Below are positions 1 to 54,823 of a DNA stretch of 54,823 bases, one piece after another (position 1 is the stretch's first letter; each line of letters begins with the position of its first letter). Location of the stretch: NCBI GenBank assembly GCA_016222905.1, contig JACRPZ010000045.1, forward strand, positions 1 through 54,823, given 5' to 3'. The notes beneath the pieces are model-generated. The model was given only the letters and a program-made list of their open reading frames with translations. It ran no database searches and was not told the DNA's origin. This DNA is from Nitrospirota bacterium. GTDB lineage: Bacteria; Nitrospirota; Thermodesulfovibrionia; UBA6902. Position numbers and translations under genes: made by a program.

Positions 1-67
1 CTTTCGGTATTACCGCGTCGTATATATAGCTGTAGAAACTGACCTGCCCGTAATCCTTCTTTATCAT
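1..67 (-). CDS. Putative transposase, N-terminal fragment (runs off the window)
   Basis: An ATG at 67-65 is preceded by AGGAGGG at 71-77 and opens a frame that stays open to the window edge (22 codons, beginning MIKKDYGQVSFYSYIY). An identical fragment lies at 54757-54823 on the other strand. The short N-terminus, with acidic and aromatic residues and an 'AVIP' step, resembles the start of DDE transposases that begin '..D.LIP.DH..'. That comparison is from memory, so the family call is tentative. The position just inside an IS end shared by two disrupted genes is the main support. Confidence 0.45.
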   Translation of the reverse strand, partial: MIKKDYGQVSFYSYIYDAVIPK

Positions 68-135
68 CGTCCCTCCTGACTTTATGTTTGCTTTATTTAT
101 GCAAACTTAATGCCAGTCTTTTTCAGCAGTCTCAA
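1..135 (-). mobile_element. IS left end, copy 1 (contig terminus)
   Basis: These 135 bases are the exact reverse complement of the last 135 bases of the window (54689-54823). Reading the minus strand inward from about 135, the sequence begins ttgagactgctgaaaaagac, then a short AT-rich leader, an AGGAGGG ribosome-binding site and an ORF running off the window. This is the layout expected of the left end of an insertion sequence. Homology stops abruptly at 135, where the disrupted methylase gene begins, so 135 is taken as the insertion boundary to within a base or two. The family is not certain; the end sequence and the ORF start remind me of IS1182/IS5-like elements. Confidence 0.7.
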
Positions 136-2625
136 ATTATCTTGAAGCATATGTTGCATTACTTCTTTGCGGGAGCGTTCAACAACTGCATCATGATAAA
201 AAATCCAACGTTCATCGAACGGGCGATAAAGAATTTTTGTAAACGCCTGATCCCATTCATCATCATTTATGACCGCTTCTCTTGCATCTTTCAGTTTCCA
301 GTTGGATTTATCTTTTAAGGAGTAAGTCTGCCCGATTATTTCATCTGGCATTTTCTTGTCTCTGAACTGCAAGACCCTTCGCCGGAGCTTATCCTTATCA
401 AAAGCAATCACAAAATCATCTCTTGAAGTCACAATGCCTACGCTGTTTACAGGGAATATGTCAGTAATCCTGATGAATTTATCATAAACAGCAGACAGTC
501 TTTCATCTCGTGGGATAAACAGATAGAATTCCGATTTAGGATTGATGCTTTTCCATCCGGTAGTATTTATGTCATGGGCTTGTAGCGAAGAATATTTGGC
601 TTCTCTATCACCCCATATTTCAGAATGATTAATGGCTTTCTTCTTCCCGCTCTTCTTGATGCATATAGCTATAGCAACACCCTGCTGAATATCAAAGACA
701 TTCTGATCCTTGCTGCCGTCAGGACATTTTTCTTTTTTCAGACTGTTGCCGTGCAGGTCTAATAGATGAATTTCATCAAAGGTGTTCATCAGGGATTGTC
801 TCATCCCCCTGAAGGTCGGATTATCGAGATAGCTATGGTTTGTGATAAAGCCTAAAATACCTTCGCCCATCTGGTCTATTTTCCACTGGGCAAACCGAAT
901 AAATTTTACATAATCGTCCTGAAGCCACTTCGGATTCTTCTCCCCAAGTTCTTTCCCATCGCAAATCTTATAATCCTCTATCAACCTGCCTATCCATGTT
1001 TTTTGCTTTACGCTGATACTCTTGTCAGCCTTCCTGGTCATTGCAGACCATTGCCCGTTCTTCAACAGGTAATTGGAAACATACTGCTCGCCTTCTTTGA
1101 TGCTCATTAATTTCTCGCTCAAATTGAACGAATGTCCGGAATAAGGAGGATTGCCTAATATCACAAGTATAGGCTGCTCTTTCTTCACTTTCCCCGCGAG
1201 GTGCGATTCTTCCGACAATGAGGCCATTCCCGGTAAATCTGTAACCGCAAGCTCTTCCATCTCAAGAGTATTGGTGAGATACAGTTTTACTCTGTCATCT
1301 TTCTGCAACCTGTATCCTAATTCTTCAAGCAGGAAAGACATTTTTAGATGGCCGATAGCGTAAGGAGCCATCATTAATTCAAAAGCATAGAAATTTTTCA
1401 GGATATGGTCTTTGATAAAATTTTTTCTGCCTCCCTCTCCATACTTGGAAACAAACTCATCAACTGCAAGTTTTGCCGTCTCTGCTAAAAAGGTCAGTGT
1501 TCCTGCTGCGGGGTCTAATACTGTTACGTTCTTATCCGCAAATCCATCAGGTTTATTAAACTGCTCTTTCAGGATGTTATGCAGGGAACGGACTATATAA
1601 GAAACCACAGGTTCAGGTGTGTAATAAACACCTCTCATCTCTCTTGTTTTAGGGTCATACTCTGAAAGGAAGGTTTCATAAAAATGGATAATGGGGTCTT
1701 TCCCCTTGCCTTCATGGAAGTATTGATGAAGAATTTTATTTATATCCGTTACGGACAGGATTTCAGAAATATCATCAATGATCCATTCCATCTGTTGAGG
1801 AAGGTCTTCCAGAGAAACAAACCTGAATACATCTCTCAGGATACCGATTGTTTTAGGGATATTATCATAGGCAAGTTTCCTGTTAAAGCCATTCTCTGAA
1901 CGGGTACGGGCTGCAAAGAGTCCGTAAGTTATGGTCTGTGAATAAAGGTCGGCAAAGTCTTCTTTTGAGAGGCCGCTTATCAGATATTTCTGAAACGCGT
2001 GGTAAAAACCGATGATATTTCCTTTCTTGGTTTTTTCTTCTTCTTCCAACTCCTCTGCAATAACTTCATCCCTTAAAAAACGGGTCCTCTTTGCCAGTTC
2101 AATGGCAAGGTTCTTTGCCGAATAGACTTTCGGCAGAGAGAAGGCAAGATATTTTTCAAGCAGGGCAAGAAACTCTTTCTCTTTTTCTACAGGCGGCACG
2201 ATTTCGAGCTTCTGCATAAGCACGGGTCTTGCTATCTGAACAGAATCAATCAATTGGCCGTCACGATAGAGCCTGAACTCGAAGAAGTTGGTGAGTATCA
2301 GATTGGGGAATATCTGCAGGTAACGCTTTAACTGCTCTGACCCCTCAATCTGGGCTAAATGTTTTACAGTTGGAGCCTTTGCTTCAATATAGCCGACTAT
2401 TTTCTGTTTTCCGTCCCACACTCTGAAATCCGGGTTGCCCGCCTCGGTCTTTTTCGGAAGAGACGTGATATGAATATTTTTCTTTTTGACAGAATCAACA
2501 TAATCGTACAGAAGTTTTTCAAGAGTGGAATAGTAGCTTTCTTCCCTTGCATCACCTTGCAAAGAAACCTTGTAGATATTTTTTAGGTATTTATTAAGCA
2601 TAAGAACATCCGACGGTCCTTCCAT
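97..2625 (-). CDS. Type ISP-like restriction-modification enzyme (nuclease + adenine methylase), C-terminus cut off by an IS
   Basis: This 842-residue protein combines cleavage and N6-adenine methylation as in single-chain type ISP/type IIG enzymes. Residues 60-90 hold a PD-(D/E)xK nuclease site (NPDF 64-67, then E81-A-K83). Residues about 330-500 hold the methyltransferase: YYTPEPVV (about 334), motif I DPAAG at 371-375, and the catalytic NPPY at 492-495. The rest should be the target-recognition region. The family usually continues well past the 'VMQHML' block seen near the end. Here the last 12 or so codons are read from the IS end (window bases 97-135), followed by an early stop. The gene is therefore interrupted, and the product has probably lost part of its specificity domain. 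No separate specificity or methylase subunit is nearby. Confidence 0.8.
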   Translation of the reverse strand: MEGPSDVLMLNKYLKNIYKVSLQGDAREESYYSTLEKLLYDYVDSVKKKNIHITSLPKKTEAGNPDFRVWDGKQKIVGYIEAKAPTVKHLAQIEGSEQLKRYLQIFPNLILTNFFEFRLYRDGQLIDSVQIARPVLMQKLEIVPPVEKEKEFLALLEKYLAFSLPKVYSAKNLAIELAKRTRFLRDEVIAEELEEEEKTKKGNIIGFYHAFQKYLISGLSKEDFADLYSQTITYGLFAARTRSENGFNRKLAYDNIPKTIGILRDVFRFVSLEDLPQQMEWIIDDISEILSVTDINKILHQYFHEGKGKDPIIHFYETFLSEYDPKTREMRGVYYTPEPVVSYIVRSLHNILKEQFNKPDGFADKNVTVLDPAAGTLTFLAETAKLAVDEFVSKYGEGGRKNFIKDHILKNFYAFELMMAPYAIGHLKMSFLLEELGYRLQKDDRVKLYLTNTLEMEELAVTDLPGMASLSEESHLAGKVKKEQPILVILGNPPYSGHSFNLSEKLMSIKEGEQYVSNYLLKNGQWSAMTRKADKSISVKQKTWIGRLIEDYKICDGKELGEKNPKWLQDDYVKFIRFAQWKIDQMGEGILGFITNHSYLDNPTFRGMRQSLMNTFDEIHLLDLHGNSLKKEKCPDGSKDQNVFDIQQGVAIAICIKKSGKKKAINHSEIWGDREAKYSSLQAHDINTTGWKSINPKSEFYLFIPRDERLSAVYDKFIRITDIFPVNSVGIVTSRDDFVIAFDKDKLRRRVLQFRDKKMPDEIIGQTYSLKDKSNWKLKDAREAVINDDEWDQAFTKILYRPFDERWIFYHDAVVERSRKEVMQHMLQDNLRLLKKTGIKFA

Positions 2626-2799
2626 AAATACTAAGCCCTATTATACAGAATTTCATGCCTATTGAAATACAAATTTGCAGGATAATTAGGGACGCACCCA
2701 TCTTCCCCTGTCATTCGGAGATTTTACTGCAAAACTTATGGAAAATCTTTAGTGAAGAACCTGAAATGAATCTGTAGGATTTCAAAGTCCAACTATTCG

Positions 2800-3441
2800 T
2801 CAGAATTGCGATTTAAATTCAGCGAAGGTCTGCTTCAGCTCTTCCAGTTCGCTTCTGAGCCTTGAGGTCTCTTCTTCCAGACTGCTGATCCTCTCTTGTA
2901 CAGTGATCTGAGGCGCTGCCGGTTCAGCGGATAAATCTTGCGAAGGTTTGCCTGAAAAAAGGTGCATGTGCCTGCACTCTTTTCTGCCGGTCTCCCTCGG
3001 CAGCTTTATCACAAGCGCGGGGTCGTAATCCATCAGTGCCTGCAGATTTTTTTCGACCTCTTCCAGGCTCTCAAACGGCGACATCCTTTCAGCACGGGTG
3101 CGGATTTCCCCCATAGTCTGCGGACCGCGCAGCATAAGCTCGCAGAGGATGCCGATTTCCTGCCTGGACAGATCAAACTTGTCCAGTATTGTATGCCGGT
3201 ATTTTGCGACACGGCTTCCTGGTGTGATGGTTTTTCTTGCGAGGCCTTTTGCCTGAAGTCCCTCTAATCCCTGCTCAACATCAGCTTCATGAAAGGAAAC
3301 AATGGGATTGCGGTTGGATTTCTGGTTGCAGGCGTTCGTCAGGCTGTTCAAAGAAAGCGGGTAATACTCCGGGGTGGTCAGCTCCTTTTCAATAAGGCAG
3401 CCGAGGATTCGGATCTCTGTGTCATCAAGAACGATATCCAT
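2800..3441 (-). CDS. yceH: YceH family (DUF480) protein
   Basis: A 213-residue protein matching the YceH/DUF480 family, two tandem winged-helix domains of unknown biological role. The N-terminal hallmark is visible (ARILGCLIEKE-like segment, then TTPEYYPLSLNSL and ACNQKSNRNP within the first 45 residues). The second repeat contains LSRQEIGILCELMLRG PQT-type residues around 90-110. The last 35 residues form a heptad-like, charged coiled coil. The start is the ATG at 3441. It lies downstream of ftsH on the same strand with a 73-bp gap, which could allow co-transcription. Family assignment is secure; function is not known. Confidence 0.85.
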   Translation of the reverse strand: MDIVLDDTEIRILGCLIEKELTTPEYYPLSLNSLTNACNQKSNRNPIVSFHEADVEQGLEGLQAKGLARKTITPGSRVAKYRHTILDKFDLSRQEIGILCELMLRGPQTMGEIRTRAERMSPFESLEEVEKNLQALMDYDPALVIKLPRETGRKECRHMHLFSGKPSQDLSAEPAAPQITVQERISSLEEETSRLRSELEELKQTFAEFKSQF

Positions 3442-3514
3442 TTTGTATTAGGTTATGGGGTCAAATAAAGAATAACAGAGAAAACCAAAGGTCTTCCCTG
3501 CCGGCAATTCGTAA

Positions 3515-5425
3515 TCAGACCGCTGCTTGAGGAGCCGTATTAATGATCTTTTCCGGTTTTACAGCGCTCTTTCCCGCGTCAGTGCCTTTGCCGTCTTCAG
3601 GGTTCCGAGGTTTCTGTATGTCGGACTCCAGGATTACTTTGGGAAGCTCTCTGCCTTCAATTATAGCCTCCAGATCAGATAAATCTATTGTCTCTCTTTC
3701 AAGCAGCACCTCTGCAACCTTCATGAGGATCGGCTTGTTATCCGTAAGAAGACGAACTGCATATGAATATCTTTCAGTGATGATCCTCCTGACCTCCGCA
3801 TCGATCTCCTCAGCAGTCTTTTCTGAATAGTCTTTATGCTGAGCGATCTCTCTTCCTAAAAAGATCTGTTCCTGTTTCTTTCCAAAGGTCAGAGGTCCCA
3901 TCTTATCACTCATTCCCCACTCGCATACCATCTTTCTTGCGATGTCAGTCGCCCTTTCAATGTCATTGCCCGCGCCTGAGGTCATGTGACCGAGAGCTAT
4001 CTCCTCTGCGGCCCTTCCGCCCATTAAGACCGCAAGGGTGTTCAATAGGTATTCTCTTGAATAGGTGTATTTATCATCTATCGGAAGCTGCTGGGTAACG
4101 CCAAGCGCCATCCCGCGCGGGATGATGCTCACTTTATGGATAGGATCTGTCCCGACGGTCAGCTTTGCTACAAGCGCATGGCCTGCCTCATGATGCGCGG
4201 TGATCTTCTTCTCCTCCTCGGAGATTATCATGCTCTTTCTCTCTTTGCCCATCATGACCTTGTCTTTGGCAGTTTCAAAGTCCCTCATCTCAACCTTTGC
4301 CTTTGACTGCCGCGCTGCAAGCAGGGCTGCTTCATTGATCAGGTTTGCAAGGTCAGCTCCTGAAAAACCGGGCGTTCCGCGTGCAAGCACATCGAGCTTT
4401 ACATCATCGGCAACAGGTATTTTTTTGGCATGCACCTTGATTATCTCCAGCCTGCCTTTTACATCAGGCGTAGATACAATAACCTGCCTGTCAAACCTCC
4501 CGGGTCTTAATAAGGCAGGGTCAAGCACATCAGGCCTGTTCGTTGCGGCAAGCACTATTGTCCCTTCATTAGGGGCAAATCCGTCAAGCTCTACAAGGAG
4601 CTGGTTAAGGGTCTGCTCGCGTTCATCATGTCCTCCGCCGAGCCCGGCCCCTCTGTGGCGTCCTACAGCATCTATCTCATCTATAAAAATTATACATGGG
4701 GAATTCTTCTTTGCCTGATCAAAGAGGTCTCTAACCCTTGAAGCTCCCACGCCGACAAACATCTCTACAAAATCAGAGCCGCTGATGGAGAAGAAGGGCA
4801 CACCGGCTTCACCGGCAATCGCCTTTGCAAGGAGAGTCTTTCCTGTGCCGGGGGCCCCGACAAGCAGAACGCCTTTTGGTATCTTGCCGCCAAGCTTCTG
4901 GAACTTCTGAGGGTCTTTAAGAAAATCTATGATCTCCTGGACCTCTTCTTTTGCCTCATCAACGCCAGCCACATCAGCAAATGTCACGTTTACTCCTTTA
5001 CCCGAAGCAAGCTTTGCCCTGCTTTTACCGAATGAAAGCGCCTTGTTCCCGCCGGTTTGCATCTGCCTCATAAAGAATATGTAGAAAACAACAAGCAAAA
5101 TAATCGGGCCGAAATTGAATAAAACGCTCAGATACCACGGAGTCTGTTCAGGTTTCGCGGTTATCTTAACCCCTTTGTCACGCAATTCTTTTACAAGATC
5201 AGGATAATCAGGGGCAAATGTCTTAAATTTCCCCCCTTCTTTCAGTGTGCCGGTGATAAGGTTCTCAGGCTTTTTTATGGTCACTTCAGCGATTTTATCC
5301 TTCTGTAAATTCTGCATAAAATCAGAAAAGACCATCTCTTCATCGGTCTTGGATGTATCTATGACGTTGAAAGCAAGGATCATCATCAAGCCGAATAAAA
5401 CCCATATCGCTACATTTTTATACAA
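3515..5425 (-). CDS. ftsH: ATP-dependent zinc metalloprotease FtsH
   Basis: Membrane-anchored AAA+ protease that degrades misfolded and regulatory membrane and cytosolic proteins. Visible are an N-terminal membrane segment (about 4-20), a short periplasmic domain, a second segment (about 98-118), Walker A GAPGTGKT at 190-197, Walker B IIFIDE at 245-250, the second region of homology near 300-312 ([18 protein letters not shown]), and the zinc site HEAGH at 412-416 with the third ligand in the [10 protein letters not shown] segment near 490. The 636-residue length is normal. Translation probably starts at a TTG codon (5425-5423): the frame begins TTG-TAT-AAA, and AAGGAG lies about ten bases upstream. 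All catalytic residues are intact. Confidence 0.96.
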
Positions 5426-5611
5426 GTCTGCAAATCTCCTTTTAAACAGCGTGCATTAATGACTGATTCGGCATCCTGAAAAAGGATGCCGCTTTATAAA
5501 GATTAACATATTTCTTTTTGTATTTACAACGAAGGCCGGCAAGAGAATAAAATGAAATTCATAAATAATTCATAATTTAGAGTTATTCTTAACTTGGAAG
5601 CTTTACTACCT

Positions 5612-5627
5612 TGTGATTTGTATCACA
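5612..5627. promoter_or_regulatory. CRP/FNR-family operator candidate
   Basis: TGTGATTTGTATCACA is a perfect TGTGA-N6-TCACA palindrome, the textbook half-site pair for CRP-type members of the CRP/FNR superfamily. It lies between the divergent ftsH and cytochrome genes, about 110 bp upstream of the riboswitch. If it acts as a class II activator site, transcription would start near 5661, giving a roughly 60-nt leader before the aptamer. No CRP/FNR regulator is encoded in this window, so the regulator's identity is unknown. Confidence 0.55.
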
Positions 5628-5720
5628 TATTTTATTTTCAGAAAAGATTAAAGTTTAGATAGACAAGAAAATATCACCTGTTTTTTAAATATAGTTCTTT
5701 GAAATTAAGTCAAGTCTTAC

Positions 5721-5804
5721 GTTTCCGAAAAGGTAAACCCCGAGCAATCTGGGGGCACAAAGCCGCGGGTCCAAATTCAGGGACAGCCGGGCTGCCGAAG
5801 AAAC
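5721..5804 (+). promoter_or_regulatory. Cyclic di-GMP-I (GEMM) riboswitch aptamer
   Basis: The sequence contains the conserved GEMM-I blocks in order: GGTAAACC (5732-5739), a C/G stem closed by a GCAA tetraloop (GNRA; about 5737-5755), CACAAAGCC (5756-5764), CGGGTC, and CAGCCGGGCTGCC (5784-5796). The outer P1 stem can form between GTTTC (5721-5725) and GAAAC (5800-5804). The base before T in GGTAAACC aligns, by my hand alignment to the Vibrio Vc2 aptamer, with the specificity position G20. This favours c-di-GMP over the cGAMP-preferring A20 variants. An intrinsic terminator follows 75 nt downstream, so control is probably by transcription termination of the cytochrome gene at 6019. Confidence 0.9.
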
Positions 5805-5879
5805 ATGCTGAACTGACGATTTAATAAAAAGACAGCCTGTCTTTAGCAGTGCAGACTTTTTCAGATAAATCGCTCGATC

Positions 5880-5916
5880 AGCCTGTTTCCCTTTTCAAAC
5901 GAAACAGGCTTTTATT
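5880..5916 (+). terminator. Riboswitch expression-platform terminator
   Basis: AGCCTGTTTC (5880-5889) and GAAACAGGCT (5901-5910) form a perfect 10-bp stem with an 11-nt loop, followed by TTTATT. It sits between the aptamer and the gene it leads. The upstream segment around 5831-5842 (gacagcctgtc) repeats the GCCTGT arm and could act as an antiterminator partner. Whether ligand turns the gene on or off cannot be decided from sequence. Confidence 0.85.
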
Positions 5917-6018
5917 ATGCCTAAAAAGGGAGGTGATGCTGTAAGAGAAACATAAAGGATGTTCTATTAAGAAAAAGATACACTTTTCCTTTAAACAACA
6001 ATTTATGAGGAGGTTTCA

Positions 6019-8244
6019 ATGAAAAAGAAGTTATTAACATACGGCACATTTATAGCGATGCTGATTCTTGCGCTTATGGTGCCGTTTGCAGGAGCTTATG
6101 ACACGATCGGAAGTTGTGAAGGCTGTCATGGGGGCTTCAGGGCAAACACATACAGTTCGCTGGCAGCAGCAAAAGCTGCTAACCCTGCATGGCCCGGAAC
6201 TAGCTTAGCGCTCCATAACGGCCACGCCAACTCATCAACGGGAACACCGCCGGGAATGCTCAATGGCAATTGTAATGCCTGCCATTTTGGGAGTTCCAGG
6301 ATCCCGGTTTATACGTACCAATCGAGTGGCGCAGCGCCGTTTAACCAGGGATGTTCAGGATGCCATGACGGACCTGGACTAAGGGCGCACCATGTAAACA
6401 GCGGTGCTGATACCTGTTATGATTGTCATAGCGACCCAGCGCCGGATGCTGAGAACGTACTGAGGCCTGTATACACAGCAGCCTTAGGGACAACCAGCGG
6501 AACGACAAGGGTCAACGATCCCTGCAACCCTGCTGCCGCAGGCTTTGAAGGCAGGCTTAAAGATGTAACGACCCTTGGTCTGGATAATGACGGCAATCTC
6601 CTGTATGATCAGAGCGATCCTGCCTGCGCAGTGGCAGCGCCAATTATCAGCGTGTCACCGACAACACTCAGTTTTGGCAATCAAGCGATCGGGACCACTT
6701 CAGCAGCACAGACAGTGACGATTTCAAACACCGGCACCGCAGTTCTCAGTGTGACCAGTATCACAAACAGCAATACCACTGATTTTATTCTAACCGCTCC
6801 GGCTACGCCGTTGACAATCAATGCTGGAGCGAGCCAGACGTTTACAGTGGCTTTCAGGCCTGCAACTGCAGGCGCCAAGAGCGCGACCATCAGTATTGCC
6901 AGCAACGGCGGCAGCGCTGCAGTGAATGCTGCTGGAACAGGTGTAACCCCTGTACTTAGTGTTTCACCGACGACACTGACATTTGGTAATCAAACTATCG
7001 GGACCACTTCAGCAGCGCAGACAGTGACTATTTCAAACATCGGCACAGCTACTCTTAATGTGACTGGTCTCACGTCATCTAATGCGGAGTTTGCATTTTC
7101 ACCGTCTACTATTCCACCTATTGCACCCGGAGGCAACTCACTATTGAGCGTTACATTTACACCGGCTGCTCCTGCGGGCGCCAAGAGCGCGACCATCGGC
7201 ATTCTCAGCAACGGCGGCAATGCCACAGTCAGCGCCACAGGTACGGGAGCAGCGGCGGGAGCACTGAGCGTGTCTCCGGCGGCTCTGACATACGGCAATC
7301 AGACAGTTGGCACAACGTCACCAGCACAGACAGTGACGATATCCAACACAGGCGGTACAGCTCTGACTGTCAACAGCATCACTAACAACAATAGCGTTGA
7401 TTTCGTTCTTACCGCACCTGTAACTCCGTTGACAATCAATGGCGGAGCGAGCCAGACGTTTACAGTGGCTTTCAGGCCTGCAACTTCAGGGGCCAAGAGC
7501 GCGACTATCAGCATTACCAGCACTGCAGGCAATGCCTCAGTCAGCGCCACAGGTACGGGAGCAGCGGCAGGAGCACTGAGCGTGTCTCCGGCGGCTCTGA
7601 CATACGGCAATCAGACAGTTGGGACAACGTCTTCAAAGAAGACAGTGACGATATCCAACACAGGCAGTACAGCTCTGACTGTCAACAGCATCACAAACAG
7701 CAATAGCGTTGATTTCGTTCTAACCGCACCTGTAACACCGTTGACAATCAATGGTGGAGCGAGCCAGACGTTTACAGTGGCTTTCAGGCCTGCAACTTCA
7801 GGGGCCAAGAGCGCGACTATCAGTGTTACCAGCACTGCAGGCAATGCCTCAGTCAGCGCATCAGGCTCGGGCGTCACAGCGGGCGCAGATGATGTGGCCC
7901 TCGTGAAGCTGAGCGCTCCGAGTACTATTAATACCAGTGTGGGCAGGAAATATGAGACAAAGATCATAGCTCAAGCCACCACAACGGTCAAAGAAACTGA
8001 AGCAACTGTCACTTTGACGACGGTTTATCCTTCCGGCCTACAGGTCAGGATAGAGCACCCCAGTCGTACTAAGGATTTACATGCAAACGACAGTGAACCA
8101 AAGAAGTTTGAATTCGAGAGCGAGATCGTCTGTGCAAAGAAAGGCATATGGCCGATTACATGGACAGCTACGATCAGATCTGAAACGAACAGTAACCTCC
8201 TAAACGATGTTTTGACCCGTAAGACGCAGGTTACCTGTTACTAA
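6019..8244 (+). CDS. Secreted tetrahaem cytochrome with four ASH/Hydin-like repeats
   Basis: 741 residues with a Sec signal peptide (about 1-26: KKK, hydrophobic core, FAGA-Y). Residues 30-145 carry four c-type haem motifs (CEGCH, CNACH, CSGCH, CYDCH) with further histidines as distal ligands. From about 209 to 615 there are four tandem immunoglobulin-like repeats of about 100 residues. Each opens with V-S-P-x-x-L-x-F/Y-G-N-Q and contains QTVTISNTG and a GAKSATI step, typical of choice-of-anchor D/ASPM-SPD2-Hydin domains. The last 120 or so residues are unlike the repeats, and I do not recognise them. AGGAGG lies 8 bp before the ATG. The gene stands alone between its riboswitch and a strong terminator. 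I infer an extracellular or surface electron-transfer or adhesive protein under c-di-GMP control. Confidence 0.85.
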   Translation: MKKKLLTYGTFIAMLILALMVPFAGAYDTIGSCEGCHGGFRANTYSSLAAAKAANPAWPGTSLALHNGHANSSTGTPPGMLNGNCNACHFGSSRIPVYTYQSSGAAPFNQGCSGCHDGPGLRAHHVNSGADTCYDCHSDPAPDAENVLRPVYTAALGTTSGTTRVNDPCNPAAAGFEGRLKDVTTLGLDNDGNLLYDQSDPACAVAAPIISVSPTTLSFGNQAIGTTSAAQTVTISNTGTAVLSVTSITNSNTTDFILTAPATPLTINAGASQTFTVAFRPATAGAKSATISIASNGGSAAVNAAGTGVTPVLSVSPTTLTFGNQTIGTTSAAQTVTISNIGTATLNVTGLTSSNAEFAFSPSTIPPIAPGGNSLLSVTFTPAAPAGAKSATIGILSNGGNATVSATGTGAAAGALSVSPAALTYGNQTVGTTSPAQTVTISNTGGTALTVNSITNNNSVDFVLTAPVTPLTINGGASQTFTVAFRPATSGAKSATISITSTAGNASVSATGTGAAAGALSVSPAALTYGNQTVGTTSSKKTVTISNTGSTALTVNSITNSNSVDFVLTAPVTPLTINGGASQTFTVAFRPATSGAKSATISVTSTAGNASVSASGSGVTAGADDVALVKLSAPSTINTSVGRKYETKIIAQATTTVKETEATVTLTTVYPSGLQVRIEHPSRTKDLHANDSEPKKFEFESEIVCAKKGIWPITWTATIRSETNSNLLNDVLTRKTQVTCY
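6644..7866 (+). repeat. Four tandem ASH-domain repeats, about 300 bp each
   Basis: The repeat units begin near 6648, 6957, 7266 and 7575. Units 3 and 4 are almost identical at the DNA level over about 290 bp, and both share long blocks with unit 1 (for example the segment encoding GASQTFTVAFRPAT). Unit 2 is the most divergent. The pattern indicates recent duplication or gene conversion within the coding region, so copy number may vary between strains. Confidence 0.9.
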
Positions 8245-8284
8245 AAGGTCTTTAAGATTGTATCATTAGTTCCTGATACAACAC

Positions 8285-8322
8285 AGGAGGTGGAGAGGAT
8301 TTCCTCTCCACCTCCTTTTTTA
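8285..8322 (+). terminator. Intrinsic terminator after the ASH-cytochrome gene
   Basis: GGAGGTGGAGAGGA (8286-8299) pairs perfectly with TCCTCTCCACCTCC (8302-8315) across a two-base TT loop, so the closing pairs probably open. A run of six T's follows directly. It is 41 bp past the stop codon and ends the riboswitch-controlled transcript. Confidence 0.9.
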
Positions 8323-8432
8323 TGAGACAGAAATATGTCTCATAAATGAAATTTTCATCTTAATCCGTAAAAAGGGAATATTATTTGATTATTGATATAT
8401 TATCTAAGATTTAATTTTTGCGGAAGCCGGCA

Positions 8433-11057
8433 TCAGATAGCTTTCTGAACCGGAAATTCTTTCTTAACAAACCTTGTCTCTCCCGCGCGGTTTTTGATCT
8501 TCCCTTCAAGCCTCGCCTCAAGAACAGCGGTCAATATTTTCTTATAGGAAGGACCGGGAGTGTATCCCATGGCCTTCAGGTCTTTGCCTGTAAGTTCCGG
8601 CTTTGTCATTCTTAGAGATGTCAGATATAGCGAAACAGCCTTCTTCCGCTCTTTGTCCTGTGCCTTTGCCATTGTGAAGAGGATGGTCTTAAGGTTGAGC
8701 GGCCGGAGAGCGAAATAGATATTTTTCGGTGAAGCCCTTCGCAGTTTTATAAGTGCTTTTTTTGATTCCTCGATGCCAGCCATAATCTCTCTTCTTGCAT
8801 TTGGCGGCACGAGCAGTCTCTCTAAGGCTTTACCTCTCTCCTCTGCCTTCAATTCATCAATAAGGGCCATAAGGAATAGATGAGACTTGTTCAGCTCTTC
8901 TTCAATGAAGAGGAGTTTAAACCATGCAAATGTCTCCTGAATGGATATGAATGTCTCTTCCAGACTCTTTGTTATCTTCAATTGAGGATGTATGAATTTC
9001 AGGAGGTCGAGTTTCAGCAGTCTTTTAACAGCGTTAAGCGGCTCTGTCTCAAGGAATAAGAGCACGAGTTCATCATACAGCCTTATCCCGGAAAGCCTAT
9101 CGAACAGATTTATGCGCGCGGCGGTTTTTATAAGATTTGTTGTATGCACGCTGATCTTAAATCCAAAGCGTTCTGAAAATCTTATCGCCCTGAACGCTCT
9201 TGTTGGGTCTTCGATAAAGCTGAGATTATGGAGAATTTTTATGGCCTTCTCTTTTATATCTCTCTGGCCTCCGAAGAAATCAAGGAGCTGCCCGAACTTG
9301 CCGGGATTCAGCTTTATCGCCAGGGTATTTATGGTAAAGTCCCTTCTATAGAGATCCTTCTTTATTGATGACATCTCTACGCGTGGCAAAGCAGCAGGGG
9401 ATTCATAGTATTCAGTCCTTGCAGTGGCAACATCAAACTTCAGAAATTCTGTCACCACTACAGCGGTGCCGAACCTGTTATGGCTTCTGACTTTTGCCTT
9501 AAGTTTATTCCCCAGAGCCTGCGCAAAGGCAATGCCATCGCCTTCAATAACTATATCTATGTCAAGATTGGCTTCACCGCGCAGCATGTCTCTTACAGAA
9601 CCGCCTACAAGGTATGCTGAAAAGCCGAGGGCTTCGGCTGTTTCCCCTGTGAGTTTGAGCAGATTAAAAACTTTAGGCGGGAACATTGACTTCATTATAA
9701 TTGACAGGTTTTTGCCCATAGAGGGCTTCTCTTTCAGTATCTCTTCGCCGTTTATCCTGCTCTTTCGAAGGAGGCTTTCGTAAAGCGACCTAAGAATATC
9801 AGTACGCGTTATCGCGCCGATTATTTTTTTATCTTCTATGACCGGCATAAACCTCTGGTTCTGCTCGATCATTAAGGTTTCAACCTCGCTTGCAGGTGTT
9901 GAGGCCTTTACGGTAATCGCATCTGTTGTGCAGAACTCTGAGACCCTGCTCTTGCCGAAACCGTGATAGAGCGCCTTTTCCACAACCTCTCTTGATATGA
10001 GTCCGGCATATTCCTCTTTTTTAAGAACCGGCAGTACGTTCACTTCGTACCTTGTCATCATCTTTTCAGCTCTCGACAGGGCGCTGTCCCAGGTTATGCA
10101 CTTTACAGGGCTTGTCATTATATCCCCGGCAGTCCTGGCAGGATGTATCTTTTCCCTGAGAATACTTAACAGCTTCTCTTCAGCCTCTTCGAGGGAAACG
10201 TCTCTTATGACAGCGGAAGACGCGGCAGGATGTCCGCCGCCTCCAAATTGCTGGGCTATCTCGGATGCATCAACTTCAGGCGTATGGCTTCGGCCTATTA
10301 ATTGAATTCTCTCATCCATCATTACGAGGAGAAAAAGCGCATCGGTCTCCTCTATATCCCTTAATTTGTGCGCAAGATAAGCTATGTCACCGATATATTT
10401 GTCCCTGGATGCCCTGGCGATCTTTATCCTGATATCGTGAATTACGTAATTCTTTGAGGAGTGTATTAATTCATTCAGAAGGTCAATCTCTTCTGCCCCA
10501 AGCTCTCTTTTCATATAACCTGAAACAATATTCAGATTGGCGCCTCTCTTAAGAAGATATGCCGCGGCCTCAATGTCCCTTACAGTAGTTGACGGAAATA
10601 GGAGAGAGCCTGTTTCCTCATAAATCCCCAGCGCAAGCAGAGTGGCTTCGGCGGGCAGAATATTTGACCTGTCGCGCCTCAGCATCTCCACAAAGATGGT
10701 TGTTGTTGCTCCGACAGGCTCGATGACCTCTTTTTCTCCTTTTATATCATTTGGGTCAGGGGGATGATGGTCGAAGATATGGACTGACAGCCCTTTTTTG
10801 CCTATAATTTTTGAGAAGCTGCCAATCCGGCCGGACTTCCTGTTATCAACTATTATTAATCGTGAGACTTTATCAATATCTATATCTTTCTCTTTTTTTA
10901 TACCAAGTTCAAGCCGCGATACCGGAATAAAGTCTCTAACGCTCTTCTCAGGAGAGCCGGGAAATACAAGCAATGCCCCGGGATAATACTTCTTTGCCGC
11001 AACCATTGAGGCAAGGGCGTCAAAGTCGGCATTTATATGTGTTGTAATTATCTCCAC
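8433..11057 (-). CDS. DHH-CBS-tRNA nucleotidyltransferase fusion protein
   Basis: 874 residues in three modules. Residues 1-300 are a DHH/DHHA1 phosphoesterase (THINADFDA at the start, DHHPPDPND near 95, GGGGHPAAS near 272). Residues about 310-425 are a pair of CBS domains (AGDIMTSPV.., AITRTDIL..). Residues about 470-874 are a class II CCA/poly(A) nucleotidyltransferase with YLVGGSVRDML, DIDIVIEGDG (two catalytic Asp residues), GTAVV and RRDFTINTLA. This fusion is known from delta-proteobacteria and relatives and usually acts in tRNA 3'-end A-adding or CCA repair, while the DHH part may cleave small nucleotides. A GTG start at 11057 gives MEIITTHINAD. It stands alone and is divergent from dsrA. 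Confidence 0.9.
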   Translation of the reverse strand: MEIITTHINADFDALASMVAAKKYYPGALLVFPGSPEKSVRDFIPVSRLELGIKKEKDIDIDKVSRLIIVDNRKSGRIGSFSKIIGKKGLSVHIFDHHPPDPNDIKGEKEVIEPVGATTTIFVEMLRRDRSNILPAEATLLALGIYEETGSLLFPSTTVRDIEAAAYLLKRGANLNIVSGYMKRELGAEEIDLLNELIHSSKNYVIHDIRIKIARASRDKYIGDIAYLAHKLRDIEETDALFLLVMMDERIQLIGRSHTPEVDASEIAQQFGGGGHPAASSAVIRDVSLEEAEEKLLSILREKIHPARTAGDIMTSPVKCITWDSALSRAEKMMTRYEVNVLPVLKKEEYAGLISREVVEKALYHGFGKSRVSEFCTTDAITVKASTPASEVETLMIEQNQRFMPVIEDKKIIGAITRTDILRSLYESLLRKSRINGEEILKEKPSMGKNLSIIMKSMFPPKVFNLLKLTGETAEALGFSAYLVGGSVRDMLRGEANLDIDIVIEGDGIAFAQALGNKLKAKVRSHNRFGTAVVVTEFLKFDVATARTEYYESPAALPRVEMSSIKKDLYRRDFTINTLAIKLNPGKFGQLLDFFGGQRDIKEKAIKILHNLSFIEDPTRAFRAIRFSERFGFKISVHTTNLIKTAARINLFDRLSGIRLYDELVLLFLETEPLNAVKRLLKLDLLKFIHPQLKITKSLEETFISIQETFAWFKLLFIEEELNKSHLFLMALIDELKAEERGKALERLLVPPNARREIMAGIEESKKALIKLRRASPKNIYFALRPLNLKTILFTMAKAQDKERKKAVSLYLTSLRMTKPELTGKDLKAMGYTPGPSYKKILTAVLEARLEGKIKNRAGETRFVKKEFPVQKAI

Positions 11058-11167
11058 TTAATACAAGATACAGGATGCGGGAACAAGATGCAAGATGATA
11101 TGCGAAAACCAAGTTCTGTTCCCCCTATTTTTCCGCCAAAACTATAAATAAGCATCCATGATTAATG

Positions 11168-11189
11168 AATAAGTTTTTTTAATTTGACC
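11168..11189 (+). promoter_or_regulatory. dsrA upstream element shared with dsrC
   Basis: This 22-base stretch (AATAAG, a T-tract, then AATTTGACC) matches 20 of 22 bases of 29572-29593 upstream of dsrC. TTGACC could be the -35 hexamer, with TTAATA 17 bases downstream (11207-11212) as a poor -10. The T-tract ahead would then be an UP-like element. It lies 151 bp before the dsrA ATG, which leaves a long leader. The same spacing to a TTAAxx hexamer occurs at dsrC. Confidence 0.45.
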
Positions 11190-11339
11190 TTAAAATATTT
11201 CATGTATTAATATCAACTCTGTCTTTTCCTGTGAAAAGATTGATTTTAGCGCATCAATCATTAATTTAGCATGCGCCTCTGTAATTAATTACGCATTTCC
11301 TGATTTTATATTATCTCAAACTAAAAAAGGAGGGTTGTA

Positions 11340-12536
11340 ATGAGCGGAAAGCACAAAACACCAATGTTGGATGAGCTCGAAAAAGGGCCGTGGCCAAGCT
11401 TCGTAACAGAGATTAAGAAGGCTTCTAAAACCAGCTCCATGCCGAATATGGCAGATGATGAGCTGGGCCAGGTCGAAAAATCATATAGAACCAAGCGCGG
11501 ATACTGGAAGCACGGCGGTATCGTCGGGGTTCTCGGTTACGGCGGCGGAGTTATCGGCAGGTATTCTTCTCTGCCAGAGGAATTTCCGGGAGTTGCGCAC
11601 TTTCATACAGTCAGGCTAAACCAGCCGAGCGGCTTCTTCTACACCGCAGAGGCGTTAAAAATGATCTGCGATATATGGGACAAGTACGGAAGCGGAATGA
11701 CAAACGTTCATGGCTCCACAGGCGACCTGGTTCTCCTCGGGACCACCACTGAACACCTTGAAACCATCTTCGCTGAATATTCATCGCGCGGATGGGACCT
11801 CGGCAGTTCAGGCTCCGCGATGAGGACGCCGAGCTGCTGTGTAGGACAGGCCCGCTGTGAGTGGTCAAATATAAATTCAATGGATATCTGCAATGAACTC
11901 ACCCAGCATTTTCAGGACCAGATGCACAGGCCTTCTTTCCCGTATAAATTCAAGATAAAGGTATCAGGCTGCGCATGCGACTGTGTCGCTGCTATTGCGC
12001 GCGCTGACTGTTCAATTATCGGCACATGGAAGGGCAACATTCAGATAGACCAGGCAGAGGTCAAGAAGTATGCTGATGCCGGAATGGACATACAGAAAGA
12101 GATAATTGAGATGTGTCCGACAAACTGCATGTCTTATAAAAACAGCCAGATAAAGATAGCCGATGCAGAGTGCAACAGGTGCATGCACTGTATAGCAAAA
12201 ATGACAAAGGCTTTAAGGCCGGGCAAGGAGAAGGGCGCGACCATACTTATAGGAAGCAAGGCCCCTATCGTTGTCGGTTCACTTCTTTCATGGGTCGTTG
12301 TTCCGTTCATTAAGTGTGAAGCTCCATATACTGAACTTACAGAAATGATTGAAAAGATTATCGAGTGGTGGGATGACAATGCCAAGCCGAGAGAGAGGAT
12401 AGGAGAGCTTATCGAGGTTAAAGGCATGAGGCCGTTCCTTGAGGCCATAGGTGTTCCGCCTCAGCCCCAGCAGGTATTTGAACCGAGAAAAGACCCGTTC
12501 TTCTTCTGGTCGGAAGGCGATCTCGAGAGAAAATAA
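11340..12536 (+). CDS. dsrA: Dissimilatory sulfite reductase subunit alpha
   Basis: 398 residues. With DsrB it forms the cytoplasmic alpha2-beta2 enzyme that reduces sulfite by six electrons and transfers the sulfur to DsrC. The sirohaem-[4Fe-4S] ligand set is C167-x5-C173 followed by C211-x3-C215 (SGCACDC). The inserted ferredoxin domain has C259, C263, C278, C281 and C284. RBS AGGAGG lies 7 bp before ATG. The GSTGDL and RTPSCC segments are typical of DsrA. Adjacent dsrB and dsrD favour the reductive type, though dsrD alone does not rule out oxidation or disproportionation; no dsrEFH or dsrL is present in the window. A 39-bp gap to dsrB indicates co-transcription. Confidence 0.97.
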   Translation: MSGKHKTPMLDELEKGPWPSFVTEIKKASKTSSMPNMADDELGQVEKSYRTKRGYWKHGGIVGVLGYGGGVIGRYSSLPEEFPGVAHFHTVRLNQPSGFFYTAEALKMICDIWDKYGSGMTNVHGSTGDLVLLGTTTEHLETIFAEYSSRGWDLGSSGSAMRTPSCCVGQARCEWSNINSMDICNELTQHFQDQMHRPSFPYKFKIKVSGCACDCVAAIARADCSIIGTWKGNIQIDQAEVKKYADAGMDIQKEIIEMCPTNCMSYKNSQIKIADAECNRCMHCIAKMTKALRPGKEKGATILIGSKAPIVVGSLLSWVVVPFIKCEAPYTELTEMIEKIIEWWDDNAKPRERIGELIEVKGMRPFLEAIGVPPQPQQVFEPRKDPFFFWSEGDLERK

Positions 12537-12575
12537 AAATAAATAATAATAAAATCTATTTAAGGAGGAAACGTT

Positions 12576-13646
12576 ATGGCATTACCCAAAAGACAGACAG
12601 ACATAGGCCCGCCTCATTATGAAAAGTTCTTACCGCCGGTCATTAAGAAGAACTACGGCAAGTGGAAATATCATGAGGTATTAACCCCCGGCACAATGGT
12701 GCATGTAGCTGAGAGCGGGGACAAGATTTTTACGGTTAGGGCTGCATCTCCGAGGATACTGAGCACAGCGACCATACGCGAGATAAGCGAACTGGCAGAG
12801 AAGTATTGTGACGGGTATCTCCGTTTCACGACAAGAAACAATATAGAGTTTCTTTTGTCGGACGAGAGCAAGATGAAGCCCCTTCTGGCAGAATTGAAGG
12901 AGAAAAAATATTCGGTCGGCGGTATCGGCCCAAGGGTAAGTAATATAATTCATACTCAGGGCTGGGTGCACTGCCACAGCGCATGTACAGACGCTTCAGG
13001 TATCGTGAAAGCTGTAATGGATGAACTCCATGACTACTTTACCACCAAAGAGCTGCCCAATAAGGTAAGGCTTGCTGTTGCATGCTGCGTTAACATGTGC
13101 GGCGCTGTCCACTGCTCAGACATAGCGGTTGTTGCGGTCCATAGAAAACCGCCCGTCGTTGACCATGCGATGGTAACAAAATCCTGTGAGATACCGACAA
13201 CTATCGGTTCATGCCCGACTGCTGCAATAAGGCCGAATCCGAAGGACAAGTCAATAACGATAAATGAAGAGAGATGCATGTACTGCGGAAACTGCTTTAC
13301 CGTATGTCCTCCTATTAACATACACAACCCTGAGGAGGATGGCGTTGCGATAGTGGTTGGCGGAAAGATAGGAAGTCTGAGAACAGATCCAAAATTCTCA
13401 AAACTGGCTATTCCTTTCATCTACAACGACCCTCCGAGATGGCCGAAGGTTGTTGATGCTATCAAGAATATCCTTGAGACATATGCCAAACATGCCAAAA
13501 AGCATGAGAGGGTTGGAGAATGGATCGAGAGGATCGGCTGGGAGAGCTTCTTTAAGCTTACAGGGATACAGTTTACCTTCCAGCACATTGATGACTTCAC
13601 GTTCATGAGAGATACTCTCAGGACATCAGCAGCATTTAAGTACTAA
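12576..13646 (+). CDS. dsrB: Dissimilatory sulfite reductase subunit beta
   Basis: 356 residues, partner of DsrA. Visible are the R-x-T-x-R-N segment (RFTTRNNIEFL, about 81-91), the GWVHCHSACTDASG segment (about 128-141), and ACCVNMCGAVHCSDIA (about 168-183), which carries the cysteines of the second sirohaem/cluster site. A [4Fe-4S] ferredoxin insert follows with ERCMYCGNCFTVCPP (about 227-241). RBS AAGGAGG is close to the ATG. In DsrB the usual fingerprint is HCHTPATDAS; here it reads HCHSACTDAS, with an extra Cys. A strong hairpin after the stop separates dsrAB from dsrD. Confidence 0.97.
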   Translation: MALPKRQTDIGPPHYEKFLPPVIKKNYGKWKYHEVLTPGTMVHVAESGDKIFTVRAASPRILSTATIREISELAEKYCDGYLRFTTRNNIEFLLSDESKMKPLLAELKEKKYSVGGIGPRVSNIIHTQGWVHCHSACTDASGIVKAVMDELHDYFTTKELPNKVRLAVACCVNMCGAVHCSDIAVVAVHRKPPVVDHAMVTKSCEIPTTIGSCPTAAIRPNPKDKSITINEERCMYCGNCFTVCPPINIHNPEEDGVAIVVGGKIGSLRTDPKFSKLAIPFIYNDPPRWPKVVDAIKNILETYAKHAKKHERVGEWIERIGWESFFKLTGIQFTFQHIDDFTFMRDTLRTSAAFKY

Positions 13647-13671
13647 AAGGGCTTACAGAGACTGATAAGAT

Positions 13672-13714
13672 GATGGGAAGCAGCCCTTATGGATTGCTTC
13701 CCATCTGATTTTTG
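13672..13714 (+). terminator. Hairpin between dsrB and dsrD
   Basis: GATGGGAAGCA (13672-13682) pairs with TGCTTCCCATC (13695-13705), followed by TGATTTTT. The T-run is interrupted, so termination is probably partial, leaving dsrD at lower or separately processed levels. A similar GGGAA/TTCCC hairpin follows dsrD. Confidence 0.7.
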
Positions 13715-13791
13715 ACTTGACAATTCAAAACAGAAATATTAATTTAGTTCTCATCAAAATAAACCCAATTATATAAAAGGGGGAATGCATC

Positions 13792-14070
13792 ATGGAAGAG
13801 CGTGAAATACAGAAACAGATTTATGACTTCAGCTCAAAGATGAAGGGCAAGAAGAAGCTTAAAGAGAAGGATATCATCAAAGAGGTATCTGCCAGCTCAG
13901 GCGAAGACAAGGAGAAAGTCAAAGCAGCCATGAGAGCTATGATCAATGAAGGCGTGCTCATGTACTCATACGGCGGCGGCGCCAGCTCAGTTGAGATACC
14001 GAGCGACGAGTATCTTAAAGAGAAGGGCCTTGATTTAAATGCATTGTTAAAAGAGAAGGGCCTTATTTAA
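13792..14070 (+). CDS. dsrD: DsrD, winged-helix activator of DsrAB
   Basis: 92-residue charged protein (EEREIQKQIYDF.., KKKLKEKDIIKEV) with a short winged-helix pattern ending in a glycine-rich wing (SYGGGASSVEIP). DsrD is reported to raise sulfite-reducing activity of DsrAB allosterically and is typical of sulfate/sulfite reducers. It lies 145 bp downstream of dsrB with its own GGGGGAA ribosome-binding site and between two hairpins. Its presence is the best sequence evidence here for a reductive rather than oxidative Dsr pathway. Confidence 0.93.
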   Translation: MEEREIQKQIYDFSSKMKGKKKLKEKDIIKEVSASSGEDKEKVKAAMRAMINEGVLMYSYGGGASSVEIPSDEYLKEKGLDLNALLKEKGLI

Positions 14071-14105
14071 GATAACTGCAAGAAACTGAGGAAATATAAG
14101 GATTG

Positions 14106-14152
14106 AAAAATGGGAATGGTTCTGGTTTTCAGGATTGTTCCCATTTTTTTCT
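14106..14152 (+). terminator. Intrinsic terminator after dsrD
   Basis: AAAAATGGGAA (14106-14116) pairs with TTCCCATTTTT (14138-14148) around a 21-nt loop, ending in seven T's. It closes the dsrABD unit and separates it from dsrN. Confidence 0.8.
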
Positions 14153-14166
14153 TTTCATCATAAAAG

Positions 14167-14260
14167 TTCCCCTCCCTTGAGGGGAGGGGATTAAGGGGAG
14201 GGTGAAAATTCTTGTTAAATTGCCCCTCACCCTAACCCTCTCCCTCAAGGGGAGAGGGGA
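14167..14260. repeat. Dispersed GC-rich palindromic repeat, inverted pair
   Basis: Two copies of a CCCCTCCC-TTGA-GGGGAGGGG type element face each other (14167-14209 and 14222-14260). The first is identical over about 39 bp to 38288-38326 upstream of acs. A related, more divergent copy is at 20009-20094. Such elements are typical intergenic REP-like repeats. Here the pair occupies the whole spacer between dsrD and dsrN. Confidence 0.8.
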
Positions 14261-14274
14261 TATCAAAAATTAAT

Positions 14275-15771
14275 ATGTCAAAAGTAAATATCCCAAGAAT
14301 AATTGTTTCAGGCCTCAGAGGCGGGAGCGGTAAGACCATTCTCTCTTTAAGCCTTATTTCAATATTTCGCAAAAAAGGCCTGAAGGTAACCCCTTTCAAA
14401 AAAGGGCCTGACTATATTGACGCCGGATGGCTCGCGCTTGCGGCCGGAAGAGAGTGCTTTAATCTCGACCTCTTCATGATGACCCCTGCGCAGGCGCTGC
14501 AATCCTTCATCTCACACACAGCAGATAACACAGAGATAGCGGTCATTGAGGGCAACAGAGGGCTTTATGACGGCGTTGACCATGAAGGGACTTACAGCAC
14601 CGCAGGGCTTTCAAAGCTCATTAAAGCGCCGGCGATACTTGTTGTTGACTGCACCAAAGTGACAGGCACAGTTGCGGCGATGGTTCTGGGTTGCCGCATG
14701 TTGGATCCTGATGTTCCTATCAAAGGCGTGGTGCTTAATAATATTGCAGGCAGCAGGCAGGAGTCTGTAATACGCAAGGCTATCGAGCATAAGTGCGGGT
14801 TGCCAGTTGTCGGCGCGTTCCCTAAGTTAAAGAAGGAGCTGTTCCCTGAGAGGCATATGGGCTTAACCCCTTTTCAGGAGCATTTAGAGGTCAATGAGGC
14901 TATTGACGCAATTGCGGAGATAGGGGCAAAGTATCTTGATATAGATGCGATACTGAAGGTTGCAGAAGGGGCAGATGAGATACGGACAGGGGTCAGGGGT
15001 CATAGGTCAGGGGAATTACATTCAAAATTCAAAACTTCCAACTCTCAACACCCAAAGATCGGCGTTATAAAAGATTCTGCCTTCCAGTTTTACTACCCTG
15101 AAAATCTTGAAGAACTTCAAAAACGCGGGGCAGAGATAGTAGAGGTCAGCGCCCTCACAAGAAAAAAGCTGCCTGATATTGATGCCCTTTATATAGGCGG
15201 AGGGTTTCCTGAGACTCATGCGATTGCGTTAGCTGAGAATGAAGCCTTCAAGAAGTCTCTTTTAAAGGCGATTAAAAAGGGGCTTCCGGTGTACGCCGAA
15301 TGCGGCGGGTTGATGTATCTGGGCAAAAGCCTTGTTCTGGACAATAAGACTTATCCAATGGTCGGCGCACTGCCGCTTGTTTTTAGCCTTGAGAATAAGC
15401 CGCAGGCGCATGGCTATACAATTGTTGAAGTTCAAAACAATAACCCTTTCTTTGAAAAAGGAGCTTCATTTAAAGGTCATGAGTTCCATTATTCTCGCGT
15501 CCTCGAAACAGAAGGAGATGATGCGCACATGAAACCCCACTTTAGCAAAAGGGGTCAGGGGGGATTTTCAGAGCAAATATATATGGCATTTAAAATGAAA
15601 CGCGGCAAAGGCATCAAAAACGGACTGGACGGCATATGCTATAAAAATGTCCTTGCAACCTATACACACCTTCATGCCCTCGGCTGTCCTGAATGGGCGG
15701 ATGGGATGATTAAATGCGCGTCAGAGTTTAAGGGGAAGAGGGGCTTACCGGGATACGTCAATAGTAAATAG
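14275..15771 (+). CDS. dsrN: DsrN: CbiA-type sirohaem amidase
   Basis: 498-residue cobyrinic acid a,c-diamide synthase-type protein. The N-terminal dethiobiotin-synthetase-like ATPase has the P-loop GGSGKT at 16-21 and the PFKKGPDYID segment (about 42-51). The C-terminal class I glutamine amidotransferase has the AECGGLMYLG nucleophile Cys at 343 and a late histidine pair (THLHALGCPEW). Next to dsrAB such genes are called dsrN and are thought to amidate sirohaem to sirohaem-amide. A role in cobamide synthesis cannot be excluded, but no cob genes are near. The interdomain linker (about 238-260) and a loop near 420-431 look like in-frame insertions of repeat DNA (see findings). No clear RBS precedes the ATG. 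Confidence 0.88.
   Translation: MSKVNIPRIIVSGLRGGSGKTILSLSLISIFRKKGLKVTPFKKGPDYIDAGWLALAAGRECFNLDLFMMTPAQALQSFISHTADNTEIAVIEGNRGLYDGVDHEGTYSTAGLSKLIKAPAILVVDCTKVTGTVAAMVLGCRMLDPDVPIKGVVLNNIAGSRQESVIRKAIEHKCGLPVVGAFPKLKKELFPERHMGLTPFQEHLEVNEAIDAIAEIGAKYLDIDAILKVAEGADEIRTGVRGHRSGELHSKFKTSNSQHPKIGVIKDSAFQFYYPENLEELQKRGAEIVEVSALTRKKLPDIDALYIGGGFPETHAIALAENEAFKKSLLKAIKKGLPVYAECGGLMYLGKSLVLDNKTYPMVGALPLVFSLENKPQAHGYTIVEVQNNNPFFEKGASFKGHEFHYSRVLETEGDDAHMKPHFSKRGQGGFSEQIYMAFKMKRGKGIKNGLDGICYKNVLATYTHLHALGCPEWADGMIKCASEFKGKRGLPGYVNSK
14986..15053 (+). repeat. Repeat-like insert in the dsrN interdomain linker
   Basis: Short direct repeats of GGTCA/GGGGTCA followed by repeated ATTCAAAA units. This is the composition usually seen in intergenic spacers, yet it is read in frame as the linker between the ATPase and amidotransferase domains of DsrN. 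Confidence 0.5.
15532..15568 (+). repeat. In-frame palindromic element inside dsrN
   Basis: ACCCCACTTTAGCAAAAGGGG followed by TCAGGGGGGATTT has the form of a mobile GC-rich palindromic repeat (CCCC...GGGG arms, then a GGGGGGATT tail). It is translated as about 12 residues (KPHFSKRGQGGF) between conserved parts of the amidotransferase domain, without breaking the frame. Confidence 0.5.
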
Positions 15772-15777
15772 AAGATA

Positions 15778-16248
15778 TCAGATTTCTTCTTTCCACATGC
15801 GGGGATCATAACAAAATTCCTCAGGGGTACCGATTATTATTCTTTGAAAATCCGGATGGATAGTATTCAGGATGAAATTGCATTCCGACGAAATTAACGC
15901 GGAAGGCGCTTTAAGGACAGCGGTTTGACCTTGTGCCAGCCATGCGGCGCCATATCCTTTAAGTGAATCCGGCGCCGGGCTTTCTTTCCAATTATCCGGC
16001 AAAGAACTGATGTCAATATCTGTAATTCTCACTTCTCTATGAATTTCCACTTTAAAACATACGAAATGAATATTTTGCCCTTCATCCCCGATTTGTACAA
16101 ACTGCTCAAGCGCGGCTAATGATTCAGTCTGGGCCGTATAAACAGCGGGCAACCCTCTGGGGGTCCAGCGCCCGCCCCTTCTCCTGGAGCCTTCTCCATC
16201 AAAGGCAGAAGCCGCGTATTTCTTCTTTGCAATACGCCAGCAAAGCAC
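15778..16248 (-). CDS. RES-domain toxin
   Basis: 156 residues with the RES-family pattern: an early Arg (CWRI), GGRWTPRGLPAVYTA (about 25-39) and a conserved Glu in the SLAALEQF stretch (about 43-50), with a late Ser. RES toxins deplete NAD+ by phosphorolysis or hydrolysis. It starts with GTG sharing one base with the stop of the upstream antitoxin gene (TAGTG), a tight toxin-antitoxin arrangement. The pair is convergent with dsrN, ending 6 bp from its stop. Confidence 0.85.
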   Translation of the reverse strand: MLCWRIAKKKYAASAFDGEGSRRRGGRWTPRGLPAVYTAQTESLAALEQFVQIGDEGQNIHFVCFKVEIHREVRITDIDISSLPDNWKESPAPDSLKGYGAAWLAQGQTAVLKAPSALISSECNFILNTIHPDFQRIIIGTPEEFCYDPRMWKEEI

Positions 16249-16721
16249 TAAACAAGGACCCCATATTCTATTTTTTCAAGCAAGTCCTCAACTTCCTGCG
16301 CACCCGCCTCTGTCTGTATAACTTGTATCGGCACCCTTCCTCCCAAACCTCTCTGAGCCCTGTGCAGCCATTTCCGGGCCATTTCTTCACTCTCAAGAAC
16401 AGAAACGGCAAGGGCAAATATCCTTGCCATGCGGAAAAGCCTGTCGCCCTCCGGTATCGAGAGCTTCTCCTGAGAATCTCGCTTCCTCTGCAATGTTCTG
16501 AGGCTTATCCCCAGGTAATCCGCAAATTCATTATCCGTAAGATTCAGGGCCGCTTTCACGAGGCGGACCTTGGCATACGGGATTCCTTTCCGAATGATGG
16601 AATCAAAGGGGAGCATCCCCTTGTCCCTCTCTTTTGGCTTCAGGTCTGAATCTTTCAACCCAAGCGTCCCGATAATCATCTTCTTTATTTCTTCATTTTC
16701 AAAAGATAGAGTTGTAGCCAT
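16248..16721 (-). CDS. Xre/ParS (DUF2384) antitoxin of the RES toxin
   Basis: 157 residues. A helix-turn-helix lies around 65-90 (LNLTDNEFADYLGISLRTLQR) and a MbcA/ParS/Xre C-terminal toxin-binding domain from about 100 on, including LFRMARIFALAVSVLES and ARKWLHRAQRGLGGR. It ends VPIQVIQTEAGAQEVEDLL with the usual TEAG-x-x-V-E-D-x-L-x-x-I-E-YG signature. Its placement directly upstream of the RES gene with a one-base overlap fixes the pairing. RBS AGGAG precedes the ATG. Confidence 0.87.
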   Translation of the reverse strand: MATTLSFENEEIKKMIIGTLGLKDSDLKPKERDKGMLPFDSIIRKGIPYAKVRLVKAALNLTDNEFADYLGISLRTLQRKRDSQEKLSIPEGDRLFRMARIFALAVSVLESEEMARKWLHRAQRGLGGRVPIQVIQTEAGAQEVEDLLEKIEYGVLV

Positions 16722-16851
16722 TTGTTACTCCTTTCCTCTTATGCCGGGGGCATCTTGTTTGCCTTTTGGCTTTATTATAGCGACAAATGACGCTTAATGC
16801 AAGTTTTCACGTTTACCGCAAAAATGGAGAATCCCAAGCCGATTGGTTAGC

Positions 16852-16894
16852 TTGCTTTTCACTATATCCTTACATATAATTATATGTAAGGATA
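16852..16894 (+). promoter_or_regulatory. Promoter embedded in a 30-bp perfect palindrome (AbrB/VapC operator)
   Basis: Bases 16865-16879 (TATCCTTACATATAA) are followed at once by their exact reverse complement, 16880-16894. The palindrome contains TATAAT (16875-16880), with TTGCTT at 16852-16857 exactly 17 bp upstream. A dimeric antitoxin bound here would block the -10 region, giving classical autorepression. It lies 22 bp before the antitoxin ATG. Confidence 0.75.
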
Positions 16895-16916
16895 AATAGT
16901 TCTGTAAGGAGATATC

Positions 16917-17174
16917 ATGACAGCACTTGCAAAAGTTACATCCAAAGGACAGATTACACTGCCGAAAGAGGTCAGAGAGCTGCTCCATATCCAGACCGGC
17001 AGCATCGTGATTTTTGAGAAGGAAGAAGAAAGGCTTGTTGTTAAGACTGCGAGGACGCTTCGGGATTTCAAGGGAGTTCTGAAAGGCAGGCAGAAGCAGA
17101 CTGACTTTGAGGAGATGAGAAAAAAGGCAAAAGAATACGTCGGTAAAAAGGGCGCGCAGAGTGGACAAGAGTAA
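16917..17174 (+). CDS. AbrB/SpoVT-type antitoxin
   Basis: 85 residues. The first 45 form a swapped-hairpin AbrB fold: AKVTSKGQITLPKEVRELL then GSIVIFEKEEERLVV. The C-terminal tail (about 55-85) is basic and would wrap the toxin. RBS AAGGAG precedes the ATG. The gene overlaps the downstream PIN toxin by 14 bp and follows the 30-bp palindrome, which it probably binds. Confidence 0.88.
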   Translation: MTALAKVTSKGQITLPKEVRELLHIQTGSIVIFEKEEERLVVKTARTLRDFKGVLKGRQKQTDFEEMRKKAKEYVGKKGAQSGQE

Positions 17175-17580
17175 GCGTATCGCTATAGATACAAACCTGC
17201 TCATCAGATACTTTGTAAATGATGACAGCCGCAAGGCTCAGATAGTTGACACGCTCTTAAAAAAGGCCGGCAAAGGCGAAGTCCATATCCTTTTGCCTTC
17301 TATTGTCGTGGCAGAACTCGTCTGGGTGCTTGAGAGCTTTTATAAGATGGAAACTGCCGAGATTGCCGATCTTGTAGACTCGATCCTGAATACCCCGGGC
17401 CTCACCGTATCAGACGAGTCAGTGGTCCGCTCTGCTCTCAGGCGATACAAAACCAAAGGCGTTGATCTCGTGGACGCCTGGATCGCCGCCTTTGCGCAGG
17501 ACAAAGGAGTAAATGAGATACATACCTTTGACAAGAAGCATTTCAAAGGCATAGAGGGCGTCGCGGTTATGCAGATGTGA
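17161..17580 (+). CDS. VapC-type PIN-domain toxin
   Basis: 139 residues with the acidic PIN residues: D9 (AIDTNLLIRYF), a Glu in VVAELVWVLES (about 45-55), then D-x-x-D/A-W-I-A-A (VDLVDAWIAAFA, about 100-111) and the terminal THTFDKKHF-like Asp. Predicted Mg-dependent RNase. The GTG start at 17161 lies inside the antitoxin gene, indicating translational coupling. Confidence 0.88.
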   Translation: MDKSKRIAIDTNLLIRYFVNDDSRKAQIVDTLLKKAGKGEVHILLPSIVVAELVWVLESFYKMETAEIADLVDSILNTPGLTVSDESVVRSALRRYKTKGVDLVDAWIAAFAQDKGVNEIHTFDKKHFKGIEGVAVMQM

Positions 17581-17623
17581 TGATATAATTCGCGCTGGAG
17601 TTTAAGGTTAAAAGAGGCGATTT

Positions 17624-18184
17624 ATGAAAAATTATTCCCATGAATTAAGTGGTTTTTTACAAGAATCAACCAAATATATTTTTTTTGCCGTTATGTTCTT
17701 TTCCATAGGGATATTTATCGGATACTTATATCCTTATCTATTCAAGGGAATGTTGGATTCTTTTGGTAGGATGGCCAAAAGACTTCTCCAACAAAATATG
17801 TACGGCTTAATTTTATCTATATTCATTCGAAATAGTCTTTCTGCTTTTATAGCGGTTATGTTCGGAGAGTTATTAGCTATCATTCCGATTATTGCTGCTC
17901 TCATTAATGGCATATTACTTGGTACAACAATATCTTATGTAAATCAAACGATGGTGATTCTGGGTTTGTTACCTCACGGTATTTTTGAATTGCCCGCTGT
18001 CTTTATCGCTTGGGGATTAGGAATAAGGCGTGGTGTATGGTATTTTCAAAAAGGCCCAAGTAATTATTCATTTAAGGAATTAAGAAATATGTCATTGCGC
18101 ATATATTTCAACATTATAATGCCTTTGTTGCTCATAGCTGCAATTATTGAAGGATTAGGTATTACGGCTGATTCTATGTTTTAA
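17624..18184 (+). CDS. SpoIIM-like integral membrane protein
   Basis: 186 residues with about five membrane segments (21-43, 60-85, 87-110, 115-135, 160-180). The signature HGIFELPAVFIAWGLGIRRG (about 124-143) is the core motif of the stage II sporulation protein M/YqfC-like 'SpoIIM' family, common in non-sporulating archaea and bacteria with unknown function. The gene is clearly more AT-rich than its neighbours, suggesting recent acquisition. It follows the AbrB/VapC pair by 43 bp but has its own AAAGAGG ribosome-binding site. Confidence 0.75.
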   Translation: MKNYSHELSGFLQESTKYIFFAVMFFSIGIFIGYLYPYLFKGMLDSFGRMAKRLLQQNMYGLILSIFIRNSLSAFIAVMFGELLAIIPIIAALINGILLGTTISYVNQTMVILGLLPHGIFELPAVFIAWGLGIRRGVWYFQKGPSNYSFKELRNMSLRIYFNIIMPLLLIAAIIEGLGITADSMF

Positions 18185-18238
18185 GTAAAAAACATAATCC
18201 AGCGAATGCGTTCCAAGCCCTGCTGATTTTATTGTTAC

Positions 18239-18269
18239 GCAGATTAATTACAAACATTTTCAGGAAGTG
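18239..18269 (+). repeat. Direct repeat, left copy
   Basis: GCAGATTAA-TT-ACAAACATTTTCAGGA-A-GTG matches 19406-19436 at 28 of 31 positions. The right copy contains the ribosome-binding site of the cytochrome P460 gene, so the left copy looks like a duplicated leader or an insertion-site duplication. The 1.1 kb between them holds a broken gene and a toxin-antitoxin pair. Confidence 0.65.
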
Positions 18270-18342
18270 AAACAATCACTTACCTCACCGCAATCGTTAC
18301 CCTTCCTAATCTGATATAATTGAGCGGATAAGGAGACGCCCA

Positions 18343-18772
18343 TTGTCAGAGCAATATATGCAATGTCCCCATTGCGGCTTTGAGAAGAAGAATGGTGCTG
18401 TTGAATGCATTAAATGCGGCATTGTCTTTGCGAAATATGATTTCGAAAAGCATCATCCAGCCCATGTAACTCCCGTTCCTTCTCTGACCGCCCTATCAAA
18501 AAAGGATGACGAAATCACGGGATTAAGTTCCTTTCTCAAAAACCTGCTTTTCTCTGTTAAACCCGAAACAAATATCGTTTCTCTCATCGGTAGAATCCTT
18601 GTTCTTTTGGTGATGATGATCTGGGGAGCAAAATTTGTCTTCTCTTCTATTATCAGCAACAATGCGGGTAACAGCTTTATGCATCTGGTGAATCTCCCGT
18701 TTCATCTGCGCATTGGTTTGGGGAGGATATATGCTGTTTAAGCAGTACAGGAGTGTCAGGACAGAGGAGTAA
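18343..18772 (+). pseudogene. Zinc-ribbon/M50-like membrane protein, internally deleted
   Basis: The TTG start at 18343 has AAGGAG eight bases upstream. The N-terminus has a zinc ribbon (CPHCGFEKKNGAVECIKCG), then a membrane segment (RILVLLVMMIWGAKFVF) and GNSFMHLVNLPFH. In the family as I recall it, this last block continues into an HEAGH zinc-protease-like site. Here the frame instead continues as LRIGLGRIYAV and stops at 18741. Reading the +1 frame from about 18705 gives CALVWGGYMLFKQYR and a stop at 18772, which looks like the normal C-terminal end of the same family. An internal deletion with frame change explains both. The product is probably non-functional. Confidence 0.6.
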
Positions 18773-18812
18773 AAAAACAGAAATGAGACAAAATAGCTTG
18801 CATTTGTGTTGC

Positions 18813-18827
18813 TATTGTGACACAATA
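18813..18827. promoter_or_regulatory. Operator palindrome of the RelB/DinJ-type pair
   Basis: TATTGTG-A-CACAATA is a perfect 15-base palindrome 5 bp before the antitoxin ATG. RelB/DinJ antitoxins are ribbon-helix-helix proteins that bind such sites and repress their own operon. At this distance it would overlap the ribosome-binding or start region. Confidence 0.6.
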
Positions 18828-18832
18828 AAACT

Positions 18833-19090
18833 ATGAAAACAGCAGTCGTCCACGCACGCATTGAACCACAAACAAAGCAAAAGGCTGAAGGGGTACTTCG
18901 CAAGCTTGGCATTACTCCCACTGAAGCGATTCGAATCTTCTATCGGCAGATATCCCTCCGTGGCGGCTTGCCTTTCCCGGTTGCGATTCCGAACGAGCTT
19001 ACGGCGTCCACACTGGAGAAAAGCAGCCGCGGCGAAGATGTTCAGGAATTTGAGTCTTTAGAGGAAATGTTCAAGAATTGGGAGAAATGA
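18833..19090 (+). CDS. RelB/DinJ-family antitoxin
   Basis: 85 residues. The ribbon-helix-helix N-terminus is visible (AVVHARIEPQTKQKAEGVLRKLGITPTEAIRIFYRQI, about 3-40), followed by a conserved LPFPVAIPN motif (about 45-53) typical of DinJ. The acidic C-terminus neutralises the toxin. It overlaps the next gene by 13 bp. Confidence 0.88.
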   Translation: MKTAVVHARIEPQTKQKAEGVLRKLGITPTEAIRIFYRQISLRGGLPFPVAIPNELTASTLEKSSRGEDVQEFESLEEMFKNWEK

Positions 19091-19359
19091 AGAAGGTCTC
19101 GCAGACCAGGCAGTTTTCCCGGGACATCAAGCGCATGCGGAAACGAGGGAAGGATCTGCGCAAGCTGCAGGAGGTTGTAAAGCTTTTGGCCGATGGCACC
19201 CTGCTTCCGGCAAATCACAGAGACCATCCACTTGTAGGACAGTGGCAGCCGTCGCGCGACTGCCATATTGAAGCCGACTGGATATTGATTTACACTGCGG
19301 ATAAAGAGTGGCTTCGGCTTGAACGAACCGGTACGCACAGCGACCTTTTCAAGAAATGA
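19078..19359 (+). CDS. YafQ/RelE-type mRNA interferase toxin
   Basis: 93 residues with the YafQ pattern: TRQFSRDIKRMRKRGKDLRKL at the N-terminus, then LPANHRDHPLVGQW (about 42-55) with the catalytic-type His residues, and DCHIEADWILIYT followed by LRLERTGTHSDLF. YafQ toxins cleave ribosome-bound mRNA at lysine codons. The start overlaps the antitoxin gene by 13 bp. All conserved histidines are present, so it should be active. Confidence 0.9.
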   Translation: MGEMKKVSQTRQFSRDIKRMRKRGKDLRKLQEVVKLLADGTLLPANHRDHPLVGQWQPSRDCHIEADWILIYTADKEWLRLERTGTHSDLFKK

Positions 19360-19405
19360 GATTGTCCAACGCCGATAGAACGGCGTGGCTGAGCTTTAAG
19401 GTTAA

Positions 19406-19436
19406 GCAGATTAAACACAAACATTTTCAGGAGGTG
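19406..19436 (+). repeat. Direct repeat, right copy (cytochrome P460 leader)
   Basis: 28 of 31 bases match 18239-18269. It carries the AGGAGGTG ribosome-binding site of the gene at 19442. Confidence 0.65.
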
Positions 19437-19441
19437 CAAAG

Positions 19442-19963
19442 ATGAAAAGATCCTTTGCGATTGTATCAACTGTCTCAATCTTTATTCTATTCATCGCTGC
19501 AGTCAGTATCGCAGTTTCATCTAAAACAGCGGTTGCCCCGGCTCCAAACGGAATAACTTTACCTGATGGTTACACGGGCTGGAGACTAATATCATCTTCT
19601 CATCGGACGGACAATAACACTCTGCGGGTAATACTTGGAAATGATAAAGCGATTCAAGCCGCCGCAGAAGGCAAGACTAATCCATGGCCTGATGGTTCTA
19701 TATTAGCCAAATTAGTCTGGAAAGATGCTACGCATGAAAAATGGCCGACCGCAACTATTCCGGGGAAATTCGTGCATGCAGAATTCATGTTTAAGGATGC
19801 GAAGAAATTCTCTGCAACCGGAGGATGGGGTTTTGCGCGGTGGCTCGGTATGGAACAGCAGCCTTACGGCAAGGACGCTGACTTCGCGCAGGAATGTTTT
19901 GGCTGTCATCTTCCTGTCAAGGATAATGACTATGTCTTTACGCATCCTGCTATGCTGCCATAA
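19442..19963 (+). CDS. Cytochrome P460-family monohaem protein
   Basis: 173 residues with a signal peptide (about 1-28). The body fits the cytochrome P460 family: LPDGYTGWRLISSSHRTDNNTLRVILGN (about 40-67), a WPDGSILAKLVWK block (about 80-92), and the C-terminal CFGCH haem site (about 156-160) with VFTHPAMLP at the end. Family members oxidise hydroxylamine or handle NO in periplasm; in sulfate reducers a detoxification role is likely. The family-defining Lys crosslink to haem cannot be confirmed by eye. RBS AGGAGG is strong. Confidence 0.85.
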   Translation: MKRSFAIVSTVSIFILFIAAVSIAVSSKTAVAPAPNGITLPDGYTGWRLISSSHRTDNNTLRVILGNDKAIQAAAEGKTNPWPDGSILAKLVWKDATHEKWPTATIPGKFVHAEFMFKDAKKFSATGGWGFARWLGMEQQPYGKDADFAQECFGCHLPVKDNDYVFTHPAMLP

Positions 19964-20008
19964 GTTCTTTAGTAACAACCCCCTCCTATGCCTTAACATT
20001 CAGGACTA

Positions 20009-20094
20009 ACCACCACTGCCCCTCCTTAACAAAGGAGGGGAGTTGATTCCCCAAAAAGCTCCCCTCCTATTTTATGAGGGATTAAGGGGTGGTA
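20009..20094. repeat. Dispersed palindromic repeat, third locus
   Basis: CCCCTCCTT (20019-20027) pairs with AAGGAGGGG (20032-20040). A second segment (CTCCCCTCC ... GGGATTAAGGGGTGG, 20059-20092) resembles the tail of the copies at 14167 and 38288. The outer CCACC and GGTGG also pair, so the whole 86 bp can fold into a branched hairpin. It separates the P460 gene from the sigma-54 promoter region and may act as a terminator. Confidence 0.65.
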
Positions 20095-20194
20095 AGATGT
20101 CAGCTTGAAATTATTCGCTCCCTATTTCTAATAAAGCAACAAATCAACATCCTCTGTCTATTCTCAAATTTAATTGTGACTAAAGCATCTCAAG

Positions 20195-20288
20195 TTTGCA
20201 TTCATGCAAAGGTTTTGCATATATGCAAAGATTAACCTACCCTTTTCTCTTTAAATTCAATAAATTAAAGCTTGGCACGGATAGTGCA
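20195..20288 (+). promoter_or_regulatory. Sigma-54 promoter with two upstream activator sites (promoter 1)
   Basis: TTGGCACGGATAGTGCA (20272-20288) has the sigma-54 -24/-12 elements: GG at 20274-20275, exactly ten bases, then GC at 20286-20287. Upstream are two perfect palindromes, TTTGCATTCATGCAAA (20195-20210) and TTTGCATATATGCAAA (20214-20229), 19 bp centre to centre. The nearer one is centred 52.5 bp from the -24 GG. The same arrangement occurs at 21325-21418. The likely activator is the NtrC-type regulator at 26384. Confidence 0.8.
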
Positions 20289-20332
20289 TTTATTAAGTTA
20301 TGAAAACAAAACATAGAGAGGAGGAAAAGAAA

Positions 20333-20656
20333 ATGAAAAGCACGATAGCAAACAGACTCGGTTACCTGGGAGCAGGAGTAGGACTTGCCCTTTTTGCAGT
20401 TTTTGGGCTTCTGTACGGTTCATTGATAGGAGGAGTTGTTGGGTTGAACATAGTAAATACCGTATTTGGCGCTCCGTTAGGGTCAGCGTTAATCCCAAGA
20501 ATTATCGTAGCTCTTGGAATGCTTACAGGCATACTGTCAGCATGCGCGATATTTGTAGTGGGAAGCGGAGCTATTGGATGGGTAATAGGATTATTAATAG
20601 ACCCTGCGACATGGAGCAGCAAAGAAACATTGGCAGAGCAGAAGATAAAACATTAA
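20333..20656 (+). CDS. Small glycine-rich membrane protein A (unknown)
   Basis: 107 residues from the ATG at 20333, chosen because GAGAGGAGG lies 9 bp upstream. An in-frame ATG at 20300 exists but would fall almost on the predicted transcription start. About three membrane segments (8-30, 32-52, 60-95) are rich in Gly-x-x-Gly steps (YGSLIGGVVGLNIV). The C-terminus is short and basic. It is 40-50% similar by eye to the next gene: both have L-x-x-G-x-x-G-L-x-L-F-A-x-x-G-L-L-x-G-S-L-I-G-G. I do not recognise the family. First gene of a sigma-54 transcript. Confidence 0.75.
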   Translation: MKSTIANRLGYLGAGVGLALFAVFGLLYGSLIGGVVGLNIVNTVFGAPLGSALIPRIIVALGMLTGILSACAIFVVGSGAIGWVIGLLIDPATWSSKETLAEQKIKH

Positions 20657-20695
20657 ACATAAATATATAAACAAAACAAACAAGGAGGAAGAGAG

Positions 20696-21016
20696 ATGGA
20701 AACAAGAGATATGGCAAAAAAAGGATTATACGTAGGAACAGGGGCCGGACTTGTACTGTTTGCGCTGGTAGGGCTGCTTCCGGGTTCATTAATAGGCGGA
20801 GTAATAGGACTGAAGGTGATAGGAAGTATATTTGGGTCATTAAGTTCCGCTATCCTGCCGAGACTGCTGTTAGCAGTATCAATGATAATGGGAGTATTGG
20901 TATCGGCTACAGTATGTCTGCTTGGATCCGGGATGATCGGATACTCCATTGGGTTTTTAATGGATTCAGTCGGTCAGAGAGCAGCGGTAGAGACACCGGT
21001 TACGGTAAAGGAATAA
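20696..21016 (+). CDS. Small glycine-rich membrane protein B (paralogue of A)
   Basis: 106 residues, tandem paralogue of the preceding gene, 39 bp downstream with a good AAGGAGG ribosome-binding site. It has the same three hydrophobic, glycine-zipper-like segments (GLLPGSLIGGVIGLKVIG; LPRLLLAVSMIMGVLV; LGSGMIGYSIGFLMD). The pair probably forms homo- or hetero-oligomers in the membrane. Function unknown. A hairpin follows 18 bp after the stop, so the two genes make a complete transcript. Confidence 0.75.
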   Translation: METRDMAKKGLYVGTGAGLVLFALVGLLPGSLIGGVIGLKVIGSIFGSLSSAILPRLLLAVSMIMGVLVSATVCLLGSGMIGYSIGFLMDSVGQRAAVETPVTVKE

Positions 21017-21034
21017 CAACTACAAGTAAACAAC

Positions 21035-21083
21035 ATAAGGACAGGGCCTGAGGATTGTGAACGCAATCAAGCCCTGTCCTTAT
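21035..21083 (+). terminator. Hairpin ending the tandem membrane-protein transcript
   Basis: ATAAGGACAGGGC (21035-21047) pairs perfectly with GCCCTGTCCTTAT (21071-21083). Inside it GATTG and CAATC form a second stem. No long T-run follows, so it may work with Rho or as a 3'-stabilising structure. Confidence 0.7.
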
Positions 21084-21091
21084 CAATCCGC

Positions 21092-21280
21092 AGTTAACCC
21101 GAAAAATGCAGATATTGCTCAATCAGATAATTAACTCAATGAATTTATTGAAATAATGTTCAGTAGGTTTTGAATAAAAAAGTGCACGCTCAGATTTATT
21201 TGTATTGAGGCTAAGGTATCGTCCCGAAGCATCGGGATCACAACATCTGCATTTTTCTTAATGCATTTTCTGGGTTAACT
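21092..21280. mobile_element. Putative 189-bp MITE-like element
   Basis: The left end AGTTAACCCGAAAAATGCA (21092-21110) matches the reverse complement of the right end (21262-21280) at 17 of 19 positions. A second inner repeat, GAAAAATGCAGAT (21101-21113), is the exact complement of 21245-21257. The interior has no ORF and includes a TCCCGAAGCATCGGGA palindrome (21223-21238) also found at 47723-47738. No target-site duplication is evident. It sits just upstream of the activator sites of promoter 2. Confidence 0.5.
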
Positions 21281-21324
21281 TCACTGTTGATTCTCAAATC
21301 TATTTGCAAAAAATCCAAAATATT

Positions 21325-21418
21325 TTCGCATTTATGAAAAAATTTGCAATATTGCGAAAATATTTGGGGTATATTATGTTAAAAATCAACAAGTTAGCAT
21401 CTGGAATGTTTAATGCTT
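21325..21418 (+). promoter_or_regulatory. Sigma-54 promoter with paired activator sites (promoter 2)
   Basis: TGGAATGTTTAATGCTT has GG (21403-21404), ten bases, GC (21415-21416), fitting -24/-12 spacing, though the -24 box is weaker than at promoter 1. Upstream are TTCGCA-N4-TGAAAA (21325-21340) and TTTGCA-N4-TGCGAA (21343-21358), 18 bp centre to centre. The nearer site is centred 52.5 bp from GG, the same distance as at promoter 1. Consensus of the four sites: TTYGCA-N4-TGCRAA. It precedes the operon starting at 21457. Confidence 0.72.
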
Positions 21419-21456
21419 TATAAGGTAAGAAAGCAAAAGGGGGAGGATAGCTACTT

Positions 21457-21798
21457 ATGAAATTTATTGTCAGCAGAAAGATGGTATCTGTAACAGAGAA
21501 GAAGAAACCCTGTGATGAGGCGGTAGAAGAAGAGTTAACAGCATTGGATTATAGAACAGTTAAGACTCTTGAACAGGCTAAAGGAAAGATATGGTACAAA
21601 AGCTGGTTTGAAGGCGGGGAGAATCACAGAGAGGAAGACGGGATAGTTGTCTGTGACAAGAAAGAGAAAGTAAAGGTATGGGTAGTTGAGATCAATAGCC
21701 TTGAAGAATTAGTGGCATTTCAAAGCAGGCACGGGGCAATTGTTATTTTAGACGGCGCTCTTTATAAAGAGTGCACAAAAGAGATCACTATTTTATAA
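21457..21798 (+). CDS. Unknown 113-residue cytoplasmic protein, first gene of the NrfD operon
   Basis: 113 residues, soluble, mixed charged, no signal or membrane segment. It contains two cysteines (C19, C106) and a pattern of alternating strands (KVKVWVVEINSLEELVAFQ; GAIVILDG) that suggests a small alpha/beta fold. I do not recognise the family. RBS GGGGGAGG lies 10 bp before the ATG. Position directly after the sigma-54 promoter and before the NrfD-like gene (38-bp gap) suggests a role in, or control of, that complex. Confidence 0.7.
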   Translation: MKFIVSRKMVSVTEKKKPCDEAVEEELTALDYRTVKTLEQAKGKIWYKSWFEGGENHREEDGIVVCDKKEKVKVWVVEINSLEELVAFQSRHGAIVILDGALYKECTKEITIL

Positions 21799-21836
21799 CT
21801 AACAGATTTTTAGACTATATTCATAAGGGGGAAACT

Positions 21837-23090
21837 ATGGCAGATGAGTCAACGTCTTCAAAGAAATCAACAATTGTGGGAGAGCTTGCCAGGTCTATTA
21901 ACCCCACGCTTATGTCCGATCTTTATTCTAATGTTATAGAGTTCTTATCAGGCACAAGGTCTTTTTATGTGCTTTTAGTACTTGGTCTTCTAACGGTTTT
22001 CGGGGCCTCAGTTGCAGGGTTGGACGCAATACGTATGGGCTATAGACATGCTTACGGCGTAACTCGTGAGATTTCATGGGGTCTCATAATATCAACCTAT
22101 ATCTTTTTTGTAGTCACTTCAACCGGTCTGTGCATTGTGTCTTCAATAGGGCATGTTTTTGGTGTTAAGAACTTTATGCCTATTGTAAACAGGGCTGTTT
22201 TTCTCTCTGTTGTGACTATATTTGCGGGCTTTACCGTTATTTTTTTCGATATAGAGAACCCCTTCCGTATGGCTATTTACAATGCCATTTCACCAAACAT
22301 GACATCTAATCTATGGTGGATGGGAACTCTCTATGGGGCCTACATGGTTTTTATGGCTATTGAATATGTATTGTTATTGCTGAATAATCACAAGTTTGCT
22401 ACATATGCAGGTCTTGCAGGCCTGATTTCAGGTATTGTTGCTCACAGCAACCTTGGAGCTATTTTCGGAATGCTTCACAGTCGTGACTACTGGTATGGGC
22501 CGTATATGCCTATCTATTTTATAGCCTCCGCAGTTATGTCAGGATGTGCCGCAGTCCTCTTTTTTACCTGGGTTGGATACAAAGTCAATAACGAAAAGAT
22601 GGATAAACCGATGGAACGCGCTTTAGAGGCTGTATCCAAACTCACAATCCTCATGATATCAGTTCTCCTGTTCTTCACGGCATGGAAGGTGATCACAGGG
22701 CTTGTGGGCGCACCTGGCAAACAGGCCGCCATAATGGCCACGCTGGCCGGTCCCTATGCGGTCAATTTCTGGGTTTTCGAAGTAATGCTCGGGATGGTGA
22801 TCCCTTTTGTGCTTATTCTCTATACACGGTTTAAGAATATTAATGTCAGTTTTATTGCCTCAGCTATGATGGTTCTTGGCATCTTTTTTATGAGGTATGA
22901 CCTTGTTATAGTCGGACAGATTGTGCCCGCGTATCATGAATTGGGCATTAATGATGTACCAGCCCTGTTGCCGTACATGCCGTCTTTGCACGAGATCATA
23001 ATAACAATAGGCGGTTTGGGCATTGTGGCATCCGCCTTCCTTATCGGGGAGAGGGTATTCAGGGGTCATAAAGACAGCGGTGTTCACTAA
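21837..23090 (+). CDS. NrfD/PsrC-type quinone-interacting membrane subunit
   Basis: 417 residues from the ATG at 21837, chosen because AAGGGGGAAA precedes it; an in-frame GTG at 21771 would overlap the upstream gene and lacks an RBS. About ten membrane segments follow a cytoplasmic N-terminus. The family pattern REISWGLIISTYIFFVV in an early segment is characteristic of NrfD/DsrP/HmcC proteins, which exchange electrons with menaquinone without cofactors of their own. Sibling of DsrP at 34613 but in a separate, sigma-54-controlled operon with a Fe-S protein and a cytochrome. No catalytic subunit is encoded with it. Confidence 0.9.
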   Translation: MADESTSSKKSTIVGELARSINPTLMSDLYSNVIEFLSGTRSFYVLLVLGLLTVFGASVAGLDAIRMGYRHAYGVTREISWGLIISTYIFFVVTSTGLCIVSSIGHVFGVKNFMPIVNRAVFLSVVTIFAGFTVIFFDIENPFRMAIYNAISPNMTSNLWWMGTLYGAYMVFMAIEYVLLLLNNHKFATYAGLAGLISGIVAHSNLGAIFGMLHSRDYWYGPYMPIYFIASAVMSGCAAVLFFTWVGYKVNNEKMDKPMERALEAVSKLTILMISVLLFFTAWKVITGLVGAPGKQAAIMATLAGPYAVNFWVFEVMLGMVIPFVLILYTRFKNINVSFIASAMMVLGIFFMRYDLVIVGQIVPAYHELGINDVPALLPYMPSLHEIIITIGGLGIVASAFLIGERVFRGHKDSGVH

Positions 23091-23117
23091 GAAAAAATAT
23101 GAGGAGGTAATGGTAAG

Positions 23118-23861
23118 TTGAAGATAAATACTGAGAATTTAAAAGAAGATATGAATACTGTCAGCAAGATAGAGCGCAGGGAGTTCCTTAAGATTGGGTT
23201 TTTGATAACAGGTGTATTTGCGGGCGGAACAGTATTATCACTGGCATCAAATATAAGAGGAGCCTTTGCGTCAACAGGTGAGTTTACTGAAAAATATCCC
23301 TACAAACCACATTATAGCATGTTAATCCGGCAGAACCTCTGTGTTGACTGTGAACGCTGTATTGAGGCCTGTACAAAAACCAATGAAGTGCCTTCTTATG
23401 GATATCGCACAATAATATTGGAAAAAGTGGTTCCGGATGCTATTGGACAAAAGAGGGAGTTCATACCGGTGCTTTGCAACCAATGCAATAATCCGCCCTG
23501 CGTGAGAGTATGTCCGACGCGCGCCAGTTATAAAGACAAAAACAATGGCATTGTAATGATTGAGCGCAAAAAATGTATAGGCTGTAAAGCCTGTGTGCTT
23601 GCATGCCCTTATAATGCAAGATACTTTAATGAGGAAGTCCACGCGATTGATAAATGCGACTTTTGCTTTGATACGCGCCTCTCAAAAGGAGAGAAACTCA
23701 CAGGTTGTGCAGCAGCATGTCCAACCGGTGCCCGAAAGTTTGGAGACATCTCAGACCCTAATGATTTTGTCTATCAGATGATCCATCAGATTGAAAAACA
23801 GGTGTGGGTAATGCGCCCCGAAGCCGGGACAAAGCCTAATGTCTTCTATATGAAGGCGTAA
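23118..23861 (+). CDS. Tat-exported four-cluster ferredoxin subunit (DsrO/HybA-like)
   Basis: 247 residues. A twin-arginine motif (ERREFLKIG) and hydrophobic stretch mark Tat export. The mature part has four [4Fe-4S] cysteine groups: CVDCERCIEAC, CNQCNNPPCVRVC, CIGCKACVLAC, and CDFCFD...CAAAC. Start: TTG at 23118 with AGGAGG ten bases upstream. An ATG at 23151 would give a more typical Tat n-region but has only a weak RBS. Family members pass electrons between an NrfD subunit and periplasmic cytochromes, which fits the genes on both sides. Confidence 0.9.
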   Translation: MKINTENLKEDMNTVSKIERREFLKIGFLITGVFAGGTVLSLASNIRGAFASTGEFTEKYPYKPHYSMLIRQNLCVDCERCIEACTKTNEVPSYGYRTIILEKVVPDAIGQKREFIPVLCNQCNNPPCVRVCPTRASYKDKNNGIVMIERKKCIGCKACVLACPYNARYFNEEVHAIDKCDFCFDTRLSKGEKLTGCAAACPTGARKFGDISDPNDFVYQMIHQIEKQVWVMRPEAGTKPNVFYMKA

Positions 23862-23932
23862 ATAGCTCGCAGATTTTAAAATGATAATTGACAAGTGCAA
23901 ATATTATTAGACAATAAAAAAGGGGTGATAAT

Positions 23933-24319
23933 ATGGATAAAAAAAATATTTTTCTCTTTCTTATAATTCTTTCAATAAGCTGTTTAGCAGGGCCTTTGAT
24001 GCTTTCAGCTTCTGATGAAGTTTCCCATGGCGGAGATATAATTTACGACAAGCCTGTCAAGGCTGTCCTGTTCAGTCATAAGGTGCATGCGGAGGACCTT
24101 GGCATGGGCTGCGACTCATGTCATGACGGGATATTTCAGATGGCATCATTGACTGTCCAGAAAGAGGCTGACTTTACTATGGAGGGGCTTAGCAAAGGCA
24201 AGTATTGCGGCGCATGTCATGACGGTTCCATGGCATTTGATTCAGACAGCCAGTGCGCCAGATGTCATATAGGGGTGAAAGGATATGACAGGGCCCAGGG
24301 AATTAAAAGCGGAGAATGA
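23933..24319 (+). CDS. Periplasmic trihaem cytochrome c (c7/c3-like)
   Basis: 128 residues with a signal peptide (about 1-25) and three CXXCH motifs (CDSCH, CGACH, CARCH). Preceding histidines in the FSHKVHAEDLGMGCDSCH pattern are typical of class III cytochrome c7/c3 bis-His haems. RBS AAGGGG precedes the ATG. It completes an NrfD-FeS-cytochrome set that parallels DsrP-DsrO-DsrJ by function, although it is not a DsrJ homologue by sequence. 80 bp separate it from the sensor kinase. Confidence 0.9.
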   Translation: MDKKNIFLFLIILSISCLAGPLMLSASDEVSHGGDIIYDKPVKAVLFSHKVHAEDLGMGCDSCHDGIFQMASLTVQKEADFTMEGLSKGKYCGACHDGSMAFDSDSQCARCHIGVKGYDRAQGIKSGE

Positions 24320-24399
24320 GCAAGAAAAGCGCGGTTGCAAGCAAATAATAAAGGGACAGGCGTTGACTTCTCGCGCCAATAATAATATAGTCTTCTAAT

Positions 24400-26391
24400 A
24401 TGAAGAGCAGGATAATTATTTTATCTGTCTTTGTCTTTCTTGTCTCCCTCCTTATCGTATTTAATGTTATTTTCCACGAGAGCCTTCGCAATGAATTAGC
24501 CGAGCAATATAACAAACAGCAGCTTCTTATTGCAAAGACCATCTCAGATTCCATTTATAACGCGGTCGAACATCTTGAAGAGGAGATAACATCTCTTGCA
24601 AAACTGCTGGCGATCAGGGGCATTCATAAAAATGAAGGTCTTGAGAAATTTATTACTTCCGCCTTCGAAGAGGCTGATATGGAGATGGATATTGAGCTGA
24701 CAGTTTTTGATAAAGACGGGGCTCAAATATTTTCTCCAAAGAAGGGCAGTTCCTTGTCTGAGGACGATATAAGTTTTTTAAATACGGCCGGAGGGATGAA
24801 GCCGGGAGAAGTTTATTTCCTTGAGAGCATCAAGAAGGATGACAAGAGACTAAAGATGCTAACGCCGATAAAGAAGGAAGGCAGGCTGTTAGGCGCTGTT
24901 TTTCTCAGTATTAATATTGATGATATAAATAAAAAATTTCTTGCCCCGATTACTTCAGGAGAGCGCGGGTATGCATGGATGATTGACAGCACAGGCACAT
25001 TGATTTACCATCCTACTCAGCGTGAGATGATCGGCAACAACCTGTACAGCGCTGATAAGGAGTGTTTCAAATGCCATCGCTCTTTTGAACTTGAAAAAAA
25101 GGTTCTGGAAGGCTCTATTGACTCTGGAAGGTACATTACGCCTGCCGGCGAGGATAAGATCCTTGCCTTCTCAAGAGTGCACATAGGCAGCAATTCATGG
25201 ATAGTATGCGTCTCATCCCCGTACAGTGAAGTTATATCAATAACAAGCAGAAGCATGAAGCTATATTCAGGTTTAGTCGTAGCGATATTTGTAACGGTTT
25301 TTCTGGGCGCCTCTGTTATCGTGCTGAATAACAGACAGAGAGTAAAGACAGAGATGAAGTCGAAAGAAGCGGTTTTGCTTGAAAAACAGAAGCTTGATAC
25401 TATAGTGAGCGCCATCGGCTCCGGGTTGATGTTGTTAGACAATGATAACAGGATACAATGGACAAACAAGACACTGCGGGAATGGGCTGGAGATCTCGAG
25501 GGAAAGAATTGCCGGGTTATATATTCTTCATGCTCTCAAAAGATGGAATCCGAAGATATTACTCACGATATATATAAAGGGCTTTTTGGCAGACAAGGTA
25601 AGATCTTTCAGATAACCTCAGCTCCTGTCAGGGATATGGCAGGAGAAATTATAGGGATGCTGAAGCTTATTCAGGATGTAACAGAGATAAAAAAATTGGA
25701 AGAGAGCATACTTCGCACCCAGAAGCTTGCCGCTCTCGGGCGGGTTGCCGCAGGCATTTCACATGAAATAGGAAACCCGCTCACATCAATTTCTTCATTT
25801 GTCCAGATACTTAAGGAGAGGGCGGAGGATGATTTTACAAAGGAGAGCCTTGAAACCATCCACCGTCATATTATAAGGATAACAGAGATAGTCGGGCAGC
25901 TATCCAGGCTTTCTAAACTTCCGCAGATGGAACTTAAAGAGTGTGACATAAATCACATTATAGAGTCATCTCTTGAGATTGTTAAATATGACAAGAAACT
26001 GAGAAATGTGAAAATAATAAAGGAATTTACTGGCACTATTCCCCCTGTATATGTTGATGAAAATTATCTCTCGCAGGTATTTATTAATCTGATGCTGAAT
26101 GCTGCTGATGCGCTGCAGGATATGGAAGGGACTATTACAATAAGGGCCCTGGTGGATAATAATTCAGTTTTTGTTCAGTTCTCAGACACTGGGATAGGTA
26201 TTCCCGCTGAAAATCTGAGCATGGTATTTGACCCGTTCTTTACCACAAAGGAGAAAGGCACAGGACTTGGGCTTTCCATAAGTTATGAGATATTAGTAAA
26301 ATTCGGCGGTGACTTGAAAGTGGAGAGTCAGGAAAATATGGGGAGCACTTTCTCGGTTGTCCTGCCTTTGAGGAGTTCAGGTAATGGATAA
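24400..26391 (+). CDS. Sensor histidine kinase with a periplasmic c-haem motif
   Basis: 663 residues. Membrane segments at about 4-24 and 287-310 enclose a double-Cache-like periplasmic domain (GERGYAWMIDSTGTLIYHP near 187-206). That domain carries C222-F-K-C225-H226, a complete c-type haem motif. Then a PAS domain (about 325-430), HisKA with the phospho-acceptor H455 (SHEIGNPLTS), and an NtrB-like HATPase with N-, G1 (DTGIGIP) and G2 (GTGLGL) boxes to the end. The gene overlaps the response regulator by 8 bp. A weak TTGACT-17-TATAGT promoter lies at 24363-24391 but would give an almost leaderless message. A haem-bound redox or gas sensor is inferred from the motif. Confidence 0.9.
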   Translation: MKSRIIILSVFVFLVSLLIVFNVIFHESLRNELAEQYNKQQLLIAKTISDSIYNAVEHLEEEITSLAKLLAIRGIHKNEGLEKFITSAFEEADMEMDIELTVFDKDGAQIFSPKKGSSLSEDDISFLNTAGGMKPGEVYFLESIKKDDKRLKMLTPIKKEGRLLGAVFLSINIDDINKKFLAPITSGERGYAWMIDSTGTLIYHPTQREMIGNNLYSADKECFKCHRSFELEKKVLEGSIDSGRYITPAGEDKILAFSRVHIGSNSWIVCVSSPYSEVISITSRSMKLYSGLVVAIFVTVFLGASVIVLNNRQRVKTEMKSKEAVLLEKQKLDTIVSAIGSGLMLLDNDNRIQWTNKTLREWAGDLEGKNCRVIYSSCSQKMESEDITHDIYKGLFGRQGKIFQITSAPVRDMAGEIIGMLKLIQDVTEIKKLEESILRTQKLAALGRVAAGISHEIGNPLTSISSFVQILKERAEDDFTKESLETIHRHIIRITEIVGQLSRLSKLPQMELKECDINHIIESSLEIVKYDKKLRNVKIIKEFTGTIPPVYVDENYLSQVFINLMLNAADALQDMEGTITIRALVDNNSVFVQFSDTGIGIPAENLSMVFDPFFTTKEKGTGLGLSISYEILVKFGGDLKVESQENMGSTFSVVLPLRSSGNG

Positions 26392-27739
26392 AGTTCTTGT
26401 TGTTGATGATGAAATAGACATCAGGAGGGCACTTGAGTTTGTGCTTGTGCGTGAAGGCTATGCTGTTGAAACAGCCTCTAACGGCGCAGAAGCTGTAAAT
26501 AAGTTGAAGGATGAGCATATTGACCTTGTAATAACAGACCTTCGAATGGAGGGAATGGATGGATTTGGCGTTCTGGAGAAATCGCAGGAGATTGCTTCTT
26601 CGACGCCCGTAATAATTATGACCGCTTATGGCTCTATAGAATCAGCGGTTGAGGCGATGAAGAAAGGGGCGGTTGATTATATTATCAAGCCTTTTATGCA
26701 TGAGGAGTTAAAGCTTACAATTAAACGGGTGCTTGAGCACAGCAAACTCTCTCTTGAGAACCAGAGCCTGAGACAACAGCTCAGCCAGTGTTTCGGCTCT
26801 AAAGAAATTATAGGTACATCCGAGCCGATGTCAGGGGTGTTTCATACAGTTGAAAAGGTTGCTCCCACCAGGGCCAATATACTTATTACCGGCGAGAGCG
26901 GGACAGGCAAAGGACTGCTCGCAGAACTTATCCACGAGAACAGCCCGAGAAGGGGCAAGCCTTTTATATCAATAAACTGTGCTGCAATCCCCGAAACCCT
27001 GCTTGAGTCCGAGATATTCGGATATAAGAAAGGCGCTTTTACAGGCGCCACAAAAGACAAAACCGGATTGATGATTATGGCTCATGAGGGGACCCTTTTC
27101 CTTGACGAAATAGGGGATATGCCGCTTCCGCTGCAGTCAAAGCTGCTTAAGGTAATTGAGACAGGGGAGGTTTTGCCGCTTGGGGATACCAGGATGAAGG
27201 TCGTGGATATTCGTATCATCTCAGCCGTAAATAAAGATATAGAGACCTGCATAAAGAATAAAGAATTCAGAGAGGACCTTTATTACAGGCTGAATGTGCT
27301 GGAGATAAAGATGCCGCCATTAAAGGAGAGAAGGGAGGATATTCCTATTCTTGTGAACCATTTTTTAAGGGAATTTAGCGGTTATGCGGAAGGAAAAGTG
27401 AAGGGAATTGACCAGGCAGCCATTAACGCATTGATATCCTATGAATGGCCCGGAAATGTAAGGGAATTAAGAAATGTTATTGAAAGAGCGGTCATTCTGT
27501 CAGACGGCGACAAAATTACTGCCTCTGATTTTCCGCAACATGTAATGGTTAAAAAGGAACTTAACATTGATAACTCTTCTGCAGGGCCTCTGAAATCATT
27601 GGTGTACGAGTATGAAAAGGGGATCATATCAGATGCCATGAAGAAGTATGATGGAAATAAAGAGATGACTGGTAAAGCCCTCGGGATTGACCTTGCGACA
27701 CTCTACAGGAAGATAAATAAATACGGCATAAATGAGTAA
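26384..27739 (+). CDS. NtrC-family sigma-54-dependent response regulator
   Basis: 451 residues. Receiver domain with phospho-acceptor D52 (ITDLRM) and acidic pocket D8-D9. AAA+ domain has Walker A GESGTGKG at 170-177, the sigma-54-contacting GAFTGA at 217-222, and Walker B-like GTLFLDEIGDM near 238-248. A Fis-type helix-turn-helix is at the C-terminus (GKALGIDLATLYRKINKYGI). Overlap with the kinase gene shows a cognate pair. Its targets are probably the two sigma-54 promoters with TTYGCA-N4-TGCRAA sites upstream in this locus, since no other sigma-54 activator is encoded here. Confidence 0.95.
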   Translation: MDKVLVVDDEIDIRRALEFVLVREGYAVETASNGAEAVNKLKDEHIDLVITDLRMEGMDGFGVLEKSQEIASSTPVIIMTAYGSIESAVEAMKKGAVDYIIKPFMHEELKLTIKRVLEHSKLSLENQSLRQQLSQCFGSKEIIGTSEPMSGVFHTVEKVAPTRANILITGESGTGKGLLAELIHENSPRRGKPFISINCAAIPETLLESEIFGYKKGAFTGATKDKTGLMIMAHEGTLFLDEIGDMPLPLQSKLLKVIETGEVLPLGDTRMKVVDIRIISAVNKDIETCIKNKEFREDLYYRLNVLEIKMPPLKERREDIPILVNHFLREFSGYAEGKVKGIDQAAINALISYEWPGNVRELRNVIERAVILSDGDKITASDFPQHVMVKKELNIDNSSAGPLKSLVYEYEKGIISDAMKKYDGNKEMTGKALGIDLATLYRKINKYGINE

Positions 27740-27778
27740 TAGCGTATTCATGACGCTATAGACAGCCTGTTTTGATTG

Positions 27779-28660
27779 TTAAAAGATGAAGGAACGAGGG
27801 TCTTTATATTCGTGGCATTTTGAGCAAAGAGATAATCCCAGCTTTTCGCCTACTTTCCATTCGTGTGCTTTATGACAGTCAAGGCATGAAATCTTTATGT
27901 GTTTGTCATGTCTCCCTATGGTCTGCTGGTTGGTGTGGCAGTTGCTCAGGCAGTCGGCTGAGGCAGGCCTGATTTTGCCGTGAGGTTTATGGCAGTTCCT
28001 GCAATCAACACTGCTCATCGGCGCTTTCTCAGGTATGTTCTTATGGCATTTTAAGCACTTTTCCTTTGTCGGCATAGCTGTTGTGTCGCCATATACATGG
28101 CAGGTTAGGCACGCAAAGCTCTCCATCCCCAGGCCGTGCACCCCTTTATCTTTATGGCATGCCATGCATTTTTTTTCATCCGGCATGAAGTTATGCATGC
28201 TGGCGGCATGGCATTCTTTGCATTCTATCTTCTCCATAAAGACATGCTTTGCATGGCCGTAAGACTTCCTCATTGAAACAGCCCCTTGCGTTGCTTCATC
28301 AAGGTGGCATGTCTTGCAGGTTTCCCATGGCGCGATGCTGCCGTGCTTTTGAGGGGTATGTTCTTTATTGCCGGAGATGACGTATTTTATCAGAAGACTG
28401 TTTTGACTGATAAGGCTCATTGAATGGCAGGTTTGGCAGACTATGTTGTTGTGAGAGCTCTTCTGCCATGAGAGGTAGGACTCCTTCATCAAATGGCATA
28501 ATTCACAATACTGCGGGTCATTTTTAGTAAAGTTATAATATTTATAGCCATTCGCAGCCCCCATTATCACAACCGCGATTATCAGAACGATTACGAGCGG
28601 TTTGGAATTTTCAATGAACCTCGTGATAAATTCGATGATGTATTTATATATTTTACCCAT
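27779..28660 (-). CDS. Membrane-anchored multihaem cytochrome c (NapC/NirT-like, about 11 haems)
   Basis: 293 residues. One N-terminal membrane anchor (about 20-38) is followed by a NapC/NirT-like start (YCELCHLMKESYLSWQKSSHNNIVCQTCH) and then many cytochrome c3-like sites. I count ten CXXCH motifs (CELCH, CQTCH, CKTCH, CKECH, CMACH, CLTCH, CLKCH, CRNCH, CLDCH, CSKCH) and one CX3CH (CLSNCH). It is convergent with the response regulator, 39 bp from its stop. Likely takes electrons from menaquinol across the periplasm. The terminal acceptor is unknown. Confidence 0.9.
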   Translation of the reverse strand: MGKIYKYIIEFITRFIENSKPLVIVLIIAVVIMGAANGYKYYNFTKNDPQYCELCHLMKESYLSWQKSSHNNIVCQTCHSMSLISQNSLLIKYVISGNKEHTPQKHGSIAPWETCKTCHLDEATQGAVSMRKSYGHAKHVFMEKIECKECHAASMHNFMPDEKKCMACHKDKGVHGLGMESFACLTCHVYGDTTAMPTKEKCLKCHKNIPEKAPMSSVDCRNCHKPHGKIRPASADCLSNCHTNQQTIGRHDKHIKISCLDCHKAHEWKVGEKLGLSLCSKCHEYKDPRSFIF

Positions 28661-28864
28661 TTATATGCCCTTGCAAAAGGAGATGCATAGAATGTAACAT
28701 TTTTTTGATTTATTTTAAATGTTTTTTGTGATATTTTACATGGACATCACTTTGGTGGTTTTTCAGCCTCTCATGTGTGAAGAGATAAATGGCTAAGCCT
28801 CATGCTGATCTATAGAAGTTTCAATCTGTATTTATTCGTCTCATGTATGTAAAGGCGTTTTCAA

Positions 28865-29161
28865 ATGAAGCCGGTTGTAAAGACAACATTATTGGCAGGC
28901 GCTATTTTTGGCATGGTACTGGGGGTTTCAGTGGCCCTTTCCATAGATTTTATGATGTCTGGCGCATCTGAAGGAGGATGGCATGAATCAGTTAAACACG
29001 ATGTCAGCTTATTTTTTGGCACTGACTGGGCAGAGAGGAACTGGTTCATTTACTCTGGAATAGTTGTAATTGTTTTAGGAATCGGCGTAATAGGCGGTAT
29101 AATCGGAGCTGCTTTTGGCTTTATAGTCGGCAAATTTTTCAGCATTATGAGCAATTCCTGA
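28865..29161 (+). CDS. Small membrane protein upstream of dsrC (unknown)
   Basis: 98 residues with two membrane segments (about 7-28 and 60-93). The second is glycine-rich (GIGVIGGIIGAAFGFIVG), and the segments are joined by a hydrophilic loop containing GGWHE and FFGTDWAERNW. It is similar in style, but not clearly in sequence, to the small proteins at 20333 and 20696. Only a weak ribosome-binding site is visible. I do not recognise a family. It is 15 bp before the next gene, probably co-transcribed. Confidence 0.6.
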   Translation: MKPVVKTTLLAGAIFGMVLGVSVALSIDFMMSGASEGGWHESVKHDVSLFFGTDWAERNWFIYSGIVVIVLGIGVIGGIIGAAFGFIVGKFFSIMSNS

Positions 29162-29176
29162 GAAAAGAGGAAATTC

Positions 29177-29515
29177 ATGGCAAGAACGCTTCCATTACAA
29201 TGTCCATTCTGTGATAATTATCTGGCGAGGCCTGCTGATATTAATTTTAAGTCAATTGAACTGACAGGAGGGATTTGCAGGTGCGGCGCGGTTTATGTCC
29301 TTGACCGCACCGGTCATAATCTCGGTGAGATATATCTGGACGCGCTCGGTTTTCTCTGCAGGGGCGATCTTGATAAATCCCTTTCTATGGGCGCTGATGA
29401 TTATGATGAGGCGATTCTTGATTACAATTTTGCTTCAAACACGACAGGGGGGAGAAGCCAGACAGAGAAGACCGGCAAACTCCTTTTCGTTAAGCTGAAA
29501 GCCGTCGATAATTAG
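29177..29515 (+). CDS. Zinc-ribbon-like protein upstream of dsrC (unknown)
   Basis: 112 residues. C9-x2-C12 (QCPFC) and C34-x-C36 (GICRCG) form a likely zinc knuckle. The middle is acidic (MGADDYDEAILDYNF) and the end basic. RBS AGAGGAAA precedes the ATG. No known domain recognised. Location between a small membrane protein and dsrC suggests a Dsr-linked role, which is inference from position only. Confidence 0.65.
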   Translation: MARTLPLQCPFCDNYLARPADINFKSIELTGGICRCGAVYVLDRTGHNLGEIYLDALGFLCRGDLDKSLSMGADDYDEAILDYNFASNTTGGRSQTEKTGKLLFVKLKAVDN

Positions 29516-29571
29516 AGGCTTTTGCCGCTAATATGAAACCAAATAAATTATATTAGCATAGGTAAAGATTA

Positions 29572-29593
29572 TATAAGTTTTTTTTATTTGACC
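29572..29593 (+). promoter_or_regulatory. dsrC upstream element shared with dsrA
   Basis: Matches 11168-11189 at 20 of 22 bases (TATAAG, T-tract, ATTTGACC). TTGACC would be a -35, with TTAAAG 17 bases on. It lies 118 bp before the dsrC ATG. Confidence 0.45.
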
Positions 29594-29710
29594 GAAAACG
29601 GCTTTTTATATTAAAGTGTTTAGGTTTTAAGGACTGAAATAACTTGCAAAAATATATTCCAATTTAGTATTTTAACCACACGACAAAACCAAAAGGAGGA
29701 GTATTAAATT

Positions 29711-30046
29711 ATGGCTTCAATTGAAGTTGACGGCAAAAGTTATGAGATTGACGATGACGGCTATCTTGTTGACTGGCAGCAGTGGAATGAGAATATAGCT
29801 ACTCATATGGCAAAGGAAGAGGGGATAGACCTTACTGAGGAGCACTGGGAAATTATCAGATTCCTCAGAGACTATTTCCAGAAGTATCAGATTGCCCCTA
29901 TGATAAAGATTCTCACCAAAGAGATCGGGAAGACAATGGGTAAGGAGAAGGGTAACACAAAATACCTTTATCAGCTTTATCCTGCCGGTCCGGCAAAGCA
30001 GGCATGTAAGTATGCCGGGCTTCCAAAACCAACAGGCTGCGTATAA
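29711..30046 (+). CDS. dsrC: DsrC, sulfur-carrier protein
   Basis: 111 residues, the TusE/DsrC family. The C-terminal arm has both redox cysteines: C99 and the penultimate C110, separated by ten residues (ACKYAGLPKPTGCV). This is the diagnostic spacing of true DsrC, which forms the trisulfide product of DsrAB. The WNENIA.. and LTEEHWEIIRFLRDYF segments match the fold core. RBS AAAGGAGG is strong. It is monocistronic, with a hairpin after the stop, and separated from dsrAB by 16 kb. Confidence 0.97.
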   Translation: MASIEVDGKSYEIDDDGYLVDWQQWNENIATHMAKEEGIDLTEEHWEIIRFLRDYFQKYQIAPMIKILTKEIGKTMGKEKGNTKYLYQLYPAGPAKQACKYAGLPKPTGCV

Positions 30047-30061
30047 AAAACTATAAAGATG

Positions 30062-30116
30062 AGCTTAAAGGGTTGGCGTTGCTTATTACTTATTAACAGT
30101 GCCAGCCCTTTAAGCT
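30062..30116 (+). terminator. Large hairpin after dsrC
   Basis: AGCTTAAAGGGTTGGC (30062-30077) pairs with GCCAGCCCTTTAAGCT (30101-30116), with one G-T wobble and a 23-nt loop. The T-run is absent, so it may stabilise the dsrC mRNA as well as limit readthrough. Confidence 0.7.
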
Positions 30117-30207
30117 AAGTCTCAAAATTAATTTATATTGCTGATATGCTGCGGATCGCTGAAAACGGACTCCATGCAGCTTCAGATCGAGATTTGAATT
30201 ATAAAGA

Positions 30208-30726
30208 ATGAACCTCAACGACCTTTTATTAGAGAAAAGATCGGCAATTCTGCAGAAGTGGTTCGATCTGATTATAGAGACTTATCCTGAAGAGACCGCA
30301 AAATTTTTAAAGAGCCAGAAGAATCAGTTCAGCAACCCTGTAGGCCACACAATTTTAGAAGGCATAGAAGAGATCTTTAATGAAGTTCTCGGTGAGCCTG
30401 ACCCAGAAAAGGTTGCTATATATCTTGATAGTATAATCAGGATACGGGCTATACAGGAATTCTCCCCATCAAAAGCGCTAAGTTTTCTTTTTCTGCTCAA
30501 GAAAGTGATAAGGGCAGAAGTTATTAACGAGACCCCTGAATATCATATGCTTGAGGAGCTTTCAGTAATAGAGTCCAGGATTGATGATCTTGTAAATATT
30601 TCTTTTGATATATACATGCAATGCCGCGAGAAGATTTACGAACTTAAGGCAAATGAGGTTAAGAACTGGACATACAGGCTGTTGAAGAAGACGAATATGG
30701 TGAAAGAATATAAGGCGGAATGTTAG
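30208..30726 (+). CDS. RsbRD N-terminal-like protein preceding dsrM
   Basis: 172 residues, all helical: LLLEKRSAILQKWFDLIIETYPEETAKFL at the start and LSVIESRIDDLVNISFDIYMQCREKIYELK at the end. This matches the RsbRD N-terminal globin-like domain (often annotated 'RsbT co-antagonist RsbRD') that commonly sits directly upstream of dsrMKJOP in sulfate reducers. Role unknown; a sensor or assembly factor is plausible. Weak RBS. 71 bp to dsrM. Confidence 0.8.
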   Translation: MNLNDLLLEKRSAILQKWFDLIIETYPEETAKFLKSQKNQFSNPVGHTILEGIEEIFNEVLGEPDPEKVAIYLDSIIRIRAIQEFSPSKALSFLFLLKKVIRAEVINETPEYHMLEELSVIESRIDDLVNISFDIYMQCREKIYELKANEVKNWTYRLLKKTNMVKEYKAEC

Positions 30727-30797
30727 TCGCTGGCATCGAAGTCAAAAAAGTTGAAATATTTTCTCGGAATATCAATGAAGTGAAAGGAGGCAGCTAA

Positions 30798-31787
30798 ATG
30801 GGAATCTTTTTTTCCTTCTCCATGATTATAGCGCTTGTTGTAATCGCTTTTGCCGGTGTTCAACTGGCAAATATGCAGTTCATCTTCGGAGTGGTTATTC
30901 CCTATGCAGCAATTGCGACATTTTTAATCGGTGTAGGATTCAGGGTCTATAAATGGGGACGTTCTCCTGTTCCGTTCCGCATTCCCACAACCTGCGGGCA
31001 GCAGAAGTCTCTTCCATGGATCAAGCACAGCAGATTTGAAAACCCTGACAGCACGTTTGATGTGGTTGTCAGAATGGCGCTGGAGGTCTTTCTCTTCCGG
31101 ACGCTTTTCAGGAACCTGAAGGCGGAGACGAGAGAGGGCAGGGTCGCATACGGTTCTGATAAGTGGCTATGGCTGGCAGGTCTTGCTCTCCATGTCACAT
31201 TTTTTGTAGTTCTATTACGCCATCTGAGGTTTTTTATGGAACCTGTGCCTTTTTTTGTTAATCTCACTGACTCGCTTGACGGTTTTATGCAGGTCGGCAC
31301 CCCTCATCTCCTGATAACAGGCGTGGTGCTTTTGCTTGCCGCAGTTTATCTCTTCTTCAGAAGAATCAGCATTCCACAGGTTCGCTACATATCACTCCCG
31401 GCGGATTACTTTCCCCTGTTTTTGATTATGAGTATCGCCATTTCAGGTATACTTATGCGCTATTTTACCAAAGTGGATCTTGTGCGGATAAAGGCGCTGA
31501 CAATGGGGTTGGTGACAATAGGCCCGGTTGAAACTGACGGTATTGGGGCGATCTTCTTCGTACATATCTTTCTCATCAGCATACTCCTTGCCTACTTTCC
31601 TTTCAGTAAGCTTATGCATATGGGAGGTGTTTTTCTTAGTCCGACGAGGAACATGGCAAATAACAGCCGTATAAAGAGACACATAAATCCGTGGAATTAC
31701 CCTGTTAAGGTTCATACATATGAAGAGTATGAGGAAGAGTTCAGGGATAAGATGAAATCTGTAGGATTACCCTTAGAAAAGGAGTGA
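30798..31787 (+). CDS. dsrM: DsrM, membrane cytochrome b subunit
   Basis: 329 residues, NarI-like haem b protein of the DsrMKJOP complex. About six membrane segments, with histidines in helices (WLWLAGLALHVTFFVVLLRHL near 116-135; FVHIFLISILLAYFPFSKLMH near 250-270) as haem b ligands. The last 50 residues are cytoplasmic. RBS AAAGGAGG is ideal. It oxidises or reduces menaquinone and passes electrons to DsrK. 4 bp to dsrK. Confidence 0.95.
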   Translation: MGIFFSFSMIIALVVIAFAGVQLANMQFIFGVVIPYAAIATFLIGVGFRVYKWGRSPVPFRIPTTCGQQKSLPWIKHSRFENPDSTFDVVVRMALEVFLFRTLFRNLKAETREGRVAYGSDKWLWLAGLALHVTFFVVLLRHLRFFMEPVPFFVNLTDSLDGFMQVGTPHLLITGVVLLLAAVYLFFRRISIPQVRYISLPADYFPLFLIMSIAISGILMRYFTKVDLVRIKALTMGLVTIGPVETDGIGAIFFVHIFLISILLAYFPFSKLMHMGGVFLSPTRNMANNSRIKRHINPWNYPVKVHTYEEYEEEFRDKMKSVGLPLEKE

Positions 31788-31791
31788 ATAT

Positions 31792-33435
31792 ATGGCAAAG
31801 ACAACGCAACCAGCAAAACCGGAAGAGCTCTCCAAAATAGATTATACCCCTCCTGCAACTGACTGGTTAGAGACGCCGGTTGAATTTAAACCCGGCACTT
31901 ACTGTCATGGTTCCAGGATAAAATATCTTGAAGAGGTGGGGTTCCCAAATCCAAGGGAGTGGGCTCCCAGTGATGAAGACTGGAAACTGCCGGCAAACTG
32001 GAAGGATATTATTCTGGAAGGTATGAAGGAGAGGCTCGGAAAGTACCGCTCTTTCCAGCTTTTTATGGATATCTGTGTAAGATGCGGCGCATGCGCTGAT
32101 AAATGTCATTTTTATATCGGCTCCGGCGACCCCAAAAATATGCCTGTTCTCAGGGCTGAACTCATGAGGTCGGTTTACAGAAAATATTTTACAACCGGCG
32201 GAAAGCTGTTCGGGAAACAGGCAGGAGCGCGAGAGCTTACAGAGGCTGTTTTAAAAGAATGGTGGTACTATTTTTATCAGTGTACGGAATGCCGCCGCTG
32301 TTCAGTGTTCTGTCCTTACGGCATTGACCAGGCTGAGATCACAATGATGGGCAGGGAGTTATTGAACCTTGTAGGGGGACAGACCGACTGGATCGGCGGG
32401 CCTGTTGCAAACTGTTATAAAAAGGGGAATCACCTTGGGCTTGAGCCTCACGCGATAACGAGTAATATTGATTATCTGCTGGATGACATAGAGGAGATAA
32501 GCGGAATCCGACCGGAGCCGAGCTTTAACAGAAAAGGCGCTGAGATACTATTTGTCGCACCTTCAGGCGACCTCTTCGGCGATCCCGGCACGTATACAGC
32601 CATGGGATATCTCATGCTTTTCCATGAAATCGGGCTTGACTACACATGGAGCACGTACGCGTCCGAGGGCGGCAACTTCGGCTTCTTCACCTCAATGGAG
32701 ATGGCAAAGAGGCTTAACTATAAGATCTATGCTGAGGCAAAGAGGCTTGGTGTTAAATGGATAATCGGCGGAGAATGCGGTCATATGTGGAGGGTACTGA
32801 ATCAGTATATGGACACATGGAACGGGCCTGCGGATTTTATGGTAGAGCCTGTTTCGCCGATAACAGGCACAAAATTTGAAAATGCAAAGGGCACCAAGAT
32901 GGTCCATATTACAGAATTTACCGCTGATCTAATCAAAAACGGTAAATTAAAGTTGGATCCCAGCCGCAATGACCACCTGAATGTAACATTCCATGATTCC
33001 TGCAATACTGCAAGAGGCATGGGGATATTTGAAGAGCCCAGATACATAATAAAGAATGTTTGCAATAACTTTCATGAAATGCCTGAGGATACTATCCGTG
33101 AAAAGACCTTCTGCTGCGGAAGCGGTTCGGGCCTGAATGCCGGAGAGAATATGGAACTGAGGATGAGAGGCGGGTTTCCAAAGGCAAGCGCTGTGAAGAG
33201 CGTTCAGAAGAAATACGGGGTTAATATGCTGGCAAACATATGCGCCATAGACAGGGCGGTCCTGCCGCCGCTAATGCAGTATTGGGTTCCGGGAGTTAGT
33301 GTATGCGGCACGCATGAGCTTCTGGCGAATGCGCTTGTCATGACCGGCGAAAAGAAGAGAACGCAGGATCTGCGCCTTGAGGACCTTCCGGGCATTGAAG
33401 AGGAAGGCGAGGGAGAGGAGGAAGAGAATGTATAA
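31792..33435 (+). CDS. dsrK: DsrK, HdrD-like Fe-S catalytic subunit
   Basis: 547 residues. Two [4Fe-4S] motifs: C95-VRCGACADKC and C164-TECRRCSVFC. The C-terminal half has HdrD-type cysteine-rich segments (HDSCNTARG near 402-410; CCGSGSGLNAGE near 442-453) that bind the noncubane-type cluster acting on disulfides. It faces the cytoplasm and reduces the DsrC trisulfide. The last eight bases overlap dsrJ. Confidence 0.96.
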   Translation: MAKTTQPAKPEELSKIDYTPPATDWLETPVEFKPGTYCHGSRIKYLEEVGFPNPREWAPSDEDWKLPANWKDIILEGMKERLGKYRSFQLFMDICVRCGACADKCHFYIGSGDPKNMPVLRAELMRSVYRKYFTTGGKLFGKQAGARELTEAVLKEWWYYFYQCTECRRCSVFCPYGIDQAEITMMGRELLNLVGGQTDWIGGPVANCYKKGNHLGLEPHAITSNIDYLLDDIEEISGIRPEPSFNRKGAEILFVAPSGDLFGDPGTYTAMGYLMLFHEIGLDYTWSTYASEGGNFGFFTSMEMAKRLNYKIYAEAKRLGVKWIIGGECGHMWRVLNQYMDTWNGPADFMVEPVSPITGTKFENAKGTKMVHITEFTADLIKNGKLKLDPSRNDHLNVTFHDSCNTARGMGIFEEPRYIIKNVCNNFHEMPEDTIREKTFCCGSGSGLNAGENMELRMRGGFPKASAVKSVQKKYGVNMLANICAIDRAVLPPLMQYWVPGVSVCGTHELLANALVMTGEKKRTQDLRLEDLPGIEEEGEGEEEENV

Positions 33436-33826
33436 TGGAGGCAAGATAATAGCCGGGCTTATAATCTTTTTCGGTTTAGTGACATTCCCTTTTTATTCCA
33501 ATTTTGGAAAAACAGCAAACAAGGTAACCCCGAAACTTGACACTCCTGTTATTAACCAGCTTGAGAAGAAAGAGTGTGTTAAACCAAAAGAGTACATGAG
33601 GACTGAGCACATGAAGGTTCTTGATGAATGGAGAGACGAGGTGGTGCGGGAAGGCAAGAGGGACAAGATGATTGTTGGAGGTATTGAGATTGAGAAGAGC
33701 CTTCAGAACGGATGCTTAAAGTGCCATTCCAATGTTAAGACTTTCTGCGATGTCTGCCATACTTCATCGGGTGTAAAACCATACTGCTGGGATTGCCACT
33801 TTATCAAAGAGGAGGGGCTGTTATGA
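33428..33826 (+). CDS. dsrJ: DsrJ, trihaem cytochrome c
   Basis: 132 residues from the ATG at 33428, chosen because GAGGAGGAAG precedes it; a longer in-frame extension back to 33377 would be inside dsrK. Uncleaved or signal-anchor hydrophobic segment at about 6-20. Three haem motifs are tightly packed at the end: CLKCH, CDVCH, CWDCH. In DsrJ one haem has an unusual His/Cys ligation, and the spare cysteine at about 43 (KKECVKPKEYM) is a candidate ligand. Periplasmic part of the complex. It shares ATGA with dsrO. Confidence 0.95.
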   Translation: MYNGGKIIAGLIIFFGLVTFPFYSNFGKTANKVTPKLDTPVINQLEKKECVKPKEYMRTEHMKVLDEWRDEVVREGKRDKMIVGGIEIEKSLQNGCLKCHSNVKTFCDVCHTSSGVKPYCWDCHFIKEEGLL

Positions 33827-34623
33827 GCATTGATAGAAGAAAATTCCTGAAACTGGCAGGGCTTGCTGGTGTCGGTCTCGGCCTTTCCACTTCTGATCTA
33901 TTATTTAAGGGTGATGCTGTTGCTTCGTCATCACATTCAAAGGCCATGGCAAAAGAGAGATTAGCCATGGTTATCGATATGCGAAAGTTCAGGACAGAAG
34001 AGGATTACAAGAGGGTTATTGACGCATGTCACAGCATTCATAATGTCCCTACATTAATCGCTGAAAAGAATAATCCTAAAAATGAGGTCAAATGGATATG
34101 GAAAGATAGTTATGAGCATACTTTCCCTGACCAGAGCGACGATTTTCACCCCGAAGCGCTGAAGGAGAAGAGCTTCCTCCTTTTATGCAATCACTGTGAT
34201 AACCCTCCATGCGTCAGGGTATGCCCGACAAAGGCGACTTTTAAGAGGGAAGATGGGCTTGTTATACAGGATCCGCACCGCTGTATCGGCTGCAGGTTCT
34301 GCATGGCAGGCTGTCCTTACGGTTCAAGGAGCTTTAATTGGGTTGATCCGAGGCTTTACTTAGAGAAGACGGATCCGGCATATCCAACAAGAACAATGGG
34401 AGTTGTTGAAAAGTGCACCTTCTGTGTGGAAAGGCTTGCAAAAGGACTGGGACCTGCCTGTGCAGAACAGTCAAACGGCGGGATGGTATTTGGTAATCTG
34501 TCAGACCCTAATTCGGAGGTTAGAAAGCTATTGGCTTCAAATTATGCTATACGACGCAAACCGTCGCTCGGGACACTGCCAAGTGTCTTTTACATAATAG
34601 GAGGTGATGAGAATGCTGGATAA
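33823..34623 (+). CDS. dsrO: DsrO, Tat-exported Fe-S protein
   Basis: 266 residues from ATG 33823 (GAGGAGGGG upstream, ATGA overlap with dsrJ). The Tat motif DRRKFLKLAG is at the start. Four cluster motifs: a lone early Cys (CHSIHNVP, where a full group is usual), CNHCDNPPCVRVC, CIGCRFCMAGC, and CTFC...ACAEQ. The first and last groups are incomplete, as in other DsrO proteins, which bind three clusters. Periplasmic partner of DsrP and DsrJ. Confidence 0.94.
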   Translation: MSIDRRKFLKLAGLAGVGLGLSTSDLLFKGDAVASSSHSKAMAKERLAMVIDMRKFRTEEDYKRVIDACHSIHNVPTLIAEKNNPKNEVKWIWKDSYEHTFPDQSDDFHPEALKEKSFLLLCNHCDNPPCVRVCPTKATFKREDGLVIQDPHRCIGCRFCMAGCPYGSRSFNWVDPRLYLEKTDPAYPTRTMGVVEKCTFCVERLAKGLGPACAEQSNGGMVFGNLSDPNSEVRKLLASNYAIRRKPSLGTLPSVFYIIGGDENAG

Positions 34624-35785
34624 GGCGCTAACAGGCAGCAAGAGATACTGGACATTGGTTTTTATACTCCTTTCGCTCATCGGGGCAGGAACCCTTGCTT
34701 ATCTATACCAGTTTAAGAATGGTCTGGGTGTGACCGGTATGAGCAGGGATGTCTCATGGGGTTTCTATATATCACAATTTACATTTCTCGTCGGAGTTGC
34801 CGCATCAGCGGTGATGCTGGTTATCCCCTATTACCTGCACAACTACAAAAAGTTCGGCAAGATAGTTATTCTTGGAGAGTTTCTGGCAGTTGGAGCGGTA
34901 ACAATGTGCCTGCTCTTCATAGTTGTAGATATGGGGCAGCCGATGAGGATGCTGAATGTTATCCTGCATCCGACCCCGAACTCAATTCTCTTCTGGGACG
35001 CTACAGTGCTTAATGGTTATCTCTTCCTTAATATTGTTATAGGCTGGGCAACGCTCCATGCGGAGAAGAAGGGACTGCCCCCTGCGGGCTGGGTAAAGCC
35101 CCTGATATATCTTTCAATCCCGTGGGCTGTCAGTATTCATACTGTTACGGCGTTTCTGTATGCAGGGCTTCCCGGCAGGCACTTCTGGCTGACAGCGATT
35201 ATGGCGGCAAGATTTCTTGCCTCAGCATTCGCAGCCGGCCCGGCGCTCCTTATTATACTGGCTTTAATCGTCAGAAAGTATTCCAAATTTGATGCAGGCA
35301 ATGAGGCTATCCAGTCTATCGGCAAAATAGTTGCTTACGCCATGACTGCCAATGTCTTCTTCATCATCCTTGAACTCTTTACAGCCTTCTATAGCCAGAT
35401 ACCAGGGCATATGCATGCATTTCAATACCTGTTTGTCGGGCTGGAAGGTCACAGCAAACTTGTCCCGTTAATGTGGACATCTGCTATTCTCGCAGTCGTA
35501 GCTCTTGTTATGCTGATACCGCCAAGCATTAGGAATAAAGAGAGCAACCTTGTAGTGGCCTGTGTAGCCGTATTCATCTCCCTATGGATTGATAAGGGAT
35601 TTGGCCTCGTAATAGGCGGATTTGTCCCGAACCCTTTTGACGGGGTAACAGAGTACTGGCCTACACTGCCAGAGACATTGATAACGTTAGGCGTATGGGC
35701 AACAGGCTTTCTGGTTCTTACGATTCTCTATAAGGTTGCCATATCTGTTAGAGAGGAGCTTGGGACGGCAGGGGCAGAAAAGTAA
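34613..35785 (+). CDS. dsrP: DsrP, NrfD-type quinone-interacting subunit
   Basis: 390 residues from ATG 34613, eight bases after AGGAGG; the upstream in-frame GTG and ATG codons are too close to this RBS. About ten membrane segments. The SRDVSWGFYISQFTFLVG segment is the NrfD family hallmark. It overlaps dsrO by 11 bp and closes the dsrMKJOP operon before a strong terminator. Confidence 0.95.
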   Translation: MLDKALTGSKRYWTLVFILLSLIGAGTLAYLYQFKNGLGVTGMSRDVSWGFYISQFTFLVGVAASAVMLVIPYYLHNYKKFGKIVILGEFLAVGAVTMCLLFIVVDMGQPMRMLNVILHPTPNSILFWDATVLNGYLFLNIVIGWATLHAEKKGLPPAGWVKPLIYLSIPWAVSIHTVTAFLYAGLPGRHFWLTAIMAARFLASAFAAGPALLIILALIVRKYSKFDAGNEAIQSIGKIVAYAMTANVFFIILELFTAFYSQIPGHMHAFQYLFVGLEGHSKLVPLMWTSAILAVVALVMLIPPSIRNKESNLVVACVAVFISLWIDKGFGLVIGGFVPNPFDGVTEYWPTLPETLITLGVWATGFLVLTILYKVAISVREELGTAGAEK

Positions 35786-35804
35786 AATTTTTAAGGTATT
35801 AATA

Positions 35805-35852
35805 TTTTAAAGAGGCAGTGAGCATTTGCTCACTGCCTCTTTAAAATTTTTG
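35805..35852 (+). terminator. Strong terminator of the dsrMKJOP operon
   Basis: A perfect 19-bp stem (35805-35823 with 35828-35846) is closed by an ATTT loop and followed by more T's. It is the most stable hairpin in the window. Confidence 0.92.
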
Positions 35853-35957
35853 CAAAAATTATTTTTACAAAATGAATTCCTATGATTATAATTCAAAAGT
35901 TTTGTAAATTCATAAGTGTACAGCAGTAAACCTTTAATTCTTAATTGGAGGAATATA

Positions 35958-36068
35958 TTGAACTGGTTACACTCCCGCATATATCTTCTATTATTCTTTT
36001 TTTCTTCACATGGACTATCAGGTGGATTATTTGATATTGCAAGATATAAAGCAGCAAATGGGTATTAA
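35958..36068 (+). CDS. Possible 36-residue hydrophobic peptide
   Basis: In the 495-bp spacer after dsrP, TTGGAGG (35946-35952) precedes a TTG codon that opens a frame of 36 codons with a hydrophobic core (IYLLLFFFSSHG) and basic N-terminal residues, like a tiny membrane peptide or signal remnant. The rest of the spacer holds only a GCACAGG/CCTGTGC hairpin at 36157-36177, which on the minus strand is followed by a T-rich stretch and may terminate the PIN gene. The coding call is weak. Confidence 0.2.
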   Translation: MNWLHSRIYLLLFFFSSHGLSGGLFDIARYKAANGY

Positions 36069-36280
36069 AAATTAGGAAAAGGAGTTTTGGACTCGCTCTT
36101 CTTAGTGTTTGACTAATATTAATCCCGCCCTGCGAAACATGAGAAAAAACAAGAGAGCACAGGGTCAAAGCCTGTGCATTGTCCACAAGTGAATCTTTGA
36201 TAAAGGAATTTGGATAATCCGTAGTATGCCGCTAAAGGATATTTCCTGCAAACAATGCGTAAACTGTCCGGCAATACCAA

Positions 36281-36694
36281 CTATCCCGGCGATATCTTGA
36301 ATGATTTTCTTCCATGAATCCGGTATGCCTGAAAGCCTTTTATATCAAGCGTGAAGACTTCATCAATATCAGACTCTTCGGCCAGGACTACAAGAGTGGC
36401 ATCGGCAAAGTCCATAGGAATATCGTTATATTTTTCCATTAAGACAATCGCCCTTGACAGGCTTTCGTGAGATTGCGGCACTAAATTGACTCCGCCCTGA
36501 AGGATAAAATCAACACATGCCTTTTCAGCCTTTATTGACGGGCCAAGCAGATAAAGCGTTTCAGTCAGAACTGGCTCTGTGGTATATATTTCTCCTCTGA
36601 AGGTTTTAAGAAATTCGGCGCACTGCACATGTTTCCCTTCGCTTTTATCAAGCAGCGCAACAAACGCGCCTGTGTCCAGAAGGATTTTATGCAT
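36281..36694 (-). CDS. PIN-domain toxin (VapC-like)
   Basis: 137 residues. PIN acidic residues: D7 (LLDTGAFVALLD), E41 (VLTETLYLL), D96/D99-type pair (PMDFADATLVVLAEE) and D117 (FTLDIKGF). Predicted ribonuclease toxin. It overlaps the upstream antitoxin by 8 bp. Confidence 0.85.
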   Translation of the reverse strand: MHKILLDTGAFVALLDKSEGKHVQCAEFLKTFRGEIYTTEPVLTETLYLLGPSIKAEKACVDFILQGGVNLVPQSHESLSRAIVLMEKYNDIPMDFADATLVVLAEESDIDEVFTLDIKGFQAYRIHGRKSFKISPG

Positions 36695-36944
36695 GCTTTT
36701 TCATTTTTTTCAGGAGATGTTTTCTGTGGGACTGCCCGAGGTCTGAAACCCCGCTTTCAACAGCGCCTATAAGGTTGCTGACACGCTCATACGGGCTTTG
36801 CTCTTCCCTTATTTGCGTTTCTTTAAGAAATCTCTCGAGCGCTATTCTGACAATATCCGAGCGTTTCAGATGAAGCCTCTTTGCATAATTGGATATCTCC
36901 CGCTCAAGATTATCCGTAAGCCTGACTGTCAATTGAGATTGCAT
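36687..36944 (-). CDS. Ribbon-helix-helix (CopG-type) antitoxin
   Basis: 85 residues. The N-terminus QLTVRLTDNLEREISNYAKRL followed by RSDIVRIALERFL is a ribbon-helix-helix. The rest is a charged toxin-binding tail. RBS GAGGAGGG precedes the ATG. Two ATGCAATCTAT-like boxes just upstream are its likely operator. Confidence 0.85.
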   Translation of the reverse strand: MQSQLTVRLTDNLEREISNYAKRLHLKRSDIVRIALERFLKETQIREEQSPYERVSNLIGAVESGVSDLGQSHRKHLLKKMKKHA

Positions 36945-36965
36945 ATGCCCTCCTCAGTTCAAGAA

Positions 36966-36996
36966 ATGCAATCTATTGTAATGCAATGCATTCTAT
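36966..36996 (-). promoter_or_regulatory. Candidate operator of the CopG/PIN pair
   Basis: ATGCAATCTAT (36966-36976) and ATGCATTCTAT (36986-36996) are direct repeats 20 bp apart, two helical turns, directly upstream of the antitoxin start. Ribbon-helix-helix repressors often bind such arrays. Confidence 0.4.
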
Positions 36997-37077
36997 CGCG
37001 TCAAGTATTATGTTGAATCCATGAATTATTATATACAGCAGGCGTTACCTGCTTTTTTTGGGTTAAGATATATAACT

Positions 37078-38184
37078 ATGGCAAAGGTAATAATAAGGAA
37101 TGTGGCATACGACTATAAGACATTAAAGCCTGCTTTCTTTGAACTCTTCGACGCGGTAGCAGGAGGCATGGTCAAGAGGGGAAGTCGTGTGCTGATAAAA
37201 CCGAACCTCCTTGCGCCGGCATCTCCTGACAAGGCGATAGTCACCCACCCTTTGATCATTAGAGCGGCGGCTGAGTATGTGCTTGATAAGGGGGCTCTCC
37301 CTGTTATCTCTGACAGTCCTGCCACAGGCTCTTTTGAAAAGATACTAATGGAGAGCGGGATCAAAAGTGCTCTTGAGGGGCTCAAGGTAGAGTTCAGTGC
37401 GTTCAGGAAATCTGTTTCTGTCGAGATTGGGAAACCATTCGGAAAGATAGAGATTGCAGAAGACGCCATGAATGCCGAGCTCTTTATAAACCTTCCAAAA
37501 TTAAAGACCCACTCACAGATGCTCCTTACGCTTGGAGTAAAAAATCTCTTCGGCTGTATAGTTGGGATGAAGAAGCCCGAATGGCATTTGAGAGCAGGCA
37601 CTGACAGAGAGATGTTTGCAAGGCTGCTTGTCAGAATATATCAGGCTGTCAAACCCTCTGTAACTATAATTGACGGGATTTTGGCGATGGAGGGACAGGG
37701 GCCGGGCAGAAGCGGCGAGCCGAGGGAGATCGGCATAATTGCAGGCAGTCAGGATGCAGCGTCTCTTGATATTGCTTTATGCAGAATGCTTGGCATAAAT
37801 CCTGAGGAGTTATTGACCAATAAGATCGTGATTGAGGATGGGATTGCAGATAAAGAGTTTGAGATTGAAGGGGTCGTTCCTGAGATAAGAGACTTTAAGT
37901 TTCCGGAGATGAGCTCCGGGATGTTCGGCCCCAAGAGGTTTCATAAATTCATAAGAACACACTTAACACAGCGGCCTGTATGCAGTGACAAAAAGTGCAA
38001 GCTCTGCGGAGAATGCTGGAAGTACTGTCCTGCCGGAGCGATAAGCCACTCGAAAAAAAGGATTGATTTTAACTATGATAAGTGCATAAGATGTTACTGC
38101 TGCATAGAGGTCTGTCCCCATGGTGCTCTGAGGACAGATCAGACTATGCCGGGGAAGATAATAAGAAAATGCCTGAAGATGTAA
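37078..38184 (+). CDS. DUF362 protein with C-terminal 2[4Fe-4S] ferredoxin
   Basis: 368 residues from the ATG at 37078 (MAKVIIRN), the usual start of the family; an in-frame ATG at 37021 adds 19 atypical residues. The DUF362 core covers about 1-290 (KPNLLAPASPDKAIVTHP; LPKLKTHSQMLLTLGVKNLFG). Two cluster motifs lie near the end: CKLCGECWKYC and CIRCYCCIEVC. These proteins are frequent in anaerobes and of unproven function, possibly flavin- or iron-sulfur-related reductases. No clear RBS. It is divergent from the CopG/PIN pair. Confidence 0.85.
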   Translation: MAKVIIRNVAYDYKTLKPAFFELFDAVAGGMVKRGSRVLIKPNLLAPASPDKAIVTHPLIIRAAAEYVLDKGALPVISDSPATGSFEKILMESGIKSALEGLKVEFSAFRKSVSVEIGKPFGKIEIAEDAMNAELFINLPKLKTHSQMLLTLGVKNLFGCIVGMKKPEWHLRAGTDREMFARLLVRIYQAVKPSVTIIDGILAMEGQGPGRSGEPREIGIIAGSQDAASLDIALCRMLGINPEELLTNKIVIEDGIADKEFEIEGVVPEIRDFKFPEMSSGMFGPKRFHKFIRTHLTQRPVCSDKKCKLCGECWKYCPAGAISHSKKRIDFNYDKCIRCYCCIEVCPHGALRTDQTMPGKIIRKCLKM

Positions 38185-38240
38185 AATAATATTTAAGAAA
38201 ATTGTGAGAATAAAGTAAGCGTCGTCATTGACCAGAAATA

Positions 38241-38330
38241 CCCCTCTCCCTAACCCTCTCCCCCAAGGGGCGAGGGGACTCTTTAAATTCCCCTCCCTTG
38301 AGGGGAGGGGATTAAGGGGAGGGTGATATT
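38241..38330. repeat. Dispersed palindromic repeat, acs upstream copy
   Basis: An inverted pair of the CCCCTCCC...GGGGAGGGG element. Bases 38288-38326 are identical to 14167-14205. It lies 70-150 bp before the acs start and could influence transcription from upstream. Confidence 0.8.
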
Positions 38331-38397
38331 TTCATGATTTTTTTCTCTTTTTAACATAAATACAACAGAACGACATTTATTAAGGAGGAAGCCGGAT

Positions 38398-40371
38398 ATG
38401 TCAGAAGAGCAATCCATCCAGGTCTTAATGTCTGAAACAAGGACCTTCCCGCCGTCAGAGGAGTTCAGCAAAAAGGCGCACATAGGGAGCCTTGAAGGGT
38501 ATGAAGAGATATATAAACGTTCCGTTGATGATATGGAGGGCTTCTGGGCTGAGATCGCTGAGAAGAATATCTCATGGTACAAGAAATGGGACAAGGTGCT
38601 TGAATATGATTTCCGCAAGCCTGATATAAAGTGGTTCATAGGCGGCAAACTGAATGCTTCATACAACTGTCTTGACAGGCATATAACAACAGCAACGAAA
38701 AACAAGGCCGCGATAATATGGGAGGCTGACGACGGCTCATATAAGACATATACTTATCAGCAGTTATACCGAGAGGTAAACCGCTTTGCGAATGTCCTGA
38801 AGAAGAATGGCGTGTTGAGGGGCGACAGGGTCTCCATATACATGCCGATGATCCCTGAACTTGCCATTGCGATGCTTGCATGCGCGAGGATCGGCGCGAT
38901 ACACAGCATAGTATTCGGCGGTTTCAGCGCGCATGCGCTTAAAAGCAGGATACAGGACTGCGGCGCAAAGATGGTCATCACTTCTGACAGAGGATTACGA
39001 GGCGGCAAGCAGGTCCCGCTTAAGGCAAATGCTGACGAGGCAGTCGAAGAGTGCCCTACGGTGGAGAAGATGATAGTCGTGCGCAGGGTCGGGGATATAG
39101 AGATGAAGAAGGGCAGAGACCTCTGGTGGCATGAGGAAATGTCGGCAGACGATATAAAAAACTATTGCGAACCAGAGCAAATGGATGCTGAAGACCCGCT
39201 TTATATCCTTTATACATCAGGCTCTACAGGAACTCCGAAGGGCGTACTCCATACAACCGGCGGATATATGGTATACACAAACATAACATTCAAATGGATA
39301 TTCGATTATCATGATGAGGATATCTTCTTCTGCACTGCTGACATAGGATGGGTCACAGGCCATAGCTACATTGTCTATGGGCCTCTTTCAGCAGGCGCGA
39401 CGAGCCTCATGTTTGAAGGCATTCCCACATATCCAAATGCCGGAAGGTTCTGGGACATATGCGAGAAGCATCAGGTGAATACGATTTATACCGCCCCCAC
39501 TGTCATAAGGGCGCTTATGAGAGAAGGCGAAAAATGGGTGGAGAAATACGACCTTTCTTCGCTGAAACTCCTCGGCTCAGTGGGCGAGCCGATTAATCCC
39601 GAGGCATGGATGTGGTATCACACGCATGTGGGCAAAGGCAGGCTCCCGATAGTCGACACATGGTGGCAGACTGAGACAGGCGGCATTCTTATCACGCCGC
39701 TTCCGGGTGCGATGACGCTCAAGCCCGGCTCTGCGAACAAACCTTTCCCCGGCGTAGTGCCGAAGATAGTAAAAGAGGACGGTTCCACTGCCGGTGTTAA
39801 TGAAGGCGGATACCTTCTTATTGATAAGCCCTGGCCCGGCATGATACGCGGGACATACGGCGACCCTGAACATAAGCGCATGAAAGAGGTCTATTTCGAC
39901 AGATTCCCCGGCCGCTACATGTCAGGCGACGGCGCTAGGATAGATGAGGACGGCGACTACTGGCTAATGGGAAGGATAGACGATGTCATCAACATCTCCG
40001 GGCACAGGCTTGGAACAGCAGAGGTCGAGTCCGCGCTTGTGAGCCACGCCACAGTGGCTGAAGCCGCTGTCGTCGGATTTCCCCATGAGATAAAGGGCGA
40101 AGGCATCTATGTTTATGTAACCCTCAAAGGAGGCAACGAGCCTTCAGATGCTCTGAAAAAGACATTAATAAGCCACATCAGGACAGAGATCGGCCCAATA
40201 GCTACCCCGGACAAGATGCAGTTTGCGCCGGGACTGCCGAAAACCAGAAGCGGAAAGATTATGAGAAGAATTCTCCGCAAGATCGCAAAGGGCGATGTCG
40301 AAGACTTAGGCGATACTTCAACGCTTGCAGATCCGTCGGTAGTTGAGAATCTGGTGAGGGAGAGGCTGTAG
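38398..40371 (+). CDS. acs: Acetyl-CoA synthetase (AMP-forming)
   Basis: 657 residues, normal length. Activates acetate to acetyl-AMP, then acetyl-CoA. P-loop [12 protein letters not shown] at 272-283, the WWQTETGG block (about 422-429), the GRxDD hinge ([17 protein letters not shown]) and the catalytic K620 in [11 protein letters not shown], which is a known acetylation site in this family. RBS AAGGAGGAAG precedes the ATG. Suggests acetate assimilation. Confidence 0.96.
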
Positions 40372-40598
40372 AATTTTCAATCTCGTTTCAAATACTCATT
40401 CGGTGCAACTATTTGCAAGCTGAATGGCAGATTTGTTTTTTCAAGCTAATTTCCGCAACCAATGGTTGGTGTGCTATCAGTGCGCTGGATATTTACTGAC
40501 ACCTGTTTAATGACGCTGATTTTAACAGGCAACAGGTAGAGCTTTTAGAGAATTCTTTTAAATCCGTTAGAAATCCGTTAGAAAAACCCACTTTTTTA

Positions 40599-40633
40599 AT
40601 AAAAAAAGGACTCACGGAAAACCGTAAGTCCTT
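40599..40633 (-). terminator. Terminator of the initiator tRNA gene
   Basis: On the minus strand, AAGGACTTACGG pairs with CCGTGAGTCCTT (40622-40633 with 40607-40618; one mismatch) around a 3-base loop, and seven T's follow (40601-40607). It is 10 bp after the tRNA 3' end. Confidence 0.85.
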
Positions 40634-40642
40634 GATTTTAAT

Positions 40643-40719
<77 letters not shown>

Positions 40720-40848
40720 ATGTGTAAGGCGTATATAACTTACTTTAAAGATGCGTGGAAAGTCAAATAATTGAGATCAAATTTCATGGAAAGCTTAAAA
40801 AATCATGAGCTTCCCTGGAGATGGTTTTGCAGCTACTGCAGCCTCTTT

Positions 40849-43800
40849 CTATTTTATGACTTTCACCATTATATCTCCGAAACCCGGTGTTCCGGTAAGT
40901 CTGTTGAAGTTCTCAGGATCATGGAGGTCATTGATGTTTGGAGTGTATTCAGCAGTCTCATTCATAAATCCTATTCCTGATGCTTTCTGGCCTCCGGGAC
41001 CAAAGGCTGTCTTTATAACTCCCGGCATTATCTCATCAGTCAAAAGCGCCTTACCTTTGATCCTCTTCCTTTGAGGATTCTCCAGCATTATAATGTCCCC
41101 CGTTTTTATGCGAAGGCTTTCACCATCCGTCTTGTTAAATGCAAAGAGCGGGATCGATACGCTTCCGGCTTTAAAAAATATCTTTTTATTGTCAGGGAAA
41201 CCGTATTCGTTTGGGATATCATTCAGTTTCGGCATTGCATAATTAAACTCATCATTTAATGGCTTCATGCATTCTGTTTCAGTCTCTGCGAGATATGGAC
41301 AGACTGTTGTCATCGTCATAGAGTGATGCACCCTGCCGGTTATTAACTGAAACGGATACTCTTGAGCGCTCTTTTTATACTCAGGATTTTTGGGATTCCA
41401 TTTGCATTCAGTCCAATAGAATGTAGCCGGGTAATCTGTTCCAAGCCTTTTGTTGATATTCTCAAGATAGCTGAACTTAAACTCAAACTTCTTTGAGTCA
41501 GTCCTGGGATATATGCCGGATGGAGAGCCGTCCGATTTTTTATACCGGTAATAACTCGCAGGCCATACTGCAACGCCGTTATGTCTTCGCAGCCAGTCAA
41601 CAGTGAGCGGCTCGCCTACCTTTATCACCTTATTTTCAAGGCTTGCTCCTGGATTATCGGGAACGCCGATTATTTTGCATCCTTCTGGAAGATCAGGGTA
41701 GGGAAGGGGTTCGCCGATATTATAAAATCCGGGCGCATCGCTTAATATCTCGTTTATAAAATCCCCTTCATCCATATACCTCGCTCTGAAGTCTCCGGCT
41801 TTGATATCAGGGTCTCCATTCTTGATTAATGCATCGGATATCGCGATCATTATCTCATAATCTGTTTTGGATTCATGAAGCGGTTTTATCACCTGATCAC
41901 GTATCGCCAGTTCAGGGCTCATGGTATAGACATCGCTCACTCCCATCCTCTCAAGAAATCCGGCTTCAGGAAGGACAATGTCAGCATACCTGCCGGTTAC
42001 ATTAATATGAGTGTCAATGAATACCATTAATTCAAGACTGTATCTGCCGCTATCTTTTAATGTCACGGCATCTATCCAGTCAGGGGTGCTTCCCGCTGTT
42101 ATTATCGGATTGCCTGCCCTTGAAATGAATGCCTTGACAGGATAGTCTAACCCTTTAAACGTCCCGTGCTTTATCTTTACGCCATTCCGTATCTTTTCCG
42201 GTATGTCCGTTATTACCCCTTTAAATGCTGCGGGATAATCGCCGTAAAGGTCTTTATTCAGCTCGGATAATCTGCCGGAGATGTCATTGCCGTTAACTCT
42301 TCTAATAACAGTTCTTTCAAGAAACTCCTTTCCAACAGTCGCTCCTCCCTTCTTGGGCTTCTGCGAATCAAAGAATACCAGCCCTCCCGGCATATCCATA
42401 TTTCCGGTTATCAGACAGAGCGCGGTCATCAATATTGAAGTGACATCTCCGCTTGTATGATGGGCTGTGCCGTGCATCCCTATCTCAATTGAAGCGGGCT
42501 TTGTTATTCCAAAGAGATGCGCTGTCTCCTCTATATCGCTCTTTTTGATGCCGGTCTTCTCTTCCGCCCATTCAGGGGTGAAGTAAAGCATATTGTTCGC
42601 GGGGTCCATCTTTTTTGCATATTCAAGAAAAGCCTTTTTAAATTCAGGCCAGCCTGAGGTGTATCTTTCAATAAAATCATAATCAATGTATCTTCTTGAA
42701 GTTGAGCCCTCGGAATCATTCTTTAATATGTAAAAGAGCATTGCTGCCAAAAGGTCAGCATCAGTGCCGGGTATTATCGGGATCCACTTATCCGCAAGCA
42801 TGGCGGAGTTTGTATGGGAAGGGTCTATGACAATATATTTACAGTCATTCTCCTCCCTTGCTGCGGGGATGCCCTTCGACATGTAATTGAACCTTGTTGC
42901 AACAAAGGGGTTTGAACCTATGCTCAGTATAAGTTTTGCGTCATGTTTATACTTGAGAGAGGTTTTACCGTCTTTATCCCTGAGCAGCATAGGCCGCTGA
43001 AGATCCGGCAGAGGCCTTTCATCTCCCGTCATTATCCATTGTCCCCACTTGCGGTTAGGGTCGCATATGCTGCCGTGATTAAATGTGTTTGGCGTGCCGA
43101 ATGCATGGAACAGGCGGTATAATGCCTCACGGTCTGTAACATCTCCGACATCAAGGAATACAGATTCCTCGCCGTAGCTCTTCTTGATATCAATAAGTTG
43201 TTTGGCTATATAATCAGCGGCCTCTTCCCATGTTATCTCCTCCCATTTATCCTCCCCGCGTTCTCCGATCCTTCTGAGAGGGGTCTTGATCCTGTGCGGG
43301 GAGTAAGTCATCTGAAGCCCTGAAGCCCCTTTTGCGCAGAAGGCGCCGTTGTTTATCAGCGAATGAGTATTGCCGAGTATCTTCTTGGCCTCGCCGTCTT
43401 CCACATATACAACAATGCCGCACTCTGACGGGCACATTACATCTGATGTGTATACAAATTTTCCTTTATCCCCCTCATCTTTAACGATCCGCTTTGTTTT
43501 GGCAGATGCTGAAGGTTTGTATAGAGCTTTACTGAAGTTAAAATTCTTTAAAGGTGCTCCGCTTTCCTCCTGCCTGCTTATATAAAATACCGAGGGATTT
43601 GTCTCATATTCACAGCTTATGACTTTTATCTGATTATTTTTCAGCGCAATGGATATTTCGCTTTCTTTATCATTTATATCCCCAAATAAAATCGCCTTGC
43701 CCATACAGCTCCTTACGCATACCGGCAGTTCATCTTTTTGGAGCAGGCTGTAGCAGAAATCACACTTGGCGGCTTTATTGGTATATGGGTTCATCTGAAT

Positions 43801-44124
43801 AGCCTTATACGGGCATGCGTCAAAACAACTCAGACAGCTTGTGCAGGCCTCTTCATTCAGCATTACAATTCCCTCAGGGGTCTGGAAGAGGGCATCTTCT
43901 CTGCATGATTCAATACATTTGGGATTGTTGCAGTGGCTGCAGAGGCGGGGCAGAAAAGATTTCCTGATATCCGGAAACACCCCGGATTTATAAGTCTCTA
44001 CCCTGATGTGAAATACTCCGAATGGAAGATTATGCCAAGCCTTGCATGTAACCTGACAGGCGTAACAGCCTACGCACCTGTTCAGGTTGATCAGCATTCC
44101 GTATCTTTTTTGATGCTCTGACAT
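40849..44124 (-). CDS. Fused ferredoxin-molybdopterin oxidoreductase
   Basis: 1091 residues, two subunits in one chain. Residues 1-185 are a DmsB/PhsB-type ferredoxin with four clusters: C17/C20/C23/C27, C62/C65/C70/C74, C94/C97/C100/C104, C121/C124/C136/C140. After a linker, residues about 225-1091 are a DMSO-reductase-family catalytic subunit. Its own cluster site reads S227-x3-C231-x3-C235-x27-C263, so the usual first Cys is Ser. A likely Mo ligand region is HGSICDPNRKWG (Cys). No signal peptide or Tat motif, so it should be cytoplasmic. No membrane partner is adjacent. Substrate unknown; polysulfide/thiosulfate, arsenic or formate-type roles cannot be separated by eye. The start is the ATG at 44124. 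Confidence 0.88.
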   Translation of the reverse strand: MSEHQKRYGMLINLNRCVGCYACQVTCKAWHNLPFGVFHIRVETYKSGVFPDIRKSFLPRLCSHCNNPKCIESCREDALFQTPEGIVMLNEEACTSCLSCFDACPYKAIQMNPYTNKAAKCDFCYSLLQKDELPVCVRSCMGKAILFGDINDKESEISIALKNNQIKVISCEYETNPSVFYISRQEESGAPLKNFNFSKALYKPSASAKTKRIVKDEGDKGKFVYTSDVMCPSECGIVVYVEDGEAKKILGNTHSLINNGAFCAKGASGLQMTYSPHRIKTPLRRIGERGEDKWEEITWEEAADYIAKQLIDIKKSYGEESVFLDVGDVTDREALYRLFHAFGTPNTFNHGSICDPNRKWGQWIMTGDERPLPDLQRPMLLRDKDGKTSLKYKHDAKLILSIGSNPFVATRFNYMSKGIPAAREENDCKYIVIDPSHTNSAMLADKWIPIIPGTDADLLAAMLFYILKNDSEGSTSRRYIDYDFIERYTSGWPEFKKAFLEYAKKMDPANNMLYFTPEWAEEKTGIKKSDIEETAHLFGITKPASIEIGMHGTAHHTSGDVTSILMTALCLITGNMDMPGGLVFFDSQKPKKGGATVGKEFLERTVIRRVNGNDISGRLSELNKDLYGDYPAAFKGVITDIPEKIRNGVKIKHGTFKGLDYPVKAFISRAGNPIITAGSTPDWIDAVTLKDSGRYSLELMVFIDTHINVTGRYADIVLPEAGFLERMGVSDVYTMSPELAIRDQVIKPLHESKTDYEIMIAISDALIKNGDPDIKAGDFRARYMDEGDFINEILSDAPGFYNIGEPLPYPDLPEGCKIIGVPDNPGASLENKVIKVGEPLTVDWLRRHNGVAVWPASYYRYKKSDGSPSGIYPRTDSKKFEFKFSYLENINKRLGTDYPATFYWTECKWNPKNPEYKKSAQEYPFQLITGRVHHSMTMTTVCPYLAETETECMKPLNDEFNYAMPKLNDIPNEYGFPDNKKIFFKAGSVSIPLFAFNKTDGESLRIKTGDIIMLENPQRKRIKGKALLTDEIMPGVIKTAFGPGGQKASGIGFMNETAEYTPNINDLHDPENFNRLTGTPGFGDIMVKVIK

Positions 44125-44266
44125 AATTTTATAGTACTAAAAATCGGGGGTTTTGTGTGAAAGCGCAGGATAGATGAGGGTTATTAGAGAAGATGATTTT
44201 TCTGTTATGCCTTAGCCGCGGAGACCGTAGGCTGAAGGCGGGTCGGCTGCAAGCACATTAAAGGCA

Positions 44267-44648
44267 CTACTCAAAAGAACTCTGGATAATGAAGCCGAAG
44301 TGAGGAGTCGGATTGCTTACAATGATCTGCTCCCCTGTCGACTTCTTGATAACATACCCGTCAAATACTTTTTCCTGACTGCCTTGTAAGTTGCCATATA
44401 CCTTGACTTTCTCATCAACAGAAATATTTAGTTTTTTGTTGCCTGGCAATACGGCTCTGACATAGATTGCGCCGGAATTATCCCTCAGGGTAAATCCACT
44501 GTCATCAAGTTGCGTAATATTCCCCCTCGATTATACTTACGGGCGGCAATGCCAGATTCTTGATGGCTGTAGTTCCGGCGCATCCATTTAAAGAATAACT
44601 AATACAGCAGAGATTATTGATATAAAGTTTCTCGCTTACTTTCTCCAC
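44267..44648 (-). pseudogene. Frameshifted OB-fold lipoprotein
   Basis: Reading the minus strand from a GTG at 44648 gives a lipoprotein-like start (LCCISYSLNGCAG, with a lipobox) and LALPPVSIIEG. The frame then breaks within the GAGGGGG run near 44530. In the other frame the protein resumes as NITQLDDSGFTLRDNSG and IYVRAVLPGNKKLNI...DEKVKVYG, ending at 44267. The second part resembles bacterial OB-fold (BOF/YgiW- or DUF5666-like) domains. One extra G explains the break. Either the gene is dead or the assembly has an error. Confidence 0.55.
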
Positions 44649-44699
44649 ATTGAAATGCCTCATTCCCCGCGAGCGGAGCGAGTGAGGAACCAGTTATTA

Positions 44700-45050
44700 T
44701 AGGAACGGTAGCATAACTTTGCGCATGCAGTCAATACAAAAGCTTGACGTCATCTAATGTATTTTATTACATCTTTAATAAGGATTAATATATAAATCGG
44801 ATGTTAATCCTTCGTCTCAGCCGCCAATGCAATTGATTACATCTGATATTTGTGAAGAAAGCCCCTGTCTTATAGCTTTTCACTGCGTCAACAAGACGAT
44901 TCAAAAGCCGTAAAAAATAGCTTGCTTATGACAACAGGCATGGGATATAATATTCAACCTTTCGGCAAGTTTATCAACAACTTACAAACAGCTGTTAATA
45001 ACTGCGAAGGCCGCCTTTTTATTAAATTCAATTAAATATGCAGGGGAATA
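44700..45050. other. Probable replication origin region upstream of dnaA
   Basis: No gene is visible here. The segment just before dnaA is AT-rich and contains TTATCAACA (44971-44979), one mismatch from the TTATCCACA DnaA box, and TGTTAATAA (44993-45001), a weaker box on the other strand. AAGGATTAA (44780-44788) and TTAATCCTT (44804-44812) form a perfect inverted repeat. The dnaA-dnaN-gyrB-gyrA order also argues for oriC here. No DUE trio or GC-skew was computed. Confidence 0.5.
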
Positions 45051-46385
45051 ATGAGTATAGAAGAAGCTTGGGGAAAAACCGTTGAATCCATAGAAGCAAA
45101 AGTCGGAGCTCAGACATTTGAATTATGGTTCAGGCCTATAAAATTTTTAGAGCTTCAAAATCAGAATGCAGTACTCGAGGTTCCGAACAGGTTCTTCAGG
45201 GAATGGATTGATGACCATTACCCGGGGCTGATTGCCGAGACGCTTCAAAAATTTTTTAAGAAAGAGCTCGCTGTCAAATTCAAGGTTTTTGAGAAAGATG
45301 ATGATCCGGCCCACAGAAAGATTGAGAAAGGGCGTGAGGACAGAAGGGCGAAACTCGCAAACCGCGGCATTTTTCTTAACCCGAAATTTACATTTAAAAC
45401 CTTTGTAGTCGGTCCGAGCAATCAATTCGCCCATGCAGCGGCAGGGGCGGTTGCCAGTGCACCCGGCAAGACATACAACCCTCTATTTATCTATGGGGGT
45501 GTCGGGCTTGGCAAAACGCATCTAATGAACGCAATAGGCAACTTAGTGATAGATAAGCAGCAGGATGCCAAGATACTCTATGCGCCTGCCGAGCAGTTTA
45601 TGAATGAATTTGTCTACTCCATGAGAAATGACAAGATGGATAAATTCAAAGAAAAGTACAGAAACCTTGATGTCCTTCTTATTGATGATATCCAGTTCAT
45701 TGCCGGCAAGAGCGGAACTCAGGAGGAACTCTTCCATACATTCAACGCCCTTTACGATACTCACAAGCAGATTGTCTTTTCAAGCGACAGGCCTCCAATA
45801 GATATTTCTCCGATTACCGAGAGGCTGAGGTCCAGATTCGGCATGGGGCTTATTGCGGATATACAGCTCCCTGATATTGAGACCAAGATGGCGATATTAG
45901 GCAAGAAGGCTGAGATAGAGGGTGTTGACCTTCCGGAGGATGTTATCAGTTTTTTAGCACACAGCATCAAATCAAATATCAGGGACCTCGAGGCATGTAT
46001 GATAAGGCTTGGCGCGCACTCTTCCCTCTCAGGCAAAGAGATAACCGTTGAGATGGCAAAAAACGTCCTGAAAGACCTGATCCATGATGAGGTAAAGGCG
46101 CTCTCCTCAGATTCTATACAGAAGACAGTATGTGAATACTACGGACTGAAGCCTCAGGAGATAAAGGCAAAAAAAAGAACAAGGGACATTGCGTTCCCAA
46201 GACAGGTTGCAATGTATTTATGCAAGACCCTGACCGATTCTTCGCTCAGCGACATCGGGAAGAGCTTTGGCGGCAAAGATCATTCAACAGTTATACACGC
46301 ATGCAAACTTATCGAGAAACGCAGAAAAGAGGACGAGGAATTTAACAAGAAGATAGATCACCTGATAAATAAGATAAAATCGTAA
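45051..46385 (+). CDS. dnaA: Chromosomal replication initiator DnaA
   Basis: 444 residues. Domain I (about 1-80, W-x-x-F-x-x-W-like FELWFRPI), a short linker, the AAA+ domain with Walker A GGVGLGKT at 149-156 and Walker B LLIDDIQF (about 205-212), and the DNA-binding domain with the KDHSTVIHACKLIEKR signature near 409-424. Start ATG at 45051 follows GGGGAAT. Initiates replication at the adjacent region. Confidence 0.97.
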   Translation: MSIEEAWGKTVESIEAKVGAQTFELWFRPIKFLELQNQNAVLEVPNRFFREWIDDHYPGLIAETLQKFFKKELAVKFKVFEKDDDPAHRKIEKGREDRRAKLANRGIFLNPKFTFKTFVVGPSNQFAHAAAGAVASAPGKTYNPLFIYGGVGLGKTHLMNAIGNLVIDKQQDAKILYAPAEQFMNEFVYSMRNDKMDKFKEKYRNLDVLLIDDIQFIAGKSGTQEELFHTFNALYDTHKQIVFSSDRPPIDISPITERLRSRFGMGLIADIQLPDIETKMAILGKKAEIEGVDLPEDVISFLAHSIKSNIRDLEACMIRLGAHSSLSGKEITVEMAKNVLKDLIHDEVKALSSDSIQKTVCEYYGLKPQEIKAKKRTRDIAFPRQVAMYLCKTLTDSSLSDIGKSFGGKDHSTVIHACKLIEKRRKEDEEFNKKIDHLINKIKS

Positions 46386-46461
46386 CTACTCAGGTGGATA
46401 GTCTGTAGGTGTTTAGGTAGATAGTCCTACCAGACTACAGTCTAAACAACCTGAGTAGTTA
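46383..46461 (+). repeat. Large inverted repeat between dnaA and dnaN
   Basis: TAACTACTCAGGT (46383-46395, overlapping the dnaA stop) pairs perfectly with ACCTGAGTAGTTA (46449-46461). Further complementary pieces lie inside (GTTTAG/CTAAAC). It can act as an attenuating or processing hairpin before dnaN; no T-run follows. Confidence 0.7.
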
Positions 46462-46521
46462 TATAAAATCTTAATCTCTGTTATGTAAGGTTTAACGAAT
46501 CATTGAACCGGGAGGGGAAAA

Positions 46522-47631
46522 ATGAAGCTCAAGATAGAAAAAGTAGAGATCCAGGCGGCACTGCAAAGCATTCAGGGAATAGTTGATAAGAAAACAACCA
46601 TGCCTATCCTCAGCCATTTTTTGCTGAAGGTCGGCAAGACATCATCCCTGCTGGCTACTGACCTTGATATTGCACTTAAAGGCCCTATTGACGCAGAGAT
46701 AATTGAGAAGGGGAGCCTCTGCATTCCGGCGAGAAAACTCTTTGAGATCGCAAGGGAAGTGGAAGGAGACATACTGATAGAGTCTCAGGAGAATAACTGG
46801 CTTAAAGTCACCTCAGGGAAAAGCACCTTTAAATTAATGGGACTTCCTGAGGCAGAGTACCCGGCATTGCCGGAGATCCCGGCGGGTCAGGAAGAGCTTA
46901 AGATAAATGCTGAGACACTCAGGGAGATGATAGAGAAGACAATTTACGCAACAGGCGAAAGCGATACAAGATACACGCTGAACGGCCTCCTCATGCACTT
47001 TATCCCGAAGAAAAAGAATATTGAACTAAAGGTTGTCGGCACTGACGGGCACAGACTGTCCATGGTCACGAAGAATATTGACGGAACTCTTTCTGAAGAG
47101 AAGAAGCTCATTCTGCCGAAGAAGGCTGCCATGGAGTTGAGGAGACTGCTTGAAGGCGCTTCGGGCAGCATAAGCCTCAGCCTTGATAAAAACCATATCT
47201 TCTTTATTATTGACAGCCTTGTCCTTACCTCAAGGCTTATAGAGGGCACATATCCAAACTACGAGCAGGTAATCCCCAAGGACAATGAAAAGCAGGTTAC
47301 GCTCGACAAGATAACATTTTTAAAGGCGCTGAAAAGGATCTCAATTATGAGCAGAGAGCGCACAAATGCAGTGCGGTTTGACCTTGAGTCCGGCAAGGTA
47401 ACCCTGAGCTCCATAAACCCTGATGTCGGCGAGGCAAGAGAAGAGATGGCAGCTCAATATAAAGGGGAAGATATTTCTATCGGATATAATGCCCGCTACC
47501 TCATTGATGCAGTCCAGTCAATGGACGGGGAGTCAATGAAGATCGAGCTTCAGGAACCGCTGAGTCCGTCGCTTCTGCTTGAGGCGGAAGAGAAGGGATG
47601 TAAATGTGTCATTATGCCGATGAGGGTGTGA
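46522..47631 (+). CDS. dnaN: DNA polymerase III beta sliding clamp
   Basis: 369 residues in the three-domain clamp fold (start KIEKVEIQAALQSIQGIVDKKTTMPIL; NGLLMHF near 155; TDGHRLSM near 175-182; the C-terminal CVIMPMRV). RBS GGGAGGGG precedes the ATG. 136 bp after dnaA. recF, which often follows dnaN, is missing and gyrB comes next. Confidence 0.97.
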   Translation: MKLKIEKVEIQAALQSIQGIVDKKTTMPILSHFLLKVGKTSSLLATDLDIALKGPIDAEIIEKGSLCIPARKLFEIAREVEGDILIESQENNWLKVTSGKSTFKLMGLPEAEYPALPEIPAGQEELKINAETLREMIEKTIYATGESDTRYTLNGLLMHFIPKKKNIELKVVGTDGHRLSMVTKNIDGTLSEEKKLILPKKAAMELRRLLEGASGSISLSLDKNHIFFIIDSLVLTSRLIEGTYPNYEQVIPKDNEKQVTLDKITFLKALKRISIMSRERTNAVRFDLESGKVTLSSINPDVGEAREEMAAQYKGEDISIGYNARYLIDAVQSMDGESMKIELQEPLSPSLLLEAEEKGCKCVIMPMRV

Positions 47632-47663
47632 TTCACATAAGTAAATCCATATAGTTTTTCATT

Positions 47664-47745
47664 CCCGCAGTCTGTTGAGCGGGAATCCAGACAGCTAAAG
47701 ACCTGGATGCCCGATTATCCCGAAGCATCGGGACGGGCATGACGA
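47664..47745. repeat. Dispersed palindromic spacer repeat
   Basis: ATTCCCGC ... GCGGGAAT (47661-47689) forms one hairpin and TCCCGAAGCATCGGGA (47718-47733 area) a second. The second unit also occurs at 21223-21238 inside the putative MITE. Between dnaN and gyrB there is nothing else. Confidence 0.6.
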
Positions 47746-47809
47746 CTAATTTATGCGTCTTTACTTATTAACGACTGGTAAGAGAGTGAATATTCAAGAA
47801 AGGGAATAA

Positions 47810-50203
<2,394 letters not shown>

Positions 50204-50290
50204 CTAAGAACTGAGAAATAGGAACTAAGAAGTAAGAAATAACAAATTTCTCTTTTTACTTCCCGGTTCTAAGTTCTTAGTTCTCACTTA
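50204..50290. repeat. Inverted AACTAAGAAC repeat between gyrB and gyrA
   Basis: AACTAAGAACTGAGAAAT with a second GAACTAAGAAG copy pairs with the downstream GGTTCTAAGTTCTTAGTTCT block. Low-complexity spacer repeats of this kind recur in intergenic DNA; here they fold into a long hairpin before the gyrA ribosome-binding site. Confidence 0.65.
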
Positions 50291-50306
50291 TTCTTAAGGA
50301 GATTTA

Positions 50307-52739
50307 ATGGGAAAGATTAATATAAACATTGAAGAAGAGATGAGAAAATCCTATCTCGATTACGCCATGAGCGTGATCGTTGGAAGGGCGCTGCCTGATG
50401 TGAGGGACGGGCTGAAGCCTGTTCAGCGCCGCATACTCTATGCAATGTTCAGAGAAGGTCTCCTGCCCGGCAAGAAGCATTCAAAATGCGCCGGTGTCGT
50501 GGGCGAGGTGCTGAAGAAGTATCATCCTCACGGAGACAATGCTGTATATGATGCGCTTGTAAGGCTTGCGCAGGACTTTAACATGCGCAACGTCCTTGTT
50601 GACGGGCAGGGCAACTTCGGCTCTATTGACGGAGACCCGGCAGCGGCATACCGTTATACAGAGGCGAGGCTCACAAAGATCGCGGAAGAGATGCTCACCG
50701 ATATTGACAGGGAGACAGTTGACTTCATCCCAAATTTTGACGAGACGACCAAAGAGCCGGTTGTCCTTCCCACAAAAGTCCCGAACCTCCTGATCAACGG
50801 TTCCGCGGGCATTGCAGTAGGCATGGCAACGAATATCCCGCCGCATAATTTAGGGGAGGTTGTAGACGGGCTTGTAATGATGATAGAGAATCCTGATGTC
50901 TCTCTCAAAGATATTATGAAGAAGATAAAGGGGCCGGACTTTCCAACAGGCAGCGCTATACATGGAAGGCAGGGGATTTTTGACGCATACACAACAGGCA
51001 GAGGGCTGATAAGGATCAGGGCTGCGACAATGATGGAAGAGTACGCAAAAGGCGAGCGCATCATAATAACGGAGCTGCCGTATCAGGTAAACAAGGCAAG
51101 GCTTCTTGAGAAGATAGCCGAACTCGTTCATACAAAAAAGATCGAAGGAATATCAGACCTGAGGGACGAGTCCGACAGGCAGGGTATCCGTGTTGTAATA
51201 GAGCTTAAGAAGGGCGAGATACCGCAGGTGATCCTCAACCAGCTCTATAAGCATACGCCTATGGCAAGTACATTCGGGGTCATACTCCTTGCCATTGTAA
51301 ACGGCCAGCCTAAGGTGCTGAACCTTATCCAGCTTCTATCGCTCTTTCTCCAGCACAGGCGCGATGTTATTGTCAGAAAGACAAAGTTCGAGTTAAGAAA
51401 GGCTGAGGAGAAGTTACATATCCTTGAAGGGCTCAAGATCGCGCTTGACAACCTTGACGCGATTATTAAACTGATCCGCAGTTCAAAGACTCCCGCAGAG
51501 GCGCTTGAAGGACTGACAGCGAAATTCCCGCTCTCAAAGATCCAGGCCCAGGCAATACTCGACATGAAGCTCCAGAGGCTGACCGGACTGGAGAGGGACA
51601 AGATAATAAAGGATTATGAAGAGACTTTAAAAGAGATAGAAAAATTCAAGGCGATACTTGCGAACCCTGAGCTTGTAAATAAGATCATAAAGGAAGAGCT
51701 TCTTGAGATAAAGGAGAAGTACGCTGACAAGAGACGTACGGCAATCACCGGAGAGGCGCAGGAGATAACCATTGAAGACCTGATAACGGAAGAAGAGATG
51801 GTGGTTACCATCACCCGTCAGGGATATATCAAGCGGAACTCTTTAGACCTCTACAAAAGCCAGAGGAGGGGCGGCAAAGGACTTATAGGCATGGATACGA
51901 GAGAGGATGATTTTGTAGAGCACCTCTTTATCGCCTCAACACATGACCATGTCCTCTTCTTCTCAAATCTTGGACGTCTTTACTGGCTGAAAGTCTATGA
52001 GGTCCCAGAGACAGGCAGGGCTTCAAAGGGTAAAGGGATCGTTAACCTCCTGAGTCTTTCAGAAGGGGAGAAGGTTACAGCAGTTATCCCTGTTAAAGAG
52101 TTTAAGGAAGACCGTTATCTCTTCATGGCGACCAAGATGGGAGTTGTAAAGAAGACCTCGCTGAAGGCCTACAGCAATCCAAGGGCAAAAGGCATAGCGG
52201 CCATCAAGATCGACCAGGGTGACGAGCTTGTGGGGGTAAGACAGACAGACGGCTATAAAGATGTTATTCTTAGCACGCGTGAAGGCTTCTCGATAAAATT
52301 CAATGAGAAGGACGCAAGAGAGATAGGCCGGGTTTCGCGAGGCGTAAGGGGCATGAGGCTTAAGAAAGATGACGAGGTCGTCTCCGTTGATGTTCTGGAT
52401 AAAGACACCACTCTTCTTGCGGTAACTGAAAAAGGGTTCGGGAAGAGGACCAAGCAGGATGAGTACAGAAGCCAGAAGAGGGGCGGCAAAGGCGTTATAA
52501 CGCTGAAGGTGACTCCGAAGAACGGGAAGGTTGTTGGCGTGCTTCAGGTCACTAATGATGATGAGATAATAATTATCGCAAGCGGAGGCAAGCTGATACG
52601 CATCAATGCGTCAAAGATACGTGTCATCGGCAGGAGCACGCAGGGGGTAAAGCTGATTGACCTTGCGGATGACAATAAAGTTGTAGGCATTGGCAGGGTG
52701 ATTAAAGAAGAGGAAGATCAGCAGCAGGAACTTCTTTAA
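50307..52739 (+). CDS. gyrA: DNA gyrase subunit A
   Basis: 810 residues. The N-terminal breakage-reunion domain has catalytic Y117 ([11 protein letters not shown]) and the quinolone-determining segment [10 protein letters not shown] at 73-82. The C-terminal beta-pinwheel has the gyrase-specific box QRRGGKG (about 517-523; a second [11 protein letters not shown] near 721). Asn78 sits where E. coli GyrA has Ser83. RBS AAGGAG precedes the ATG. Intact and followed by a strong terminator. Confidence 0.97.
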
Positions 52740-52756
52740 GGATAATGTCTCAATTC

Positions 52757-52791
52757 AAAGAGGGCAAGGTTGAAACCTTGCCCTCTTTTTA
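52757..52791 (+). terminator. Terminator after gyrA
   Basis: AAAGAGGGCAAGGTT pairs perfectly with AACCTTGCCCTCTTT around a TGA-like mini-loop, followed by TTTATAC. It ends the dnaA-gyrA cluster. Confidence 0.92.
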
Positions 52792-53050
52792 TACTTCACC
52801 TATAACCTCTGACCGATTACCTATTTGCCCATTGCCTTTTGTCTTCCTTAGATAATAAACAGCCCCAAGCCCTGCAAACGATGGGAAGATCATCATTTGA
52901 TCCCGTAATCATTTCTTCTGATGCCTGAAAATCCGGGAATTCCCGTAGATTTACCTTACAAATTGACAGCCTATCTTTTAAAATACAAGCATGATAAAAA
53001 GGGTGGCAGATTATGCCTAATTGAAGTTTATGTCCCTATTCTTACTTCCC
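52792..53050. other. Spacer with no gene recognised
   Basis: No convincing gene. On the minus strand around 52815-52900 a short frame reads MMIFPSFAGLGAVYYLRKTK, which looks like the C-terminal membrane tail of a PEP-CTERM-type or similar anchored protein. No start, RBS or upstream body is present, so it is at most a relic. Confidence 0.3.
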
Positions 53051-54688
53051 CTACTGCACCGTCTCCATCCCATTGAATCTTTCTTCAAATTCTTTGGTCT
53101 TGTTTTCAAGCTCGATCTGCAGGCGTTCGAGTTCGGAGAAGAGGGAATCAATTTTTGATTGTGAATTGTGGAGTGATTTTGACAGTGCAGTGATGGCGCC
53201 GCCGTCACCTTTAGCTGATGCATCCATAATGTCCTTGTTACCTTGCCCGATAATCGCTTCAAGACTGACGATCTCGCGTTCAATTTCAGCAATCCGCTTC
53301 TGCAAGGCGCCGAGCGTCTTTGACTTCTCATTGACCAGTTCAGCGCGGAGGCGTCGTCGGAGCTTCTTGTCCACGGTTTTGCCCCCATTCGCTTTAGCGT
53401 CACGCGGCTTCGGGGGGATTTCATTGCTCCATCCCACTCTGTCAAGGAAGTCCTGATACGTGCCTTCAAAAAGTGTCGCCTTCCCGCCGTCAAATACAAT
53501 GAGCCGTGTTGCGATGGCATGGAGTATCATTTCACTATGGGTAACTATGACCACGGCTCCGCTGAAGTCGTCTATCGCCTCAAGCAGGGAATCGGTGGAT
53601 TCCATATCGAGGTGGTTCGTTGGTTCATCAAGTATCAGCATGTTGGCAGGGCTGACGAGCAGTTTGCCAAGAAGCACCCGGCTCTTCTCGCCGCCTGAGA
53701 GGACGCTTATCTTTTTCAGCGCGTTGTCTTTTGGAAACATCATGACCCCGCATATGGTGCGTGACGCGCCCCTGTTATGGTCAGGGTGCGCTTCCATGAT
53801 CTCTTCCTCCACGGTCTTCTTTGGGTCGAGGCGGTTTATATTCGTCTGTCCGAAATACGCAAACTTCAGGTCATTATGACATCGCACCTCGCCGCTCAAA
53901 GGAGCTAATTCCCCGGAAAGAAGGTTCAGGAGAGTTGTCTTGCCCTTGCCGTTCTTTCCTATAATAGCGATGCGGTCCTTCTTCCCGACAGAAAAGCTCA
54001 CTCTGTCAATTAACGGTTCGCCGAATTTAAATCCGAAATACAGGTCTTTCACTTCCATAAGCTGTTTGCTGTGAAAGGGGGCAGAGTTAAAGCTGAAGTC
54101 AAGGTTCTTTGTGTCTGATAATTTTTCGAGCCGCTCCTTTTTCTGCAATGCCTTGACCCTCGACTGGACCGCCTTCGCCTTGGTAGCCTTGGCACGGAAG
54201 CGGTTAATGAACTGCTCGATCTCCGCCCGCTTCTTCTCGTCGTTTACCCGTGTCTTTTCATATATCTCTTCTTCCAGCATTAATTGCTGATACACATTTT
54301 CCGTAGGCCCGGCAATCTTTCTTATACCGCAGCGATGGATCGCCATTGTATGTGTGGTAACGCTGTCCATAATTGCGCGGTCATGGGTAATTATCATCAG
54401 CTCCTTTTTCCATGACCTTAAAAATTGAACAAGCCAGCGGAGCGACACGATATCGAGATAGTTTGTGGGTTCGTCAAGCAGCAGGAGATTCGGGTCCGAG
54501 ACGAGCAACTTCGCAAGATTCAGCCTCACCTGAAATCCGCCGGATAACTGCGCGGGATTGAGAACGAGATCTTCAATGGAAAATCCGAGACCCATCAGTA
54601 TGACTTCAGCCTTGTAACTTTCGTCCCTGCCGTCTTCGTAATGCGGCAGGCTCAGACACGCCTCTTGCAACACGCTCTTTTCAGTAAA
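53051..54688 (-). CDS. ABC-F ATPase, N-terminus replaced by an IS end
   Basis: ABC-F protein of the Uup/EttA type (translation or ribosome-associated). The second nucleotide-binding domain is complete (Walker A GKNGKGKTTLLNLL; LSGGEKSRVLLGKLL; LILDEPTNHLD), and the C-terminal coiled coil and linker are present. The first domain retains only LSGGFQVRLNLAKLL and LLLLDEPTNYLD. Its Walker A and about the first 80-90 residues are missing. The frame continues upstream into the IS end, which supplies MLYLCKLNASLFQQSQ from an ATG at 54736. The protein therefore lacks one ATP site and is probably dead. The native gene should continue beyond the IS. Confidence 0.82.
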   Translation of the reverse strand, partial: FTEKSVLQEACLSLPHYEDGRDESYKAEVILMGLGFSIEDLVLNPAQLSGGFQVRLNLAKLLVSDPNLLLLDEPTNYLDIVSLRWLVQFLRSWKKELMIITHDRAIMDSVTTHTMAIHRCGIRKIAGPTENVYQQLMLEEEIYEKTRVNDEKKRAEIEQFINRFRAKATKAKAVQSRVKALQKKERLEKLSDTKNLDFSFNSAPFHSKQLMEVKDLYFGFKFGEPLIDRVSFSVGKKDRIAIIGKNGKGKTTLLNLLSGELAPLSGEVRCHNDLKFAYFGQTNINRLDPKKTVEEEIMEAHPDHNRGASRTICGVMMFPKDNALKKISVLSGGEKSRVLLGKLLVSPANMLILDEPTNHLDMESTDSLLEAIDDFSGAVVIVTHSEMILHAIATRLIVFDGGKATLFEGTYQDFLDRVGWSNEIPPKPRDAKANGGKTVDKKLRRRLRAELVNEKSKTLGALQKRIAEIEREIVSLEAIIGQGNKDIMDASAKGDGGAITALSKSLHNSQSKIDSLFSELERLQIELENKTKEFEERFNGMETVQ

Positions 54689-54823
54689 TTGAGACTGCTG
54701 AAAAAGACTGGCATTAAGTTTGCATAAATAAAGCAAACATAAAGTCAGGAGGGACGATGATAAAGAAGGATTACGGGCAGGTCAGTTTCTACAGCTATAT
54801 ATACGACGCGGTAATACCGAAAG
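54689..54823 (+). mobile_element. IS left end, copy 2 (contig terminus)
   Basis: Exact inverted copy of bases 1-135. Here the IS end abuts the ABC-F gene, and its transposase frame points out of the window. Two copies in opposite orientation at the two contig ends show that assembly stopped at a repeated IS. Confidence 0.7.
54757..54823 (+). CDS. Putative transposase, N-terminal fragment (second copy)
   Basis: ATG at 54757 with AGGAGGG at 54747-54753. Identical to the fragment at 67-1. The frame is open to the window edge. Confidence 0.45.
   Translation, partial: MIKKDYGQVSFYSYIYDAVIPK

Follow-up and report, generated by a model that had tools for sequence, protein, structure and literature searches.

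A conserved pair of sigma-54 promoters with paired activator sites and a candidate heme-motif two-component system in a Nitrospirota genome

Results

The source genome consists of 2,835,862 bases (2.84 Mb) in 90 contigs, and the window is the whole 54.8-kb stretch that we analyzed. Two groups of forward-strand genes in it each follow a sigma-54-type promoter. Promoter 1 precedes S1 (20333 to 20656), which encodes an uncharacterized 107-amino-acid hydrophobic hairpin protein, and its paralogue S2 (20696 to 21016; 106 amino acids). Promoter 2 precedes U113 (21457 to 21798), which encodes a conserved protein of 113 amino acids. U113 is followed by genes for an NrfD/PsrC-type membrane subunit (21837 to 23090; Pfam NrfD, E = 5.6e-30), a 4Fe-4S ferredoxin-type subunit resembling NrfC, DsrO, and TtrB (23118 to 23861; Fer4_11, E = 6e-24), and a c7-type cytochrome with three CXXCH motifs (23933 to 24319; Pfam Cytochrome_C7, E = 9e-17; TIGR04257). 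Then come a sensor histidine kinase (24400 to 26391) and an NtrC-type sigma-54 activator (26384 to 27739). Judging from gene order, the promoter 1 unit would be S1-S2 and the promoter 2 unit would run from U113 through NrfD, FeS, cytochrome c7, and kinase to the regulator. U113 had one weak PHROG match and none in Pfam, and its homologues, which are 57 to 70% identical, are found in the same operon elsewhere, recurring in S operons of the NrfD type. The NrfD-type subunit scored below the NCBIfam equivalog cutoffs for NrfD (43.6 against 347.6 bits), HmcC (62.1 against 550), and DsrP (38.4 against 350); the 4Fe-4S subunit was also below its equivalog cutoffs.

By Pfam, DsrA/DsrB-like sulfite reductase genes and DsrC with a DsrMKJOP-like set lie at 11340 to 13646 and 29711 to 35785. 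Because these flank the region, the regulated NrfD operon lies within a dissimilatory sulfur gene cluster. The DsrMKJOP-like set (30798 to 35785) is separate from that operon. A cytochrome P460 family gene, from a family linked to hydroxylamine and NO chemistry, is directly upstream of promoter 1 (19442 to 19963). A gene for a multiheme NapC/NrfH-like cytochrome (27779 to 28660) is convergent with the regulator gene, and its homologues are near the system in several relatives. Farther away, the window encodes a 741-amino-acid protein with repeated ASPM/SPD-2/Hydin-type Ig-like domains (6019 to 8244), here in a bacterial genome, and at 15778 to 17580 visual inspection suggested a RES-type toxin accompanied by an Xre-like partner, together with a PIN-domain-like ORF.

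A sequence-only reading of this DNA had proposed that both promoters have GG-N10-GC elements, each with two upstream TTYGCA-N4-TGCRAA palindromes 18 to 19 bp apart, the nearer one centered 52.5 bp from the -24 GG. On rereading the sequence, we found both GG-N10-GC elements where they had been placed. The promoter 1 element (20273 to 20287, forward strand) is TGGCACGGATAGTGC, and its score of 22.5 compares with a median of 21.3 for promoters of S genes. In the promoter sequence TTGGCACGGATAGTGCATT, GG is at 20274 to 20275 and GC is at 20286 to 20287. The promoter 2 element (21402 to 21416, forward strand) is TGGAATGTTTAATGC; it scores 16.0, between the 5th and 25th percentiles of S promoters, and the promoter sequence CTGGAATGTTTAATGCTTT has GG at 21403 to 21404 and GC at 21415 to 21416. 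Both have a TGGCAY-N5-TTGC-like context, with the positions around the fixed bases conserved.

The dyads, which are given without strand, agreed with the earlier description in all but one letter. At promoter 1, the far dyad (20195 to 20210; TTTGCATTCATGCAAA) and the near dyad (20214 to 20229; TTTGCATATATGCAAA) are exact. Their centers, 20202.5 and 20221.5, are 19 bp apart and lie 71.5 and 52.5 bp from GG. At promoter 2, the near dyad (21343 to 21358; TTTGCAATATTGCGAA) is exact and is also centered 52.5 bp from GG, and the far dyad (21325 to 21340; TTCGCATTTATGAAAA), 18 bp from it and 70.5 bp from GG, has one mismatch. Therefore, the nearer palindrome has the same position at both promoters, and three of the four palindromes are exact.

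Could these be chance palindromes and -24/-12 matches in A+T-rich intergenic DNA? The dyads do lie in A+T-rich DNA, and when two mismatches were allowed, the window had 10 dyads against 11.8 expected. Because that is no excess, significance rests on the exact sites and on their conservation. The 2.84-Mb genome has only three exact dyads, every one at these two promoters, and a scan of the whole window found a sigma-54 site together with a dyad only in these two places. We also scanned 230 genomes of the class for TTTGCAN4TGCRAA-N33,63-TGGN9TGC, using the reversed pattern as a control. There were 83 matches in 50 genomes, and the control gave 1. When the matches were aligned on GG, 93 to 94% had CA after it. 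The scan had left those bases free, and so this supports real -24 elements. Where the fetched DNA reached far enough, the first gene downstream was mostly an S homologue, about 50 bp away.

S genes are present in 99 of the 230 genomes, and examining their starts gave the same picture. Of the 94 starts that had enough upstream DNA, 84 were preceded by a sigma-54 element and an appropriately spaced dyad, and 80 of the 94 had a dyad with at most one mismatch. Only 9 of 1,763 control ORFs in the same loci had an element and a dyad. Ten S starts are without the arrangement. No fewer than four of them belong to second S genes within an operon and others are near contig or locus ends, leaving two (L219 and L221). 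Two subsets are cleaner tests, because the S set was gathered partly through the motif. One is the 37 loci from L199 up, mostly chosen for absence of the exact pattern, in which 31 of 37 S starts carry the arrangement. The other is a sample of 20 S genes that were collected solely by protein match from families elsewhere in the phylum, beyond the class. Upstream DNA was available for 19, and in every one of these the element is accompanied by a dyad at 52.5 to 54.5 bp. The motif is thus conserved upstream of orthologues, the check that the sequence-only reading had called for, and its view that shared motif plus shared geometry is hard to get by chance was justified. We rejected chance palindromes as an explanation on the strength of the genome-wide confinement of exact dyads, the class scan, and the S starts inside and outside the class; the probability that we would still give it is negligible.

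Measured from GG, dyad centers in the 84 promoters group around 52.5, 71.5, and 82.5 bp. Two dyads are present in 71 of them, and the spacing of the pair is mostly 20 or 29 to 30 bp, close to two or three helical turns. These promoters have another shared feature, a match to the integration host factor (IHF) consensus WATCAANNNNTTR (taken from PMC7962754) that starts 18 to 19 bases upstream of GG. In 53 of the 84 promoters it has no more than one mismatch, and in 75 no more than two. Reverse-complement and shifted controls gave 0 of 84, and other sigma-54-like sites gave 1 of 17. In our window, the forward-strand match at promoter 1 (20255 to 20267; ATTCAATAAATTA) has one mismatch and an offset of -19 from GG, as it does class-wide, and the one at promoter 2 (21384 to 21396; AATCAACAAGTTA) is exact. 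Accordingly, WATCARNNNNTTR is present between the activator sites and the promoter, and the genome encodes ihfA and ihfB (IHF alpha and beta) as well as one rpoN. The site is unusually close to the -24 element. We infer that IHF binds this putative element rather than asserting it, because the site is nearer to the -24 element than usual.

At 10 loci (L180, L184 to L188, L190, L191, L193, and L195), the contig breaks off shortly past the promoter, in some cases as near-identical copies, which suggests that multicopy S genes break the assemblies of several relatives. The same operon and promoter also occur at L035, L041, and L043, in genomes labeled Desulfobulbaceae, Campylobacterota, and Hippea, reflecting either horizontal transfer or misbinning.

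The obvious candidate activator, as had been proposed from the sequence, is the regulator encoded at 26384 to 27739. It has the receiver, AAA+, and Fis-type helix-turn-helix (HTH) domains (PF00072, PF00158, and PF02954; Sigma54_activat, E = 1.3e-68) of an NtrC-type enhancer-binding protein. Its gene is in the promoter 2 operon and overlaps the kinase gene by 8 bp. It is not NtrC, AtoC, or ZraR by the NCBIfam cutoffs (407.8 against 558.6, 485.6 against 714, and 388.2 against 760 bits, respectively), and the kinase is below the cutoffs of the NtrBC-, ZraSR-, and AtoSC-type equivalogs. The genome encodes 13 sigma-54 activators, so one of the 12 others might bind the dyads while the adjacent regulator controls something else, and adjacency by itself is no proof of binding. 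The recognition helix argues against this. We compared 41 homologues that, of the 13 activators, match the 26384 protein best; most of these lie next to a related kinase. GIDLATLYRK (27683 to 27712, forward strand) is near-invariant in them, reading G[IV]D[LI]xTLYRK or something closely similar. In the rest of this genome's activators, as far as their HTH is complete, the recognition helix is different. Among S-containing genomes outside the class, 13 of 15 best regulator matches have the same helix. The remaining two are a regulator split by a stop codon (G258) and a best match with a different helix (G299). Like the motif, the helix is therefore near-invariant even across distant lineages.

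Co-occurrence points the same way. We compared S with a close kinase homologue (E ≤ 1e-70) in 200 genomes. Both were present in 71 genomes and both were absent from 105, so they agreed in 176; 12 had S without a kinase match and 12 had a kinase without S (Fisher, 2e-28, a statistic that ignores shared ancestry). Incompleteness of the metagenome-assembled genomes possibly accounts for the mismatched ones. We also fetched NrfD loci irrespective of regulation, and 68 of 79 lacked S, promoter, and kinase-regulator alike, which rules out the arrangement being a general feature of NrfD operons. The promoter is present in 9 of the 10 NrfD loci with S. L036, on a contig that begins just upstream of NrfD, contains the regulator pair, and G005 has no S yet keeps the promoter upstream of U113. 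Thus, the kinase-regulator pair, S, and the motif co-occur both across the class and among NrfD loci. Conservation, co-occurrence, linkage, and the conserved helix uphold the 26384 regulator as the candidate activator. Because the helix is conserved and S, kinase, and promoter occur together, we consider it likely that this regulator binds the dyads of both promoters; binding by one of the other 12 activators is distinctly improbable.

The kinase-regulator genes have the promoter themselves in only 2 of 36 loci, whereas here they are inside the regulated operon. This indicates that autoregulation is lineage specific. For other members of the regulon in this genome, a half-site plus sigma-54 pattern gave 20 matches in 19 places, against 1 for the control, and the matches that we inspected had no full dyad beyond the known promoter. 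From these comparisons, we assign the two sigma-54 promoters to one shared regulon with high confidence. The sequence-only reading had called it a small local regulon. That holds for this genome, where conservation, co-occurrence, and linkage support a regulon of two operons. It is too narrow otherwise, since the arrangement is phylum-wide and marks the S family, not this operon alone. Because it recurs in relatives wherever S and the heme-motif sensor occur, we take it to be a real and deeply conserved genetic switch.

S appears to be the most constant target of this switch across the phylum, judged from gene and promoter sequences. S1 and S2 belong to a family that we aligned as A1 (52 sequences). 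S1 had no match in Pfam, NCBIfam, or PHROGs, and the family had none in NCBIfam or PHROGs and only scattered weak ones in Pfam, among them Oleosin in 2 of 52 members. AF2 modeled S2 as a two-helix hairpin (mean pLDDT, 84). Comparison of this fold of two long helices with the PDB found nothing significant (best E, 5.0), and the S profile had no match among PDB sequences. In other loci, S is found ahead of NrfD operons, as an S-S pair, or ahead of a set of genes for a seven-heme cytochrome, a cytochrome b561-like protein, and a nine-heme cytochrome.

The context of S allows a reading in which the main output is membrane protection, with S stabilizing the inner membrane in a phage-shock-like manner and the electron-transfer modules secondary. 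The constancy of S would fit this, as would the frequent S-S pairs without adjoining cytochrome genes and the weak Oleosin matches. The phage shock (Psp) system is also under sigma-54 and IHF control. On the other hand, Pfam and NCBIfam searches relate S to no Psp family, and many S operons run on into NrfD or multiheme cytochrome genes. We regard membrane protection as the main output as possible but unlikely.

The kinase was assigned dCache_1, PAS, HisKA, and HATPase domains by Pfam. Its sensor has a CXXCH heme c attachment motif (CFKCH; 25063 to 25077, forward strand) in the membrane-proximal Cache module. The motif is in 48 of 48 kinase homologues, comprising the 36 of a class-level set, at about residue 220, and 12 from outside the class (all 11 readable kinases and the one at L293). 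No variation occurs among the 36 aligned sensors in the C, C, and H of the motif, in a His nearby, or in a Met. An AF2 model of the sensor (pLDDT, 86.7) places CXXCH in a helical stretch between strands 171 to 174 and 213 to 217 of the membrane-proximal module. From the motif, covalent attachment of heme c here seems probable.

The best PDB matches of that model are double-Cache ligand-binding domains, several of them amino-acid receptors. Also, the kinase had no match to the sCache_heme model (PF11845; DUF3365/Tll0287) in our Pfam search at E = 0.001, matching dCache_1 instead. Both would suit a sensor without heme or without redox or NO sensing, in which CXXCH is structural or the ligand is a small organic molecule and the signal is an ordinary metabolite. 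The invariance of the three motif residues and of the other His and the Met in the 36 sensors, retention of the motif outside the class, and targets that are electron-transfer genes all speak against such a sensor, and we consider it the less probable case. Heme-based sensing by the kinase is the reading that we favor, if only somewhat. From the motif and the targets, the signal might be redox or NO.

Discussion

We propose that a single two-component system, whose genes close the second operon, controls both promoters. The periplasmic double-Cache kinase (24400 to 26391), probably with covalent heme c, would detect a redox or NO-type signal and phosphorylate the NtrC-type regulator (26384 to 27739). 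The regulator would then bind the paired TTTGCA-N4-TGCAAA dyads. A bend in the DNA, made by IHF at a site that separates the dyads from the -24 element, would let the AAA+ domain reach RNA polymerase-sigma-54 and open the promoter. One output would be S1-S2, the small glycine-rich membrane hairpin proteins. The other would be U113-NrfD-FeS-cytochrome c7-kinase-regulator, which might provide a quinone/cytochrome electron-transfer module and positive autoregulation. The roles given to S and to the NrfD module are those that we infer. Taken as a whole, this account is likely to be right.

In its parts, the switch corresponds to a type already known, the sigma-54 regulon under an NtrC-type two-component system with paired sites and IHF. 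NtrBC, ZraSR, and AtoSC likewise have a regulator with receiver, AAA+, and Fis-type HTH domains, upstream dyads, a -24/-12 promoter, and an IHF-type element. Our system departs from the known ones in its dyad, its targets, and its double-Cache sensor with a heme motif, and the regulator and kinase are below the equivalog cutoffs of all three. There is also a likeness to Desulfovibrio vulgaris. The available part of one report describes sigma-54 regulators that govern electron-transport operons there, for example DVU3142/Ohc, in which the activator is encoded beside an electron-transfer operon and has conserved binding sites (PMC4641369). Neither the S family nor a heme-motif kinase figures in that part of the report.

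For the sensor, the closest likeness is to single-Cache sCache_heme (DUF3365/Tll0287) domains, which have heme c at a similar place. A 2026 preprint stated that no Cache domain with a covalent cofactor had been described before these and proposed that they are NO sensors when fused to signaling modules (PMC12889525). In both kinds, the periplasmic sensor of a signaling protein has a Cache module with CXXCH placed between two of its strands. However, ours is a double Cache (dCache_1), and PF11845 was unmatched at the threshold that we used. The double-Cache CXXCH was possibly acquired separately. Similarly, the NrfD operon resembles NrfCD, DsrJOP, Hmc, and Qrc in having an NrfD membrane subunit, an FeS subunit, and a multiheme cytochrome c, but its subunits are below the equivalog cutoffs and S and U113 genes accompany it. 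In the open-licence literature, we found no earlier description of this switch and no paper on sigma-54 in Nitrospirota.

A bolder interpretation is that this is a phylum-wide sigma-54 regulon, that its heme c double-Cache kinase is distinct from sCache_heme, and that S is the core output, a new membrane hairpin family that either is an obligatory part of periplasmic electron-transfer complexes or forms a new membrane assembly. We offer this tentatively, as a speculation that may well prove wrong. Even so, for a switch that recurs in little-studied and mostly uncultured bacteria, the analysis supplies the binding motif and its geometry, and it names candidates for the activator and the targets. 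It points to a possible periplasmic heme sensor tied to electron-transfer genes and singles out an uncharacterized membrane protein family. The signal, the activator, and the output of the switch can each be tested directly.
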